Assembly: GCA_002011475.1 (NCBI GenBank)
Contig: MTNP01000003.1
Location: forward strand, 1-52,365
Length of the DNA stretch: 52,365 nucleotides
DNA from: Dehalococcoides sp. JdFR-54
Lineage (GTDB): Bacteria > Chloroflexota > Dehalococcoidia > JdFR-54
Reading direction: 5' to 3'
Below the pieces are notes generated by a model. It saw only the letters and a program-made list of their open reading frames with translations. It searched no databases and was not told the DNA's origin. Positions 1 through 52,365 of the stretch are shown here, piece by piece (position 1 is the first letter of the stretch; each line of letters opens with the position of its first letter). A program made the translations under genes and the position numbers.

Positions 1-900
1 GAGGTGGGGCGGGGGGCCCTGGCCGGCCCGGTCACGGCTGCCGCCGTTATCCTGCCCCACCCTTGCCCCTTCCCCTGGGCGGAGCTGGTGCGAGACAGCA
101 AGCTCCTTACCCCCTCCCAGCGCCAGGGGCTGGCCCGACATATCGAAGCCCAGGCTACCGCCGTCAGCGTGGCCATGGTGGAGGCGGATTATATCGACAA
201 GGTGGGGATTGCCCGGGCCAGCCTGGAGGCGATGCAGCGGGCGGTGGCTGGCCTCAACCCCACCCCCCAATACCTGCTCATCGACTACTTGAAACTGCCC
301 CAGATGGGGCTGCCCCAGAAGGGGCTGAGGGACGGCGATAGCCTGTGCTTTTCCATCGCCTGTGCCTCCATCATGGCCAAGGTGGCCCGGGACCAGCGGA
401 TGACGGAGTTAGACCGCCTTTATCCGGGATATGGCCTGGCCAGCCACAAGGGCTATGGCACCGCCCAGCACCTGGCCTGTCTCCGTCGGCTGGGGCCCTG
501 TCCCGTCCACCGCCGCTCCTTCGCCCCGGTGAGGGAGGTGCTGACCCCCCTCAAGCTGGGAGCCCATGGGGAGAGACTGGCCACAGAGTATCTGAGGCAG
601 CGCGGCTTCTCCATCCGGGAGACCAATTTCCGCAGCCCCGAGGGGGAGATCGACATCGTCGCCCAAAAGGGCGAACTTGTGGTCTTCGTGGAGGTGCGCA
701 CCCGCCAAAGCAAAGCCTTCGGCACCCCCGAGGAGTCCATAACCAGGGCCAAAAAGGCCAGGTTGGTGGCCAGCGCCCAGGCCTATATCCAGAGCCACCC
801 CGACCTCCCCCCCGCCTGCCGCATCGATGTCCTGGCCATAGACATGCGCCGGGGCCGGCCCGCCCGCATCGAGCTCATCGAGAACGCCGTCCAGCTTTAG
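1..900 (+). CDS. rnhB: Ribonuclease HII fused to YraN/UPF0102 domain (5'-partial)
   Basis: The reading frame is open from base 1 and starts inside the RNase HII signature: the first residues read EVGRGALAGPV, so the N-terminus with the first catalytic Asp lies outside the window. RNase HII cleaves the RNA strand of RNA-DNA hybrids and starts removal of misincorporated ribonucleotides. The family blocks DSKLLTPSQR, LLIDYLKLP, the SIACASIMAKVARD segment and SHKGYGT are present over about residues 1-175. From about residue 183 a second domain begins (LGAHGERLATEYL, then GEIDIVAQKG, VVFVEVRTR and ARLVASAQAYI). This is the YraN/UPF0102 family, a restriction-endonuclease-like fold of uncertain role. 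The two are usually separate neighbouring genes; here no stop separates them. Confidence 0.93.
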   Translation, partial: EVGRGALAGPVTAAAVILPHPCPFPWAELVRDSKLLTPSQRQGLARHIEAQATAVSVAMVEADYIDKVGIARASLEAMQRAVAGLNPTPQYLLIDYLKLPQMGLPQKGLRDGDSLCFSIACASIMAKVARDQRMTELDRLYPGYGLASHKGYGTAQHLACLRRLGPCPVHRRSFAPVREVLTPLKLGAHGERLATEYLRQRGFSIRETNFRSPEGEIDIVAQKGELVVFVEVRTRQSKAFGTPEESITRAKKARLVASAQAYIQSHPDLPPACRIDVLAIDMRRGRPARIELIENAVQL

Positions 901-916
901 CCCAATCGGGTTTCTA

Positions 917-945
917 TTTACCGTCCCCTCCCAGCGTGTTACAAT
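917..945 (+). promoter_or_regulatory. Sigma70-type promoter for the FmdB-like gene
   Basis: TTTACC (917-922) and TACAAT (940-945) are 17 bp apart, with TG one base before the -10 (extended -10). The predicted start near 952 leaves a leader of about 12 nt before the ATG at 964. It could also drive thiE and the translin-like gene, which follow with little or no gap. Confidence 0.55.
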
Positions 946-963
946 TATGTATGGAGCCGGGCC

Positions 964-1308
964 ATGCCCATCTACGAATATAGGTGCCGTAAATGCCAGA
1001 GCATCTCCAGCCACTTCACCCGAAGGGTTAGCGACCCCCTGGAGCCGAGCTGCCCCGCCTGCGGCAGCCGGGAGATGGAGCGCCTTATTTCCAGGGTTGC
1101 ATACCATAGGTCCATGAAGGACATCCACGAGGCGTCGGGGGAGCCGGACGAGCCCCATGGCCTCGACTATTACAAGGACCCTCGCAATATCGGCCGTTGG
1201 ACGGAGAAGAAGTTCGCCCAGATGGGAATAGAGATGCCGGAAGAGGTGCGCACCATGATCGATGCCGCCAGGGAGGGCGAGCTACCCCCAGCGGTGAAGG
1301 ATATCTGA
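964..1308 (+). CDS. FmdB-family zinc-ribbon protein
   Basis: A 114-residue protein that opens with MPIYEYRCRKC, the standard start of FmdB/CxxC_CxxC_SSSS regulatory-type proteins. A second pair (CPAC) about 25 residues on completes a four-cysteine zinc ribbon in the first 45 residues. The remainder is charged and low-complexity, as usual in the family. Function is not established; the founding member lies in a formamidase/formamide operon and is called a putative regulator. The start is well supported by the motif. The gene ends two bases before the ATG of the thiamine gene, so the two are probably co-transcribed. Confidence 0.88.
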   Translation: MPIYEYRCRKCQSISSHFTRRVSDPLEPSCPACGSREMERLISRVAYHRSMKDIHEASGEPDEPHGLDYYKDPRNIGRWTEKKFAQMGIEMPEEVRTMIDAAREGELPPAVKDI

Positions 1309-1310
1309 TC

Positions 1311-2390
1311 ATGTCCACCCCCGGGGGGGCTTCACCCCAAGTGCTCCGGGTCATAGATGCCAACCTGAACCGTCTGGGGGAGGCCCTGCGCGTCCTGGAA
1401 GACATATCCCGACTGCTCCTCAACGATGCCGCCCTCAGCTCTGCCCTAAAGGGCCTGCGCCACCAGCTTATGGTCGGCGACACCCATTTCCAGAGGCAGC
1501 TCCTGGCAGCCCGCCATGCCCTGGGGGATGTATCTGCCTTCGCTGAGGAGCCCACCGAGGCGGAGCGCCCTGACCCGCCCAGCCTGGTGGCCGCCAATGC
1601 CCGCCGCGCCCAGGAATCGCTACGGGTACTGGAGGAGTTTGCCAAGCTCCCCCAGCTTTCCCAGACCCTCTCCTGGGCCAGATTCAAGGAGGCGCGATTT
1701 AGCCTCTACACCCTGGAGCAGAGATTGATGTCGGCGCTGCTGCGCCAGGATAAAGCCAAACTCCTCAGTGGCCTGTATCTCGTGCTGGATGCCCCGGCCC
1801 TGCGCGGGCGTCCCCCCGTGGAGGCGGCCCGCCTGGCCATCAGGGGCGGCGCCAGGGTGATCCAGCTTCGGGACAAGGAGCACATCCTGGAAGACATCTT
1901 CCAGGTGGCTCAGGAGCTTCAAGGGCTTTGCTCCCAGGAGGGTGCCCTCTTTATAGTCAATGATCGCCTGGATGTGGCCCTGGCCTCGGGGGCGGGCGGT
2001 CTGCACCTGGGCCAGGACGACATGCCCCTGCCACTGGCCCGCCACCTCCTGCCCCAGGATAGGCTTCTCGGCGCCTCGGTGCGCACTGTGGAGCAGGCCC
2101 ACAAGGCGGCTGCTGAGGGGGCCGACTACCTGGCTATAGGCTCCGTTTACCCCAGTCCCTCCAAGCCCAGTGCCCCGGTGAGGGGGCTAGAGCCCGTGCG
2201 CCACATCAAGGCCCAGGTCTCCCTGCCCCTGGTGGCCATCGGCGGCATCAACGAGGCCAATGCCGGCGAGGTGATAGCCGCCGGTGCCGACGGGGTAGCT
2301 GTGGTCAGCGCTGTGCTGGGGGCTGACGACATAGAGGCGGCGGCGCGCAGGCTGGCCGCCAGGCTGGAGAAGGGACACGCCCATGGGTAA
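1311..2390 (+). CDS. thiE: ThiD2-ThiE fusion: HMP-P kinase-like domain plus thiamine phosphate synthase
   Basis: A 359-residue protein. The first roughly 140 residues carry the ThiD2-type domain (RVIDANLNRLGEALRVLED, repeated more weakly as NARRAQESLRVLEE). In characterised relatives this domain phosphorylates hydroxymethylpyrimidine phosphate. The C-terminal roughly 215 residues are thiamine phosphate synthase, which joins HMP-PP and thiazole phosphate. Its landmarks are VIQLRDK, IVNDRLDVAL, GLHLGQDD, AIGSVYPSPSK and VAIGGI, then GADGVAVVSA. The ATG at 1311 is chosen over upstream in-frame codons, which lie inside the FmdB gene and would prepend sequence unlike the family. The 3' end overlaps the translin-like gene by 8 bp. 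No TPP riboswitch is visible upstream. Confidence 0.92.
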   Translation: MSTPGGASPQVLRVIDANLNRLGEALRVLEDISRLLLNDAALSSALKGLRHQLMVGDTHFQRQLLAARHALGDVSAFAEEPTEAERPDPPSLVAANARRAQESLRVLEEFAKLPQLSQTLSWARFKEARFSLYTLEQRLMSALLRQDKAKLLSGLYLVLDAPALRGRPPVEAARLAIRGGARVIQLRDKEHILEDIFQVAQELQGLCSQEGALFIVNDRLDVALASGAGGLHLGQDDMPLPLARHLLPQDRLLGASVRTVEQAHKAAAEGADYLAIGSVYPSPSKPSAPVRGLEPVRHIKAQVSLPLVAIGGINEANAGEVIAAGADGVAVVSAVLGADDIEAAARRLAARLEKGHAHG

Positions 2391-3028
2391 TAAGGCCATT
2401 CCCAACTTGGATTCCATCGCCCAGGAGATCAGGGACAGCCTCTCGGCCACCGACGCCGCCCGAGAGACGATGCTGCGCCTGTGTCGGGAGGTCATCCGCA
2501 GCTCGAGCGAGGCCATTCGCTCCGTGCACCGACAGGAGTATGAAGCCGCTCAGGCGCTCCTGGCCAGAGCAGCCTCCCATCTCGAGGAAATCGGGTTGCT
2601 CCTCAAGGATCACACCGCCCTGCTCAACACCGGCTTCGTCCACGATGCCCAGAAGGAGTTTGCCGAGGGCAGTATCACCCTGGCCCTGGTCTCCGGCCAA
2701 CCCATCCCCCATCCCCAGGATTTGCAGGTACCCCCTGCCGCTTACCTCAACGGCCTGGGGGAGGCGGTGGGGGAGATGCGGCGACACCTCCTGGACAACC
2801 TGCGCCGGGGCCAGATGGAAACCTGTGAGCAAACCCTGTCCCAAATGGATGGATATTTATAGCCTGCTGGTGACCATGGACTTCCCCGACGCCATTACCG
2901 GCGGCCTGAGACGTACCACGGATGTGGTGCGCGGCATCTTGGAGAAGACCCGGGGCGACCTCACCCTGAGCCTGCGCCTACAGGATGTGGAGAGGCGCCT
3001 CCAAGGCTTCCCCGGTGGGATCGAATGA
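2383..3028 (+). CDS. Translin-like protein, interrupted by a +1 frameshift
   Basis: The first frame (2383-2862) encodes an all-helical protein with translin features (LCREVIRSSSEAIRSVH, FVHDAQKEFAEG) and stops just after LSQMDGYL. The next frame continues without loss as MDIYSLLVTMDFPDA, then GGLRRTTDVVRGILEKTRGDL, the typical translin C-terminus, to the TGA at 3026-3028. Removing one G at 2851-2852 restores a single protein of about 214 residues, the normal length of bacterial and archaeal translin-like proteins. Eukaryotic translin binds single-stranded RNA/DNA and forms the C3PO nuclease with TRAX; the role of prokaryotic versions is poorly known. It overlaps the end of thiE. Either a sequencing indel or a recent pseudogene. 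Confidence 0.82.
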
Positions 3029-3075
3029 GTTTTTAAGGGTGCCAAATCCAGAGAGAACGAAGGGAGGGGGTCCAA

Positions 3076-3435
3076 ATGAGGTCCACGGTCATCATCGATC
3101 CGGAAACTGTGGAGTGGTCATCGGGGCCGGAGGAGCTGCCGCCAGGGGCCATGCTCAAGGTGTTGAGCGCCGATGAGGAGACCGGGGCGATAGCGGCCAT
3201 CGTGAAGTTTCCCGCCGGCTATTTTGAGCCCAAGCACGGCCACCCTTGTGGCCACGACATCCTCATCATCCAGGGCAAACTGGTAAACCCTGAAAGTGGC
3301 CAGGAGACCTCCAAGGGGATGTACTTCTATGCCCCAAAGGGAGATATACATGGTCCCTTTCAGGTACCCCAAGAAGAGGATTGCATCTTCTTCATTGTGG
3401 CGGACGGCCCCCTTTTCCCGTTGGTGAAGCCGTAG
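3076..3435 (+). CDS. Small cupin-domain protein
   Basis: A 119-residue single-domain cupin. The metal-binding motif is recognisable as PAGYFEPKHGHPCGHDILI followed by a Gly-rich turn and YAPKGDIHGP. His residues in the first motif and the later His are the expected metal ligands. It resembles ChrR-type/DUF4437 cupins without the anti-sigma zinc-binding N-terminus. Substrate cannot be told from sequence. A strong Shine-Dalgarno (GGAGGGGG) precedes the ATG. It lies 47 bp after the translin-like gene and may be read with it. Confidence 0.82.
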   Translation: MRSTVIIDPETVEWSSGPEELPPGAMLKVLSADEETGAIAAIVKFPAGYFEPKHGHPCGHDILIIQGKLVNPESGQETSKGMYFYAPKGDIHGPFQVPQEEDCIFFIVADGPLFPLVKP

Positions 3436-3503
3436 TAATTGGCATAGGGTGGTCACTGTATTAGAACCGCACCATTTGGCACATCCCCAAGTTCCCCCAG
3501 CTA

Positions 3504-3532
3504 TTGACTTGGGGCGTCTCCCCTGCTAAACT
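3504..3532 (+). promoter_or_regulatory. Extended -10 promoter for hppA
   Basis: TTGACT (3504-3509) and TAAACT (3527-3532) are separated by 17 bp, and TGC directly precedes the -10. A start near 3539 gives a leader of about 93 nt before the TTG start of hppA, long enough to hold the hairpin at 3573-3602. Confidence 0.6.
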
Positions 3533-3572
3533 GTGTCCCTGGCAACGCGGCCAATTGCGAGCGCAGTTAGCA

Positions 3573-3602
3573 AATAGGTTGATGACAACCTATTATATTT
3601 TT
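3573..3602 (+). terminator. Terminator-like hairpin in the hppA leader
   Basis: A perfect 9-bp stem (AATAGGTTG / CAACCTATT, 3573-3581 and 3586-3594) closes a 4-nt loop and is followed by a T-rich tract (ATATTTTTA). It lies between the promoter at 3504 and the hppA start, so it could be an attenuator, or a terminator of read-through from the cupin gene. The stem is AT-rich, so its strength is uncertain. Confidence 0.45.
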
Positions 3603-3631
3603 ATGGCCAAATCTGTCTCGGAGGTCATGAG

Positions 3632-5713
3632 TTGGACCTGATCTACATAGCCCTCATCGTGGGCGCAGTGGGCTTGGCCTTTGCCGGTTTCCTGGTGGTC
3701 TATGTGCTCAAACAGAGTCCGGGGAGCCAGGCCATGAGGGAGCTTTCCGGGGCCATCCAGGAGGGGGCCTTAGCCTTCCTGGGGCGGGAGTATCGCATCC
3801 TGGTCTTCTTTGTAGTTGCCGTGGCCATCATCCTGGGCTTTATACCTCACCTGGGCTGGTGGGTCTCCCTGGCCTTCATCTTCGGCGCCATCTGTTCCGG
3901 CCTGGCCGGCTTCGTGGGCATGAACATCGCTATCCGGGCCAATGCCCGCACCGCCGCCGCCGCCGAGAAGAGCCTCAACAGCGGGCTGAGGGTCTCCTTC
4001 CGCGCCGGGGCAGTGATGGGGATATGCGTGGTCAGCATCGGCATCCTGGGGCTGAGCATCCTCTACATCGCCTTCCATAATGCCACCAACCTCGTGGACC
4101 TCTACGGCAACCCGGTTCACTTCCTGGGGATGATCCCCGGTTTCGGCGTGGGGGCTTCCTCAATAGCCATCTTCGCCCGGGCCGGCGGCGGCATATACAC
4201 CAAGGCCGCCGACGCCGCTGCCGACCTGGTGGGCAAGGTGGAGAAGGGCATCCCTGAGGACGACCCCCGCAATGCGGCGGTGGTGGCTGACTTCGTGGGC
4301 GACAACGTGGGGGACGTGGCCGGAATGGGCGCCGACCTGTTCGAGTCCTATGTGGACTCCATAATCGCCACCATGGCCCTGTCCATGGTGGCCTTTCTGG
4401 GTATCGGCATGACCAACCTGGTCCCCGACGAGGAGACGGCCTGGCTGCTGCCCATGATGGTGGCTGCCGGCGGCATCGTGGCCTCTATCTTGGGCATCTT
4501 CATGGTGAGGGTAGGGGAAAAGCCGGCCATGAGCGCCCTGCTGGCAGCCCTGCGCCGGGGCACCTTCACCGCCTCGGCGCTCACCGCCATCTTCAGCTTC
4601 CTGGTGGTGTGGCTCATGGGTGCCAGCCTGGGCATACTTTGGGCCATCCTGGCCGGGCTGGTGGCCGGCATCCTCATCGGGGAAAGCACTAACTACTTCA
4701 CCTCTTACGCCTTCTCCCCCACCAGGCGCATTTCCGAAGCCTCCCAAACCGGACCGGCGACCACCATCATCAGCGGCTTGGCCAACGGCCTGTTCAGCAC
4801 CCTGCCCCCCATCGTCTTCGTGGCCGTGGCCATCCTGGTCGCCTACCATTTCGCCAGCTACTACGGGGTGGCTATAGCTGGCATCGGGATGCTGTCCACC
4901 CTGGGCATCTCCCTGGCCACCGATGCCTACGGCCCGGTGGCCGATAACTCCGGAGGCATCGTGCAGATGGTAGGGCTACCCCCCGAGATCCGGGAGAGGA
5001 CCGATGCCCTGGACTCGCTGGGCAACACCACCGCCGCCACCGGCAAGGGGTTCGCTATCGGGGCCGCCGGGCTCACCGCCTTGGCCCTGATGTTGGCCTA
5101 TGCCAAAAGCGTCAACCTCACCACCCTGAGCCTGCTCGATGCCTCCGTCATCGCCGGCCTCCTCATCGGCGTGCTCCTGCCCGCCATCTTCTGCGCCCTG
5201 ACCCTGAACGCCGTGGGGCGCACTGCCTTCATCATCATCAACGAGGTGCGCCGCCAGTTCCGCGAGATCGCCGGGCTCATGGAGGGGAAGGCCAAACCTG
5301 AATATGGAAAGGCGGTGGACATCTGCACCAAACACGCCCTGAAAGAGATGATACCCCCTGGCCTGATGTGTGTGGTGGCCCCGGTCATCATCGGGGTGGT
5401 GTTGGGCCCCCTGGCCCTGGGTGGCTTTCTCATAGGGGCCACCGCCTCGGGCTTCCTTATAGCCATCACCTTCGCCAACGCCGGCGGCTCCTGGGACAAT
5501 GCCAAGAAGTGGATCGAGGCGGGACACTTCGGCGGCAAGGGCTCCGACTCGCACAAGGCGGGGGTGGTGGGCGACACCGTGGGCGACCCCCTCAAGGACA
5601 CCTCAGGCCCCTCCCTCAACATCATGATCAAGCTGATGTCCATCATTGCCCTGGTGCTGGCCCCGGCCCTGGTGGGCTTCCAGGGCTTGCTCCGCATCGG
5701 CTACTCGGCCTGA
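3632..5713 (+). CDS. hppA: Membrane-bound ion-translocating pyrophosphatase
   Basis: A 693-residue integral membrane protein with about 16 hydrophobic segments that couples PPi hydrolysis to H+ or Na+ pumping. The substrate site is intact: ADLVGKVEKGIPEDDPRN, DNVGDVAGMGADLFE, DNSGGIVQMVGLP and, near the C-terminus, GVVGDTVGDPLKDTSGP. In GNTTAATGKGFAIG the residue after GNTTA is Ala rather than Lys, the signature of the K+-dependent subgroup; whether it pumps Na+ or H+ cannot be decided here. The start is TTG at 3632, seven bases after GGAGG (3620-3624). The nearby ATG at 3627 is out of frame and stops at once. It ends inside a palindrome shared with the convergent MBL gene. Confidence 0.96.
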   Translation: MDLIYIALIVGAVGLAFAGFLVVYVLKQSPGSQAMRELSGAIQEGALAFLGREYRILVFFVVAVAIILGFIPHLGWWVSLAFIFGAICSGLAGFVGMNIAIRANARTAAAAEKSLNSGLRVSFRAGAVMGICVVSIGILGLSILYIAFHNATNLVDLYGNPVHFLGMIPGFGVGASSIAIFARAGGGIYTKAADAAADLVGKVEKGIPEDDPRNAAVVADFVGDNVGDVAGMGADLFESYVDSIIATMALSMVAFLGIGMTNLVPDEETAWLLPMMVAAGGIVASILGIFMVRVGEKPAMSALLAALRRGTFTASALTAIFSFLVVWLMGASLGILWAILAGLVAGILIGESTNYFTSYAFSPTRRISEASQTGPATTIISGLANGLFSTLPPIVFVAVAILVAYHFASYYGVAIAGIGMLSTLGISLATDAYGPVADNSGGIVQMVGLPPEIRERTDALDSLGNTTAATGKGFAIGAAGLTALALMLAYAKSVNLTTLSLLDASVIAGLLIGVLLPAIFCALTLNAVGRTAFIIINEVRRQFREIAGLMEGKAKPEYGKAVDICTKHALKEMIPPGLMCVVAPVIIGVVLGPLALGGFLIGATASGFLIAITFANAGGSWDNAKKWIEAGHFGGKGSDSHKAGVVGDTVGDPLKDTSGPSLNIMIKLMSIIALVLAPALVGFQGLLRIGYSA

Positions 5714-5722
5714 TCAGGCCGA
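5705..5722. terminator. Perfect palindrome between convergent genes
   Basis: TCGGCCTGATCAGGCCGA is an 18-bp perfect palindrome with the hppA stop codon at its centre, 7 bp from the end of the convergent MBL gene. As RNA it folds on either strand (stem TCGGCC/GGCCGA). The position suggests a bidirectional terminator, though no T-tract follows on either strand. Confidence 0.5.
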
Positions 5723-5728
5723 ATATAC

Positions 5729-6349
5729 CTAGCGCAACCAGGGATTGGCCCCACGTTCGGCGCCGATGGTGGTCTGAGGGCCGTGTCCCGAGAGAACCAC
5801 TGTATCGTCAGGCAGAACCATGAGCTTGGTGCGGATGCTGTCCTGGAGCTGCTCATAGCTGCCCCCAGGGAAGTCGGTGCGGCCGATGCCGAAATTGAAC
5901 AGGGTATCGCCGCTGAAGACCACTCCATGCCCGATGAGGCTGATACCCCCAGGGGTATGCCCCGGGGTGTGCACCACCCGAAAGCTCAATTCGCCCAGCT
6001 CGACGACATCGCCCTCATCGAGCCAGAGGTCGGGCTGGGGAGGGGGGTCATAGTAGACTCCGAACATAGAGGCCAGGGAGGAGCCGTGCCCCAGATGAGC
6101 CGCCTCTGCCTGGTGCAGGGCGAACCGAGCGCCGGTGGCCTCTTTGAGCTTCCTCACCCCGGAGATGTGGTCGATATGGGCATGGGTAGCCACGATGAGC
6201 TTACAGGCCAGCTTCGATTCCTCCACAGCCCTGAGGATCTTGTCGGGCTGGTCCCCTGGGTCGATGACCAGGGCCTCCCCGCTGGTCTCCGTGCCCACGA
6301 TATAACAGTTGGAGGCGAAGGGCCCCACTACCAGCCTCTTTATAAGCAT
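5729..6349 (-). CDS. MBL-fold metallo-hydrolase (glyoxalase II-like)
   Basis: A 206-residue single-domain metallo-beta-lactamase-fold protein. The metal-site motif is THAHIDHISG, followed by VVHTPGHTPGG, FSGDTLF (bridging Asp) and LSGHGP near the C-terminus, with GRTDFPGGS between. This is the glyoxalase II-like hydrolase group, usually annotated as a probable hydroxyacylglutathione hydrolase; true glyoxalase activity is not implied because the second domain of glyoxalase II is missing. The ATG at 6349 is preceded by an AGGTGG ribosome site. It is convergent with hppA and divergent from the rhomboid gene. Confidence 0.9.
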   Translation of the reverse strand: MLIKRLVVGPFASNCYIVGTETSGEALVIDPGDQPDKILRAVEESKLACKLIVATHAHIDHISGVRKLKEATGARFALHQAEAAHLGHGSSLASMFGVYYDPPPQPDLWLDEGDVVELGELSFRVVHTPGHTPGGISLIGHGVVFSGDTLFNFGIGRTDFPGGSYEQLQDSIRTKLMVLPDDTVVLSGHGPQTTIGAERGANPWLR

Positions 6350-6477
6350 GGTCCCACCTCGTGTCCTATTCTAACCTGGGGGGAGGGCCTTGTCTAGCTT
6401 GGGCAGGCCCCTGCCATTGACAGAGCGCCTCCCTTGGCCCAAAATAGGGATAATTAGTAAAAGGAGACCGACTTCTT

Positions 6478-7275
6478 GTGCTTCCCCTCTCCGATAGCGA
6501 CCTCATAACCCGGAGACGCCCCGTCATCAATCTGACCCTGATCGCCCTATGCGCCGCCGTTTTCATCTACGAGCTGATATTGGGCTCAGAGGGGCGCATC
6601 GTCTTTTTCTACCGCTTTGGGCTCATCCCTGCTGAGCTGACCCAAGGCATCAGCTATTCATCGCTGATGACGCCTGGCGGCGTGGTGGATATCAGGACGC
6701 CCCTCCCGGACTGGGTGACCATGTTCACCTCGGTGTTCATCCATGCCGACTGGCTGCACTTCGTGAGCAACATGCTCTTCCTCTGGGTATTCGGCGACAA
6801 TGTAGAGGATCGGTTTGGGCATTTCCGTTATCTATTCTTCTACATTGCCGCTGGCCTAGCCGCCTCCTGGCTCCAGATAGCTGTGAATATCGACTCACAA
6901 ATCCCAACCATAGGGGCCAGCGGGGCCATCGCTGGCGTCCTGGGAGCCTACCTCCTCCTCTTCCCCCGCAGCCGAATCCGGACCTTGATCATGTTTTTCT
7001 TCATCACCATCGTGCGCATCCCGGCGGTCTATCTTCTGGGTTTCTGGTTCCTGCTTCAGTTTGTGGGCGGCGTCGGCTCTTTGGGCCCCTCGGCGCAGAC
7101 CGGCGGCGTGGCCTACTGGGCCCATGTCGGCGGCTTTGTCCTCGGACTCATGGTGGTCATCATCTACAAACTGGCTCGGCGGGAGAGCCTTTGGCCCCGG
7201 TCTCCCCGACCCCCCTCGCTACTGGCGGGGCCCAGAGCCATAAGGGTTGCTATTGCTGCCCGGGAGAGGCAGTAG
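6478..7275 (+). CDS. Rhomboid-family intramembrane serine protease
   Basis: A 265-residue membrane protein of the rhomboid family. The catalytic serine lies in GASGAIAGVLGAYL and the catalytic histidine in YWAHVGGFVLGL. The loop segment HADWLHFVSNMLFLW and the two Gly-rich helices are also typical. Six to seven hydrophobic segments are seen, consistent with the basic bacterial form that cleaves single-pass proteins within the membrane. The start is GTG at 6478, with AAGGAG ten to fifteen bases upstream. The last 25 residues are cytosolic, Pro/Arg-rich and overlap the promoter of the next gene. Confidence 0.9.
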   Translation: MLPLSDSDLITRRRPVINLTLIALCAAVFIYELILGSEGRIVFFYRFGLIPAELTQGISYSSLMTPGGVVDIRTPLPDWVTMFTSVFIHADWLHFVSNMLFLWVFGDNVEDRFGHFRYLFFYIAAGLAASWLQIAVNIDSQIPTIGASGAIAGVLGAYLLLFPRSRIRTLIMFFFITIVRIPAVYLLGFWFLLQFVGGVGSLGPSAQTGGVAYWAHVGGFVLGLMVVIIYKLARRESLWPRSPRPPSLLAGPRAIRVAIAARERQ

Positions 7276-7281
7276 TATAAT
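7253..7281 (+). promoter_or_regulatory. Promoter for the class III aminotransferase
   Basis: TTGCTG (7253-7258) and a perfect TATAAT (7276-7281) are 17 bp apart. The predicted start near 7288 leaves a leader of about 34 nt before the ATG at 7322. The -35 lies inside the 3' end of the rhomboid gene. Confidence 0.6.
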
Positions 7282-7321
7282 TGCTTATACCATACATGCG
7301 GAACAGCGGAAAGGAGCCACC

Positions 7322-8686
7322 ATGCAGACCAGCGAGATAGCCCGGATGGTTTCCACGGCCAAGGAGTACTACTGGCCGACCTTTGCCAGAGACGCCTCTT
7401 TCTTCGACCTCCCCACCTCCATTATAACCTCGGCGGAGGGCTTATTCGTGGTGGATATCCACGGCAACCGCTACTTGGACACGATCTTCGGGAGCGGGGC
7501 CATGTACCTCGGCTACAACCACCCCGAGGTCATGGAGGCCATGTTGGGGCAGATGAAGAGAGTGGCCAGTCAGTGCACATTCTTCGTGCCTACGCCACCG
7601 GCGATATTGCTCGCCGAGAAGATCGCCTCTCTAACTCCGGGCAGCCTGAAGTATACCATTTTCGGCAGCAACGGCACCGATGCCAACGAGACAGCCATAA
7701 AGATAGCCCGACAGTACTGGAAGATAAAGGGCCAGGGGACCAAGTATAAGGTGATCGGCCGCAAGCGAAACTATCACGGCATGGGCCTGGGCACTCTCAG
7801 CGCCAGCGGCCATATGTTCCGTCGTGCCCCCTTCGAGCCCCTCATGCCCGGCTTTATCCTCATCAACTCCCCGATTTGCTACCGCTGCCCCTACGACCTC
7901 ACCTATCCCGAGTGCGGCGTGTTATGCGCTCAGGAGCTGAGGCGGGCTATCGAGTTTGAGCATCCGTCCACGGTGGCTTGCTACATCGGGGAGCAAACCA
8001 TTGGCGGTGGCGGCGTGGTGCCCCCACCCCCCGAGTATATGAAGATAATCCGCGATATCTGCGATGAGTACGATGTGCTGCTGATCGCTGATGAGGTCAT
8101 CACCGGGTTTGGCAAGACCGGGTTCTGGTTCGAATGTCAGAAGTATGGGATCGTGCCGGATATAATAACCATGGGCAAAGGCATAGGGGCGGGCTACGGA
8201 CCCCTATCGGGAACCCATGTTAAGAGCGAGATCGCCGAACTCTTTAAGGGCAAGGACGCTTTTCAACATGGCTATACCTTCGGCGGCCTGGGCTATCTGG
8301 CGGCGGCCGGACTGGCGGCCATCGAGTACGTGGAAAGGCACAACCTGCTGGCCAGGGCCACGGAGTTGGGCACCAAGATAAGGCAGGAGCTGGAGGCTAT
8401 CAAGGAAGGCTCGGCTGTGGTGGGCGATGTTCGCGTCAACGGCGTCATGGCGGCTGTGGAACTGGTTAAGGATAAAGCAACCAAGGCGGAATTCCCCGAC
8501 CGGGCTGCCGTCGCCCGCCTCGTGGCTGATGTGGGCTTGAAGAACGGGGTGCTCCTTAACTGCCTGACCTGGTACGGGGATATAATACTGCTGTTCCTGC
8601 CCCTGAATACCAGCGATGAGGAGCTGGGCATGGTCTTCCATGCCCTGGCCCAGGCGGTGGCGGAGGTGGAAAGACGGTTCCTGTAA
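7322..8686 (+). CDS. PLP-dependent class III aminotransferase
   Basis: A 454-residue fold-type I enzyme of the acetylornithine/GABA/taurine aminotransferase superfamily. Seen are the N-terminal ITSAEGLFVVDIHGNRYLD block, the cofactor phosphate region FGSNGTDANETAIK, LIADEVITGFGKTG with the Asp that binds the PLP pyridine nitrogen, and TMGKGIGAGYGPLSG containing the Schiff-base Lys. A Cys-rich insert (CYRCPYDLTYPECGVLC) is found in some aspartate-aminotransferase-family members. The amino donor cannot be assigned. The ATG at 7322 follows AAAGGAG and lies downstream of the predicted transcription start, which excludes longer starts. Confidence 0.92.
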   Translation: MQTSEIARMVSTAKEYYWPTFARDASFFDLPTSIITSAEGLFVVDIHGNRYLDTIFGSGAMYLGYNHPEVMEAMLGQMKRVASQCTFFVPTPPAILLAEKIASLTPGSLKYTIFGSNGTDANETAIKIARQYWKIKGQGTKYKVIGRKRNYHGMGLGTLSASGHMFRRAPFEPLMPGFILINSPICYRCPYDLTYPECGVLCAQELRRAIEFEHPSTVACYIGEQTIGGGGVVPPPPEYMKIIRDICDEYDVLLIADEVITGFGKTGFWFECQKYGIVPDIITMGKGIGAGYGPLSGTHVKSEIAELFKGKDAFQHGYTFGGLGYLAAAGLAAIEYVERHNLLARATELGTKIRQELEAIKEGSAVVGDVRVNGVMAAVELVKDKATKAEFPDRAAVARLVADVGLKNGVLLNCLTWYGDIILLFLPLNTSDEELGMVFHALAQAVAEVERRFL

Positions 8687-8789
8687 ACCGCGCCGACCAG
8701 AACCCCAGGCCCCCGCTTTGCCCGCGGTAGGGCCCAAAGCCCCGCCCAGCGCCAAGGAATAGCATAGCTGGGGGGTGTTTTTATGCCCT

Positions 8790-8818
8790 TTGACATGTGC
8801 CCTTCAAGCTGCTAAATT
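8790..8818 (+). promoter_or_regulatory. Strong extended -10 promoter for glycyl-tRNA synthetase
   Basis: A consensus TTGACA (8790-8795) is 17 bp from TAAATT (8813-8818), with TGC directly before the -10. The predicted start near 8825 is only about 14 nt ahead of the TTG start codon at 8839 and just before the GGAGG at 8827-8831. Confidence 0.68.
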
Positions 8819-8838
8819 GGGTAGCCGGAGGTTCCACT

Positions 8839-10209
8839 TTGGCCGAAGAGATGACCCCTAAAGTGAATATGGAAACCATCGTCTCCCTGTGCAAGCGGCG
8901 GGGCTTTGTCTTCCAGAGCAGCGAGCTTTACGGCGGCCAGGCCAGCTGCTGGGACTATGGCCCCCTGGGGGTGGAGCTCAAGCGCAATATCAGAGATGCC
9001 TGGTGGCGCTCCGTGGTTCAGGAGCGGGACGATATGGTGGGCATCGATGCCAGCATCCTGATGCACCCCCAGGTGTGGGAGGCCAGCGGCCACCTCCAGG
9101 GCTTCACCGACCCCCTCACCGAGTGCAAGGGCTGCCACCGGCGCTGGCGCGCCGACGAGGCCAAAGACGGCCGCTGCCCCAGCTGCGGCGGCGAGCTCAC
9201 CGAGCCCCGAATGTTCAACCTGCTGTTTAAGACCTTCATGGGGCCGGTGGAGGACAGCGCCAGCACCGTCTACCTCAGGCCGGAGACGGCCCAGGGCATC
9301 TTCGTCAACTTCGAGAATGTGCTGGCCACCTCCCGCAAGAAGCTTCCCTTTGGCATCGCCCAGATCGGTAAGTCCTTCCGCAACGAGATAACCCCGGGCA
9401 ACTTCATCTTCCGCAGCCGCGAGTTCGAGCAGATGGAGATCGAGTACTTCGTTAAGCCGGGCACCGATGAGCAATGGTTCCGGTACTGGCTGGAGGAGCG
9501 CTTCAACTGGTATGTGAACCTGGGCATCAAGAGGCAGAACCTGCGGCTTCGGGAGCACATGCACCATGAGCTGGCCCACTACGCCAAGTGCTGCTACGAC
9601 ATCGAATACCTCTTCCCCATGGGCTGGTCGGAGCTGGAGGGCATCGCCAACCGGGGAGACTACGACCTCTCCCGGCATTCCCAGTTCAGTGGCAGGAGCC
9701 TCACCTATTTTGACGAGGAGAGCGGCCAGCACATCACCCCCTATGTCATCGAGCCCTCGGCCGGGGTGGACCGCTCCCTCCTCGCCTTCCTCCTGGATGC
9801 ATATGATGAGGAGCCCGATAAGGAGGGCATCCGGGTGGTGTTGCGTTTTCACCCCACTCTCGCCCCGGTAAAGGTGGCGGTGCTGCCCTTGAGCCGCAAC
9901 CCCAGGCTCCAGCCCCTGGCCCGGGAGGTCTACAACCGCCTGCGCCGCTGCTGGCTGGTGCAGTATGATGATGCCCAGAGCATTGGGCGGCGCTACCGTC
10001 GCCAGGATGAGATAGGCACCCCCCTGGCGGTGACCATCGACTTCCAGTCGCTGGAAGACAACCAGGTGACCATCCGCGACCGGGACACCATGAAGCAGAT
10101 CCGGGTGCCCCTGGGGGTGCTGGAGGAGACGCTGGAGAGGAAGCTGGCGGGCGAGCCCCTGGAGGTGCTGCCCCCAGGCGGCAGCTACTGGCTGGGGTGG
10201 GGGGAATAG
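8839..10209 (+). CDS. glyQS: Glycyl-tRNA synthetase, alpha2 (eukaryote/archaea-like) type
   Basis: A class II aminoacyl-tRNA synthetase of 456 residues that charges tRNA-Gly. It is the single-chain dimeric type rather than the alpha2beta2 glyQ/glyS form. Motifs: [14 protein letters not shown] at the start, [26 protein letters not shown], motif 2 [20 protein letters not shown] and motif 3 [14 protein letters not shown] zinc-binding insert has two Cys pairs (CKGC and CPSC, about residues 96-117). The anticodon-binding domain begins near [12 protein letters not shown] at 8839 is chosen: GGAGG lies seven bases upstream, and an earlier GTG at 8797 would fall inside the promoter. Confidence 0.95.
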
Positions 10210-10240
10210 CTCATGGTTTGCAAAATTGAGTTAAAAGCCC

Positions 10241-10372
10241 CCCAAACCTCGATGTAGCTGCCGAATCCGTCGGTGCGAGAAGTGCTTCGCACCGGCAATG
10301 TCGACATCGAGTGGCTGAGGCGACAGGGCGTTTCAGTGCTCCGCCCCTGTTTGCCTAAAAGCCGAGGTTGGT
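10241..10372 (+). ncRNA. Candidate structured RNA in the glyQS-hddC spacer
   Basis: This 318-bp spacer (10210-10527) is rich in inverted repeats. An outer helix pairs CCAAACCTCG (10242-10251) with CGAGGTTGG (10363-10371), one base bulged. Inside are two arms. Arm 1 is CTCGATGT/ACATCGAG (10249-10256/10304-10311), enclosing a perfect CGGTGCGA/TCGCACCG hairpin (10271-10278/10287-10294). Arm 2 pairs AGGCGACAGGGCG with CGCCCCTGTTTGCCT (10318-10330/10341-10355), imperfectly. Arm 1 and the outer helix share a few bases, so they may be alternatives. No family (SRP, 6S, tmRNA, RNase P, T-box) is recognised and no U-tract follows. It could also be a palindromic repeat element; TAAAAGCC occurs on both sides (10232, 10356). 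Confidence 0.4.
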
Positions 10373-10396
10373 AAGCGTTGCGCCCCCTATGCCTCC

Positions 10397-10425
10397 TTGA
10401 CGCTCCTGGGGGATACCTATATAAT
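10397..10425 (+). promoter_or_regulatory. Promoter P1 of the heptose/glycan operon
   Basis: TTGACG (10397-10402) and perfect TATAAT (10420-10425) are 17 bp apart. A start near 10432 gives a leader of about 96 nt ahead of the hddC ATG at 10528. It is just downstream of the structured spacer element. Confidence 0.7.
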
Positions 10426-10441
10426 TGAAGCTTGTATTATG

Positions 10442-10470
10442 TTGACAGAGCGAAGCGGCGAAATTATAGG
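10442..10470 (+). promoter_or_regulatory. Tandem promoter P2 of the heptose/glycan operon
   Basis: A consensus TTGACA (10442-10447) is 17 bp from TATAGG (10465-10470), exactly 45 bp downstream of P1. A start near 10477 gives a leader of about 50 nt. Two stacked sigma70-type promoters at the head of a long operon suggest independent inputs, or one real and one chance match. Confidence 0.5.
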
Positions 10471-10527
10471 CAAGGTCAAGGGCGGTTGTTGTTCAGGTCT
10501 AGCCCGAATATCATCACGGGTAGTGCC

Positions 10528-11229
10528 ATGCAGGTGGCTATTCTGGCGGGTGGTCTAGCCACGAGGCTGAGGCCGTTGACGGAGAACATCCCGAAACCGA
10601 TGGTCAGGGTCTCCGGTAGGCCATTTCTGGAGCATCAATTGAATTTGTTAAAAGAGAATGGAATAAGAGACATCGTCCTGTGTCTGGGCTATTTGGGGAA
10701 GAAGGTGGAGAGCTATTTCGGCGATGGAACGAGGTTCGGGGTTAACCTGAAATACAGCTTTGAAGGCAAGCAGCTCCTAGGCACTGCCGGTGCCCTGAAG
10801 AATGCCCAGGAGCTGCTGGAGGATGAATTCTTTGTAATGTATTGCGACTCCTATTTGCTCCTAGACTTTGAAGCCGTTGTGTCCTACTTTAAAAAGCATC
10901 ATAAGTTGGCCCTGATGACTGTGTTTAAGAACCACGACCGTTATGAGCCCAGCAATGTGGTGGTGGAGGGAGATCTGGTTAGGCGATACAGCAAGAGGGA
11001 AAAGACGAGGGACATGGTCTACATCGACTACGGGCTGAACATCCTGAGGAAAGAGGCGCTCAACCTGGTCCCGCCACATGAGCCTTACTCGCTGGAGGAA
11101 CTTTATGCCCAGCTAATAGACCGCCAGGAACTGTTGGCCTATGAGGTGCAAGAACGCTTCTATCAAATAGGGTCTTTTGAAGGCCTAGCTGAATTCGAGG
11201 CCTTTATTTCGGGGAGGTCAGCAAGGTGA
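10528..11229 (+). CDS. hddC: Sugar-1-phosphate nucleotidyltransferase, probable heptose-1-phosphate guanylyltransferase
   Basis: A 233-residue nucleotidyltransferase with the phosphate-binding start VAILAGGLATRLRPLTE, IPKPMVRVSGRPFLEHQL and the metal-site FFVMYCDSYLL. Family members join a sugar 1-phosphate to an NTP. The next three genes make D-glycero-alpha-D-manno-heptose 1-phosphate, so this is most likely HddC, forming GDP-heptose; the base preference itself cannot be read from sequence. The ATG at 10528 is chosen because the protein then begins at the family N-terminus; an in-frame extension back to 10432 would start at the predicted transcription start and lacks family-like sequence. 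The 3' end overlaps the next start by 4 bp (GTGA). Confidence 0.85.
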   Translation: MQVAILAGGLATRLRPLTENIPKPMVRVSGRPFLEHQLNLLKENGIRDIVLCLGYLGKKVESYFGDGTRFGVNLKYSFEGKQLLGTAGALKNAQELLEDEFFVMYCDSYLLLDFEAVVSYFKKHHKLALMTVFKNHDRYEPSNVVVEGDLVRRYSKREKTRDMVYIDYGLNILRKEALNLVPPHEPYSLEELYAQLIDRQELLAYEVQERFYQIGSFEGLAEFEAFISGRSAR

Positions 11230-12209
11230 TCATAACTAGGACGCCGATCAGGATTTCCCTGGGCGGTGGGGGGACAGATCTGGCCTCCTATTACTCCAAA
11301 TATGGCGGGTTTACTGTCGCCGCCACCATAAATAAGCATATCTATGTTACGGTGAACAAACGATTTGAGGATAGCTTGCGGGTTAGCTATTCCAAGACTG
11401 AGATCGTGGATAAGGTCAGTGACATTCAACACCCCATCGTCAGAGAGGCCTTGAAGCTGCTGGGGCTCAATAGCGGATTAGAGATCACCACTATCGCCGA
11501 TGTACCAGCCAGGACGGGGCTGGGCAGCTCCAGCAGCTTCGCCGTGGGGCTGCTCAATGCCCTGCATACCTATAAGAAAGAGACCGTCAGCGCCAGAACC
11601 CTGGCTGAAGAGGCATGCCACATCGAGATCGATATCCTCAAGGAGCCTATAGGAAAACAAGACCAATTTGTGGCCAGCATCGGTGGCATACTTTGCCTCA
11701 ACTTTGGCACCGATGGCCAGGTGACGGTAACACCGCTGCGCATCTCTCCAGATACCCTGGACGAGCTGGAAAGGCGCCTGATGTTTTTCTACACTGGCAT
11801 CACCAGACCTACCTCAACAGTGCTCTCCGAGCAAAACAAAGCTGGCGAGACCAACGAGAGCAAGGTGATAGAGAGCCTGCACCGAGTTAAAGAGATCGGG
11901 TTCGAGGTCAAGGAGGCCCTGGAGGGTGGCAATATCCGCAGGTTCGGTGAGCTTCTGGACCTCCACTGGCAGACAAAGAAAAACCTCTCCAGCCGGGTGA
12001 GCAATCCCGATATCGATAGATGGTATGACATCGCCAAGGAGAATGACGCTATAGGGGGTAAGATCATGGGTGCTGGGGGAGGTGGTTTCTTTATTTTCTA
12101 CGTGGAAGGCAACAAGAACCGGCTGAGAGAGGCGCTAGTTCGGGAGGGGCTGCGAGAGGAACGGTTTAGATTCGAGCCAGAGGGCTCGAAGGTGCTCGTC
12201 AATCTCTGA
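11226..12209 (+). CDS. hddA: D-glycero-alpha-D-manno-heptose 7-phosphate kinase (GHMP family)
   Basis: A 327-residue GHMP-superfamily small-molecule kinase. The N-terminus TRTPIRISLGGGGTDLASYY is typical of HddA-type heptose kinases. The ATP-binding loop is PARTGLGSSSSFAVGLL, and the C-terminal GHMP motif is KIMGAGGGGFFIFY. HddA converts heptose 7-phosphate to the 1,7-bisphosphate. The start is GTG at 11226, overlapping the hddC stop, with GGGGAGG about nine bases upstream. Its position between hddC and gmhA makes the substrate assignment firm compared with other GHMP kinases (fucokinase-like alternatives exist). Confidence 0.9.
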   Translation: MIITRTPIRISLGGGGTDLASYYSKYGGFTVAATINKHIYVTVNKRFEDSLRVSYSKTEIVDKVSDIQHPIVREALKLLGLNSGLEITTIADVPARTGLGSSSSFAVGLLNALHTYKKETVSARTLAEEACHIEIDILKEPIGKQDQFVASIGGILCLNFGTDGQVTVTPLRISPDTLDELERRLMFFYTGITRPTSTVLSEQNKAGETNESKVIESLHRVKEIGFEVKEALEGGNIRRFGELLDLHWQTKKNLSSRVSNPDIDRWYDIAKENDAIGGKIMGAGGGGFFIFYVEGNKNRLREALVREGLREERFRFEPEGSKVLVNL

Positions 12210-12223
12210 GACCAGGTACCGGA

Positions 12224-12874
12224 TTGGGCAACGAGATTCAGAGCCATATTCAAAACTATTTTTCCACACTAGTCGAGCTAGTAGGGCAAATCCCTAAACA
12301 GGACATCGAGAAAACGGTGGAGCTTCTATTCGATGCCTGGAAGAGGGATGCTCAGGTGTTCATCATGGGCAATGGGGGCTCGGCGTCTACAGCCACCCAC
12401 TTTGCTTGTGACCTCTCCAAGACCACCATCGTTGGCGATGGCAGACGGTTTAAGGTTATGGCCCTGGTGGACAACATCCCCCTGGTTAGTGCCTGGACCA
12501 ACGACAGCGGCTTTGGCAGCATCTTCGAGGAGCAGCTCAAGCCCTGGCTTCGGGAAGGGGATGTGGTTATCAGCATCTCGGTGCATGGGGGCTCGGGCGA
12601 GGGGGAGGCTGGCCCCTGGTCCCAGAACCTGATTCGGGCGGTGAGGTTGGCCCGGGAGAGAAGGGCCCAGGTCATCGCCTTTAGCGGCTTTGGAGGTGGC
12701 GCCCTTAAAGAGCTGGCCGATGTCTCGCTGGTCGTCCCTATCGACCGAGAGCCACTGGGGACACCCCTAGTGGAGTCCCTCCATGCAGTGTTGCAGCATC
12801 TGGTCTGTTCCGCCCTAAGGCTGAGGATTGGAAGGGAAACCGAGGGTGAAAAAGGCGATTTTCCTGGATCGTGA
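12224..12874 (+). CDS. gmhA: SIS-domain D-sedoheptulose 7-phosphate isomerase
   Basis: A 216-residue single SIS-domain protein with MGNGGSASTATHFACDLSK, the phosphosugar-binding region of GmhA, and ISVHGGSGEGE as the second phosphate loop. GmhA isomerises sedoheptulose 7-phosphate to D-glycero-D-manno-heptose 7-phosphate, the entry step of heptose nucleotide synthesis. It starts with TTG at 12224, 14 bp after hddA. The C-terminal tail beyond the SIS core overlaps the start of the HAD gene. Confidence 0.9.
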   Translation: MGNEIQSHIQNYFSTLVELVGQIPKQDIEKTVELLFDAWKRDAQVFIMGNGGSASTATHFACDLSKTTIVGDGRRFKVMALVDNIPLVSAWTNDSGFGSIFEEQLKPWLREGDVVISISVHGGSGEGEAGPWSQNLIRAVRLARERRAQVIAFSGFGGGALKELADVSLVVPIDREPLGTPLVESLHAVLQHLVCSALRLRIGRETEGEKGDFPGS

Positions 12875-13460
12875 CGGCGTGATCAACGCCATGGTCTATG
12901 ATCCAGGCCATGGGCTGCTCGATTCGCCATCCAGCTCAGAGCAGTTTCACCTCCTACCCAATGTGGGGGAGGCCATCAAGCTCATCAATGAGATGGGCAT
13001 ATTGGCTCTAGTGGTGTCCAATCAGCCGGGTGTGGCCAAAGGGAGATTTAGCCTCCAGGCGCTGGAGGCAATGGACCAAAAGATGGCCAGGGAACTCGGC
13101 TCAAGGGGGGCCCATCTGGATGGGGTCTACTACTGCCTACATCATCCTCAGGGCATAGTGGAGGAGTATCGCCAGAACTGCGGCTGCCGTAAGCCAGAGC
13201 CCGGGCTGCTATTGCGGGGCAGCCAAGAATTTAAAATAGCCTTAAACCAATCTTACGTGATTGGGGATGGCTTGACCGATATACTGGCGGGAAAGGCAGT
13301 CGGCGCCAAGACCATCCTCTTAGGTCGGCCCAAATGCAATTTGTGTAAACTTATGGATGAGCTGAACGCCACACCCGATTTCATCGCTGCTGACCTATTA
13401 GAGGCGGTAGGCTTAATCCAGCAGATGGAAGGGGGGGAGGGGGATGCAGATCTTCATTGA
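12846..13460 (+). CDS. gmhB: D-glycero-D-manno-heptose 1,7-bisphosphate 7-phosphatase (HAD family)
   Basis: A HAD-superfamily phosphatase of about 204 residues. The nucleophile motif is IFLDRDGVIN, motif II is VVSNQPGVAKG and motif III is VIGDGLTDILAGKAVG. The zinc knuckle of histidinol-phosphatase/GmhB enzymes is present as YYCLHHPQG followed by NCGCRKPEPG. GmhB removes the 7-phosphate to give heptose 1-phosphate for HddC. GTG at 12846 is used because the protein then begins VKKAIFLDRDG; an in-frame TTG at 12828 adds six residues and is possible. It overlaps gmhA upstream and the transaldolase downstream. Confidence 0.9.
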   Translation: MKKAIFLDRDGVINAMVYDPGHGLLDSPSSSEQFHLLPNVGEAIKLINEMGILALVVSNQPGVAKGRFSLQALEAMDQKMARELGSRGAHLDGVYYCLHHPQGIVEEYRQNCGCRKPEPGLLLRGSQEFKIALNQSYVIGDGLTDILAGKAVGAKTILLGRPKCNLCKLMDELNATPDFIAADLLEAVGLIQQMEGGEGDADLH

Positions 13461-14130
13461 CTCGGCAAATGTCTCTGAAATCAAGAAATGGTTGGAGTAT
13501 GGGCTCATCGACGGCGTGACCACCAACCCCAGCATAATGTTCAACGACGGCGTTTACGATGTTGAGACCGGGGCTAAGGAGATCGCCGCTTTGGTGGAGC
13601 CTCGGCCAGTGAGTGTGGAGGTCACCACCAACGACCTGGATGAGATGCTCACCCAGGCGCGGCAGTTCGCCAGCTGGGCGCCCAATATCGTGGTCAAGAT
13701 ACCACAGATTAACCAAGAGGGCACCCCTTGCTACGGGGTGGTACGGAGGCTGGAAAGGGAGGGGATACGGGTAAACGCCACTATAGCCCTGTCCCTGGGC
13801 CAGGTGATGCTGGCAGCCAAAGCTGGTGCTACTTATATAAGTATCTTCGCCGGCAGGGTAGCCGATGAAGGGGGAGATGCCCCCCATTTCATCAGGGCCG
13901 CTGTGGACTGGCTGGAGCGCTGGAAGTATAAGAGCCAAATCATCGCGGGTAGCATCAGGGGAGTGATAGATATTCAAAATGCCGCCACAGCCGGTGCTCA
14001 CATCATCACCATCCCACCTCAGTTTCTCAACCGAATGGCAGACCACAAGTATACCCGGGAGACGGTAAGACAATTCGTCACCGATGCCCGAAAGGCCCTG
14101 GAGATGATGCAACGGTTAGCCAGTAAATAG
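13444..14130 (+). CDS. tal: Transaldolase / TalC-type aldolase
   Basis: A 228-residue class I aldolase of the small transaldolase/fructose-6-phosphate aldolase group. The start MQIFIDSANVSEIKKW, the block DGVTTNPSIM and the Schiff-base Lys in NIVVKIPQ are diagnostic; NATIALSLGQVMLAAKAGA and YISIFAGRVAD follow. Transaldolase interconverts sedoheptulose 7-phosphate with other sugar phosphates. Directly after the four heptose genes (16-bp overlap with gmhB) it could set the supply of the GmhA substrate. The Shine-Dalgarno GGAGGGGG precedes the ATG. Whether it acts as transaldolase or as F6P aldolase is not decidable from sequence. Confidence 0.9.
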   Translation: MQIFIDSANVSEIKKWLEYGLIDGVTTNPSIMFNDGVYDVETGAKEIAALVEPRPVSVEVTTNDLDEMLTQARQFASWAPNIVVKIPQINQEGTPCYGVVRRLEREGIRVNATIALSLGQVMLAAKAGATYISIFAGRVADEGGDAPHFIRAAVDWLERWKYKSQIIAGSIRGVIDIQNAATAGAHIITIPPQFLNRMADHKYTRETVRQFVTDARKALEMMQRLASK

Positions 14131-14256
14131 GCTAGTGACAGTAGGGGCTCATCAAAGAGGAAGCACCGCTTGGTTCCCGATTTTCAGAATACTCCGGAAG
14201 GAGAGCGCGGAATTTGGAATTTGAATTCGGGTTTTTCGTTAAGGAGAAGGGCGTAA

Positions 14257-15219
14257 TTGACGAATAAAACCACTAATACCGTTAAGCACTTCATCACTGG
14301 CGGTGCCGGCTTCGTGGGCAGCCATTTGGTAGATAGACTCATCCAGGAGGGTGAGGTCACTGTATATGATAATCTCGCCTCGGGACGCCTGGAGTGGATC
14401 CAGCACCATCTCGACAAGGCCAACTTCAAATTCCTCAGGGCAGATATTACGGACTTTGAGAGCCTAAAGCAGGCCATGGCGGGCCATGATATTGTCTGGC
14501 ACCTGGCAGCCAATACCGACATCAGACGCGGCAACGAGATAGTAGACCTGGACCTGAAACACTGCACCATCGGCACCTTTAATGTGCTGGAGGCTATGAG
14601 GCAGAATGGCATCAGCCAGATAGCCTTTACCTCCAGCGCTACCATATATGGGGAGATAGCCACTATGCCCACCCCAGAGGACTGCGGCCCGCTGCTTCCT
14701 ATCTCCCTCTATGGGGCGGGTAAGCTGGCTGGGGAGGGGCTCATCAGCGCCTATAGTCACCTCTTCGGCTTCAAGGCGTGGATATACCGCTTTGCCAATG
14801 TGGTCGGCAATCGGATGAGCCACGGCGTGATATACGATTTTATCCAGAAGCTTCGCCGAAATCCCCAAGAGCTAGAGATCTTGGGCGATGGCACCCAAGA
14901 AAAGCCCTTCTTTTTAGCTGAGGACTGCATCGAGGGCATGCTCTGTGCCTTGCAAAACTATGAGAAGGATTGCGATGTCTACAATCTAGGTACCGATTCT
15001 GTCACCAGGGTTTCCCGGGTAGCTGAGATCGTGGTCGAGGAGATGGGCTTGAGGGATGTGGAGTTCAAGTATACCGGTGGCAAGAGAGGGTGGCCCGGCG
15101 ATGTGTCTGTAGTCCGCTTCGATGTTAGTAAGATGCGGTGGCTGGGCTGGGAGGCCAAGCACACCTCGGACGAGGCGGTGAGGATAGCCGCTCGGCGTCT
15201 TTTAGGAAAGGAGGGGTGA
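14257..15219 (+). CDS. NAD-dependent sugar epimerase/dehydratase (extended SDR)
   Basis: A 320-residue extended short-chain dehydrogenase of the UDP-glucose 4-epimerase/WcaG group. The NAD-binding motif is TGGAGFVGSHLVDRL, the substrate-side Ser lies in TSSATIYGE, and the catalytic pair is YGAGK. LAANTDIRRGN and the C-terminal RRLLGKEG agree with the family. The substrate is a nucleotide sugar; epimerase and decarboxylase roles cannot be separated. The start is TTG at 14257 with AAGGAGAAGG upstream, after a 126-bp gap in which no clear promoter was found. Confidence 0.86.
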   Translation: MTNKTTNTVKHFITGGAGFVGSHLVDRLIQEGEVTVYDNLASGRLEWIQHHLDKANFKFLRADITDFESLKQAMAGHDIVWHLAANTDIRRGNEIVDLDLKHCTIGTFNVLEAMRQNGISQIAFTSSATIYGEIATMPTPEDCGPLLPISLYGAGKLAGEGLISAYSHLFGFKAWIYRFANVVGNRMSHGVIYDFIQKLRRNPQELEILGDGTQEKPFFLAEDCIEGMLCALQNYEKDCDVYNLGTDSVTRVSRVAEIVVEEMGLRDVEFKYTGGKRGWPGDVSVVRFDVSKMRWLGWEAKHTSDEAVRIAARRLLGKEG

Positions 15220-15229
15220 CTGTCTTACC

Positions 15230-16537
15230 ATGGCAAGTGCGGCGACCCAGGTTTGCGTCATCGGCATGTGGCATCTGGGCTCGGTAACCGCGGCCTGCCT
15301 GGCCCATCTGGGCTACCAGGTAATCGGCGTCGATAAGGATAGCCAAAGGGTGGCGGACCTAGACCAGGGAAAGCCGCCCCTTTTCGAGCCAGGGCTACCT
15401 GAGCTCATCGCTGAAGGCCTCAGCTCTGGGAGGCTCCGCTTCACCACCGAGTTGGGCCAGGCTATAAATGGCTCCCAGTACGTGCTCATATGCTTTGATA
15501 CCCGTGTGGATGAACAGGATGAGCCGGATTTGAGTGAGATACTTGACACCTGCGCCGAGATCGCCAGGTATCTGGAGGAAGGGGCGACGGTGATTGTGAG
15601 CAGTCAGGTGCCGGTGGGCACCTGCGAACGGATAAAGTCCATCATCCAGCAAGGCAACAGCTCGCGAGGGTTTCATATCGCCTGTTGCCCCGAAAACCTC
15701 AGACTGGGACAGGCCATAGAGCGATTCCTGCACCCAGATCGGATAGTCATTGGCGCCGATAGCCCCAGGGCGCTAGACAAGGCCGCCAGCCTTTTCCAGG
15801 TCATCTCAGCCCCCCAGCTACGGATGAACCTAAAAACCGCTGAAATGGTCAAACATGCCCTGAACGCCTTTATGGCCACCTCCATCAGCTTTATCAATGA
15901 GCTGGCAAACCTATGTGATCGGGTGGGGGCTGATGCTGTGGCGGTGGCCCAGGCCCTTGCCTCCGACGAGCGGATTGGGCCTAAACTGCCCCTCAAACCG
16001 GGCCTGGGCTTTGCTGGAGGTACCCTAGCTCGGGACCTCAAAGCCTTGCAGGCAGCCGCCGCCAGGGCCGGCTGTAATACCTACCTTATCGACGCGGTAC
16101 TCAGGATAAACCAGGAACAGATTGGGATAGTGGCTAGGAAACTGGAGGAGGTATACGGCTCGCTGGCCGGCCTGACCGTAGGTTTCCTGGGATTGACCTA
16201 CAAGCCGGGGACCAGCACCCTGCGCCGTTCCGCTGCGCTCCAGATCATCGGAGACATAGTGAGCAAGGGAGCCAGGGTGAAAGCTTACGACCCGAAGGCG
16301 TCACCTGAGGAGGTGGAGCAGTATCGTGGGTTCGAGTTTCATGGCAACCCTTACTCGGTGGCCCAGGATAGCCATGCACTGGTTCTAACCACCGCCTGGC
16401 CCGAGTTCATGGAGCTGGATTATGATGCCATCAAAGGGGCTATGAAAACCCCGATCCTTATTGACGCCATAAATATACTGGATAAAGAAAAGATGCTCGG
16501 CAAAGGGTTCCGATATCTGGGGGTGGGGAGGGGCTAA
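15230..16537 (+). CDS. Nucleotide-sugar dehydrogenase paralogue lacking the catalytic Cys
   Basis: A 435-residue member of the UDP-glucose/GDP-mannose dehydrogenase family with its three domains in order: NAD-binding (VCVIGMWHLGSVTAACLA), central helix and UDP-binding. The Lys/Asn block EMVKHALNAFMATSISF is conserved. At the active-site loop where the family has GFGGSC..KD, this protein reads GFAGGTLARD, so the thiolester-forming Cys is Thr. NPEFLREG is likewise CPENLRLG. A canonical copy lies at 19882. The enzyme may act as an epimerase-like or single-step dehydrogenase on an unknown nucleotide sugar; two-step oxidation to a uronate is unlikely by the usual mechanism. It follows the SDR gene by 10 bp. 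Confidence 0.85.
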   Translation: MASAATQVCVIGMWHLGSVTAACLAHLGYQVIGVDKDSQRVADLDQGKPPLFEPGLPELIAEGLSSGRLRFTTELGQAINGSQYVLICFDTRVDEQDEPDLSEILDTCAEIARYLEEGATVIVSSQVPVGTCERIKSIIQQGNSSRGFHIACCPENLRLGQAIERFLHPDRIVIGADSPRALDKAASLFQVISAPQLRMNLKTAEMVKHALNAFMATSISFINELANLCDRVGADAVAVAQALASDERIGPKLPLKPGLGFAGGTLARDLKALQAAAARAGCNTYLIDAVLRINQEQIGIVARKLEEVYGSLAGLTVGFLGLTYKPGTSTLRRSAALQIIGDIVSKGARVKAYDPKASPEEVEQYRGFEFHGNPYSVAQDSHALVLTTAWPEFMELDYDAIKGAMKTPILIDAINILDKEKMLGKGFRYLGVGRG

Positions 16538-16651
16538 GGGGCGAGGTCTTCGGCGCTGATGTTTCTCAAGAAGATGATGTTAAGGGCCTCGTAGATTTTA
16601 CCCTTCGGGCCTGGAAATAACGGACACCTGAGGCATCAAGTCCTCGCCCCC
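16537..16651 (+). other. Long-range inverted repeat after the dehydrogenase gene
   Basis: The 535-bp spacer 16538-17072 begins with GGGGCGAGG (16538-16546), which pairs perfectly with CCTCGCCCC (16642-16650). CTT/AAG extends the stem after a T-T mismatch, and a possible GATG/CATC helix lies further in. The enclosed roughly 90 nt include a small AAGGG/CCCTT hairpin. It starts at the stop codon of the upstream gene. No U-tract follows, so it may be a 3'-end structure, a small RNA or a repeat. No RNA family is recognised. Confidence 0.35.
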
Positions 16652-16831
16652 TGACCTTGCTATTATAATCCTCCTTGCCTCTATCGTGGGGCCGAGCTGG
16701 GTCTGTCCCTCCTGATAGACAGCACTGCTTCCTTAGCCAACGAGAAGTCCCTCAAAGCCCGCCGCTTATAGTTTTCATCTATCTCTCGGAACGAGTGAAC
16801 GTTTCACAGCAGGGTGCAACTTGGGAAACTG

Positions 16832-16859
16832 TTGACATTGCAGTAGTCGAACATATATG
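16832..16859 (+). promoter_or_regulatory. Promoter upstream of the Idh/MocA oxidoreductase gene
   Basis: A consensus TTGACA (16832-16837) is 16 bp from TATATG (16854-16859). A start near 16866 would give a leader of about 207 nt, unusually long here, which contains a terminator-like hairpin. The rest of the spacer shows no convincing gene. Confidence 0.5.
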
Positions 16860-16949
16860 CTTTATACAAAAAGGTTAGAAGGAATATAAAGGCTTAATAA
16901 AACTGAGGAAGGGCTGCCATCATCAGCAGGGTTGTTGGAGGAATAGGCG

Positions 16950-16970
16950 AGGCAAGGCCCTTGCCTTTTT
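16950..16970 (+). terminator. Intrinsic terminator / attenuator in a long leader
   Basis: AGGCAAG (16950-16956), loop GCC and CTTGCCT (16960-16966) form a 7-bp stem followed directly by TTTT. It has Rho-independent terminator form but sits 103 bp before the ATG at 17073 and downstream of a promoter-like site, so it may control read-through into the oxidoreductase and following genes. Confidence 0.55.
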
Positions 16971-17072
16971 GGGGGCGAACCTGCCCGGAGGAGGATGGGA
17001 GAGCATATATCAGAATAGTCTTCCCAGAAGTATAGCCTGCGCTGGGCTGTTAAATGAGGAGGAGAGCCTTCC

Positions 17073-18074
17073 ATGAGGGTAGGATTGGTAGGTGCCGGAC
17101 TTCAGGGCCAACGCCGGGCCCCAGCATTAATGCAGTTTCCAGGGACTGAGTTAGTCATTGTGGCAGCCGCTCACCAGGAGACAGCCAAGCGCTTGGCTGA
17201 TAGCGTAGGATGTGAGGCAACAAGCCATTGGGAAGAGGTGGTCGAAAGAGAGGATATAGACGCAGTCATTGTTTGTACCCCTCCCCACCTCCATGCCCGC
17301 ATAAGTATTGCTGCTATGAAGAAAGGCAAGCATGTCTTATGTGAAAAGCCGCTGGCCAGGACAGTCGAAGAGGCAGAAGAGATGCTGAGGGTGGCTCAAC
17401 AGAATAGGACCAAGCTAAAATGTGGGTTCAACCACCGTCATCACCCAGGTATACAGAAGGCTCGTCAGTGGCTTGATGAGGGCTCTGTTGGCGAGCTAAA
17501 CTTCGTTCGCTGTCGATACGGCATCTGTGGTAGGCCGGGCTACGAGAAGGAGTGGAGAGCCAATCCAGAGATAGCTGGCGGTGGTCACCTAATGGAGCAG
17601 GGGATACATGCCGTAGACCTATTCCGCTGGTTTTTGGGGGAATTTACTGAGGTTGCCGGCTTCACTGCTACGTGTTTCTGGGATATGGCACCCCTAGAGG
17701 ATAATGCCTTTGCCCTTTTCCGCACGGCAAAGGGTCAGGTAGCTTCCCTTCATTCTAGCTTAACTCAATGGAAGAACCTTTTCTCCTTTGAAATCTTTGG
17801 GCAGGATGGCTACATCGTGGTGGAGGGGCTTGGCGGTAGTTACGGAACTGAAAAGGTAATTCGGGGGAGAAGGGCTCTCTTAGAACCTTTCAGCCAAGAA
17901 AGCACCGAATTTCGTGGTGGTGACCAGTCCTGGCATGAGGAATGGAAGGAGTTCGTGGCTGCCATAAGGGAGGATCGGGAGCCGCTAGGGAATGGCTATG
18001 ACGGCCTTGAAGCGCTGAGATTAGTCCATGCTGTATATGAATCTGCTGCCAAAGGATATGTGGTAAAGATATGA
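17073..18074 (+). CDS. Gfo/Idh/MocA-family sugar oxidoreductase
   Basis: A 333-residue NAD(P)-dependent oxidoreductase with the Rossmann start VGLVGAGLQGQRRAPAL, VIVCTPPHLHARISIAAM and the signature CEKPLARTVEEAEEML with catalytic Lys. The C-terminal half has GGGHLMEQGIHAVDLFRW, the usual HxxD substrate segment. Members oxidise or reduce sugar hydroxyls, often at C3 of nucleotide hexoses; the substrate here is unknown. A strong GAGGAGG precedes the ATG. Its last 4 bp overlap the next SDR gene (ATGA), so they form one operon. Confidence 0.9.
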   Translation: MRVGLVGAGLQGQRRAPALMQFPGTELVIVAAAHQETAKRLADSVGCEATSHWEEVVEREDIDAVIVCTPPHLHARISIAAMKKGKHVLCEKPLARTVEEAEEMLRVAQQNRTKLKCGFNHRHHPGIQKARQWLDEGSVGELNFVRCRYGICGRPGYEKEWRANPEIAGGGHLMEQGIHAVDLFRWFLGEFTEVAGFTATCFWDMAPLEDNAFALFRTAKGQVASLHSSLTQWKNLFSFEIFGQDGYIVVEGLGGSYGTEKVIRGRRALLEPFSQESTEFRGGDQSWHEEWKEFVAAIREDREPLGNGYDGLEALRLVHAVYESAAKGYVVKI

Positions 18075-19018
18075 CCAAATGTTTGATAACAGGTTGTGGT
18101 GGCTTCATTGGTTCCTACCTAGCGGAGTTTCTGCTGACCGAGGGATTGACCGTTTATGGAATAGTTCACCACAGTACTGCAAGGATAGAGCACCTCAGAG
18201 ACAGGCTGGCAATTATCCATTGTGATCTGCTTGACCGAGAGAGGGTTGGGGAAATTATGACCCAGCTACAGCCAGGTTTTATCTTCCACCTGGCTGCCCA
18301 GAGTCTCGTCTCTTCATCCTGGGAGGATCCGGAAACAACGCTCAGGGTCAACATCCTGGGCAGCCTCTACCTACTGGAGGGCGTTCGCAAAGCAGCCATA
18401 GAGCCGGTGGTTGTAATGATGGGCTCTAGCTCGGAATATGGCTTCAGCTATGAAGATAAAGTCCCTATAGCCGAGGATAACAGATTCGCACCCTCCAGCC
18501 CTTACGGCGTGAGCAAGATAGCTCAAGATATGCTGGCTTTTGCTTATTTCCGAGGCTTGCACATGACAATAGTTCGGGTTCGTCCTTTCTATATTATTGG
18601 ACCGGGAAAGACCCTTGATGCTTGCTCAGACTTCGCTAGGGGCATAGTTAGAATAGAGCGGGGACAACAAAGGTCGTTAAAAGTAGGCAATCTGGAAGCC
18701 GTTCGGGATGTAGTCGACGTCCGCGATGCGGTGAGGGCATTATGGCTTATAGCAGACAAGGGGGTCCCTGGGGAAGCCTATAACCTGTGCTCGGGCAAAG
18801 GTTACAAGATTGGCGAAATTCTGGATAAGCTGATCTCATTGTCCGGTGCCAAAGTGATAGTTCAAAGTGATAGTCGGAAAATGCGCCTTGCCGACGAGTC
18901 TCTACTGGTGGGGGATAACTCGAAGCTTCGGCGTTTGGGGTGGGAGCCCCGAATTCCGCTGGAGAGGAGCTTGGCTGATATCCTCGACTTCTGGAGAAGG
19001 GAACCTATTGACTGCTAA
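18071..19018 (+). CDS. NAD-dependent epimerase/dehydratase, GDP-mannose dehydratase/RMD-like
   Basis: A 315-residue extended SDR: ITGCGGFIGSYLAEFL at the nucleotide site, FHLAAQSLVSSSWEDP, GSSSEYG and the catalytic YGVSK. AQSLVSSSWEDP and VRPFYIIGPGK are closest to the GDP-mannose 4,6-dehydratase and GDP-4-keto-6-deoxymannose reductase (RMD) group, so a GDP-linked sugar is the best guess. That would suit the GDP-heptose made by the upstream genes, although this link is only inference. It is joined to the oxidoreductase by a 4-bp overlap and overlaps the following glycosyltransferase. Confidence 0.85.
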   Translation: MTKCLITGCGGFIGSYLAEFLLTEGLTVYGIVHHSTARIEHLRDRLAIIHCDLLDRERVGEIMTQLQPGFIFHLAAQSLVSSSWEDPETTLRVNILGSLYLLEGVRKAAIEPVVVMMGSSSEYGFSYEDKVPIAEDNRFAPSSPYGVSKIAQDMLAFAYFRGLHMTIVRVRPFYIIGPGKTLDACSDFARGIVRIERGQQRSLKVGNLEAVRDVVDVRDAVRALWLIADKGVPGEAYNLCSGKGYKIGEILDKLISLSGAKVIVQSDSRKMRLADESLLVGDNSKLRRLGWEPRIPLERSLADILDFWRREPIDC

Positions 19019-19706
19019 TAAAATAACCATCATTATACCCGCCTTAAATGAAGAGGACGGGATAGAGAGGACGATCTCAGCCATCCCCAGGCCGGAACTC
19101 GAGGGAATGGGATATAAAGTCCAGATCTTGGTAGTAGATGGGGGCTCGGAGGATTCAACAAGGGAGCGGGCAATAAAAGCTGGGGCTGAGGTCATCATTG
19201 AGCCCCGGCGCGGCTATGGGAGAGCTTACAAAACGGGCTTTGCTCATGCCGAGGGAGACATTATCGCTACGGCCGATGCTGACGGCACCTATCCCGTAGA
19301 GGACATCCCCAGCCTAGTCAAAACTCTGAAAGAGGAAAATTTGGACTTCCTCACAACTAATCGCTTTGCCTTTATGGAAAAAGGCGCTATGTCGTTCCGC
19401 AATAAAATCGGAAATACGATTTTATACCTGGCAATGAGAATCCTTTTCAGGCTTAAGATGAGAGACCCTGAGTCGGGGATGTGGGTCTTTAAGAAAAATA
19501 TTTTGGGCAAAGCAAAGCTCGGTTCAGACACTTGGCCCCTTTCCCATGAGCTTAAAATAGAAGCCTGTTATTTTAACAAATGTCGTTGGAAGGAAGTGCC
19601 CATCCAATATAAACGTCGCTTTGGAAAAACAAAGTTACTAGGAAGCGGCTGGAAGGTTGGTTTTACTGACCTTTTTCATCTGATAAAAAAGAGGATGATT
19701 CGATAA
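19008..19706 (+). CDS. Family 2 glycosyltransferase (DPM/DPG-synthase-like)
   Basis: A 232-residue GT-A-fold enzyme: ITIIIPALNEEDGIERT at the start, VVDGGSEDST, GRAYKTGFAHAEGD and the metal-binding ADADGTYP. No C-terminal membrane segment is obvious, as in soluble or peripheral polyprenyl-phosphate sugar transferases. It probably transfers a sugar from a nucleotide donor to a polyprenyl phosphate, but this is by family likeness only. TTG at 19008 is preferred: GGAGAAGG lies seven bases upstream, and the longer in-frame extension runs through the upstream SDR gene and is a shadow of it. Confidence 0.85.
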   Translation: MTANKITIIIPALNEEDGIERTISAIPRPELEGMGYKVQILVVDGGSEDSTRERAIKAGAEVIIEPRRGYGRAYKTGFAHAEGDIIATADADGTYPVEDIPSLVKTLKEENLDFLTTNRFAFMEKGAMSFRNKIGNTILYLAMRILFRLKMRDPESGMWVFKKNILGKAKLGSDTWPLSHELKIEACYFNKCRWKEVPIQYKRRFGKTKLLGSGWKVGFTDLFHLIKKRMIR

Positions 19707-19846
19707 CGAGAGCTTATAGAGCTGGGGCCATGCCTTGCTAAGCTCTAGCGAGGACAGAGGTTATAAGTGGCCTTTTAGCCGGCCCTTTAGCTCGCTCCTT
19801 TCCCGAATTAGCGGGCAGCGTGGTATGTAACTAGAAGGCTTGAGGA

Positions 19847-19875
19847 TTGACTGAAGATGCACCACAGGATATGAT
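19847..19875 (+). promoter_or_regulatory. Promoter giving a probably leaderless ugd transcript
   Basis: TTGACT (19847-19852) and TATGAT (19870-19875) are 17 bp apart. Transcription about 7 bp after the -10 would begin at or next to the ATG at 19882, and there is no good Shine-Dalgarno there. Confidence 0.6.
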
Positions 19876-19881
19876 GAAGCC

Positions 19882-21132
19882 ATGGGGGTGTCCAGCAAGA
19901 AGACGATTAGCGTCATCGGTCTGGGTTATGTTGGGCTGACCACGGCCGTCGGTTTTGGGCTAAAGGGATATAAGATTATCGGTGTAGACCTGGACAAAGA
20001 GGTAATAGCCAAGATAAATAGAGGGCTCTCCCCCATATATGAGGAGGGTATGGAGGAGGCCCTGCAAGACGTTGAGGTGACCGCTACCCTGGATTATGGT
20101 GAGGTCCTTGGTTCAGATATAAGCTTCCTCTGCGTTCACACCCCGGCCAACTCCGATGGCTCCGTAAACCTGGACTACTTAAGAGGGGCAGTGCTCCAGC
20201 TCGTTGACACCCTCCAGGCCAAAGAAGGCCCTCATCTTATGGTAATTAGGAGCACAGTGGTTCCGGGGACAACGGAAGGTGTCCTTCTTCCCCTAATCAA
20301 GGATCGACCAAACCTGCAGATTTGTGTCAACCCCGAATTCTTGCGGGAGGGCAAGGCGCTAAACGATTTTATGAACCCCAGCCGGATCATCATTGGGGAA
20401 AACAATGCCCAGGCCGGGGATTGGCTGTATGAAATGTACCAAAGCTTTAACTGTCCCATTCTGCGCACCGACCTAAAAACCGCGGAGATGATAAAGTACG
20501 CCTCCAATGCCTTTCTCGCCACCAGGATATCCTTCATCAATGAGCTCGGCAATATTTGTAAAAAACTGGGCATCGATATATATAGGGTAGCGGAAGGAAT
20601 GGGACATGATGAACGTATCGGCAAAAGCTACCTCGCCGCTGGCATCGGTTTCGGCGGTTCTTGCTTGTCTAAAGACCTAGAGGCCCTGATGGCGCAGTCC
20701 CGGTCTTTAGGGTATGAGCCCGGAATACTGAGGGAAGTTCACCGCTTGAATCAGGAGCAACCCCGGAGGCTCATAGAACTGCTTAAGAAACACCTTTCCC
20801 CCAAAGGCAAAACCGTAGGTATATTAGGATTGGCCTTTAAACCCGGCACCGATGATGTCCGGGAGTCGAGGGCCATTCCCGTTGTGGAGGCCCTATTGCA
20901 GGAAGAAGCTAGGATAAAGGCCTATGACCCTAAGGCCATACCCCATTTCAAGCGATTGTTCCCCCGGATAGAGTATGCTACTCTTGAAGAGGTGCTGAAG
21001 TCCGATGCCATTATAATATTGACCGAATGGCCTGAATTTGAGAGAGTGGACTATAAAGGCAAGGTCGTTATAGATGGCAGAAGACTATCTAAAGCCAAGG
21101 AAGCCAGCGTTTACGAAGGTATCTGTTGGTGA
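19882..21132 (+). CDS. ugd: UDP-glucose 6-dehydrogenase
   Basis: A 416-residue canonical enzyme that oxidises UDP-glucose to UDP-glucuronate with two NAD+. It has VIGLGYVGLTTAVGF, VNPEFLREGKALNDF, KTAEMIKYASNAFLATRISF with Lys and Asn, and the active-site Cys in GFGGSCLSKD. KPGTDDVRESRA and ILTEWPEF mark the UDP-binding domain. It is followed with a 7-bp overlap by a UDP-glucuronate decarboxylase-like gene, which would use its product. UDP-glucose is the default assignment; related dehydrogenases of other nucleotide sugars cannot be fully excluded. Confidence 0.92.
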   Translation: MGVSSKKTISVIGLGYVGLTTAVGFGLKGYKIIGVDLDKEVIAKINRGLSPIYEEGMEEALQDVEVTATLDYGEVLGSDISFLCVHTPANSDGSVNLDYLRGAVLQLVDTLQAKEGPHLMVIRSTVVPGTTEGVLLPLIKDRPNLQICVNPEFLREGKALNDFMNPSRIIIGENNAQAGDWLYEMYQSFNCPILRTDLKTAEMIKYASNAFLATRISFINELGNICKKLGIDIYRVAEGMGHDERIGKSYLAAGIGFGGSCLSKDLEALMAQSRSLGYEPGILREVHRLNQEQPRRLIELLKKHLSPKGKTVGILGLAFKPGTDDVRESRAIPVVEALLQEEARIKAYDPKAIPHFKRLFPRIEYATLEEVLKSDAIIILTEWPEFERVDYKGKVVIDGRRLSKAKEASVYEGICW

Positions 21133-22139
21133 GCTGCCCGGATAATGATATCATTAATATAGGGGAATACCTCAGAGATATAGACCTGGCCGGCAAAACC
21201 GTCTTGGTGACCGGGGGTGCTGGTTTTCTGGGCTCCTGGGTGTGTGATGCCCTGATGTATAAGGGGGCCCGGGTGCTATGTGTAGACAACCTCTCCAGCG
21301 GCGCTGAGGAGAATATTGCTCACCTTCGGGGTAAAGACGGCTTTCAATTCATCAAGCATGATATAACGCAGCCCCTGCAACCCGATTTGAAACTGGATTT
21401 GGTGATCCATATGGCTAGCAGGGCCTCCCCTTTTGAATTCGAAAGGTTCCCCGAGGAGATAATCCAGGCCAATACTCAAGGCACGTTAATCGCGCTGGGG
21501 ATAGCCCGAGAATTCGGGGCTACCTTTCTATTCGCCTCCAGCAGCGAGGTTTATGGCGACCCATCCCTGGTACCTACCCCGGAGTCCTTTGCCGGTAATA
21601 TCGACCCCACCAAGATGAGAAGTTGCTATTCAGTATCGAAGCGATGTGGGGAAGCCTATGTCGCCGCCTTCAGGAGGCAGTATGGCCTGGATGCCAGGGT
21701 AGCCCGAATCTTCAATACCTATGGGCCTCGGATGAGGGCCGACGGCATTTACGGCCGGGCAGTGCCCCGCTTCATAAGTCAGGCATTGAGGGGAAATGAC
21801 ATAACGGTATTCGGCCAAGGCAGGCAGACCAGGAGCTTCTGCTACGTCACTGACCAGGTAGCGGGACTGTTGAGGCTAGCCACCTCCCCTGGGGCGGAGG
21901 GGGAGGTGGTCAATATCGGCAATGACACGGAGATCACCATCCTTGAGACGGCGGAGATGATTAAGCGGCTGACTGGCTCCCAATCCCAGCTGGCCTTCTA
22001 CCCTTTGCCCGAGGACGATCCCATAAGGCGCTGCCCCGACATAGGCAAGGCCCGGAGACTCCTAGGTTGGGAGCCACGAGTGGGGCTGGAAGAGGGGCTG
22101 CGCAAGACCATAGCCTGGTTTGATGGGGCGGTGCAGTGA
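21126..22139 (+). CDS. UDP-glucuronate decarboxylase-like SDR (UDP-xylose synthase)
   Basis: A 337-residue extended SDR. It shows KTVLVTGGAGFLGSWVCDAL, the substrate segment HMASRASPFEFERFPEE and FASSSEVYGDP, the catalytic YSVSK, and ARIFNTYGPRMRADGIYGR. The HMASRASP and NTYGPRM blocks are typical of UDP-xylose synthases, which turn UDP-glucuronate into UDP-xylose via a 4-keto intermediate. The partner gene just upstream makes UDP-glucuronate. The start is TTG at 21126 or GTG at 21129, both overlapping ugd; the ribosome site is weak, which suggests translational coupling. Confidence 0.85.
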   Translation: MVSCPDNDIINIGEYLRDIDLAGKTVLVTGGAGFLGSWVCDALMYKGARVLCVDNLSSGAEENIAHLRGKDGFQFIKHDITQPLQPDLKLDLVIHMASRASPFEFERFPEEIIQANTQGTLIALGIAREFGATFLFASSSEVYGDPSLVPTPESFAGNIDPTKMRSCYSVSKRCGEAYVAAFRRQYGLDARVARIFNTYGPRMRADGIYGRAVPRFISQALRGNDITVFGQGRQTRSFCYVTDQVAGLLRLATSPGAEGEVVNIGNDTEITILETAEMIKRLTGSQSQLAFYPLPEDDPIRRCPDIGKARRLLGWEPRVGLEEGLRKTIAWFDGAVQ

Positions 22140-23584
22140 AGATATTGGTGATTAACGAGCCCTTTGTTAAGGATTTCTGTCGCACTCAGAGATGGGCGGC
22201 CCGAACCAGGGGCAGGGTGTTGCGGGCCCCGGACTGGCTGGCCTACGCTACCGCTGTCCTAGAAAAGCACCAATACGATGTCGAGCTATACGATTTTCCG
22301 GCTATGAACTGGGGCAAGGACAAGTTGCGGGAGCTGGTGCAGGCAAAACAGCCCGACGTAGTAGTATTAGATTCCACTACCCCCTCCATTTATTCGGACA
22401 TAGGTTGTGCCCGGGTCATCAAAGAGGCGGCCGGCAGCAAGGTGGTTATGGTGGGTCCGCACGCTACGGCGCTCCCCGAGGAGACACTGCTGGAGGCTAA
22501 GGGCGCGGTAGATGTAATATGCAGGGGTGAATACGATTATACAGTCCTCGATGTAGTGCAAAGCTTTGAGAAGGGCAAGGATTTGAGCAGCGTTCTTGGC
22601 ATATCCTATATGGACAGGGATGGGATTAAGCACAACCCTGATAGACCCTTCATCCAAAATCTAGATGAACTGCCCTTCCCCGCCTGGCACCATTTGGACA
22701 TTATGAGGTATTTCGATGGTGGCAAGCTATATCCCTATGTGGACATGATAGCAGGCAGGGGTTGTCCCTATCGCTGCGTCTTCTGCCTCTGGCCGCAGGT
22801 TATGCATGGACACAAATATCGCCTTCGGTCGCCGAATAGCGTGGTCGACGAGATGGAGTACGACCTTAAGCGCTGGCCAGCTCTAAAGCGGGGCGAGATA
22901 TTCTTCGAGGATGACACTTTCACCGTGAACCGAAAGCGGGCAGCAGCGATCTGTGACGAGATTATGAGGCGCGGGTTGAAGGTCACCTGGTCAGTGAATT
23001 CGCGAGCCGATGTGGTGGATATGGAGCTGTTTAAGAAGATGAAGCGGGCTGGTTGCCGTGAGCTGCTGGTGGGCTTCGAGAGCGGCGACCAAGGGCAGTT
23101 GGAACGCATGAATAAGAGGCTCACTATAGAACAGTCCAAGGAGTTTACAAAGGCAGCCCGGGAAGCAGGGCTAGACATAGCTGCCTGCTTTGTTATGGGT
23201 CTTCCCGGCGAGACCAAAGAGACCATGGAGAGGACCATCGAGTTTGCCCTGAGCCAGGACTTCACCACCATTCAGTTTTCGGCGGCAGTGCCCTTCCCGG
23301 GCACTGCCTACTACAATTTCTGTCGGGAAAGGGGGAGCCTGAAGGCAGAATCGTGGGAGGACTGGCTGGATGCGGGTGAGCAGTCCACAGTCGTTGAGTA
23401 CCCCGGGCTTTCGAAACAGGATATTGTCTATTATACAGACTTGGGGCTCAAAAAATTTTACTTTAGGCCGGGCTATATGGTGAAATTTCTGCTGAATACC
23501 CGCTCTCCATCCGACCTGTATCGAAAGCTGAGGGGTTTCAAGAACTTCATGTCCTACTTGCTAAATAGCCGTAAGTCCAAGTGA
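22136..23584 (+). CDS. Cobalamin-binding-type radical SAM protein
   Basis: A 482-residue protein of the B12-binding radical SAM class. The N-terminal roughly 150 residues are a Rossmann-like B12-binding-type domain (VVVLDSTTPSIYSDI, VVMVGPHATALPEE). The radical SAM core has the cluster motif in GRGCPYRCVFC (CxxxCxxC) and later GFESGDQGQLERMNKR and VMGLPGETKE. A C-terminal extension of about 100 residues is basic. Such enzymes in glycan clusters may methylate or rearrange sugars or lipids; the substrate is unknown. The GTG start overlaps the upstream stop by 4 bp, and the stop overlaps the next start in the same way, so translation is coupled. Confidence 0.9.
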   Translation: MKILVINEPFVKDFCRTQRWAARTRGRVLRAPDWLAYATAVLEKHQYDVELYDFPAMNWGKDKLRELVQAKQPDVVVLDSTTPSIYSDIGCARVIKEAAGSKVVMVGPHATALPEETLLEAKGAVDVICRGEYDYTVLDVVQSFEKGKDLSSVLGISYMDRDGIKHNPDRPFIQNLDELPFPAWHHLDIMRYFDGGKLYPYVDMIAGRGCPYRCVFCLWPQVMHGHKYRLRSPNSVVDEMEYDLKRWPALKRGEIFFEDDTFTVNRKRAAAICDEIMRRGLKVTWSVNSRADVVDMELFKKMKRAGCRELLVGFESGDQGQLERMNKRLTIEQSKEFTKAAREAGLDIAACFVMGLPGETKETMERTIEFALSQDFTTIQFSAAVPFPGTAYYNFCRERGSLKAESWEDWLDAGEQSTVVEYPGLSKQDIVYYTDLGLKKFYFRPGYMVKFLLNTRSPSDLYRKLRGFKNFMSYLLNSRKSK

Positions 23585-24555
23585 ATGCTCAGCCCAGAAT
23601 TTCCGTAATCATACCAGCCCGTAATGCAGAAGCTACTATGGAGGAGTGTCTGGCCTCTCTTGAGCAGTTGGATTATTCCCGGGAAAGGCTAGAGGTGATA
23701 ATTATCAACGATGGCTCTACAGACAATACCAAAAGTATCATCAATAAATATGTAGCCCGAAATCCCCATTTTATCTGCCTGGATACGGAGGCAGTAGGAC
23801 CCGGCAAGGCCCGCAACATGGGCATCTCCCGGGCTACAGGGGAGTATGTGGCCTTCGCCGATGCCGATTGCGCCCTAGATTCACGCTGGCTCGAGGAACT
23901 CCTCGCCGGTTTCATTAATGGGAGCATAGCTGGGGTAGGAGGCAGCCAGCGTGCTCCTCAAAATGCCACCCCTTTTGAGGAGGAAGTACATGCCTTTTTG
24001 ACCAGCATCCGCTTTGTCGGCGAATACATCAAGTTGGGGGAGAAACTCAGGCCCGCAGGGCACCTCTCCTCTTGCAATTCTATGTACCGGAAGGCAGTGG
24101 TGGATTCAGTGGGGGGCTTCGACGAGGAGCTGTGGCCAGGGGAGGATGTGGACTTGGACTATAGGATCACTCGCCAAGGGTATAAACTGATGTTCAACCC
24201 CAGGGCAGCGGTCCGCCACCATCGCCCCAGGGACTTAAGAGGCTTCTTCCGAATGATGGTTCGCTATGGATGCGCCAACATGGACCTCATCAAGAAACAC
24301 GGCTTTTTCCGGCGGCTGCAGTTGGTCCCGGTACTCGAGGTTTTTCTCCTGGCGGGATGGGCCGTGCTCCTGGCATTCTATCTTTACATCGGCATTGCCC
24401 TAGCCTTAGCTATCTTACTGGGCGCTGCGACCGCTTTTGCCTTAAAACACGGGTGGAAAAGGGGCCTTAACAACCTAAAGCTGTTAATCATCACTCTGGT
24501 TGCTTTTAGCATAGGTAATGCCCTCTGTCTATTCTCCAGGGGCAGGCGGAGTTGA
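23581..24555 (+). CDS. Family 2 glycosyltransferase with C-terminal membrane segments
   Basis: A 324-residue protein. The GT-A domain shows ISVIIPARNAEATMEECL, INDGSTDNTKS, GPGKARNMGI and the DxD-containing FADADCALD; then GGFDEELWPGEDVDLDYR, the acceptor-side ED motif. After about residue 250 there are two to three hydrophobic helices (VFLLAGWAVLLAFYLY, IALALAILLGAATAF, LLIITLVAFSIGNAL) that would anchor it in the membrane. It probably elongates a lipid-linked glycan. The GTG at 23581 overlaps the radical SAM stop. Confidence 0.88.
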   Translation: MNAQPRISVIIPARNAEATMEECLASLEQLDYSRERLEVIIINDGSTDNTKSIINKYVARNPHFICLDTEAVGPGKARNMGISRATGEYVAFADADCALDSRWLEELLAGFINGSIAGVGGSQRAPQNATPFEEEVHAFLTSIRFVGEYIKLGEKLRPAGHLSSCNSMYRKAVVDSVGGFDEELWPGEDVDLDYRITRQGYKLMFNPRAAVRHHRPRDLRGFFRMMVRYGCANMDLIKKHGFFRRLQLVPVLEVFLLAGWAVLLAFYLYIGIALALAILLGAATAFALKHGWKRGLNNLKLLIITLVAFSIGNALCLFSRGRRS

Positions 24556-24620
24556 CCCATTCCATCGGTGGTGAGATTGAAAGGGAACTAGTATAGTTAT
24601 AGAATGCTAGCAGGATAGAA

Positions 24621-25631
24621 GTGAGTACGGTATCGATAGTCAAGCATGCTGGCGATATGCCCAGCGAAATAAGACAAGCCCTGGAGCTTGCGGGGCTGCT
24701 TCAGGGCTTAAACAATAAAAGCGTAATCATTAAGGTGAATGCTTGCACCCCCCGCTGTGTCCCGGGCCAGGTTACCGCCCCCGCATTTTTGAAGGCAACC
24801 ATCGAGGTATTGCGGGGGTATACCTCGGAGATTACGGTCTGCGAGTCGGATCAACAGCGAAATTCTGCCTGGACAGCCCTAGAGGGCAGCGGGCTCAAGA
24901 CGGCTGCTGTGGAGGCCGGAGCCAAGGTTATCAATTTATCCGAGGCCAGGAGAATTGCCGTAAAGGTCCCTAACCCCTTCCATTTCCCAACCCTGGAGTT
25001 CCCTGAGCCCCTGCTGAATTCGGACATCCTCCTCGATATGTGCGCGATGAAGACGCATAAGCTGACCTCAGTAAGCCTGGGGCTTAAAAACCTCTTTGGC
25101 TGCATCCCTGCCTACGACCGGGTGCTGATGCACCGGCATATTGATGCGCTGCTTCCCGATGTAGCCTCGGTACTCAAGCCCGCCATTTCCCTTCTGGACG
25201 GCATAGTGGGGATGGAGGGGGATGGGCCTATTGCCGGCATCCCCAAGAGGATGAACCTGATCCTATGCTCCGATAGTGTGGTCGCCCTGGACTATGTGGC
25301 TTCCCAGATCATGGGCTTTGACCCGAGGCGCATAAGACATATAGCTAATGCTATGAAGGTACTCCCTATAGAGCCCCTTTCCATCCATGGCAGCCCTGTT
25401 GAGGAGGTCAAGGCCAAATTCAGGCCCGCTGCTTACGATCTCATCTCCAAACTGGAGAGGGAGGCCCAGAGGACAGCCTTTCTGGCCAGGTTTGTCTACC
25501 TCAACCCCACCATCTTTAAGATGGTTAGGTGGACCGGCTGGAAAATGCGGGACTTGACCGGTTACACGAAACAATACCGGAAAGACCTCCAGCTCTCCGG
25601 GGAAAACGTAGACATCTACGACATAATCTGA
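24621..25631 (+). CDS. DUF362-domain protein
   Basis: A 336-residue protein with the DUF362 core: VIIKVNACTPRCVPGQVTAP, TVCESDQQRNSA, DMCAMKTHKLTSVSLGLKN and LLDGIVGMEGDGP. DUF362 proteins are often linked to iron-sulfur or B12-dependent systems, but no reaction is established; no ferredoxin-like CxxCxxC motif is seen here. It begins with GTG at 24621 after a 65-bp gap and has a weak ribosome site. Its place in the glycan cluster, between a GT2 and GT4 genes and 1 kb after a radical SAM gene, is notable but unexplained. Confidence 0.85.
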   Translation: MSTVSIVKHAGDMPSEIRQALELAGLLQGLNNKSVIIKVNACTPRCVPGQVTAPAFLKATIEVLRGYTSEITVCESDQQRNSAWTALEGSGLKTAAVEAGAKVINLSEARRIAVKVPNPFHFPTLEFPEPLLNSDILLDMCAMKTHKLTSVSLGLKNLFGCIPAYDRVLMHRHIDALLPDVASVLKPAISLLDGIVGMEGDGPIAGIPKRMNLILCSDSVVALDYVASQIMGFDPRRIRHIANAMKVLPIEPLSIHGSPVEEVKAKFRPAAYDLISKLEREAQRTAFLARFVYLNPTIFKMVRWTGWKMRDLTGYTKQYRKDLQLSGENVDIYDII

Positions 25632-25649
25632 CCGGGACAACGAGCTGCG

Positions 25650-26021
25650 ATGGGAGTGGCCTACATCCTGCCCCAGTATTTGCCCAGCACCAGCGGCGAT
25701 GTCAGAGATATTCAGGACATCGCTGAGGGGGTGGTGGCTATGGGGAACGAAGCACCGTCCTTACCCCGATGTCGGTCCGGGGACACCATGTTTTCAAATA
25801 AGGGAGTGCTCCTCTCCAAGGGAAGAGGGATTGTTGATGGCGTTGATGTAAATAGATTTCTGATACAAGGTAGGCTTTTTGAGGTTCCTTCAGTTTTGAT
25901 TTCAGGTATAATGGAGCAAAAAGGACCGGAACGGGCGAGGATAGCTCAGAGCCGACTTTTTCAGTGGTCTTCAAGTGTAATTAGCTATGCAAGACATATA
26001 AAGAATGGGCTGAGCCAATGA
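25650..26021 (+). CDS. Short ORF, possibly a remnant GT4 glycosyltransferase N-terminus
   Basis: A 123-residue frame that opens like a GT4 glycosyltransferase N-terminus (VAYILPQYLPSTSGDVRDI, then IAEGVVAMGNEA) and later has GVDVNRFLIQG, where GT4 enzymes often have a similar strand. After this the similarity ends: there is no C-terminal donor domain. The stop overlaps the ATG of the next intact GT4 (ATGA), which could be coincidence after deletion. No clear ribosome site was seen. It may be a decayed or truncated gene; expression is doubtful. Confidence 0.4.
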   Translation: MGVAYILPQYLPSTSGDVRDIQDIAEGVVAMGNEAPSLPRCRSGDTMFSNKGVLLSKGRGIVDGVDVNRFLIQGRLFEVPSVLISGIMEQKGPERARIAQSRLFQWSSSVISYARHIKNGLSQ

Positions 26022-27208
26022 AAATAGGCTACTTTATCGGTTGTTTCCCCTATAAAGACTCCTTGGATGATAGCGGTTACTTTAAGCGCTACATCCATGC
26101 CGGGCAGGAGGTTGTTGCCTACTATTTGGCAAGGGGCATGGCTAGAAGGGGCCACCAAATAGATTGCTTCACTACATCCATCGATTCCAAGGACTCCCTT
26201 GAAAGCTATGATAACCTGAATATACATCGCTATGGCACACAGTTCAGGATAGCGACCGGAACAATCTCACTCAAATTACTTTTTAAGCCACTCCAGCACG
26301 AGGTGGAGATAGTTCATGCCCATTCCCCTAACCCCCACTCCGATTTGGCTGCTTGGTGGTATTCAATCCGCATGAAAAGACCTCTTGTGATTACGTATCA
26401 CGGGGATCTCCTGGAAGGCTTCGGGGGAAGCCTGCGATGGGCAAGCCTCACTTTCTACAATAAGGTTCTGCTCCCTATATTCCTGTCCCATGCTAAGCTG
26501 ATTATCTTGCCATCAGAACACTATATAGATGAGTCCAGGTATCTGCGGAAATATCAGCATAAAATCACGGTCATCCCCAATGGGGTTAATATCCAGGATA
26601 TGGAGATTCCCTGCTCCAAGGGAGAGAGCAGGAAACAACTGGGCTTGCCGGCTGATGCCAGCGTTCTCCTCTTTGTCGGGAAATTAAGCCCTTATAAAGG
26701 CCCAGATGTCCTAATAAGGAGCCTCCCGCTTATAATTGAAAGAGTTCCCCATGTTAAGCTTGTCATTGCTGGCAGCGGCTTTATGCAAAAAGACCTTGAA
26801 GGGCTTGTCAGCCAACTGGGTATTGAAGAGCACGTCAGACTTGCTGGGTTTGTCGAGGAAAGTGTGAAATTGCTCTACTATAAGGCAGCTGATGTCTTTG
26901 TGCTGCCTTCAACTCAGACCTCTGAGGTATTCCCCGTGGTACTTCTTGAGGCCTCGGCAGCCCGTTTACCTATGGTTGTGAGCGACCTGCAAACCTTCAA
27001 GTGTATTATTGAGGATGGCTATAACGGGATCGTCACCCAGAGAGGCAATGTGGAGGGGCTCGCTAGAGCCATAAGCAATTTATTGCAGAACCCCGATATC
27101 AGATCCAGGATGGCGGAGAACGCCAGGAAACATGTGGAAAGGTTTTCCTGGGATGGCATTGCCGAAGAGTCCGAAAATGTATATCAAAGGATAGTCGGTT
27201 ACTCCTGA
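26018..27208 (+). CDS. GT4-family glycosyltransferase
   Basis: A 396-residue GT-B enzyme. The N-terminal acceptor domain has EVVAYYLARGMARRGH, VHAHSPNPHSDLA and LVITYHGD. The C-terminal donor domain has LLFVGKLSPYKGPDVLIRS, LVIAGSGFMQKDLE and, as the retaining GT4 motif, PSTQTSEVFPVVLLEASA (E-x7-E variant SEVFPVVLLE). It transfers a sugar from a nucleotide donor to a growing glycan in the cytosol. Donor and acceptor are unknown. The start overlaps the upstream remnant ORF. Confidence 0.9.
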   Translation: MKIGYFIGCFPYKDSLDDSGYFKRYIHAGQEVVAYYLARGMARRGHQIDCFTTSIDSKDSLESYDNLNIHRYGTQFRIATGTISLKLLFKPLQHEVEIVHAHSPNPHSDLAAWWYSIRMKRPLVITYHGDLLEGFGGSLRWASLTFYNKVLLPIFLSHAKLIILPSEHYIDESRYLRKYQHKITVIPNGVNIQDMEIPCSKGESRKQLGLPADASVLLFVGKLSPYKGPDVLIRSLPLIIERVPHVKLVIAGSGFMQKDLEGLVSQLGIEEHVRLAGFVEESVKLLYYKAADVFVLPSTQTSEVFPVVLLEASAARLPMVVSDLQTFKCIIEDGYNGIVTQRGNVEGLARAISNLLQNPDIRSRMAENARKHVERFSWDGIAEESENVYQRIVGYS

Positions 27209-27249
27209 AAAGGGGCAGAGCGAATCTTTCATGGGGAACTGGTTAAGCT

Positions 27250-28257
27250 ATGAGGATATGCTTAATAAGCAACTATTCGGGGATGCTTGGCGAGGGGATG
27301 CGCAATATCGCGTTTTATCTGCATAGCGAGCTATCTCAGCGCCATGATGTTCTGCACCTGAGTCTAAAAGACTTATTCACCATAAGCTTCTGGGAAAGGA
27401 TCAAGCGCTTCCAGCCCCAAATAATTCATTATTTGCCCGGGCCCTCGACTAAAAGCTTTCTGATCGCCCGGGCTGCCAAGATTTTTGGCGGAGGCGCTGC
27501 GGCCATAATGTCCACGCCACGCCCTGATTTTTTCGGGCCTATTAGATGGCTCATCTGCTTCTTTAAGCCCGATTTGGTTTTGACTCAGTCCCATGAGACG
27601 GAAAGAATACTGGGCAGCTTGGGGTGCAAGACCCGGTTTCTGCCTCACGGTGTCGATACCGAAAAGTTTCAGGCGAGTACGTCTGAGAGCAGGCAGCACC
27701 TGAGAAGGAAATATCAACTAAGTGCCCAAAAATTCATAATCCTGCATGTAGGGCCACTAAAGAAAGGGAGGAATTTACAGGTGCTGGCAGACCTACAAAG
27801 AGGAAGGGATAATCAGGTAGTGGTAATAGGCAGTTCTATAGAACCTGTGGATCATCGAATTTGTAAAGGTTTGAAGCAGGCGGGATGTCTTGTCTGGAGA
27901 AGCTACTTCGCCAACATTGAGGAACTCTATGCCCTCGCCGATTGCTACATCTTTCCTACTTTGAGCAGCAAAGACAGCGTGGAGCTACCCCTCTCGGTGA
28001 TGGAAGCTATGGCCTGCAATTTACCCGTGTTATCTACCAGGTTCGGGGCCCTCCCCAGGGTATTCTCCGAGGGTGATGGTATGTATTTTGTGGACAAGAT
28101 AGAGGACTTTGCCCCTATGTTGGACTATGTCAAGAAAACAACCGGGAAAACGAAGACCAGGGAAAAGGTGCTGCCCTATAGCTGGACTAACGTCGTGACG
28201 GAACTGGAGGGAATATATAAGAGTATTCTTGGGGAAGGAAGGCTTGCCACAAAATGA
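27250..28257 (+). CDS. GT4-like glycosyltransferase
   Basis: A 335-residue protein that is shorter than its neighbours. The N-terminal half is divergent (EGMRNIAFYLHSELSQRHDV, QIIHYLPGPSTKSF). The C-terminal half has LHVGPLKKGRNLQVL, CYIFPTLSSKDSVELPLSVMEAMAC and NLPVLSTRFGALPRVF, a Glycos_transf_1 domain with the glutamates in VELPLSVMEA. Donor and acceptor are unknown. It starts 41 bp after the preceding GT4 and overlaps the next gene by 4 bp. The same kind of SVMEA...PVISTRF segment recurs as debris at 28957. Confidence 0.85.
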   Translation: MRICLISNYSGMLGEGMRNIAFYLHSELSQRHDVLHLSLKDLFTISFWERIKRFQPQIIHYLPGPSTKSFLIARAAKIFGGGAAAIMSTPRPDFFGPIRWLICFFKPDLVLTQSHETERILGSLGCKTRFLPHGVDTEKFQASTSESRQHLRRKYQLSAQKFIILHVGPLKKGRNLQVLADLQRGRDNQVVVIGSSIEPVDHRICKGLKQAGCLVWRSYFANIEELYALADCYIFPTLSSKDSVELPLSVMEAMACNLPVLSTRFGALPRVFSEGDGMYFVDKIEDFAPMLDYVKKTTGKTKTREKVLPYSWTNVVTELEGIYKSILGEGRLATK

Positions 28258-28958
28258 AGTGCTTGCTATTAGCCGGTGGGTTTGGCACCAGAATGTACCC
28301 TCTAACCCAGCGCATACCCAAGCCATTGCTTAAGATAAATAATAAGCCCGTCATAACCTATCTCGTGAAGAAGGTGCCCCCAGACATTGACATAGTGGTC
28401 TCCACAAACAAAAGATACGAAGCCGATTTCCTCGAATGGCAGAAGGGCCTAAGCAGAGGAGTAGACATCTTTATAGAGGATGTTTTTGGCGAGAAGGATA
28501 AGCCAGGCGCCATAAGTTCCATAGACCTATTTATCCGTAGCAAGAACGTCAGCGATGACCTCTTGATCATCGCTGGGGATAACTACTTCAATTTCAGCCT
28601 CCCGGATTTCATAAAAACCTATAACGGTAGAAATGCCCTGGTCGCCATCCACGACATCGGCGATACAGCCAAGGCGAGGGAGTTTGGTGTAGTAAAGCTA
28701 GAGGGGAACAGGATTGTTGAACTCCGTGAGAAACCAGCGCAACCCTCTTCCTCTTTAATAGCCACGGCCTGTTATATCTTCCCCTCCCGCATCTTCGGCC
28801 TTCTAGCGGAGTATTGTGCTGACAAGATGCGAGATAATTTGGGGGTTTTTATTTCCTATTTACTGGAGAGGGAGGAGGTACAGGCTTACGTGTTTGATGA
28901 AGAATGGTTTGACATAGGAAGCCTCGATCCCCTGGAGAGAAAGAGGTTAAATATATAA
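28254..28958 (+). CDS. Sugar-1-phosphate nucleotidyltransferase
   Basis: A 234-residue nucleotidyltransferase with LLLAGGFGTRMYPLTQRIPKP, KINNKPVITYLV and the metal-site IIAGDNYFNFSL. It belongs to the RmlA/HddC-like superfamily; EKP appears in LREKPAQPSS, and FDEEWFDIGSLDPL is the C-terminal motif. It makes an NDP-sugar from a sugar 1-phosphate and NTP; which base and which sugar are not evident. It is distinct from HddC at 10528 and could serve a second activated sugar. Translation is likely coupled to the upstream GT4 through ATGA overlap. Confidence 0.85.
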   Translation: MKCLLLAGGFGTRMYPLTQRIPKPLLKINNKPVITYLVKKVPPDIDIVVSTNKRYEADFLEWQKGLSRGVDIFIEDVFGEKDKPGAISSIDLFIRSKNVSDDLLIIAGDNYFNFSLPDFIKTYNGRNALVAIHDIGDTAKAREFGVVKLEGNRIVELREKPAQPSSSLIATACYIFPSRIFGLLAEYCADKMRDNLGVFISYLLEREEVQAYVFDEEWFDIGSLDPLERKRLNI

Positions 28959-29149
28959 TGCCCCCTCAGTAATGGAAGCATGTCTTATAACCTGCCCCGT
29001 CATCTCCACAAGGTTTGAGGGCCCAGTGAAATTGAAAGGGGAAAGGCTTCATTTATGCTGCGGATGCAGATGATTTCTTAAAGGCATTAAGCAGGATTAC
29101 AAAGAATATAGGCTTCGGGTTAAGCAGTTTATTACGGGGTCGTGAATAA
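28957..29149 (+). pseudogene. Decayed C-terminal fragment of a GT4 glycosyltransferase
   Basis: Directly after the nucleotidyltransferase stop, one frame reads APSVMEACLITCPVISTRFEG, matching the conserved GT4 block (compare LSVMEAMACNLPVLSTRFG in the gene at 27250). It then breaks in a GGGG run (29038-29041), and the next frame continues GFIYAADADDFLKALSRITK to a TAA at 29147. Removing one G joins the two parts. No N-terminal part is present. A fragment of a lost glycosyltransferase is the simplest reading. Confidence 0.6.
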
Positions 29150-29152
29150 GAA

Positions 29153-29836
29153 ATGGTGATGAAAAAAAGCCCAAGGGGTTTACTAATAAGCTTTTCTGGT
29201 ATTGATGGCTCAGGGAAGACCACTCTAGCCAAGGATCTTATTGAGATTATGAAGGGGGAAGGCATCCATTGCAAATATGTCTACGGGAGGCTTGAGCCAT
29301 TTTTGTTAAAGCCCCTTTTTATAATTGGGAGAAAAACCTTCCTTAGGAAGGAAGATATATCTGCAGACTACCCGAATTATTCCAGTGCCAAAAGAAGGGT
29401 CATAAAGCAACATTCATTTCTGTTTTCAATTTATAGAGGCATTCTATCATTCGATTATTCCTTACAGCTCCTGTTGAAGATTAGGCTCCCTTTGCTCTTA
29501 GGAACGAATATCATTTGTGACCGTTATGTTTATGATACAGCAATAAGCGACCTCTCAGCGGACGCCGATTATACCTATTCCGAGACAAAGAGGTTAGTCA
29601 ACCACTTCTTCCATATATTTCCAAAGCCAAATATGGCATTCTTGCTCGACCTTCCAGAGGAAGTTGCTTACCAGCGGAAATCTGATACACCCTCCGTGGA
29701 GTACTTAAAGGAGAGGCGTAGCCTTTATCTCGATATCGCTAAAGAGTACGGCATGATAATCCTGGATGGGCTAAGAAGGCCAGAAGATTTGCTGTGCGAG
29801 GTGCAAAAGAAGGTATGGCAGAGAATACAACCTTAA
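29153..29836 (+). CDS. Thymidylate-kinase-like P-loop protein
   Basis: A 227-residue P-loop kinase with Walker A in SFSGIDGSGKTTLAKDL, the DR motif in ICDRYVYDTAIS, and FLLDLPEEVAYQRK, as in dTMP kinases. It differs from a housekeeping Tmk in its extended middle part and in its location inside a glycan cluster. Homologues next to nucleotidyltransferase-like genes recur in exopolysaccharide loci, where the true substrate is unknown. Two ATG codons (29153, 29159) are possible starts. The 3' end overlaps the following nucleotidyltransferase by about 20 bp. Confidence 0.8.
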   Translation: MVMKKSPRGLLISFSGIDGSGKTTLAKDLIEIMKGEGIHCKYVYGRLEPFLLKPLFIIGRKTFLRKEDISADYPNYSSAKRRVIKQHSFLFSIYRGILSFDYSLQLLLKIRLPLLLGTNIICDRYVYDTAISDLSADADYTYSETKRLVNHFFHIFPKPNMAFLLDLPEEVAYQRKSDTPSVEYLKERRSLYLDIAKEYGMIILDGLRRPEDLLCEVQKKVWQRIQP

Positions 29837-30897
29837 GAATCCTGAAGATAATAGGTTCTCCATTTGTAGAAGGACAAGGATCGGATTTGCCTGAAAGCAG
29901 GAACGAAGTGATAGATTTGTTCAGATATGCTACCAAAAATAAAATAGGATTACTTTATCTGGAAACGCTAAAGAAGCGAGGAAAACTCGAGAGGTTCGGC
30001 CTCGAATCGGAGTACCAGAGGGAATGTGAAAAACACGATGAACATCTGCTTACAGCAAGAAGGGTTTCCAAATTGTTTAACGCCCATAATATTGATTATG
30101 CAATCTTCAAAAGTACCATGCCTTACCCAGCGGTCCCAAATGACGTCGACGTGATACACTTCGGCTCGGATAAGGAATTTAAGAAAACCGTTGAGATTAT
30201 GCTTAATGCCGGCTATGAGAGGATTGAAGATGTTTCATCTCCGGTGGAGTTTGAGGTTCACGATGCTAGACATTCTCATCATATAGGCTCCCACACAAAA
30301 GATGTCTACGATATTGACTTTTATAGAAAAGTAGCAGCCAATTATATCCCCTATTTAAACAAGGGAAAGCTGGCGAAATACACTGCAGAAACTAATGTAT
30401 TGGGTGAGGGGGTTAAGATCCTGCAGCCTGAAGCTGACCTAATAGCCATCATTGCCCATTCCCTAGTAGAGCAGCTTTGTACGCTTTTCGTATATTATGC
30501 AACAATTTATTACCTGGCTGAAATGGGCTCAAATGGGGTAAGTAATCTTCTTCGTCTAGCCGGGGACCACAATGTTACCGTGGCCACAAGAGCCCATTGT
30601 TCTGTGGTTGCTGCACTCCATCAATCCGCCCACGGCTTTACGCCTGGAGTACTTGAACAAATATTAACCAAGTTGGGGGGGAGCGAGAAAAAGGAAGTGA
30701 GGAATCTATTTAAGAGAGATTTCAAAATGCCGCATCGGTATAACTGGCCAACGGTAATCAGGGCCCTTCTGGAGCGAATAAGAGATGGGGAGTTCAGAGC
30801 CGGCGCTCTCAGGCTGGCGATGAGCCTGTTAAACCCAAAGTTTCTTAGGTATATCATTTGGCAGCTTGCTTGGCGTCACCGAAGGGAAACATACTAG
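29815..30897 (+). CDS. Uncharacterised nucleotidyltransferase-family protein (PF14907-like)
   Basis: A protein of about 360 residues with the polymerase-beta-type metal motif in VPNDVDVIHFG (DxD) preceded by IDYAIFKST, as in the uncharacterised nucleotidyltransferase family PF14907. The C-terminal half is helical (PEADLIAIIAHSLVEQL). Proteins of this type are common in capsule and exopolysaccharide loci, often beside a kinase, as here. No reaction is known to me. ATG at 29815 is used; a GTG at 29794 would add seven residues. The long overlap with the kinase gene supports joint expression. Confidence 0.72.
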   Translation: MAENTTLRILKIIGSPFVEGQGSDLPESRNEVIDLFRYATKNKIGLLYLETLKKRGKLERFGLESEYQRECEKHDEHLLTARRVSKLFNAHNIDYAIFKSTMPYPAVPNDVDVIHFGSDKEFKKTVEIMLNAGYERIEDVSSPVEFEVHDARHSHHIGSHTKDVYDIDFYRKVAANYIPYLNKGKLAKYTAETNVLGEGVKILQPEADLIAIIAHSLVEQLCTLFVYYATIYYLAEMGSNGVSNLLRLAGDHNVTVATRAHCSVVAALHQSAHGFTPGVLEQILTKLGGSEKKEVRNLFKRDFKMPHRYNWPTVIRALLERIRDGEFRAGALRLAMSLLNPKFLRYIIWQLAWRHRRETY

Positions 30898-30957
30898 TAG
30901 CAGGTTGGCAGAGAGACTCGTATCTAAGGCTGGCCGGACTGGTAACCTGTGAGCTTG

Positions 30958-30985
30958 TTGAAAGCGATGAAGAGAGACCTATTTA
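30958..30985 (+). promoter_or_regulatory. Weak internal promoter candidate
   Basis: TTGAAA (30958-30963) and TATTTA (30980-30985) are 16 bp apart in the 144-bp gap ahead of the GT4 gene at 31042. Base composition is AT-rich here, so a chance match is quite possible. Confidence 0.3.
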
Positions 30986-31041
30986 AAGAATAGTTAGGGT
31001 ATAAAGAGACGTAGAAATGAGCGCAAGAGGAATAAAACAAG

Positions 31042-32142
31042 ATGAAGGTAGTAATAATTGTTATAGATAAGCACGGAGCAATTTTACAATATACGTCTCA
31101 GCTTTCCAGTGCACTTTCAAGAGGTAATCAAGTGACAGTGATTGCTCCGATAGGGGCGGAGAAGGAGCTTTTTAATAACTCCGTAAACTTGACTCTGCTT
31201 CCCGTTGGGGATACAAAAAAGAATTTTATAATAAATACCTTACTTATTAACAGAGCGCTTAATTTTCTTAAGGCTATCCAAAAGGAAAAACCAGATATTA
31301 TTCATCTTCAGCAACCGCACCATCTGTGGAATCTTCTACTTTTCCCCCTGCGTAAAAAGTATCCAATACTTGCTACTGTCCATGATGCTGAGCCGCATAT
31401 TGGATTTGAAAGGCTGCACAAAATTATTGCTCGCAATTGGAATTTTAAATATCTATCGCGGGCCTTTATCGTTCACGGGCAGGTTGAGAAAGATAGGCTG
31501 GAGAAATCATTAGGAAGCTTGGGCATAAAGAAGAAGTGCTATGTTGTATCTCACGGAGACTATTCGTTTTTCACCAAGTATAGCAAAACGGATATTCAAG
31601 AAATAAACGCAGTGCTTTTTTTTGGTCAAATCACCCAATACAAGGGACTTGAATATTTACTAAAAGCGAGCCCATTAATTTCAAAGAAAATTCCAGACGC
31701 AAAAATAATCATTGCCGGAAAAGGTGACCTCAGGAAGTATGCCAATCTGATGGAAACTATTGATAATATTGAGATACACAATAGATATATACCTAACGAG
31801 GAGGTGGCGATGTTCTTTCAAAGAGCTAAGGTGGTAGTTCTCCCTTATGTTCATGCTTCACAAAGTGGAATAATACCAATCGCTTATGCTTTCAAAAAAC
31901 CGGTCGTAGTAACCAATGTAGGCAGTATTCCAGAAGTAGTGGAAGATGGGAAAACGGGCTTTATTGTTCCTTTAAGAGACAGCGAAAGTTTGGCCGAAGC
32001 GATAATTAAGTTATTAAGCAATGACGAGTTGAGGAAAGAGATGGGGAAGAACGCCTACATAAAAATGAAGCGGGAATTATCTTGGGATAAGATCGCTGAG
32101 AAAACTCTCGTGGTCTACGGGGAAATCGTTGCAAAAACATAG
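31042..32142 (+). CDS. GT4-family glycosyltransferase
   Basis: A 366-residue GT-B enzyme in an AT-rich stretch. The N-terminal domain has GAILQYTSQLSSALSRGNQV, DIIHLQQPHHLWN and LATVHDAEPHIG. The C-terminal domain has LFFGQITQYKGLEYLLKAS, IIIAGKGDLRKYANL, and the donor-site segment SQSGIIPIAYAFKKPVVVTN, where SGIIPIA replaces the usual EGFG. The ending SWDKIAEKTLVVY is shared with the GT4 genes at 34402 and 35510. Donor and acceptor are unknown. Confidence 0.88.
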   Translation: MKVVIIVIDKHGAILQYTSQLSSALSRGNQVTVIAPIGAEKELFNNSVNLTLLPVGDTKKNFIINTLLINRALNFLKAIQKEKPDIIHLQQPHHLWNLLLFPLRKKYPILATVHDAEPHIGFERLHKIIARNWNFKYLSRAFIVHGQVEKDRLEKSLGSLGIKKKCYVVSHGDYSFFTKYSKTDIQEINAVLFFGQITQYKGLEYLLKASPLISKKIPDAKIIIAGKGDLRKYANLMETIDNIEIHNRYIPNEEVAMFFQRAKVVVLPYVHASQSGIIPIAYAFKKPVVVTNVGSIPEVVEDGKTGFIVPLRDSESLAEAIIKLLSNDELRKEMGKNAYIKMKRELSWDKIAEKTLVVYGEIVAKT

Positions 32143-32166
32143 AAGGTGGGGCAAGGGATTGGGGTT

Positions 32167-34368
32167 ATGGCAATAAGTGATTTAATCCGAATGAACGACT
32201 GGGAGTTCGGAAAGTTTCTCAAGGTCATTATCGCCATTCAAGTGGCGATGTTCGCCCTCATGGGTTTGGCTGTCCTAGGTTTAAACATCCCTGGACTAAG
32301 GCAAGTTGTTGGCTTTATCTACCTCTCCTTCGTGCCAGGAGTCATCATCCTCCGAATCCTCAAAATACATAGGCTGAGCACCATAGAAACCCTTTTATAT
32401 TCCGTCGGCCTAAGCATCGTTTTCCTTATGTTCACTGGAGTGCTGATGAATGCCCTTTATCCTCGCATCGGTATCTCGAGGCCGATTTCGACCATTCCTC
32501 TGACAATCACCATGGGCATCATCATACTGATAATGTGCGCCCTTGCTTATAGGAGGGATAAGGACTTCTCCCATCCAGCCCCGATAGATTTCAGGGAGAT
32601 ATTATCACCCCCCGCCCTCCTTTTGCTCTTACTTCCCTTTGTGAGCATCTTTGGCACCTACTTGGTTAATTTTCATCAGGACAATCGACTTCTGCTTTCG
32701 TTGCTTGTCCTAATTGCGCTAATTGCTGCTTTGATTGCCTTTAGCAGATTCATCCCCAGGAATCTTTATCCGCTGGCGATAGCGACGATCGCTATATCTA
32801 TCCTATGTCATAGCTCACTTATAACCATGAATCTGAGCGGGGCTGATATTCGTTATGAATACCATCTTCATAAGTTGGTGGAGACGAAGGGATATTGGGA
32901 TTCAACGGCCCCTGCTACTGCATTTAATGCCATGTTAAGCATCACCATATGGCCGACTATTTACTCCTGTCTGCTGAACATAGAGGGGACATGGATTTTC
33001 AAGGTTATCTATCCCCTCCTTTTCTCGCTAGTGCCTTTAGGGTTATATCAGGCATTTCGCCAGCAGACCGGTGAAAAAATCGCCTTCTTAGCGGCATTCT
33101 TTTTCGTTTCATTTGGGACGTTTTATGGCGAAATGCTGTGGTTGGGCAAACAACAATTGGCTATGTTGTTCCTTACATTGTTGATACTACTGACGGTGAA
33201 CAGGGGATTAGACCCATTTAAAAAGAGGGCGTTATTTATAACCTTTCTTGTCGGGGTGGTCCTATCCCATTATGGCACAGCGTATATGTATTTGCTCCTT
33301 TGGCTTTCTGCTCTGGCGATATTGGCTATCACGAAGTATAGGAGTGAAGTTTTTACTTATGGCTCAACCCTAATATTTATTACCGTCTGTTTGGCGTGGT
33401 ATATGTATACTGCTGGCTCAGCCCCGTTTGATAGTATGGTGCGCATCGGTCATCGTATCTATGAAACCTTCTACGTGGATCTTTTTAATCCCCAGGCAGG
33501 ATACGCAGTGGGAAGAGTGATAGTGGAAACAACCTCCCTATTGCGTGAGGCGAACCGATGGCTGCATATCGTTGTTCAGATTTTTATTGCTATAGGTGTC
33601 ATTGGGTTGATATTGAGACGCAGAGAGATGAGATTTCATGAGGAGTATATCTCTTTCTCGATCCCGTGCTTTCTCTTACTGGCTGCTTGTACGGTTATTC
33701 CCACTTTATCAAATACCATTGGCATATCAAGGCCGTATTTCATCTCTCTCCTTTTCCTGGCACCCTTCTGCATTCTAGGCGGTAAGACCGTTTTCCGGTT
33801 GATTTCAAAGGCGCCGGGCTTTGTGAGGCGTAGAGCTTTCGATGAAAGTCGGCGAGGAATTCCTGCTCAAATTTCATCGCCACTATCTCAGTCCGAAGCC
33901 CTCCTTAAGGTTATGGCTGTTTTTCTGATAATATTCTTCCTGTTTAGCACTAGGTTTGTTTATGCCATGGCAAACGATTATCCCTTGTCAATGCCATTGG
34001 ATGGTAGCCGGGACTATTGGCGCTTCAATGATCGGGAGGAAATTAGTGCTAAATGGCTATTAAGCAATAAGGATGATTCTTTGAAAGTTTATGTCGATCT
34101 TTATGGAACCGCGTTGTTTTATGCCTATCCTGGGGGTCAATTGGGTGAATCGGTGGAACCATTTAGGCGAGGTGCTGAGCAACCACTAGCCCCAATCCCT
34201 GATAAGGCATATATATTTCTGAGAAGCTATAATATCAGGGAGCATACCATACTACCTCATTATACAGCCATAGAGGCACTGGCAAAGGAATATGTGGATG
34301 TGGAAAATCTAGCCTTGTTTAATAGGGATAGAATCTACGATAATGGTGGTGCAGGGGTTTACAGATAA
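32167..34368 (+). CDS. Multi-pass membrane protein, DUF2206-like
   Basis: A protein of about 733 residues with at least 14 hydrophobic segments across the first 600 residues and a C-terminal part of about 120 residues that is mostly soluble (DREEISAKWLLSNKDDS onward) and probably external. The N-terminal MNDWEFGKFLKVI and SFVPGVIILRILK are typical of DUF2206 proteins. These are mainly archaeal membrane proteins of unknown function in glycan loci, distantly like GT-C glycosyltransferases; an Asp in SGADIRYEYH on an early loop would suit such a catalytic site. ATG at 32167 follows AAGGGA; GTG at 32146 is an alternative. Confidence 0.78.
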   Translation: MAISDLIRMNDWEFGKFLKVIIAIQVAMFALMGLAVLGLNIPGLRQVVGFIYLSFVPGVIILRILKIHRLSTIETLLYSVGLSIVFLMFTGVLMNALYPRIGISRPISTIPLTITMGIIILIMCALAYRRDKDFSHPAPIDFREILSPPALLLLLLPFVSIFGTYLVNFHQDNRLLLSLLVLIALIAALIAFSRFIPRNLYPLAIATIAISILCHSSLITMNLSGADIRYEYHLHKLVETKGYWDSTAPATAFNAMLSITIWPTIYSCLLNIEGTWIFKVIYPLLFSLVPLGLYQAFRQQTGEKIAFLAAFFFVSFGTFYGEMLWLGKQQLAMLFLTLLILLTVNRGLDPFKKRALFITFLVGVVLSHYGTAYMYLLLWLSALAILAITKYRSEVFTYGSTLIFITVCLAWYMYTAGSAPFDSMVRIGHRIYETFYVDLFNPQAGYAVGRVIVETTSLLREANRWLHIVVQIFIAIGVIGLILRRREMRFHEEYISFSIPCFLLLAACTVIPTLSNTIGISRPYFISLLFLAPFCILGGKTVFRLISKAPGFVRRRAFDESRRGIPAQISSPLSQSEALLKVMAVFLIIFFLFSTRFVYAMANDYPLSMPLDGSRDYWRFNDREEISAKWLLSNKDDSLKVYVDLYGTALFYAYPGGQLGESVEPFRRGAEQPLAPIPDKAYIFLRSYNIREHTILPHYTAIEALAKEYVDVENLALFNRDRIYDNGGAGVYR

Positions 34369-34401
34369 GCCAAGCGATTTGAAGTTTTATGAGGGATTAA
34401 A

Positions 34402-35523
34402 ATGAAGATAGGCATTCTCACGGACCAAATAGATAATCATGTTGGTGGCATCAGAACGTACACATATAATTTGATAAAGAATCTGAACAAGATAGATAAA
34501 AAAAATGAATACTATCTGATCCATCAATCGGCAAAGGAACTAGATATTTATAGATTAAATAAGGAAATACTTATATCTAAATTCGGCATTCCCACTGGTG
34601 GAGGATTTATCTGGCGACTTTTCAATCTTCCCCTGAGGCTCAGAAAAACGGACCTCGACCTGGTTCATGATCCGGCTGGTCCTGGTTTACTTTTGTTTGA
34701 TGTGCCTTTTAAGAGGGTGGAGACTATATATGATTTGACCCCCTTACTTTTTCCAGAAACACACAACAGAGGCTATGTGCTGGCACATAAATTATTATAT
34801 CCGAGGGTAAAAAATCTGGATAAAGTTATCACCATCAGTGAGAATTCAAAAAGGGACATAATGGAGCATTTAAAGGTTCCGCACGAGAAAATAAGGGTGG
34901 TTTACGGGGCGGCAGATGAGCGATTCCAGCCACTGGAAGAGAAGGAGGTGGCTGAGGTCAAGCGAAAATATAGCCTCGATTTCCCATTCGTTCTCAGCGT
35001 GGCAGTGCTGGAGCCAAGAAAGAACCTGCCAACATTAATTAAATCATTTCACAAACTAAAAAATCAAGGCCTGCAGCATAGGTTGGTTATCGGAGGGGGA
35101 AGAGGGTGGAAGTATAAAAATATCTTTAGAACGGTGGAAGGGCTTGGCCTGGATAAGGAAGTGATCTTCCTGGGCTATGTCCCGGGGGAAGACTTGCCAA
35201 AGCTATATAACGCCGCAGATTTATTCGTTTTCCCCTCTATATATGAAGGCTTTGGATTGCCCCCATTGGAGGCTATGGCCTGTGGCTGCCCGGTGATAAC
35301 CTCAAACGCCTCATCTCTGCCCGAGGTCGTTGGCGATGCCGGGATAATGGTCGATCCTTACGATGTCGATGGGTGGACAGAGGCGATGGGTGAAGTTCTT
35401 TCGAACAAAGGTTTGAGGCGGGATATGAGGGAAAGGGGACTGGAAAGGGCGAAGCTGTTTAGCTGGGAGAAAACGGCAAAAGAGACCTTGAGGGTTTATG
35501 AGGAAGTGTATGATAGAGATTGA
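34402..35523 (+). CDS. GT4-family glycosyltransferase (tandem copy 1)
   Basis: A 373-residue GT-B enzyme with [48 protein letters not shown] and the donor domain [38 protein letters not shown] and [15 protein letters not shown] with the two catalytic-site Glu residues. It is of the mannosyl/rhamnosyl-transferase type; the sugar cannot be specified. It is a clear paralogue of the next gene (shared [15 protein letters not shown] and VDPYDVDG blocks). GAGGGA precedes the ATG. The 3' end overlaps the next gene. Confidence 0.92.
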
Positions 35524-36676
35524 CTATATAAAAGGGTTAAAGACTACCGAAGTATTCGGCATAGCCAAATATCAGAGAGAGATACATGAGAGATTAAAGG
35601 GGGTCGAACTGAACGTTATTGAATATACCGGTTTAGGGCGACTGTTAGGAAGATGGGGCAGAGCCATTCTTCTGCCGAGGTTCCAAGGGCGTCCCTTGGC
35701 TAGCCCTCTAGGATCAGTTGCCAATAATACTTTCATAAATAGGATAAGATGGGGTAGCGATATTATTGACAGGTACCTTAGATACCCTTTCCTAGTTAGG
35801 AAAAGAGTGAAAAAAGGCAATATAAGGCATGTAACAAGCCAAGAACTGGCATATCTATTGAGATTAATTAAATTAAAAAAGACCATTGTCACTTGCTATG
35901 ATCTCATACCCTATATATATTCAAATACCCGCTCGCTCTATTGGAGGCTCAATATAAGCGGGATGAAAAAAGCGGACAGAATTATTACCATCTCAGAGTT
36001 CTCTAAAAATGACATCGTCAAGCATGTGGGCTACCCCGAAGCCAAGATCCGTGTAGTATACCCTGGCGTCGACCATGACCTTTTTTATGTAAAAAGGGGA
36101 AGGGAAATTTTACAAAAATATGATATCCCAGATGACCAAAAGATTGTATTATATGTTGGCTCTGAACATCCCAGGCAGAACGTTCCCCTGTTGATAAAGG
36201 CGTTCGGCAGGTTGAGAGGGATGCTGCCAGAGGTTAAATTATTGAAAGTAGGTAATCCCCAGTGGCGAGGGGCGAGGGAAGAGCTTTTAAGATTAATAGA
36301 GGAACTGAATCTACAAAATGATGTTATATTTGTCGGATATGTCGCCGAGGAGGAGTTGCCCAGATGGTATAACTGCGCTGATTTGTTTGTCTACCCTTGT
36401 TTGTATACCGGTTTCAGTTTGCCTTGTGTGGAGGCGATGGCCTGTGGCACGCCGGTCATAACATCCAATGTCTCGGTCTTACCGGAGGTTGTCGGTGAGG
36501 GAGGGATTACGGTTGACCCTTATGATGTTGAAGGATTGGCGAGAGTGATGTATGAGGTTTTAACTGATCCTAGTTTGAGGGAAGATTTGATTCAAAAGGG
36601 GTTACAAAGGGCTAGGATGTTCAGCTGGGATAAAGCAGCAGAGGAGACTTTGAAGGTTTATGAGGAAATCCAATGA
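35510..36676 (+). CDS. GT4-family glycosyltransferase (tandem copy 2)
   Basis: A 388-residue GT-B enzyme, paralogous to the preceding gene: ITISEFSKNDIVKHVGYP, VLYVGSEHPRQNVPLLIKAF, FVGYVAEEELPRWYNCADL, YTGFSLPCVEAMACGTPVI and VDPYDVEGLARVMYEVL. The usual first Glu of EGFG is Thr here (YTGFS), whereas copy 1 keeps it, so activity or donor use may differ. ATG at 35510 is preferred (GAGG six bases upstream); ATG at 35498 adds four residues. The stop overlaps the following radical SAM start (ATGA). Confidence 0.9.
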   Translation: MIEIDYIKGLKTTEVFGIAKYQREIHERLKGVELNVIEYTGLGRLLGRWGRAILLPRFQGRPLASPLGSVANNTFINRIRWGSDIIDRYLRYPFLVRKRVKKGNIRHVTSQELAYLLRLIKLKKTIVTCYDLIPYIYSNTRSLYWRLNISGMKKADRIITISEFSKNDIVKHVGYPEAKIRVVYPGVDHDLFYVKRGREILQKYDIPDDQKIVLYVGSEHPRQNVPLLIKAFGRLRGMLPEVKLLKVGNPQWRGAREELLRLIEELNLQNDVIFVGYVAEEELPRWYNCADLFVYPCLYTGFSLPCVEAMACGTPVITSNVSVLPEVVGEGGITVDPYDVEGLARVMYEVLTDPSLREDLIQKGLQRARMFSWDKAAEETLKVYEEIQ

Positions 36677-38085
36677 AGAAACTGGTATTAGTGAATCCAT
36701 GGAAAATGATATACCCTCCATTGGGATTGGGTTATATCGCATCCTATTTGGATAAGTATTTAAAGTCTATCAATATTGAAATCATAGACTCGAGCGAAAA
36801 TTTAAAGGAAAAGATAATCAGAAGTAGACCGGATGTTCTTGGATTTACTTCATCGACGCCCAATTATTTCGAAGTTGTTGATTTGATAAAAGAGGTAAAG
36901 AAATGCTTGGATGTCCCAATCATATTGGGAGGACCACACATAACTTCTCTGCCACATAAACTTTCGGAACATGTAGATGTAGGTGTCATCGGTGAGGGTG
37001 AGGAAACCATGCTTGAGCTGATGAAGCTTTTTGATGAAAAGGGAGATTTCGCAAATTCAGAACTGCAAAAGATAAAGGGGATCGTATATCACGACAACGG
37101 AGAAAATATAATAACACCCCCCAGGGAATTAATTGAACCAATTGATAAGATACCTTTCCCTAACAGATCGTTGTTTGATATGTCAAATTATTTGCGGCCT
37201 GCTGACATACTGGTTAACCATGAATATCTGAGAGGGACCTCGATGTTGACTTCCAGAGGTTGTCCCTACCGATGCATATACTGTCAAGTGCCTCAGCAAT
37301 GGCGGAAATTAAGATTGCATTCCGCAGAGTATGTGGCAAGGGAAATCAAACTACTTGTCGATGAATACAAATTGGAAGGGATTGCCATTGTTGATGATTT
37401 ATTCATTGTGAATACCGAAAGGATTGAGCGACTCATAGAACTTCTTGAGGAATACGAAATATTAGGGAAGGTAAAATTTTTAGTAGATGGTAGATCAAAC
37501 CTGATTGACGAAAAATTATTGGCATTACTTAAACGGCTGAATGTTGTTCAAATGGCGCTCGGCATTGAGTCTGGCTCAGAGAGGGTTTTAAACTACTTAA
37601 AAAGGGGGTCAGTAACCGCCGAGCAGAATAGAAATGCAGTGCACCTGGCTAAGAAATATGGTATCGGCATCTATGGACAATTTATGATGGGAACACCGAC
37701 TGAAACAAAAGAGGAGATGCTAGAGACCCTCAAATTCATAAGGGAACAGCCATTAAGGTCAGTGCACTTATCGATCACCACCCCCTTGCCCGGTAGTGAA
37801 TTGTGGGACTACTGCAAAAAGGAAGGCATCGTAACTGATGACATGGATTGGCGCTTGTTCAATATGGAACCCCAGGACAGTGTGGAAAACAACTTCTATA
37901 TCGATAAACAGGTGCCATACGAGGAATTCTTAAACATTTTTAGGCAAACTCAACGTCAAATTAAATATAAGCACTTAAGAAATACACCCCTGAAAACTTT
38001 ATATAAAAACGGGAAGTATGCAATATTGCATCCTATGAGAACATGCAAGTTTGTCTATCGCTTTCTGCGAAAAAGCTATCGCTGA
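36673..38085 (+). CDS. Cobalamin-binding-type radical SAM protein
   Basis: A 470-residue protein. The N-terminal B12-binding-type domain begins KLVLVNPWKMIYPPLGLGY and contains IILGGPHITSLPHKL and GVIGEGEETMLEL. The radical SAM domain carries TSRGCPYRCIYC (CxxxCxxC), GIESGSERVLNYLKRGS and GQFMMGTPTETKEE. The C-terminal roughly 100 residues are basic. It resembles the enzyme at 22136 in architecture but is clearly diverged and much AT-richer. The role could be methylation or another radical change of a sugar or lipid. It is the last gene of the glycan locus. Confidence 0.9.
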   Translation: MKKLVLVNPWKMIYPPLGLGYIASYLDKYLKSINIEIIDSSENLKEKIIRSRPDVLGFTSSTPNYFEVVDLIKEVKKCLDVPIILGGPHITSLPHKLSEHVDVGVIGEGEETMLELMKLFDEKGDFANSELQKIKGIVYHDNGENIITPPRELIEPIDKIPFPNRSLFDMSNYLRPADILVNHEYLRGTSMLTSRGCPYRCIYCQVPQQWRKLRLHSAEYVAREIKLLVDEYKLEGIAIVDDLFIVNTERIERLIELLEEYEILGKVKFLVDGRSNLIDEKLLALLKRLNVVQMALGIESGSERVLNYLKRGSVTAEQNRNAVHLAKKYGIGIYGQFMMGTPTETKEEMLETLKFIREQPLRSVHLSITTPLPGSELWDYCKKEGIVTDDMDWRLFNMEPQDSVENNFYIDKQVPYEEFLNIFRQTQRQIKYKHLRNTPLKTLYKNGKYAILHPMRTCKFVYRFLRKSYR

Positions 38086-38102
38086 ATACCCCCAAAAACA
38101 TT

Positions 38103-38137
38103 CCTCCTGGTAGAGGGGGAAATCTCTCACCAGGAGG
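38103..38137. terminator. Strong hairpin between convergent transcription units
   Basis: CCTCCTGGT (38103-38111) pairs with ACCAGGAGG (38129-38137), and AGAG/CTCT (38112-38115/38124-38127) extends the stem past a single bulged C, leaving an 8-nt loop. It lies in the 114-bp gap between the end of the glycan locus and the end of the minus-strand dockerin gene. A two-way terminator is likely, although no T-tract follows on either side. Confidence 0.55.
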
Positions 38138-38199
38138 TATTGGAATATGAAGAGGCACCTGAGAGAATGCGCAACCCTTCAAAGCGAATAGATATCTTC

Positions 38200-41100
38200 T
38201 TAGGATGCAAGACCTCCCTTTGAGTTTGGCCAGGGGCTTTCGGTTCTCCCGAAGTTCAGTCCAACTAGTACCAGGTCGAAGATGTCCACGACCCCATCGT
38301 CATTGATGTCGGGTGGCCCAAGGCTGACCGGCGAAGTGTTGAAGCTCGCAGCCACAGCCGCCAAATCGAGTATATCGATCTTGCCATCTCCATTCGAGTC
38401 GCCGCCCAAAAGAACAACATCGGGCAAAGTCGTTGCCTGTCCTTTCACGACCATCATCGCTGGGAGATAGCCGGGCATACTGACAGTGACAGCGTGGTAA
38501 ACGCCACTGGGCACGTCGAGGGAGAAACTGCCTGCCGCGTCGGTGGCGGTTGCCAGTCCACTCACCACTACAGTGGCCCCACTCTTGTCCCCCCGTCCCT
38601 GAAGGTCAATGCGGCCGGAGACCGGGGCCAAGGGGACACTCCCCGAAACCGTGGTAGCCTGGACGACCCCCGGCAGTGCCACCCCTATCTCTGTGGCCCC
38701 GGCGACCGCGGTTCCCTCGTAGACGAAGCTCTGGCTAATAGAATATGAGCCGGCACTTATGCTTGCTACCTCAACGGTGTACTGGCCCTCGGGATTGGGT
38801 ATCCGGATATGGGAAGCCTCGGCAGCCAGCCCGGAATAGAAGGCGCCGGGGATTTCATTAACGCTGCTGCTGAGGTCGGGGAGGGTGCCCACACGGCGGC
38901 CCTGAGCGTCGGTGACCAACAACACCCCCGGGGAGTGGAGGACTATGTCCATGCTTTGAAATGGCTTGCCATCCTGAGGCGGGTTTGCCACTAAGGTCTC
39001 TAGGGCGCCCAGGACCGGGCCAAACAGGCGAACATCCGGGGGGACTGTTCTCTCTGTTTCGGAGCGGATCACCTCGAGCGCCTTTGCAGAGGGCTCAACC
39101 CCCAACTCCGTTAGCAGCCCGGCCGGCGCCGTGGCATTGTTCAGGCCCTCCCCGGGATAGATGAACTGGGACCTCATCCCCATATAGCGGTGGCTAATTT
39201 GGTTAACCAGTCCGCTCACTGAGCGGGCCTGGGCGCGGCTCCATTCCAGCCACCTCTCGATGATCTGATACGCCTGTTGAGCTTCGGGCTCCTCCCTGTC
39301 AGCCAGGGCTTCCTTCAGGCTCTCCCCAGAGATGGCGATGGAATCGAGCTCGATGGTGAGTTCCTGTCCCTGGGGTACCAAGTCGCCATAGAAATTGTCA
39401 GCCCAGGGGCCAAAGCGGCGGGCAAACTCTGAGAGACCCCACTCCACCATTTCCAGGGCCCAGGGTTGGGCCCAATCGCTAATGCCGCCAAACTCCGAAA
39501 ACAACTGCTCCGCCTGGTCCCTGACTTGCTCCAGGCTATCACAGAGCGCGCTCCAGCAGGGGGCGGTAACGGGGTGGCTGGCCGGGTTGCTGGCCAGTTG
39601 CTCGATCTCAGCGGACATGGCTTTCCAGTTATAGTTAAACTCCTCTATGGCCTGCCCCCACTCCGGATCCTCGGTCAATGCCTTCCAGGCCTGCTCTGCC
39701 TCCTCAGGGGTGAGGTGGCTGAGGTAGTCCTTGATCTCCTCCTGGGACTGGCCCCAGCCCAGGCGATAGCCGATCTGGTAGATGCCGACGGCGGCCTCCT
39801 CCAACCGGGAAAGGTAACGGCGGTGGAGGTCAAAGAACCATTCCGACACAGCCTGCTTGAATTTCTCCGTATTTTCTTTGATCGCTGCAAGCTGCGGCTC
39901 GATGGCAGCCCAGAAGGCATCAACGGCCTCCTTGATGCGGCCGTATAGTTCATAGACTCTGGCTCCATATCTCTCCTCAATGTCGGCTTTGAAGGCCTGG
40001 GTCAATGTGTCCAGGTCCTCATTCGCTGTGTTGAGCTGGGCCACCAGGGCATCCCGGTTCGCCTGGGCTGCCTTCACCCGGCTCACCCAGTTATCGATTC
40101 TCATTTGTAGGCCAGCCACATCCGGGATGTCGTCAACCGACTCAGCGGGTTGGGCCGCTGCCTCAATGGTGATGGTCACAGCTGCCATACTGCCCTGGCT
40201 CCCCGCCGCTACCAGACTGGCTTCCCCCGGCGGCGCATGGCCGGGAATGGCGACACTCGTGCTGAAGGATCCCGAGTCGTCAGCCGTGGCCGAGCCCAGG
40301 CTGAACCTCGTCCCGCCAGCCACCTGGAGATAGATCGCTACCTCTTCCTGAGGGCGAAACCTGGCTCCCTCGAGCTCGATCTCTTGGCGGAGCGCCACTA
40401 ACTCGTCGCAAAGCAGGTCCACCCGGCGAGGGGGGCCTACCCAGAGGGGGGCGGCGGCATACTGCTCCACCTCCGGGTTCACAGGGTCCGGTCGAGCCAG
40501 CGCCATGATGGTGTGCTCCCCCACCGGCGTGTCCCAGGGAATGGTGAGCGTGGTCTTGATGGTCAGGGAGACGCCATACAGCGACTTCAAGCGCACCTCG
40601 TCCAGGAAGAGGTCAACCAGTTGCCCAACCTGAAATCCGGTGAGGGTCACCTCTATCTCACTGCCCGGCATGCCATAGTCGGGGTTGAGGGCGATGTCGG
40701 GGGGTGCCTCTGGGCCAGTGGGCAGCCCCTCTATGGGGCCGGGGATATAGCCCGGGGGCAGGCTGGGGGGTGGCTCCTGCTTAAAGGCACGAAGCGTCAC
40801 CGTTGCCGTCGCCTTATTGCTGCCGGAACCGGCCTCGATGGTGATGATACTATCCCCGGCCACCGAGAGGTAAACAGTGGTAGAGGCATAGCCATCAAGG
40901 TCGCTGGTGGCACTGGTAGGACTAACGTAGGTGCCGCCAGGAGAGCGCGTCACCCTGAACTTCACCGGCACCCCTGAGGCCGGACCCTGAGCGGTGCCGA
41001 TCCTGGCCCGGATGGTGTACTGGCCATCGGGCTCAGGGCCAGGCTCGCCGTAGCTCCCCGGCAGCCTCACATGGATAATCTCTTCTGGGGTCACAATTTG

Positions 41101-42671
41101 GTAAGGGGCGCCTGAGGTCACCGTGAACACGGCCTCGGCCAGTTTCTCATAGCTCCACTGCCCGGTGGATGAGATGTAGTGGGTGCTCGCCACCACTTTG
41201 TGAATGCCGGTGGCGGCATCATAGGGAACATAGATGGCGGTGGAGAACTCTCCCCGCTCGTCGGTCCACACCGGCACCAAGCCCCCGGGCCCGACCTGCT
41301 CCGGCTCCCCCCAGGAAATGTTTATCAGGGAATGCGAGGCAAAGCCTGTGCCCTCAACCGTGACTCTCTGACCAGGAGGACCCTGGTAGGGAGTCAGGGC
41401 CAGGCCACGGCCCACGATGGTGGGGGCCACGGTTCCGTTGGTCAACCTGCGAAGAACGTGGCGACCATATCGTCCCCCTACAATCCAGCCTTCCTCGGCA
41501 GAGAGCATAGATATGGAATAGAGGTCAGCATTGATAGGAAAGTCCAGCTGCGACCACTTGCTGCCATCATAGCGGGCTACAAAGCCCTTGGGGTCTAGCG
41601 AGTAGAAGCTCCCAACTATCACCCCACCTGCGAGGACACCATGTCGATGGACCTTATTATGCCGGGCTGGGCCAAGTGGACAGGCACTGGTTGCCAGCTC
41701 TGGCCATCGTAGTGATACATGGCTGTTCCGGCCGTCGCCACCCATACATCGTTGGCTGAGACCGCGTCCACAGCCATGTGCTCAGCCACGGGCAGTACCT
41801 CCTCTATTTCAACCCAGGAGCTACCATTCCAGTGAAGGAGGACATTCTGGCCCACTGCCCAGCCCTCCGTGGCGGAGAGCATGTCAATACTGTACAACTG
41901 CTTGCCGGTATACTCAGTATTCCAAGAGCCGTTCTTGTAATGCAGAATGACCTTGCCTACAGCCCATCCCTCGCCGGATGGGAGCATGCATATATCCCGC
42001 AGCCTCCAGCCGTCTCCACTCGCAGATAGCCTCCACCCATGCCCGTCATAATGATAGATGGCGTTGGAGGACACTGCCCAGAAGTCTTCCGGTGAGGTCC
42101 CGTGCACTGCCCATAGGTTGTAGGAGGTAAACTTGTGCCATACTCTTGTCCAACCCCTGCCATCGTAATACAAGGCAGTGCCAGACTCGCCCACTGCCAA
42201 CCCCTCCCCTGTTGAGAGCACATGTACATCAAAGAGTACACCATACTCAGGCCTCTTGAAGATGAGGGTTTCCTCAGATTCCTGTTTCACGCTGAAATAC
42301 CTGCTGCCCAAGTAGGTGGCCGGCATTGTAGCGAAAGACACCGCCTCCACCCGGTACTGACCGAGGGGAACATTGGGCACGATAAAGATGCCGGAGAAAT
42401 TACCTTGGTTATCAGTGTGGGTGGTGTCAATAGTCTTATAGCCAACTCCTGAGCTACTTGCCCACCTTATGCCAATGCCCACGCCCCCCCGGGCGTAGCC
42501 TATGGAGCCGGAGTAGCTCACCTCCGTTCCAGGGGGACCTGAGGTGGGCGAGATGTTCAAGTGAGGCCAGGCTGCCTGAGCCTGGCGCTCGGGCAAGAGG
42601 GAGAGGAAAAACGCTACCACAAGGAGAACTGCCATCAATTTGAAAGCGATGAGTGCAACGCGCCGCCTCAT
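38200..42671 (-). CDS. Very large exported propeller / Ig-like / dockerin protein, split by a frameshift
   Basis: Two overlapping frames form one protein of about 1,490 residues. The first part (from ATG 42671, with GGAGG eight bases upstream) has a signal peptide (hydrophobic FKLMAVLLVVAFFLSLL, then QAQA) and an Ig-like domain. It ends SIDMVSSQVG at a TGA; the next frame resumes VIVGSFYSLDPKG. Adding one G to the GGGG run near 41624-41627 joins them with exact repeat length. Seven repeats of about 40 residues (GEGWAVG...HYDG.W) suggest a seven-bladed propeller. Then follow Ig-like/IPT modules, a long helical region (about 39.2-40.1 kb) and, at the C-terminus, a carboxypeptidase-regulatory domain and type I dockerin (DSNGDGKIDILDL, DINDDGVVDIFDL). 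Function unknown; probably extracellular. Confidence 0.8.
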
Positions 42672-42687
42672 CTCGTTAACCTCCGCA

Positions 42688-44892
42688 TTATTCCTGTGGG
42701 CTCCCCCAGGAGGGAAAGGCGCTGCTGCCATCGTCGGTAAGCTGCACCTTCCCCGACCCGTCGGCGTTCATCACCCAGATGTCGTAGCTCTCGTGCTCAA
42801 AGGTCCAAGGATCCCCTCCCAGGCCCACATGGTACACGATCCGACTGCCATCCGGGGACCAACTCGGATGCTCGGCGTATTCGTTCACACCTGAGCTGGT
42901 GAGACACGTCAGACCACTGCCATCGGCATTCATCACATAAATGTCCGAGGAGCCGCTGGTGGGCAGTCCAAACATGCTCCAGTAGATCACATATCGGTTG
43001 AAGGCGATGCGGGTGCCGTCGGGGGACCATACCGGGTAGAGGTCCCAGTAGATGCCCTGGGCATATGGATCCATGGGCAGGGAGGTTAGCTGGCTACGGT
43101 TCCCGCCCTCGGCGTCGCTCACCCATATCCCCCGCCCCGGCTGCCAGGCGGGGTCGGTCAGGTCAACAGTTATGGCATAGGCGAGGCGGTCAGCAACCGG
43201 AGACCAGGCGGGGCAGGCTGCCTGGTAGTAGGCCCCCTCCTCACCGGTGGGGAAGACCAGCCTGGAATCGGTGCCATCGGCGTTTATGATGGCGATGGCC
43301 GGCTTCTCCGAGGGCACTACGGCCCCCTGGTAAAGCTCCGGGGTGACCAGGTTGAAAGTGTAGGCCAGCCTAGTGCCGTCTCCGGACCAGGAGGGATGCA
43401 TCGCCTTGAACATGCGGGCGCTCAATTCGGGGCTCGCCTGGAAAACTTGGTCAGCGACGACGAAGGTCTGCTGGGAGCCCTGAACTACACCCACGCCCGC
43501 AGTGTAACCTCCCCGAACCTTTACCCAGCCCTCGCCCTCAGGAACCCCAGCGAGGATGAAAGCACCAGTCGTCTCATCCACCGGCGCGGAGTGTCCCGTG
43601 CCTTTGGCATAGACGCGGAAGCTACCCGGGGATATGTGGGAACCGAGATCGGAGTAATCGGGGAATTGCACCTGCCCCTGGATGGTGCCTGTGGCCCCCG
43701 GGCGCTGGCCGGGGTCGGCATCCCCGGTTACCAGGCGCACCATGCCGCCGTCCTCGTTGACTACAAAGATATTGTAGTCGATCAGGCTGAACTCCGAACC
43801 CAGGTTGGAGGTAAAGGCGATGCGGGTGCCGTCGGGGGAGAAGGCAGGCGTCTCCACATTGTAAATGGCCTTTCCCAGAATGGCAGCGGCGGGGAGAGCG
43901 GTCAACTGCCGCTGATTTGTCCCGTCGGGGTTCATCAGCCAAAGGTTAGCTGGGGCGTCGGGGGCGGCGCGGCGCACGAAGGCAATTTGCTCACCGGGGT
44001 GGGGTTGAGATGGCCCGGTGGTGAACTGCCAGATGTAGTCCTCCCCCACAGGGATGCCCTGGGCATTCCTCAATATGTCTCCCCGCAAATAGACAGTGTA
44101 GGTGGTGTTAGGTGCCAGACGAAAGGCGGGGGTTATGGTGACTGTGGGGCTGCTCCACTGGGCGGGCCAGGAGGGGAAGATAGCGGGGTAACTTTCGAAG
44201 CAGGCTTCAAAGGAGTCCCTATCCACTTCCTGGCTGAATGTGATAACAATTTGGGAATCCAAGGGCACATCGGTTGTCCCGTCTGAGGGGTAAACGGAAA
44301 GGACATAGCCGGTGGGGAGGGGCTCATAAGAGACCTCCCCTGTCCAGAGGCTCTCCGACTTGCCAAAGTTAAGCCCGACCAGCACCAGGTCATAGATGTC
44401 GACAAGCCCATCGGCATTTATGTCAGCGGGCTCGGTGTCGGCGGCTGGGCTGCCGAACTCGCTTCCCAGCAGAGCCAGGTCAAGGGCGTTCACACTGCCA
44501 CTGGAATCGGCATCGCCAGCCAGAAGCATCACCTCGGGCAGGATAGTTGCCTCCCCCGCCTTCACCGTCACGCTTTCCCTCTGGGCGCTAAGGTAGCCCG
44601 GTGCCATGGAGGCCTTGACTTGGTAAGTGCCTGAGGGGACAACCAGCGAGAAGCTTCCATCACTACCTGCGGTGGTTTGGATGGGCTCTCCTTGGGTGGG
44701 CACCAAGGTGACATTCGCTCCCTGGTAGTTGCTACGGCCCTGGAGCTTAACAATGCCCCGGAGCTGGCCCGTATCGCCTGAGGCTGCGGCAGTGCTCAGT
44801 GGCGATAGCATAAGGGCCAGAAATCCGGCCAAAACTAGCAGCAGGACGAGTAAGGAAGGGCCGACCTTCACCTTCAGGCGTCCCATATTCAA
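42688..44892 (-). CDS. Exported dockerin / Ig-like / PD40 (TolB-like) propeller protein
   Basis: A protein of about 734 residues. In order: signal peptide (LLVLLLVLAGFLALML, cleavage near STAAA), a carboxypeptidase-regulatory-like domain (LQGRSNYQGANVTLVPT), a type I dockerin (DADSSGSVNALDL and DINADGLVDIYDL), a bacterial Ig-like domain (YPSDGTTDVPLDSQIVITFS) and PD40 repeats such as PSWSPDGSRIVY, PVWSPDGTRIAF and YDIWVMNADGSG, interrupted by a second regulatory-like insert. The PD40 repeats form a TolB-type propeller. The TTG at 44892 is preferred (AGGAGG six bases upstream); ATG 44886 is possible, while longer starts precede the predicted transcription start. It lies 16 bp before the giant dockerin gene. 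Confidence 0.85.
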   Translation of the reverse strand: MNMGRLKVKVGPSLLVLLLVLAGFLALMLSPLSTAAASGDTGQLRGIVKLQGRSNYQGANVTLVPTQGEPIQTTAGSDGSFSLVVPSGTYQVKASMAPGYLSAQRESVTVKAGEATILPEVMLLAGDADSSGSVNALDLALLGSEFGSPAADTEPADINADGLVDIYDLVLVGLNFGKSESLWTGEVSYEPLPTGYVLSVYPSDGTTDVPLDSQIVITFSQEVDRDSFEACFESYPAIFPSWPAQWSSPTVTITPAFRLAPNTTYTVYLRGDILRNAQGIPVGEDYIWQFTTGPSQPHPGEQIAFVRRAAPDAPANLWLMNPDGTNQRQLTALPAAAILGKAIYNVETPAFSPDGTRIAFTSNLGSEFSLIDYNIFVVNEDGGMVRLVTGDADPGQRPGATGTIQGQVQFPDYSDLGSHISPGSFRVYAKGTGHSAPVDETTGAFILAGVPEGEGWVKVRGGYTAGVGVVQGSQQTFVVADQVFQASPELSARMFKAMHPSWSGDGTRLAYTFNLVTPELYQGAVVPSEKPAIAIINADGTDSRLVFPTGEEGAYYQAACPAWSPVADRLAYAITVDLTDPAWQPGRGIWVSDAEGGNRSQLTSLPMDPYAQGIYWDLYPVWSPDGTRIAFNRYVIYWSMFGLPTSGSSDIYVMNADGSGLTCLTSSGVNEYAEHPSWSPDGSRIVYHVGLGGDPWTFEHESYDIWVMNADGSGKVQLTDDGSSAFPSWGSPQE

Positions 44893-44915
44893 ACTCGCCC
44901 TCCTCAAAGACAAGA

Positions 44916-44944
44916 AGTCTATAAAACGTTCTTCAAGCTGTCAA
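44916..44944 (-). promoter_or_regulatory. Promoter for the dockerin gene pair
   Basis: On the minus strand TTGACA (44939-44944) is 17 bp from TAGACT (44916-44921). The start near 44909 leaves a 17-nt leader holding AGGAGG ahead of the TTG at 44892. The rest of the 406-bp spacer 44893-45298 has only the hairpin at 45193 and no convincing gene. Confidence 0.55.
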
Positions 44945-45192
44945 GGGGGTGCTTGGGGGGACGTGCGTTGCAAGCCTTTTGGGCGCGTCGGGAAAATAGA
45001 GGAACGTATGGGTAAAAGCCCCAGATCTTGCAGAAGGAGCCGTCGAATAAAGAGCAGCGCAGCAAGGAAATCAAAGCAAGTCCCAGCAGGGTATCTGAGG
45101 GTAGGAGTCCAGACCTCCGTGAGCATTCAGGCAGGTGCCCAGCTCAGTTTTCCCGGAGGTCTTTTCTGATATAGAGGAGCTTTATATGATTA

Positions 45193-45223
45193 GTGGGCAT
45201 CTGGAAAGACTGGAGATGCCCAC
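45193..45223 (-). terminator. Hairpin downstream of the isomerase-like gene
   Basis: GTGGGCATCT (45193-45202) and AGATGCCCAC (45214-45223) form a perfect 10-bp stem with an 11-nt loop, 76 bp after the stop of the minus-strand isomerase-like gene. A terminator of that operon is likely, although the following bases (TAATCATATA) have no T-run. Confidence 0.5.
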
Positions 45224-45298
45224 ACGAAGACGAACCCTTTGTCGGAAATCATGTGCGCTATCAAGGCTGCCCACCTGCATAGGGGCCTAGTTTGGCAG

Positions 45299-46609
45299 TT
45301 AGACCAGGGTAACCTCGATGCCAAGGGCCTGTCCCAGAGCCTTCAGTGCTTGGCTCCAGTCATCATAGACCAGAGCAAAATGGTTTCCCGGAGCATTTTG
45401 GATAAATTGCCTGACATCCGCCAGCTCAATGGCGAAAGTGGTGCGGCAGGTGACCGTGTCACGGTATTCCGCGATTCTCCCCCGGGCCAAAGCGATCCGT
45501 TCCAGATTTCGATCCACTCGGCCCAGTGTTACCTCCTGCCCTATGTTGTCCAGTTCAACCCAGGAGGTAACCCCCTCGCGTCCGTGATAGTTTCTCAGAA
45601 TATAGGGTTTGGCCGGTTGATCGAAGCCAGCCATCCTGGCGGGGACGACGCAATGGGAGATGAGCACTTGATTGCTCGCCGGCACCGCGTGGGCGATGTT
45701 TCCCATAAAGGCGGGCTTATCTGCCACATAACCGAGGATGAGCATGGAGAGCAGGGCAGGGACATCGCCCTCGCAGGCTGCGGCCACGTTCTCATCGCGA
45801 AGGCGGCACAGCGGGTAGCAGGGGGGTGGATAGTGCATGGAGTAGACCATCTCCTGGCAATTCAGAGCCAGGGCATTCGCTCGGGTGCGCTTCAATATCT
45901 GGGCAAGGGCCAGGGAAATCCTAGCCGCCTCGCGCAGATCGGCTTCGCCGGGCTCCAAGACCTGTCGCGCCTCCTCCGCCCATTTCTGGCCTGTAGCACG
46001 AGCCTCTGCATCGTCGATATGGTGCAAAGTCGCCAGAAATTCCCTCAAGTCCACCGAGGTGAACTCGACGCCCAGTTTTTGTCTGGCCCGCTCGGGGTCG
46101 GTGAAGCGGTACCAACGGGAAAACCAGGGCGGCGGGAAGCCGATAAGGGCTATCCTGGTCTCCCGCAGCCTTTTCTGAGCTGCCAACACCCGGCACTGTT
46201 CGGCGATGTCCCGAAAATCGAGGGCGATGCTGATATCCTTCCGCTGAGCTTTCTCTTCGGCGAAGGCATCCAGGGCGAGCATGGGGGTGTGCCGGCCACT
46301 GAAGCCGATCACGGGCAGTCCCAATTGTAGAATCCCCCGAACCGGCATTACGCCCAGTACATAGCCCAGGAGGGCATCTGCCTCCAAGGTCTCCCCTCTT
46401 AGCTGCGCCAGGTCTGCCTCGTGCTGTACCACCCTTTCCGGGAGAAGCTCGACCTGGGCAGACAGCTCTGCCTTGAGTTCCCGCAGGCGTTCCTGCACAA
46501 TGCTTTGCAGGCGTTCCTCCTGGGTCACGATATCCAGCGTGCCGTTGGGCTGGTGGAGCAAACCGCCGTGCCTACCCACCATGATGACTGGTTTCACCTT
46601 CAGGCTCAT
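45299..46609 (-). CDS. L-fucose/L-arabinose isomerase-like protein
   Basis: A 436-residue protein. The C-terminal half has the isomerase-like pattern: LALNCQEMV, CRLRDENVAAACEGDVPAL, ISHCVVPARM, then VELDNIGQEVTLGRVDRNL and NAPGNHFALVYDDW, the fold of the FucI/AraA C-terminal domain. The conserved Glu in ENVAAACEGD and His in GNHF correspond to metal-ligand regions in those enzymes, but the N-terminal half is not recognisable and full activity cannot be assumed. Many homologues are annotated only as fucose isomerase family. The start overlaps the end of the VLRF1-like gene (ATGA), so the two are translated together. Confidence 0.72.
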   Translation of the reverse strand: MSLKVKPVIMVGRHGGLLHQPNGTLDIVTQEERLQSIVQERLRELKAELSAQVELLPERVVQHEADLAQLRGETLEADALLGYVLGVMPVRGILQLGLPVIGFSGRHTPMLALDAFAEEKAQRKDISIALDFRDIAEQCRVLAAQKRLRETRIALIGFPPPWFSRWYRFTDPERARQKLGVEFTSVDLREFLATLHHIDDAEARATGQKWAEEARQVLEPGEADLREAARISLALAQILKRTRANALALNCQEMVYSMHYPPPCYPLCRLRDENVAAACEGDVPALLSMLILGYVADKPAFMGNIAHAVPASNQVLISHCVVPARMAGFDQPAKPYILRNYHGREGVTSWVELDNIGQEVTLGRVDRNLERIALARGRIAEYRDTVTCRTTFAIELADVRQFIQNAPGNHFALVYDDWSQALKALGQALGIEVTLV

Positions 46610-47421
46610 AAGGCCCCTCCTTCGTCTTGTTCTGACTTGGCTTTGGCCGCCTGCCCTAAGCTGAAGACCACCGACTTATGGACATCTTCCAGGCTGCCAA
46701 GCAGCGCTTCCCTGTCCGCATACCTCACATTGAGAAACCTCTTCGAGATCTGCCGAGCTTCGGATTGGAGATAGGGGCATTCCTTGAGGAGCGGCTTGAG
46801 GATAAGTCGGTTTCCTCCGAAGAAGATTTGTTCCGGGCGGTGGCTCCTGAACCTCTCATCGATCCGGTGGGCCACCTTTCTCAGGAAGTCCCTCTTCTGC
46901 TCCTCCGTCCTTCGGGCAAATCTTGTCTCGCTTCTCCCACCCTTTCGATGTCGTTTGTGGATGTACCCGGTTCCCGTCTTGGATTCCTCGAGCCTATCGC
47001 CCTCGAAGACCCCGATGGCATATGAGCCCCAGGTCACCAAGACCAGCCCCAGCGTGCGCTCTTTTTCCAAAAGCTGGTGCAGCGCTGAGGTCTCCGGTCT
47101 GCCCCAGAAAACCCTATCTCCAGGGACAGCGAAGGGAGGAAGCACGATGAGCTTGTCCTGACTCTGGCTCCAGAATACCACTGCCCCCGTTCCGTAGCGC
47201 TGGGCTTCCCGGGTCACGGCCTTGGTGCTGAGGGCCTCTCTTATCTCCTGGGCGAGGGGACTGAACTCAATTGCCAGTTCAGTGATGTGGCGGGAAAAGG
47301 AGGAAGGGCTTGCGTAAAGGGTAACATAATCCGAACCACTGGCCCGAAGCTGGGCGAGAAGAGCGAGTAACCCCCTTTTGCTGAAAGTCGTTTGTTCCAC
47401 CGCTAAGCCAAGGGCAAGCAC
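46606..47421 (-). CDS. VLRF1/aeRF1-like peptidyl-tRNA hydrolase homologue with altered GGQ
   Basis: A 271-residue protein. An N-terminal alpha/beta domain (DYVTLYASPSSFSRHI) precedes the release-factor-like core: LGLVLVTWGSYAIGVFEGD, then HKRHRKGGRSETRFARRTEEQ and FFGGNRLILKPLLKE. This is the eRF1/Vms1-like (VLRF1) domain, which in Vms1/ANKZF1 and bacterial relatives releases peptides from stalled peptidyl-tRNA. Where eRF1-type proteins have GGQ, this reads GGR, so the catalytic Gln is lost or moved. The start is GTG at 47421, just after a promoter. The next gene overlaps by 4 bp. Confidence 0.75.
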   Translation of the reverse strand: MLALGLAVEQTTFSKRGLLALLAQLRASGSDYVTLYASPSSFSRHITELAIEFSPLAQEIREALSTKAVTREAQRYGTGAVVFWSQSQDKLIVLPPFAVPGDRVFWGRPETSALHQLLEKERTLGLVLVTWGSYAIGVFEGDRLEESKTGTGYIHKRHRKGGRSETRFARRTEEQKRDFLRKVAHRIDERFRSHRPEQIFFGGNRLILKPLLKECPYLQSEARQISKRFLNVRYADREALLGSLEDVHKSVVFSLGQAAKAKSEQDEGGAL

Positions 47422-47438
47422 TGATATTGTGCGGCACC

Positions 47439-47467
47439 ATGATAAGCTTCCCTGACTGACCTGGCAA
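47439..47467 (-). promoter_or_regulatory. Promoter for the VLRF1-isomerase operon
   Basis: On the minus strand TTGCCA (47462-47467) is 17 bp from TATCAT (47439-47444). The predicted start near 47432 is about 11 nt before the GTG at 47421, in the 93-bp gap after the CoA-transferase gene. Confidence 0.45.
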
Positions 47468-47514
47468 GTCTACTCGCATGAAGGTGCACTGGCTTAGCCC
47501 ATGTTTGACATTAC

Positions 47515-48764
47515 CTAGAGGGTGCCCGCCATTGGCTCGCCGGTTTCGACCGTGATAACCCCCTCGGCCAGCAAATCCGAGACCTCATCGTCCGAGTAAC
47601 CCAGGATTTCCTTATAGATATACTCATTGTCTTGCCCCAGGCAGGGGGCAGGCTTGACCACTTGACCCGGGTCTTGGATAGCCTGAAAGCCTGACCGTGA
47701 TAGGGCATGAGCCCGATCACCGGGTGCTCCAGCCACTGAAAGTGGCCTCGGTGCTTGAGCTGCGGATCCTCTAGGAGGTCCTTGGGGTTCTGTACCACCC
47801 CCGCGGGCACGCCCGCCGCCTGCATCGCAATCATCACTTCCTCAGGGCTATGGTCCTTGGTCCACTCCTGTATCAGGCTATCCAGTTCGTCCTCATTCTC
47901 CTTCCTCGCCATTTGAGTGGCGAATTTGGGGTCTTTGACCCATTCCGGTTTGCCGATGACCTTGCAGAAGGCTTCCCATTCTGCATCGTTGCGCACCGCG
48001 ATTACACAGTACCGGTCGTCTCCCAAGCAGGGATAGCAACCATGGGGGGCAGCATAACGATCGCGATTGCCAATACGGGATGCTATCCGTTCATTAACAG
48101 TGTAGTCCAGGACAGCCGGCCCCAGGTGTATGACCCCAGCTTCAACCTGGCTGTGATCGATGTATATGCCCTTGCCCGTCTTGCGACGGCGGGCCAGGGC
48201 AGCGACAATGGCAGTTACCAAATAATAGGGTGAGATGGAATCGGTGTAGGCACAATATATGAAATTCGGGGGGCCATCGGGCCAACCGGTGACCTCATAT
48301 AAGCCCGCTGAGGCAGTGGCTTGTGGCCCATAGCCCGGCTGCCCGGCATATGGACCATGTTGACCGTGCAGTGTGGTGCTGAAGTAGATGATATCGGGCT
48401 TTATCTTCCTCACGCCCTCGTAGTCTAGTCCCCACTTCTTCATTTTCCCTGGGGTCATCGAGTCGGCGACCATGTCGGCCCACTTCACCAGCCTCTTGAC
48501 AACCTCCAGCCCCTTGGGCTTATTGAGGTCCAGGCTCATGCTGTACTTGTTGGCGTTAACGGAGGCATAGAAAGCGCTTCGGTCTATGCCTGCTATTCCA
48601 TCCTTGAAGGGCCCTGATACCCGTACGAAGTCCAGTCTCGTGTGGGTTTCTACACGGATCACGGTAGCCCCATGCTGAGCCAGCACCATGGTGGTTAAGG
48701 GGCCTACCACGCTCCAGGTGAAATCAGCGACCTTTACCCCTTCGATTGCCTTGCTTCTTTCCAT
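47515..48764 (-). CDS. CaiB/BaiF (class III) CoA-transferase, C-terminal frameshift
   Basis: Family III CoA-transferase: EGVKVADFTWSVVGPLTTM, VIRVETHTRLD, LDLNKPKGLEVVKRL and, around the nucleophile, KGIYIDHSQVEAG with Asp. The frame is intact for about 365 residues, then at AFRLSKT it turns into unrelated sequence. The alternative frame continues PGQVVKPAPCLGQDNEYIY and ends in EILGYSDDEVSDLLAEGV, the regular CaiB C-terminus, at the TAG of 47515-47517. Adding one G to GGG at 47669-47671 restores 416 residues. The enzyme moves CoA between carboxylic acids; the acids here are unknown. It lies 24 bp after the sister gene. Confidence 0.85.
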
Positions 48765-48788
48765 TTGCCTCGCCTTTGCCCCTGATGC

Positions 48789-50073
48789 TCAAATGACTCT
48801 GGCGTGCTTTAGGATGGCTAACTTCTCCTTGGTAAAGCCAAGCTCCTTCCCATAGATCTCGTCATTGTGCTCACCGATAAGTGGGGCGCGTCTCGATATC
48901 TGCAAGGGACATTCACTCAGTTTGAGGAAACCGCCGGGGTAGGTTATAGTGTCGCCCAGCTCGGGGTGTTTCAGCTCGATCCAGAATTGCCTGGCGGCAA
49001 GCTGTGGGCTTTCCAGGACGTCCTTCACATTGTTAGATGGCAAAAGCAGGATCCCCTTTTCTCGAGCTGCTTCATAAAGCTCCTCTTTGGTCTTGGTCAA
49101 AAGGAAGGGGATTATAATGTTCTCAAGACGTTCTCTCTCCTCCTGGGTGATGGTTGACCCATCGTATTTGCTCCAATCATAGTCCTTTAACTCCAGAGCC
49201 ATCCCCTCGCTGACCGCCCACTTGACGAGCTCTGTACTGGATTTCGCCTGCCCTACGTTGGCTCCGCCCAGAAGGTGCATACACACGTGTCCATCCTTGC
49301 AAGGCCATATATACCGTGTTTTGATGGTTCCCATCGGTTGGGGCCTGCCAAATGCCCCGTACTCCTCAGCCCGGGGCATGATCAATCTGAGGAGGTGCCA
49401 GATCTCCACAGCAGGAAACCAGCTTGAGATGCAAGCCTGCTGCATGGAGACATCAACATGCTGTCCCTCCCCAGTGACCTCTCGATGATAGTGGGCTAAC
49501 ATAGAGCCGGCGGCGGCATGTAGCCCGCCTAAGATGGAGGCCTGGGGGACGCCCACGCGGACAGGGCGGTCGGCTTTGCCGGTGTACGCCATAGAGCTGC
49601 CCATGGCCCAGACCACGATGTCTGAACTTTTGAAATCCCTGTAGGGACCTGTCTGGCCAAAGGGGGTGATCGAGGTCATAATTATTTGTGGGTTGATCTC
49701 ATTGAGGGCCTCATATCCCAAACCGAGGCTATCCATATACCCCGGCGGAAAGGACTCGATGACGAAGTCAGCGGTCTTGGCCAATCTCTTGAAGATCTCC
49801 CGCCCATCAGCCGTCTCGATGTCCAGGGTTATGCCCCGCTTGCTGGTGTTGAAGAACATCCAGTAGAGGCTTTTTTCGGGGTCGATGATATCCTTATAAA
49901 AGGGCCCGATATTTCGACCCGGGTCTCCCCCGGGCTTTTCGATCTTGATCACATCTGCCCCGAGGTCTCCGAGGATCTTGCCGCAGAAGTAGCCCTTTTC
50001 ATCGGTCAGATCCAAAACTCGAGAAGAGGTCCAATGACTCCCTCACATAGGTCTTGCTCAATTCTGTTCCCAT
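48789..50073 (-). CDS. CaiB/BaiF (class III) CoA-transferase, N-terminal frameshift
   Basis: Second family III CoA-transferase. The main frame covers about 405 residues (ILGDLGADVIKIEKPGGDPGR, ESFPPGYMDSLGLGYEAL, ITPFGQTGPYRDF and GQHVDVSMQQA with the nucleophile Asp). Its natural N-terminus lies in another frame: ATG 50073, eight bases after GGAGG, gives MGTELSKTYVRESLDLFSS. The main frame then resumes as VLDLTDEKGYFCGKIL, so an indel near 50016-50026 (net loss of two bases or gain of one) splits the gene. Restored length is about 428 residues. The pair with the next CoA-transferase may act as two subunits or on successive acids. Confidence 0.85.
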
Positions 50074-50266
50074 AAGACTAACCTCCTACTCTGCTTGCGC
50101 TGTTGAAGTTTGTCTCAGCTTCAGGTCCGGACTTCGCTTTGTATCCGTCTACCAGGTCAATTTTGGAAATAGTATGGCACTTCTCGATATACTTTGTCAA
50201 AATATTTGAGGGCGTCTGACCCATGAGCAAGCGCGGGATCCTCGTGAAGGTAAGGCGTAAAATCCT

Positions 50267-51553
50267 CTATGGCCTCTGTGCCGGGGACTTGAGCCGGGAG
50301 ATAGATACTGCGGCCATGACCATAATGAGCGCTCCGGCCAGGAAGGCCAGGCTGTAGCTGTTGCTGAGGTCGAAGATGAGGCCGGTGAGGTATGGTCCCA
50401 GGGCTGCTCCCAGCCCCCAGCCCACTACCAGGCTCCCCATAATCACCCCCACCCGGCGCAGCCCGAAGAGATCGCCGATTAGGGCAACTATGGGGGGGTC
50501 TATTCCTCCGTAGCCGATGCCATAGGCTACGGCGAATAGGTGGAACATCCATACTCTGGTGGAGCTGATGAGCCAGAGCAGGGCCAGGGTGTGGAGCAGG
50601 GCGCAGACGATACCTGTAACCCTCTTTCCCACTTTATCCGAGATTCTGCCAACGATGAGGCGGGAGGGAATGCTCACGGCACCGATCACGCTCACTATGG
50701 CAGCAGCCTGCACAGGTGGGATACCCAGGTCTAGGGCCCGGGGAACCACATGGGTCATGACCAGGTGAAGACAGAAGGAGTAGGCAAACCAGGTGAGGAA
50801 GAGAAGCCAGAAGCTGTGCGTCTTCAAGGCTTCGACCAGGGAGAGATATCTGAGTTCGATCCCTGCCGCGGTGTTCTCACTCAGGCCTGCCGGTTCCCTG
50901 TCGCCATCGGGGAGGGCCCCGATTTCCGCGGGTTCTTTCTTCAGGAATAGGGCGGCTGGGATCACCAGGGCCCAGGCGATGACGGCCAAGGCGAGGAAGG
51001 AAGCGCGCCAATTGTAGGCGGAGATAAGCTGAGCGGCGACGGGGGCCATGATGAGGGTGCCCAATCCGGCTCCGGTGCCGATGATGGCCAGGGCGGTGGC
51101 TCGTTGTCGCAGGAACCATCGGGAACCGGTTGACATAACGACAATATAGCTGGCCCCGCTGCCCAGGGCGAGCAGGAGGCTGTAGGCGAGGTACAACTGC
51201 CATACATGCTCCACGCGGCCGGTGAGGAACAGGCTGATGCCGGTGACCATCCCCATGATGACTACAACTACCTTGGGTCCATACCGATCGAGGGCCCAGC
51301 CGCCAATGATGGCAAAGAGGGATGCCAGAATCATGTGGATGGCGAAGACCCCAGAGGTCATAGCTCGAGTCCAGCCGAATTCCGCCTCGAGGGACTTGAA
51401 GAAGACGCCGAAGGAGTAACGAATGCCCCATAGTACTGAGGAGACAAGAAGACAAGACGCTACCACCACCCAGCCGTAGAAAAAGCGCCCCCGGAGCCAA
51501 GCTGGGCCTGGAGTCTCGCCACCGCTAACCTCGATGGGATGCGGTTCTCTCAT
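50267..51553 (-). CDS. Major facilitator superfamily transporter (oxalate/formate-antiporter-like)
   Basis: A 428-residue protein with 12 hydrophobic segments in two halves joined by a charged central loop (about residues 198-225). GGWALDRYGPKVVVVIMG is the MFS motif between helices 2 and 3, and GRISDKVGKRVTG is its copy in the second half. The group includes monocarboxylate and oxalate/formate carriers. Next to two CoA-transferases, uptake of a carboxylic acid that is then activated to its CoA ester is a reasonable inference. The ATG at 51553 is supported by the first helix (FFYGWVVVASCLLVSS). The 193-bp gap after the gene holds no intact gene. Confidence 0.88.
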   Translation of the reverse strand: MREPHPIEVSGGETPGPAWLRGRFFYGWVVVASCLLVSSVLWGIRYSFGVFFKSLEAEFGWTRAMTSGVFAIHMILASLFAIIGGWALDRYGPKVVVVIMGMVTGISLFLTGRVEHVWQLYLAYSLLLALGSGASYIVVMSTGSRWFLRQRATALAIIGTGAGLGTLIMAPVAAQLISAYNWRASFLALAVIAWALVIPAALFLKKEPAEIGALPDGDREPAGLSENTAAGIELRYLSLVEALKTHSFWLLFLTWFAYSFCLHLVMTHVVPRALDLGIPPVQAAAIVSVIGAVSIPSRLIVGRISDKVGKRVTGIVCALLHTLALLWLISSTRVWMFHLFAVAYGIGYGGIDPPIVALIGDLFGLRRVGVIMGSLVVGWGLGAALGPYLTGLIFDLSNSYSLAFLAGALIMVMAAVSISRLKSPAQRP

Positions 51554-51651
51554 AGAAACTACCGGGCATTATCATGCCTTATGCCCTCAGCCTGGAGATA
51601 CCATAAATGAAGTCAGGGGCCCGAAGCGGCCTACATTCTCGCCGATTCCAC

Positions 51652-51691
51652 ATCCCGTATCCTCTAACCTTTTTCTCAGAGGATACGGGAT
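51652..51691. repeat. Perfect 14-bp inverted repeat in a divergent spacer
   Basis: ATCCCGTATCCTCT (51652-51665) and AGAGGATACGGGAT (51678-51691) are exact reverse complements with a 12-nt T-rich centre. It lies between the divergent MFS and greA-like genes, 52 bp upstream of the greA-like -35. It could be an operator, a terminator for antisense read-through, or a small mobile palindrome. The rest of this 233-bp spacer has only the promoter at 51743. Confidence 0.6.
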
Positions 51692-51742
51692 ATAGAACTA
51701 GAGTGCAACCATTATCGAGGAGAACCTGTCCCAGTCGCCCCC

Positions 51743-51771
51743 TTGAAAACCCGGCCCTCTTTGACTAAAAT
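51743..51771 (+). promoter_or_regulatory. Promoter for the greA-like gene
   Basis: TTGAAA (51743-51748) and TAAAAT (51766-51771) are 17 bp apart. A start near 51778 is about 9 nt ahead of the ATG at 51787, so the leader is very short. Confidence 0.55.
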
Positions 51772-51786
51772 GGGGGCAACGACGCT

Positions 51787-52365
51787 ATGCCCGAAGAACA
51801 CAAGGCCACTATAGGAGAGACCGCCACCCAGTTCCTGGCCAGCCTCCCCCCGGAGGACAGGGAGGGTAGTCAGCAAGAGGTCTACAGGTTTGCCCGTTGG
51901 TGTGGCTGGGACAACCCTATGGCAGAGCTGAGGGCGTCGGCCGTGGCCAGCTATGCCGAACAGGCAGCCAGCTCCGGGGCCGCTGACGCTGTGAAAAGGC
52001 TGGAGCCGGTAAGGGCCTTTCTCAGCTATGCCAAGGCCAAGAAGCTGCTCAAGACCGGACTGGTAGCCCACCTCAAGGTGAAAAAGGTTACCGCCCCGGT
52101 CAGTGCCGGCAAAGCCCAGCCAACCCATAGTCTCAGCCCTGAGGGCTACGCCCAGATCAAGGCCGAGTTGGAGGCCCTCAAGAGACAGCGCCCCGCTATG
52201 GCTGAGGAGCTGCGCCTGGCCCGTGCCGATAAAGACTTCGCCGAGAACGCCCCCCTGGATGCGACCCGGGAGCGCCAGGGGCAGCTCGAGGCCCGCATCC
52301 GGGAGCTGGAGTCCATCCTCAAGACGGCGGTGGTCGCCGGGGGGGAGGCCCAGGTGGGGCAGAGG
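51787..52365 (+). CDS. greA: GreA-type transcription cleavage factor with extra N-terminal domain (3'-partial)
   Basis: The frame is open for 193 codons to the window edge. Residues about 115-180 are the GreA/GreB N-terminal coiled coil (LSPEGYAQIKAELEALK, then the tip ADKDFAENAPLDATRE, with the Asp and Glu of the catalytic acidic tip kept, and LEARIRELESIL). GreA rescues backtracked RNA polymerase by stimulating transcript cleavage. About 110 residues precede this domain, against almost none in normal GreA. They include VYRFARWCGWDNPMAELRAS and RLEPVRAFLSYAKAKKLLK, which resemble the SAM-like core-binding domain of tyrosine recombinases. The FKBP-like C-terminal domain lies beyond the window. 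Confidence 0.85.
   Translation, partial: MPEEHKATIGETATQFLASLPPEDREGSQQEVYRFARWCGWDNPMAELRASAVASYAEQAASSGAADAVKRLEPVRAFLSYAKAKKLLKTGLVAHLKVKKVTAPVSAGKAQPTHSLSPEGYAQIKAELEALKRQRPAMAEELRLARADKDFAENAPLDATRERQGQLEARIRELESILKTAVVAGGEAQVGQR

Follow-up and report, generated by a model that had tools for sequence, protein, structure and literature searches.

Gene array and predicted promoters

The window, i.e. the whole 52,365-nucleotide stretch of Dehalococcoides sp. JdFR-54 DNA that was analysed, contains genes for HddC-, HddA-, GmhA- and GmhB-like proteins and for a transaldolase, which follow one another in this order on the same strand between positions 10528 and 14130 (Table 1). According to the open reading frame list and the sequence, the array is nearly gapless. 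The HddC and HddA genes share a 4-nt overlap, the 14 nt between HddA and GmhA are the only gap, the GmhB gene overlaps GmhA by 29 to 47 nt depending on whether it starts at 12846 or 12828, and the transaldolase gene, preceded by a G-rich Shine-Dalgarno-like stretch, overlaps GmhB by 17 nt. The Pfam and NCBIfam families (in order NTP_transferase, GHMP kinase, SIS_2, HAD-IIIA and TAL_FSA) bear out the five-gene array described in the first-pass annotation, whose assignment to a probable Chloroflexota was supported as well (Dehalococcoidia-like). Tandem promoters had been proposed in front of it. Of these, the predicted promoter P1 is strong, being the sole match of at least 11/12 on both strands of the whole window, with 0.05% of leader shuffles reaching 11; the second is weaker, a score of at least 10 being found in 1.3% of leader shuffles.

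Table 1. Array genes, predicted promoters and immediate downstream neighbours in the window
Feature	Position	Strand	Remarks
Predicted sigma-70-type promoter P1	10397..10425	+	TTGACG-17-TATAAT; 11/12
Possible second promoter	10442..10470	+	TTGACA-17-TATAGG; 10/12
HddC-like sugar-1-phosphate nucleotidyltransferase	10528..11229	+	ATG start; PF00483
HddA-like GHMP heptose-7-phosphate 1-kinase	11226..12209	+	GTG start; NCBIfam HddA best; PDB 4n3o
GmhA-like ketose-phosphate isomerase (putative)	12224..12874	+	H-D-E-H metal site; altered phosphate loop SVHGGSGEGEAGPWS
GmhB-like HAD phosphatase	12846..13460 (alternative start 12828)	+	E. coli GmhB 2gmw/3l8e, E ~2e-33
Pathway-linked transaldolase	13444..14130	+	TalC/FSA superfamily; transaldolase-type active site
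SDR epimerase, archaeal GalE-like	14257..15219	+	PDB 3ehe, E 3e-94; recurs in many linked loci
Nucleotide-sugar dehydrogenase, UDP-glucose dehydrogenase family	15230..16537	+	Recurrent module neighbour
Gfo/Idh/MocA oxidoreductase	17073..18074	+	Recurrent module neighbour elsewhere

The best NCBIfam models were HddA for the GHMP kinase (194.7 bits), GmhA for the SIS_2 gene and GmhB for the HAD-IIIA gene. None of the five proteins reached its own NCBIfam equivalog cut-off, several of which are very strict and hence little informative. The best PDB match of the kinase was the HddA of C. jejuni, and all essential residues of WcbL (R13, D22, S118-S120, Q162 and D163) are kept in it. The HddC-like protein scored about equally against the models for MurU (125 bits), Man1P-GTase (108 bits) and HddC (107 bits), and these profiles did not separate GTP from other NTPs. 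In the GmhB-like protein, which is closest in similarity to the E. coli enzyme, alignment showed that the Cys/His zinc loop and the HAD DxD motif are kept. If the heptose names were an over-annotation and the genes made a hexose-based nucleotide sugar, the missed equivalog cut-offs and an HddC score nearer MurU would be expected. However, the HddA, GmhA and GmhB models are best for three adjacent genes at once, the pocket residues of HddA are kept and a transaldolase would be odd in a hexose pathway, which makes this reading very improbable.

Linkage across phyla and a distinct transaldolase group

In a survey of 201 Chloroflexota genomes the transaldolase was found together with homologues of HddC, HddA, GmhA and GmhB in seven (G177, G029, G089, G145, G081, G054 and G127). 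Three more (G075, G024 and G097) have it beside most of these homologues. In about 10 other Chloroflexota genomes the linkage covers the five families completely or almost so. Conservation of the linkage had been anticipated within this phylum; it proved far wider. A second scan, in which genome contigs were searched with the window HddA, returned 80 loci, two of which apparently correspond to records G177 and G145 and most of which come from metagenome-assembled genomes, with possible binning errors. At 38 of the 80 a transaldolase lies at most 6 kb away, spread over about 16 phyla (assigned from the record titles), three of them archaeal, and one of the carriers, Methanospirillum stamsii, is an isolate. 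By a rough estimate (1-2 copies per ~3 Mb), chance would place a transaldolase this near at less than 1% of the HddA loci. The commonest neighbour pair was GmhB followed by the transaldolase (n = 32), and in one draft genome (L068) the two form a single in-frame ORF of 441 aa; a second case (L062) was left out of the fusion count, as it looks frameshifted at the transaldolase N-terminus. Because the five families are linked in so many other genomes, the array in the window is more than a chance arrangement.

Two further groups of loci were observed in the same scan. In the Zixibacteria loci L085 and L086, HddC, HddA and GmhA are ~56-65% identical to the Chloroflexota copies, which suggests horizontal transfer of these modules. 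In the Acidobacteriota loci L148 and L150-L164, the HddC and GmhB homologues adjoin, in most cases within one open frame, and HddA is present; neither GmhA nor a transaldolase was found near these genes.

The first-pass annotation had considered that the transaldolase might show only fructose-6-phosphate aldolase (FSA) activity. In an alignment with E. coli FSA and the T. maritima transaldolase, the window protein carries the transaldolase-type set Glu59, Asn107, Ser129, Phe131 and Arg168 (FSA numbering) as well as the Schiff-base lysine; the FSA signature Gln59, Leu107, Ala129 and Tyr131 is absent from it, with Glu, Asn, Ser and Phe in these places. With a single exception, the other TalC-type copies that were examined carry this transaldolase-type set and the lysine as well, and D6, N28, E59, K85, N111, T113, S133, F135, R138, S170 and R172 were invariant in 28 linked transaldolases. 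Judged by these active-site residues, an FSA activity was rejected.

The module copies belong to the same fold family as the TalC-type enzymes of Thermotoga maritima (1vpx) and Thermoplasma acidophilum (3s0c) and have every transaldolase-type active-site residue in common with them. Unlike these enzymes, they lie outside the housekeeping clade and are linked to NDP-heptose genes; most of them have Ala instead of Leu after Asn-x-Thr (NxTA vs NxTL), a group-specific exchange for which the window copy has Ile, and in many the loop that follows the catalytic Lys is altered. A 38-row tree split the linked transaldolases, together with one unlinked copy on a fragment contig (L074), from the others with support of 100/99. 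In a tree of 70 rows, made by a quick method with SH-aLRT support only and with housekeeping rows nearly all from Chloroflexota, 23 housekeeping transaldolases formed one group (99), and all other rows except L074 were linked copies. Depending on the root, the linked transaldolases may be one group or a paraphyletic remainder. Both kinds, linked and housekeeping, coexist in G029, G089, G177, G081, G024 and G075. A precedent for a transaldolase dedicated to a single pathway is the sulfofructose transaldolase BmSF-TAL (8bc2-8bc4), which differs in serving another pathway and in its lower similarity to the module enzyme.

No transaldolase besides the operon copy was found in the window genome (~94% complete), as would be expected if this copy were the ordinary pentose-phosphate enzyme of the organism that came to lie in the operon by chance. 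Yet it groups with the linked copies and not with the housekeeping clade, the linkage recurs across phyla and other genomes hold both kinds. On linkage, tree and coexistence this candidate was rejected, and we regard it as improbable. Glucose-6-phosphate dehydrogenase (G6PDH) was not found in the window genome at this completeness, and a gene for a transketolase N-terminal domain is present. Without G6PDH, sedoheptulose 7-phosphate has to come from the non-oxidative route, and as no other transaldolase was found it is sensible to attribute this supply to the operon transaldolase.

The GmhA-like isomerase and the identity of the sugar

The predicted structure of the GmhA-like protein had a mean pLDDT of 91.8 (~72 at an insert), and GmhA structures matched the SIS_2 fold of this model best by a wide margin. 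In alignment with E. coli GmhA, the exchanges E65 to D, T120 to V, S121 to H and Q172 to E were observed. The His-Glu-Gln-His zinc set of GmhA is thus absent from the window protein, whose metal-site positions are His59, Asp63, Glu184 and His192, with two of the four zinc ligands replaced. The equivalents of Asp63 and Glu184 are invariant in 30 relatives, some of them without a transaldolase. In the GmhA of B. pseudomallei zinc is bound via H64, E68, Q175 and H183, which are reported as completely conserved; mutating each of them significantly lowers activity, and the Q175E structure has substrate trapped (PMC5705639). The STSGxS phosphate loop of GmhA is not found either: STSGNS is replaced by SVHGG plus an insert, with the equivalents of Ser119 and Ser124 kept, or by SVGGG in another subgroup. 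The residues corresponding to Thr122 and Gln173 of M. tuberculosis GmhA, contacts described as fully conserved (PMC7705670), are also replaced.

A complete GDP-manno-heptose pathway, as proposed in the first-pass annotation, was therefore not established: two of four zinc ligands and the phosphate loop of the GmhA-like protein are changed, and the base used by the HddC-like protein is ambiguous. A further point is the anomer. LPS-type GmhBs favour the beta anomer and the GmhB of B. thetaiotaomicron the alpha anomer (PMC8204981), which is the product of HddA (PMC10680097); by similarity, the window GmhB is nearer to the E. coli enzyme, which prefers the beta anomer, although its partner kinase belongs to the HddA type that yields the alpha anomer.

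The type of phosphate loop tracks the transaldolase. A transaldolase lies nearby at 43 of 53 loci with an SV(H/G)GG loop and at none of 12 with a canonical loop (Fisher 1.6e-7, with kinship ignored, some negatives near contig ends and loci chosen not independently of the module). The canonical-loop rows fall into one group and the SVGGG rows into a second, so perhaps only one or two independent loop/transaldolase events are represented. SVHGG-type GmhA genes without a transaldolase nearby were seen at L091 and L126. A different combination, a canonical phosphate loop with Asp/Glu zinc ligands, was observed at L076, L077, L078, L137 and L144, some of them beside HddA or GmhB; no transaldolase was found near the GmhA-like gene at these five loci.

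Such features might indicate that another activated sugar is the product, either a heptose other than the manno form or an aldose with eight carbons. The latter would arise via an octulose 8-phosphate, which the transaldolase would form from a pentose 5-phosphate; the rebuilt loop and metal site of the isomerase would suit this octulose phosphate. The rebuilt phosphate loop with its replaced Thr/Gln contacts, the association of loop type with the transaldolase, the NxTA motif near the transaldolase active site, the altered loop after the lysine in many copies and the second, housekeeping transaldolase retained in many genomes all point in this direction. Against it stand the heptose-binding WcbL residues, all kept in HddA, the GmhA fold as by far the best match of the isomerase, and a loop association that may reflect few evolutionary events. 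We consider a different sugar possible, if somewhat unlikely. In a speculative extension, the transaldolase and the re-tooled isomerase would together be the entry to an undescribed activated sugar, an octose or a heptose of another kind, and the module that makes it would be common to bacteria and archaea. This appears slightly less probable still.

A proposed pathway and its end use

The reading that we prefer, with a probability of roughly 55%, is a widespread variant of the NDP-heptose pathway that is coupled to a transaldolase and feeds a surface glycan. Gene order, the linkage over many phyla, the separate transaldolase group and the active-site residues come from the computations; the substrates, nucleotide, stereochemistry and end use of this scheme are those we infer for the module. 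The linked transaldolase would convert fructose 6-phosphate and erythrose 4-phosphate to sedoheptulose 7-phosphate, which the GmhA-like isomerase would turn into aldoheptose 7-phosphate. The HddA-like kinase would then add a phosphate at C1, the GmhB-like phosphatase would take off that at C7, and the HddC-like enzyme would join the heptose 1-phosphate to a nucleotide, probably from GTP, to give an NDP-heptose. This might be modified by the adjoining SDR and dehydrogenases before glycosyltransferases encoded in the glycan cluster downstream use it. In M. tuberculosis GmhA, HddA and GmhB bind one another (PMC7705670), by analogy a precedent for a possible complex of the module enzymes. The scheme is further favoured by the recurrent linkage, the GmhB-transaldolase pairs and fusion, the position of the linked transaldolases in the trees and their coexistence with housekeeping copies, their active site, the WcbL residues kept in the kinase, the GmhA fold of the isomerase, the missing G6PDH and the glycan genes downstream. 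Against it count the four exchanges in the isomerase, the ambiguous HddC specificity, the unlike anomer types of GmhB and HddA, and the SVHGG-type GmhA genes of L091 and L126 that have no transaldolase nearby. With the known NDP-heptose pathway the proposed variant has in common the four enzyme families and their chemical order, the HddA catalytic residues and the glycan cluster context. It differs in the dedicated transaldolase as a fifth gene and in the GmhA-like protein, whose metal site is H-D-E-H and whose phosphate loop is changed; the HddC and GmhB specificities are putative.

Downstream of the operon lie GT2- and GT4-type glycosyltransferases, nucleotide-sugar enzymes and a DUF2206 membrane protein. 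The SDR next to the transaldolase was rejected as a heptose-specific enzyme, given its archaeal GalE-like character. Neither a GT9 heptosyltransferase-family gene nor an HldE transferase domain was found in the window genome (~94% complete), so that an LPS-type use is unsupported, and the LPS/ADP-heptose reading was rejected on these grounds. The module resembles the ADP-heptose pathway of LPS in its GmhB, but has a kinase of the HddA type. The heptose surface glycan suggested at the outset agrees with the glycan-biosynthesis neighbourhood and draws no support from an LPS-type route; judged from the gene content, a heptose-containing glycan is a plausible end use.

Other proteins were noted among the glycan genes. 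These include a DUF362 protein (24621-25631), the DUF2206 membrane protein (32146-34368) and two radical SAM proteins, one with a B12-binding domain in Pfam (22136-23584) and one similar to it by eye (36673-38085). Two large putative surface proteins (38200-41745 and 42688-44913, both on the - strand) contain paired D-x-N/D-x-D-G repeats, which in the translations look like type I dockerin modules by eye.

Most of what is known of heptose nucleotide sugars concerns LPS, capsules and a few S-layers, and among the open-access papers searched none was found that describes a transaldolase-linked heptose-nucleotide module. The swapped zinc ligands make the use of sedoheptulose 7-phosphate by the isomerase a clear point at which the proposed pathway can be tested. 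If it is correct, the presence of the module in about 16 phyla including archaea would mean that the production of heptose nucleotide sugars is much more widespread, and its own transaldolase would represent a precursor supply built into the heptose-nucleotide pathway.
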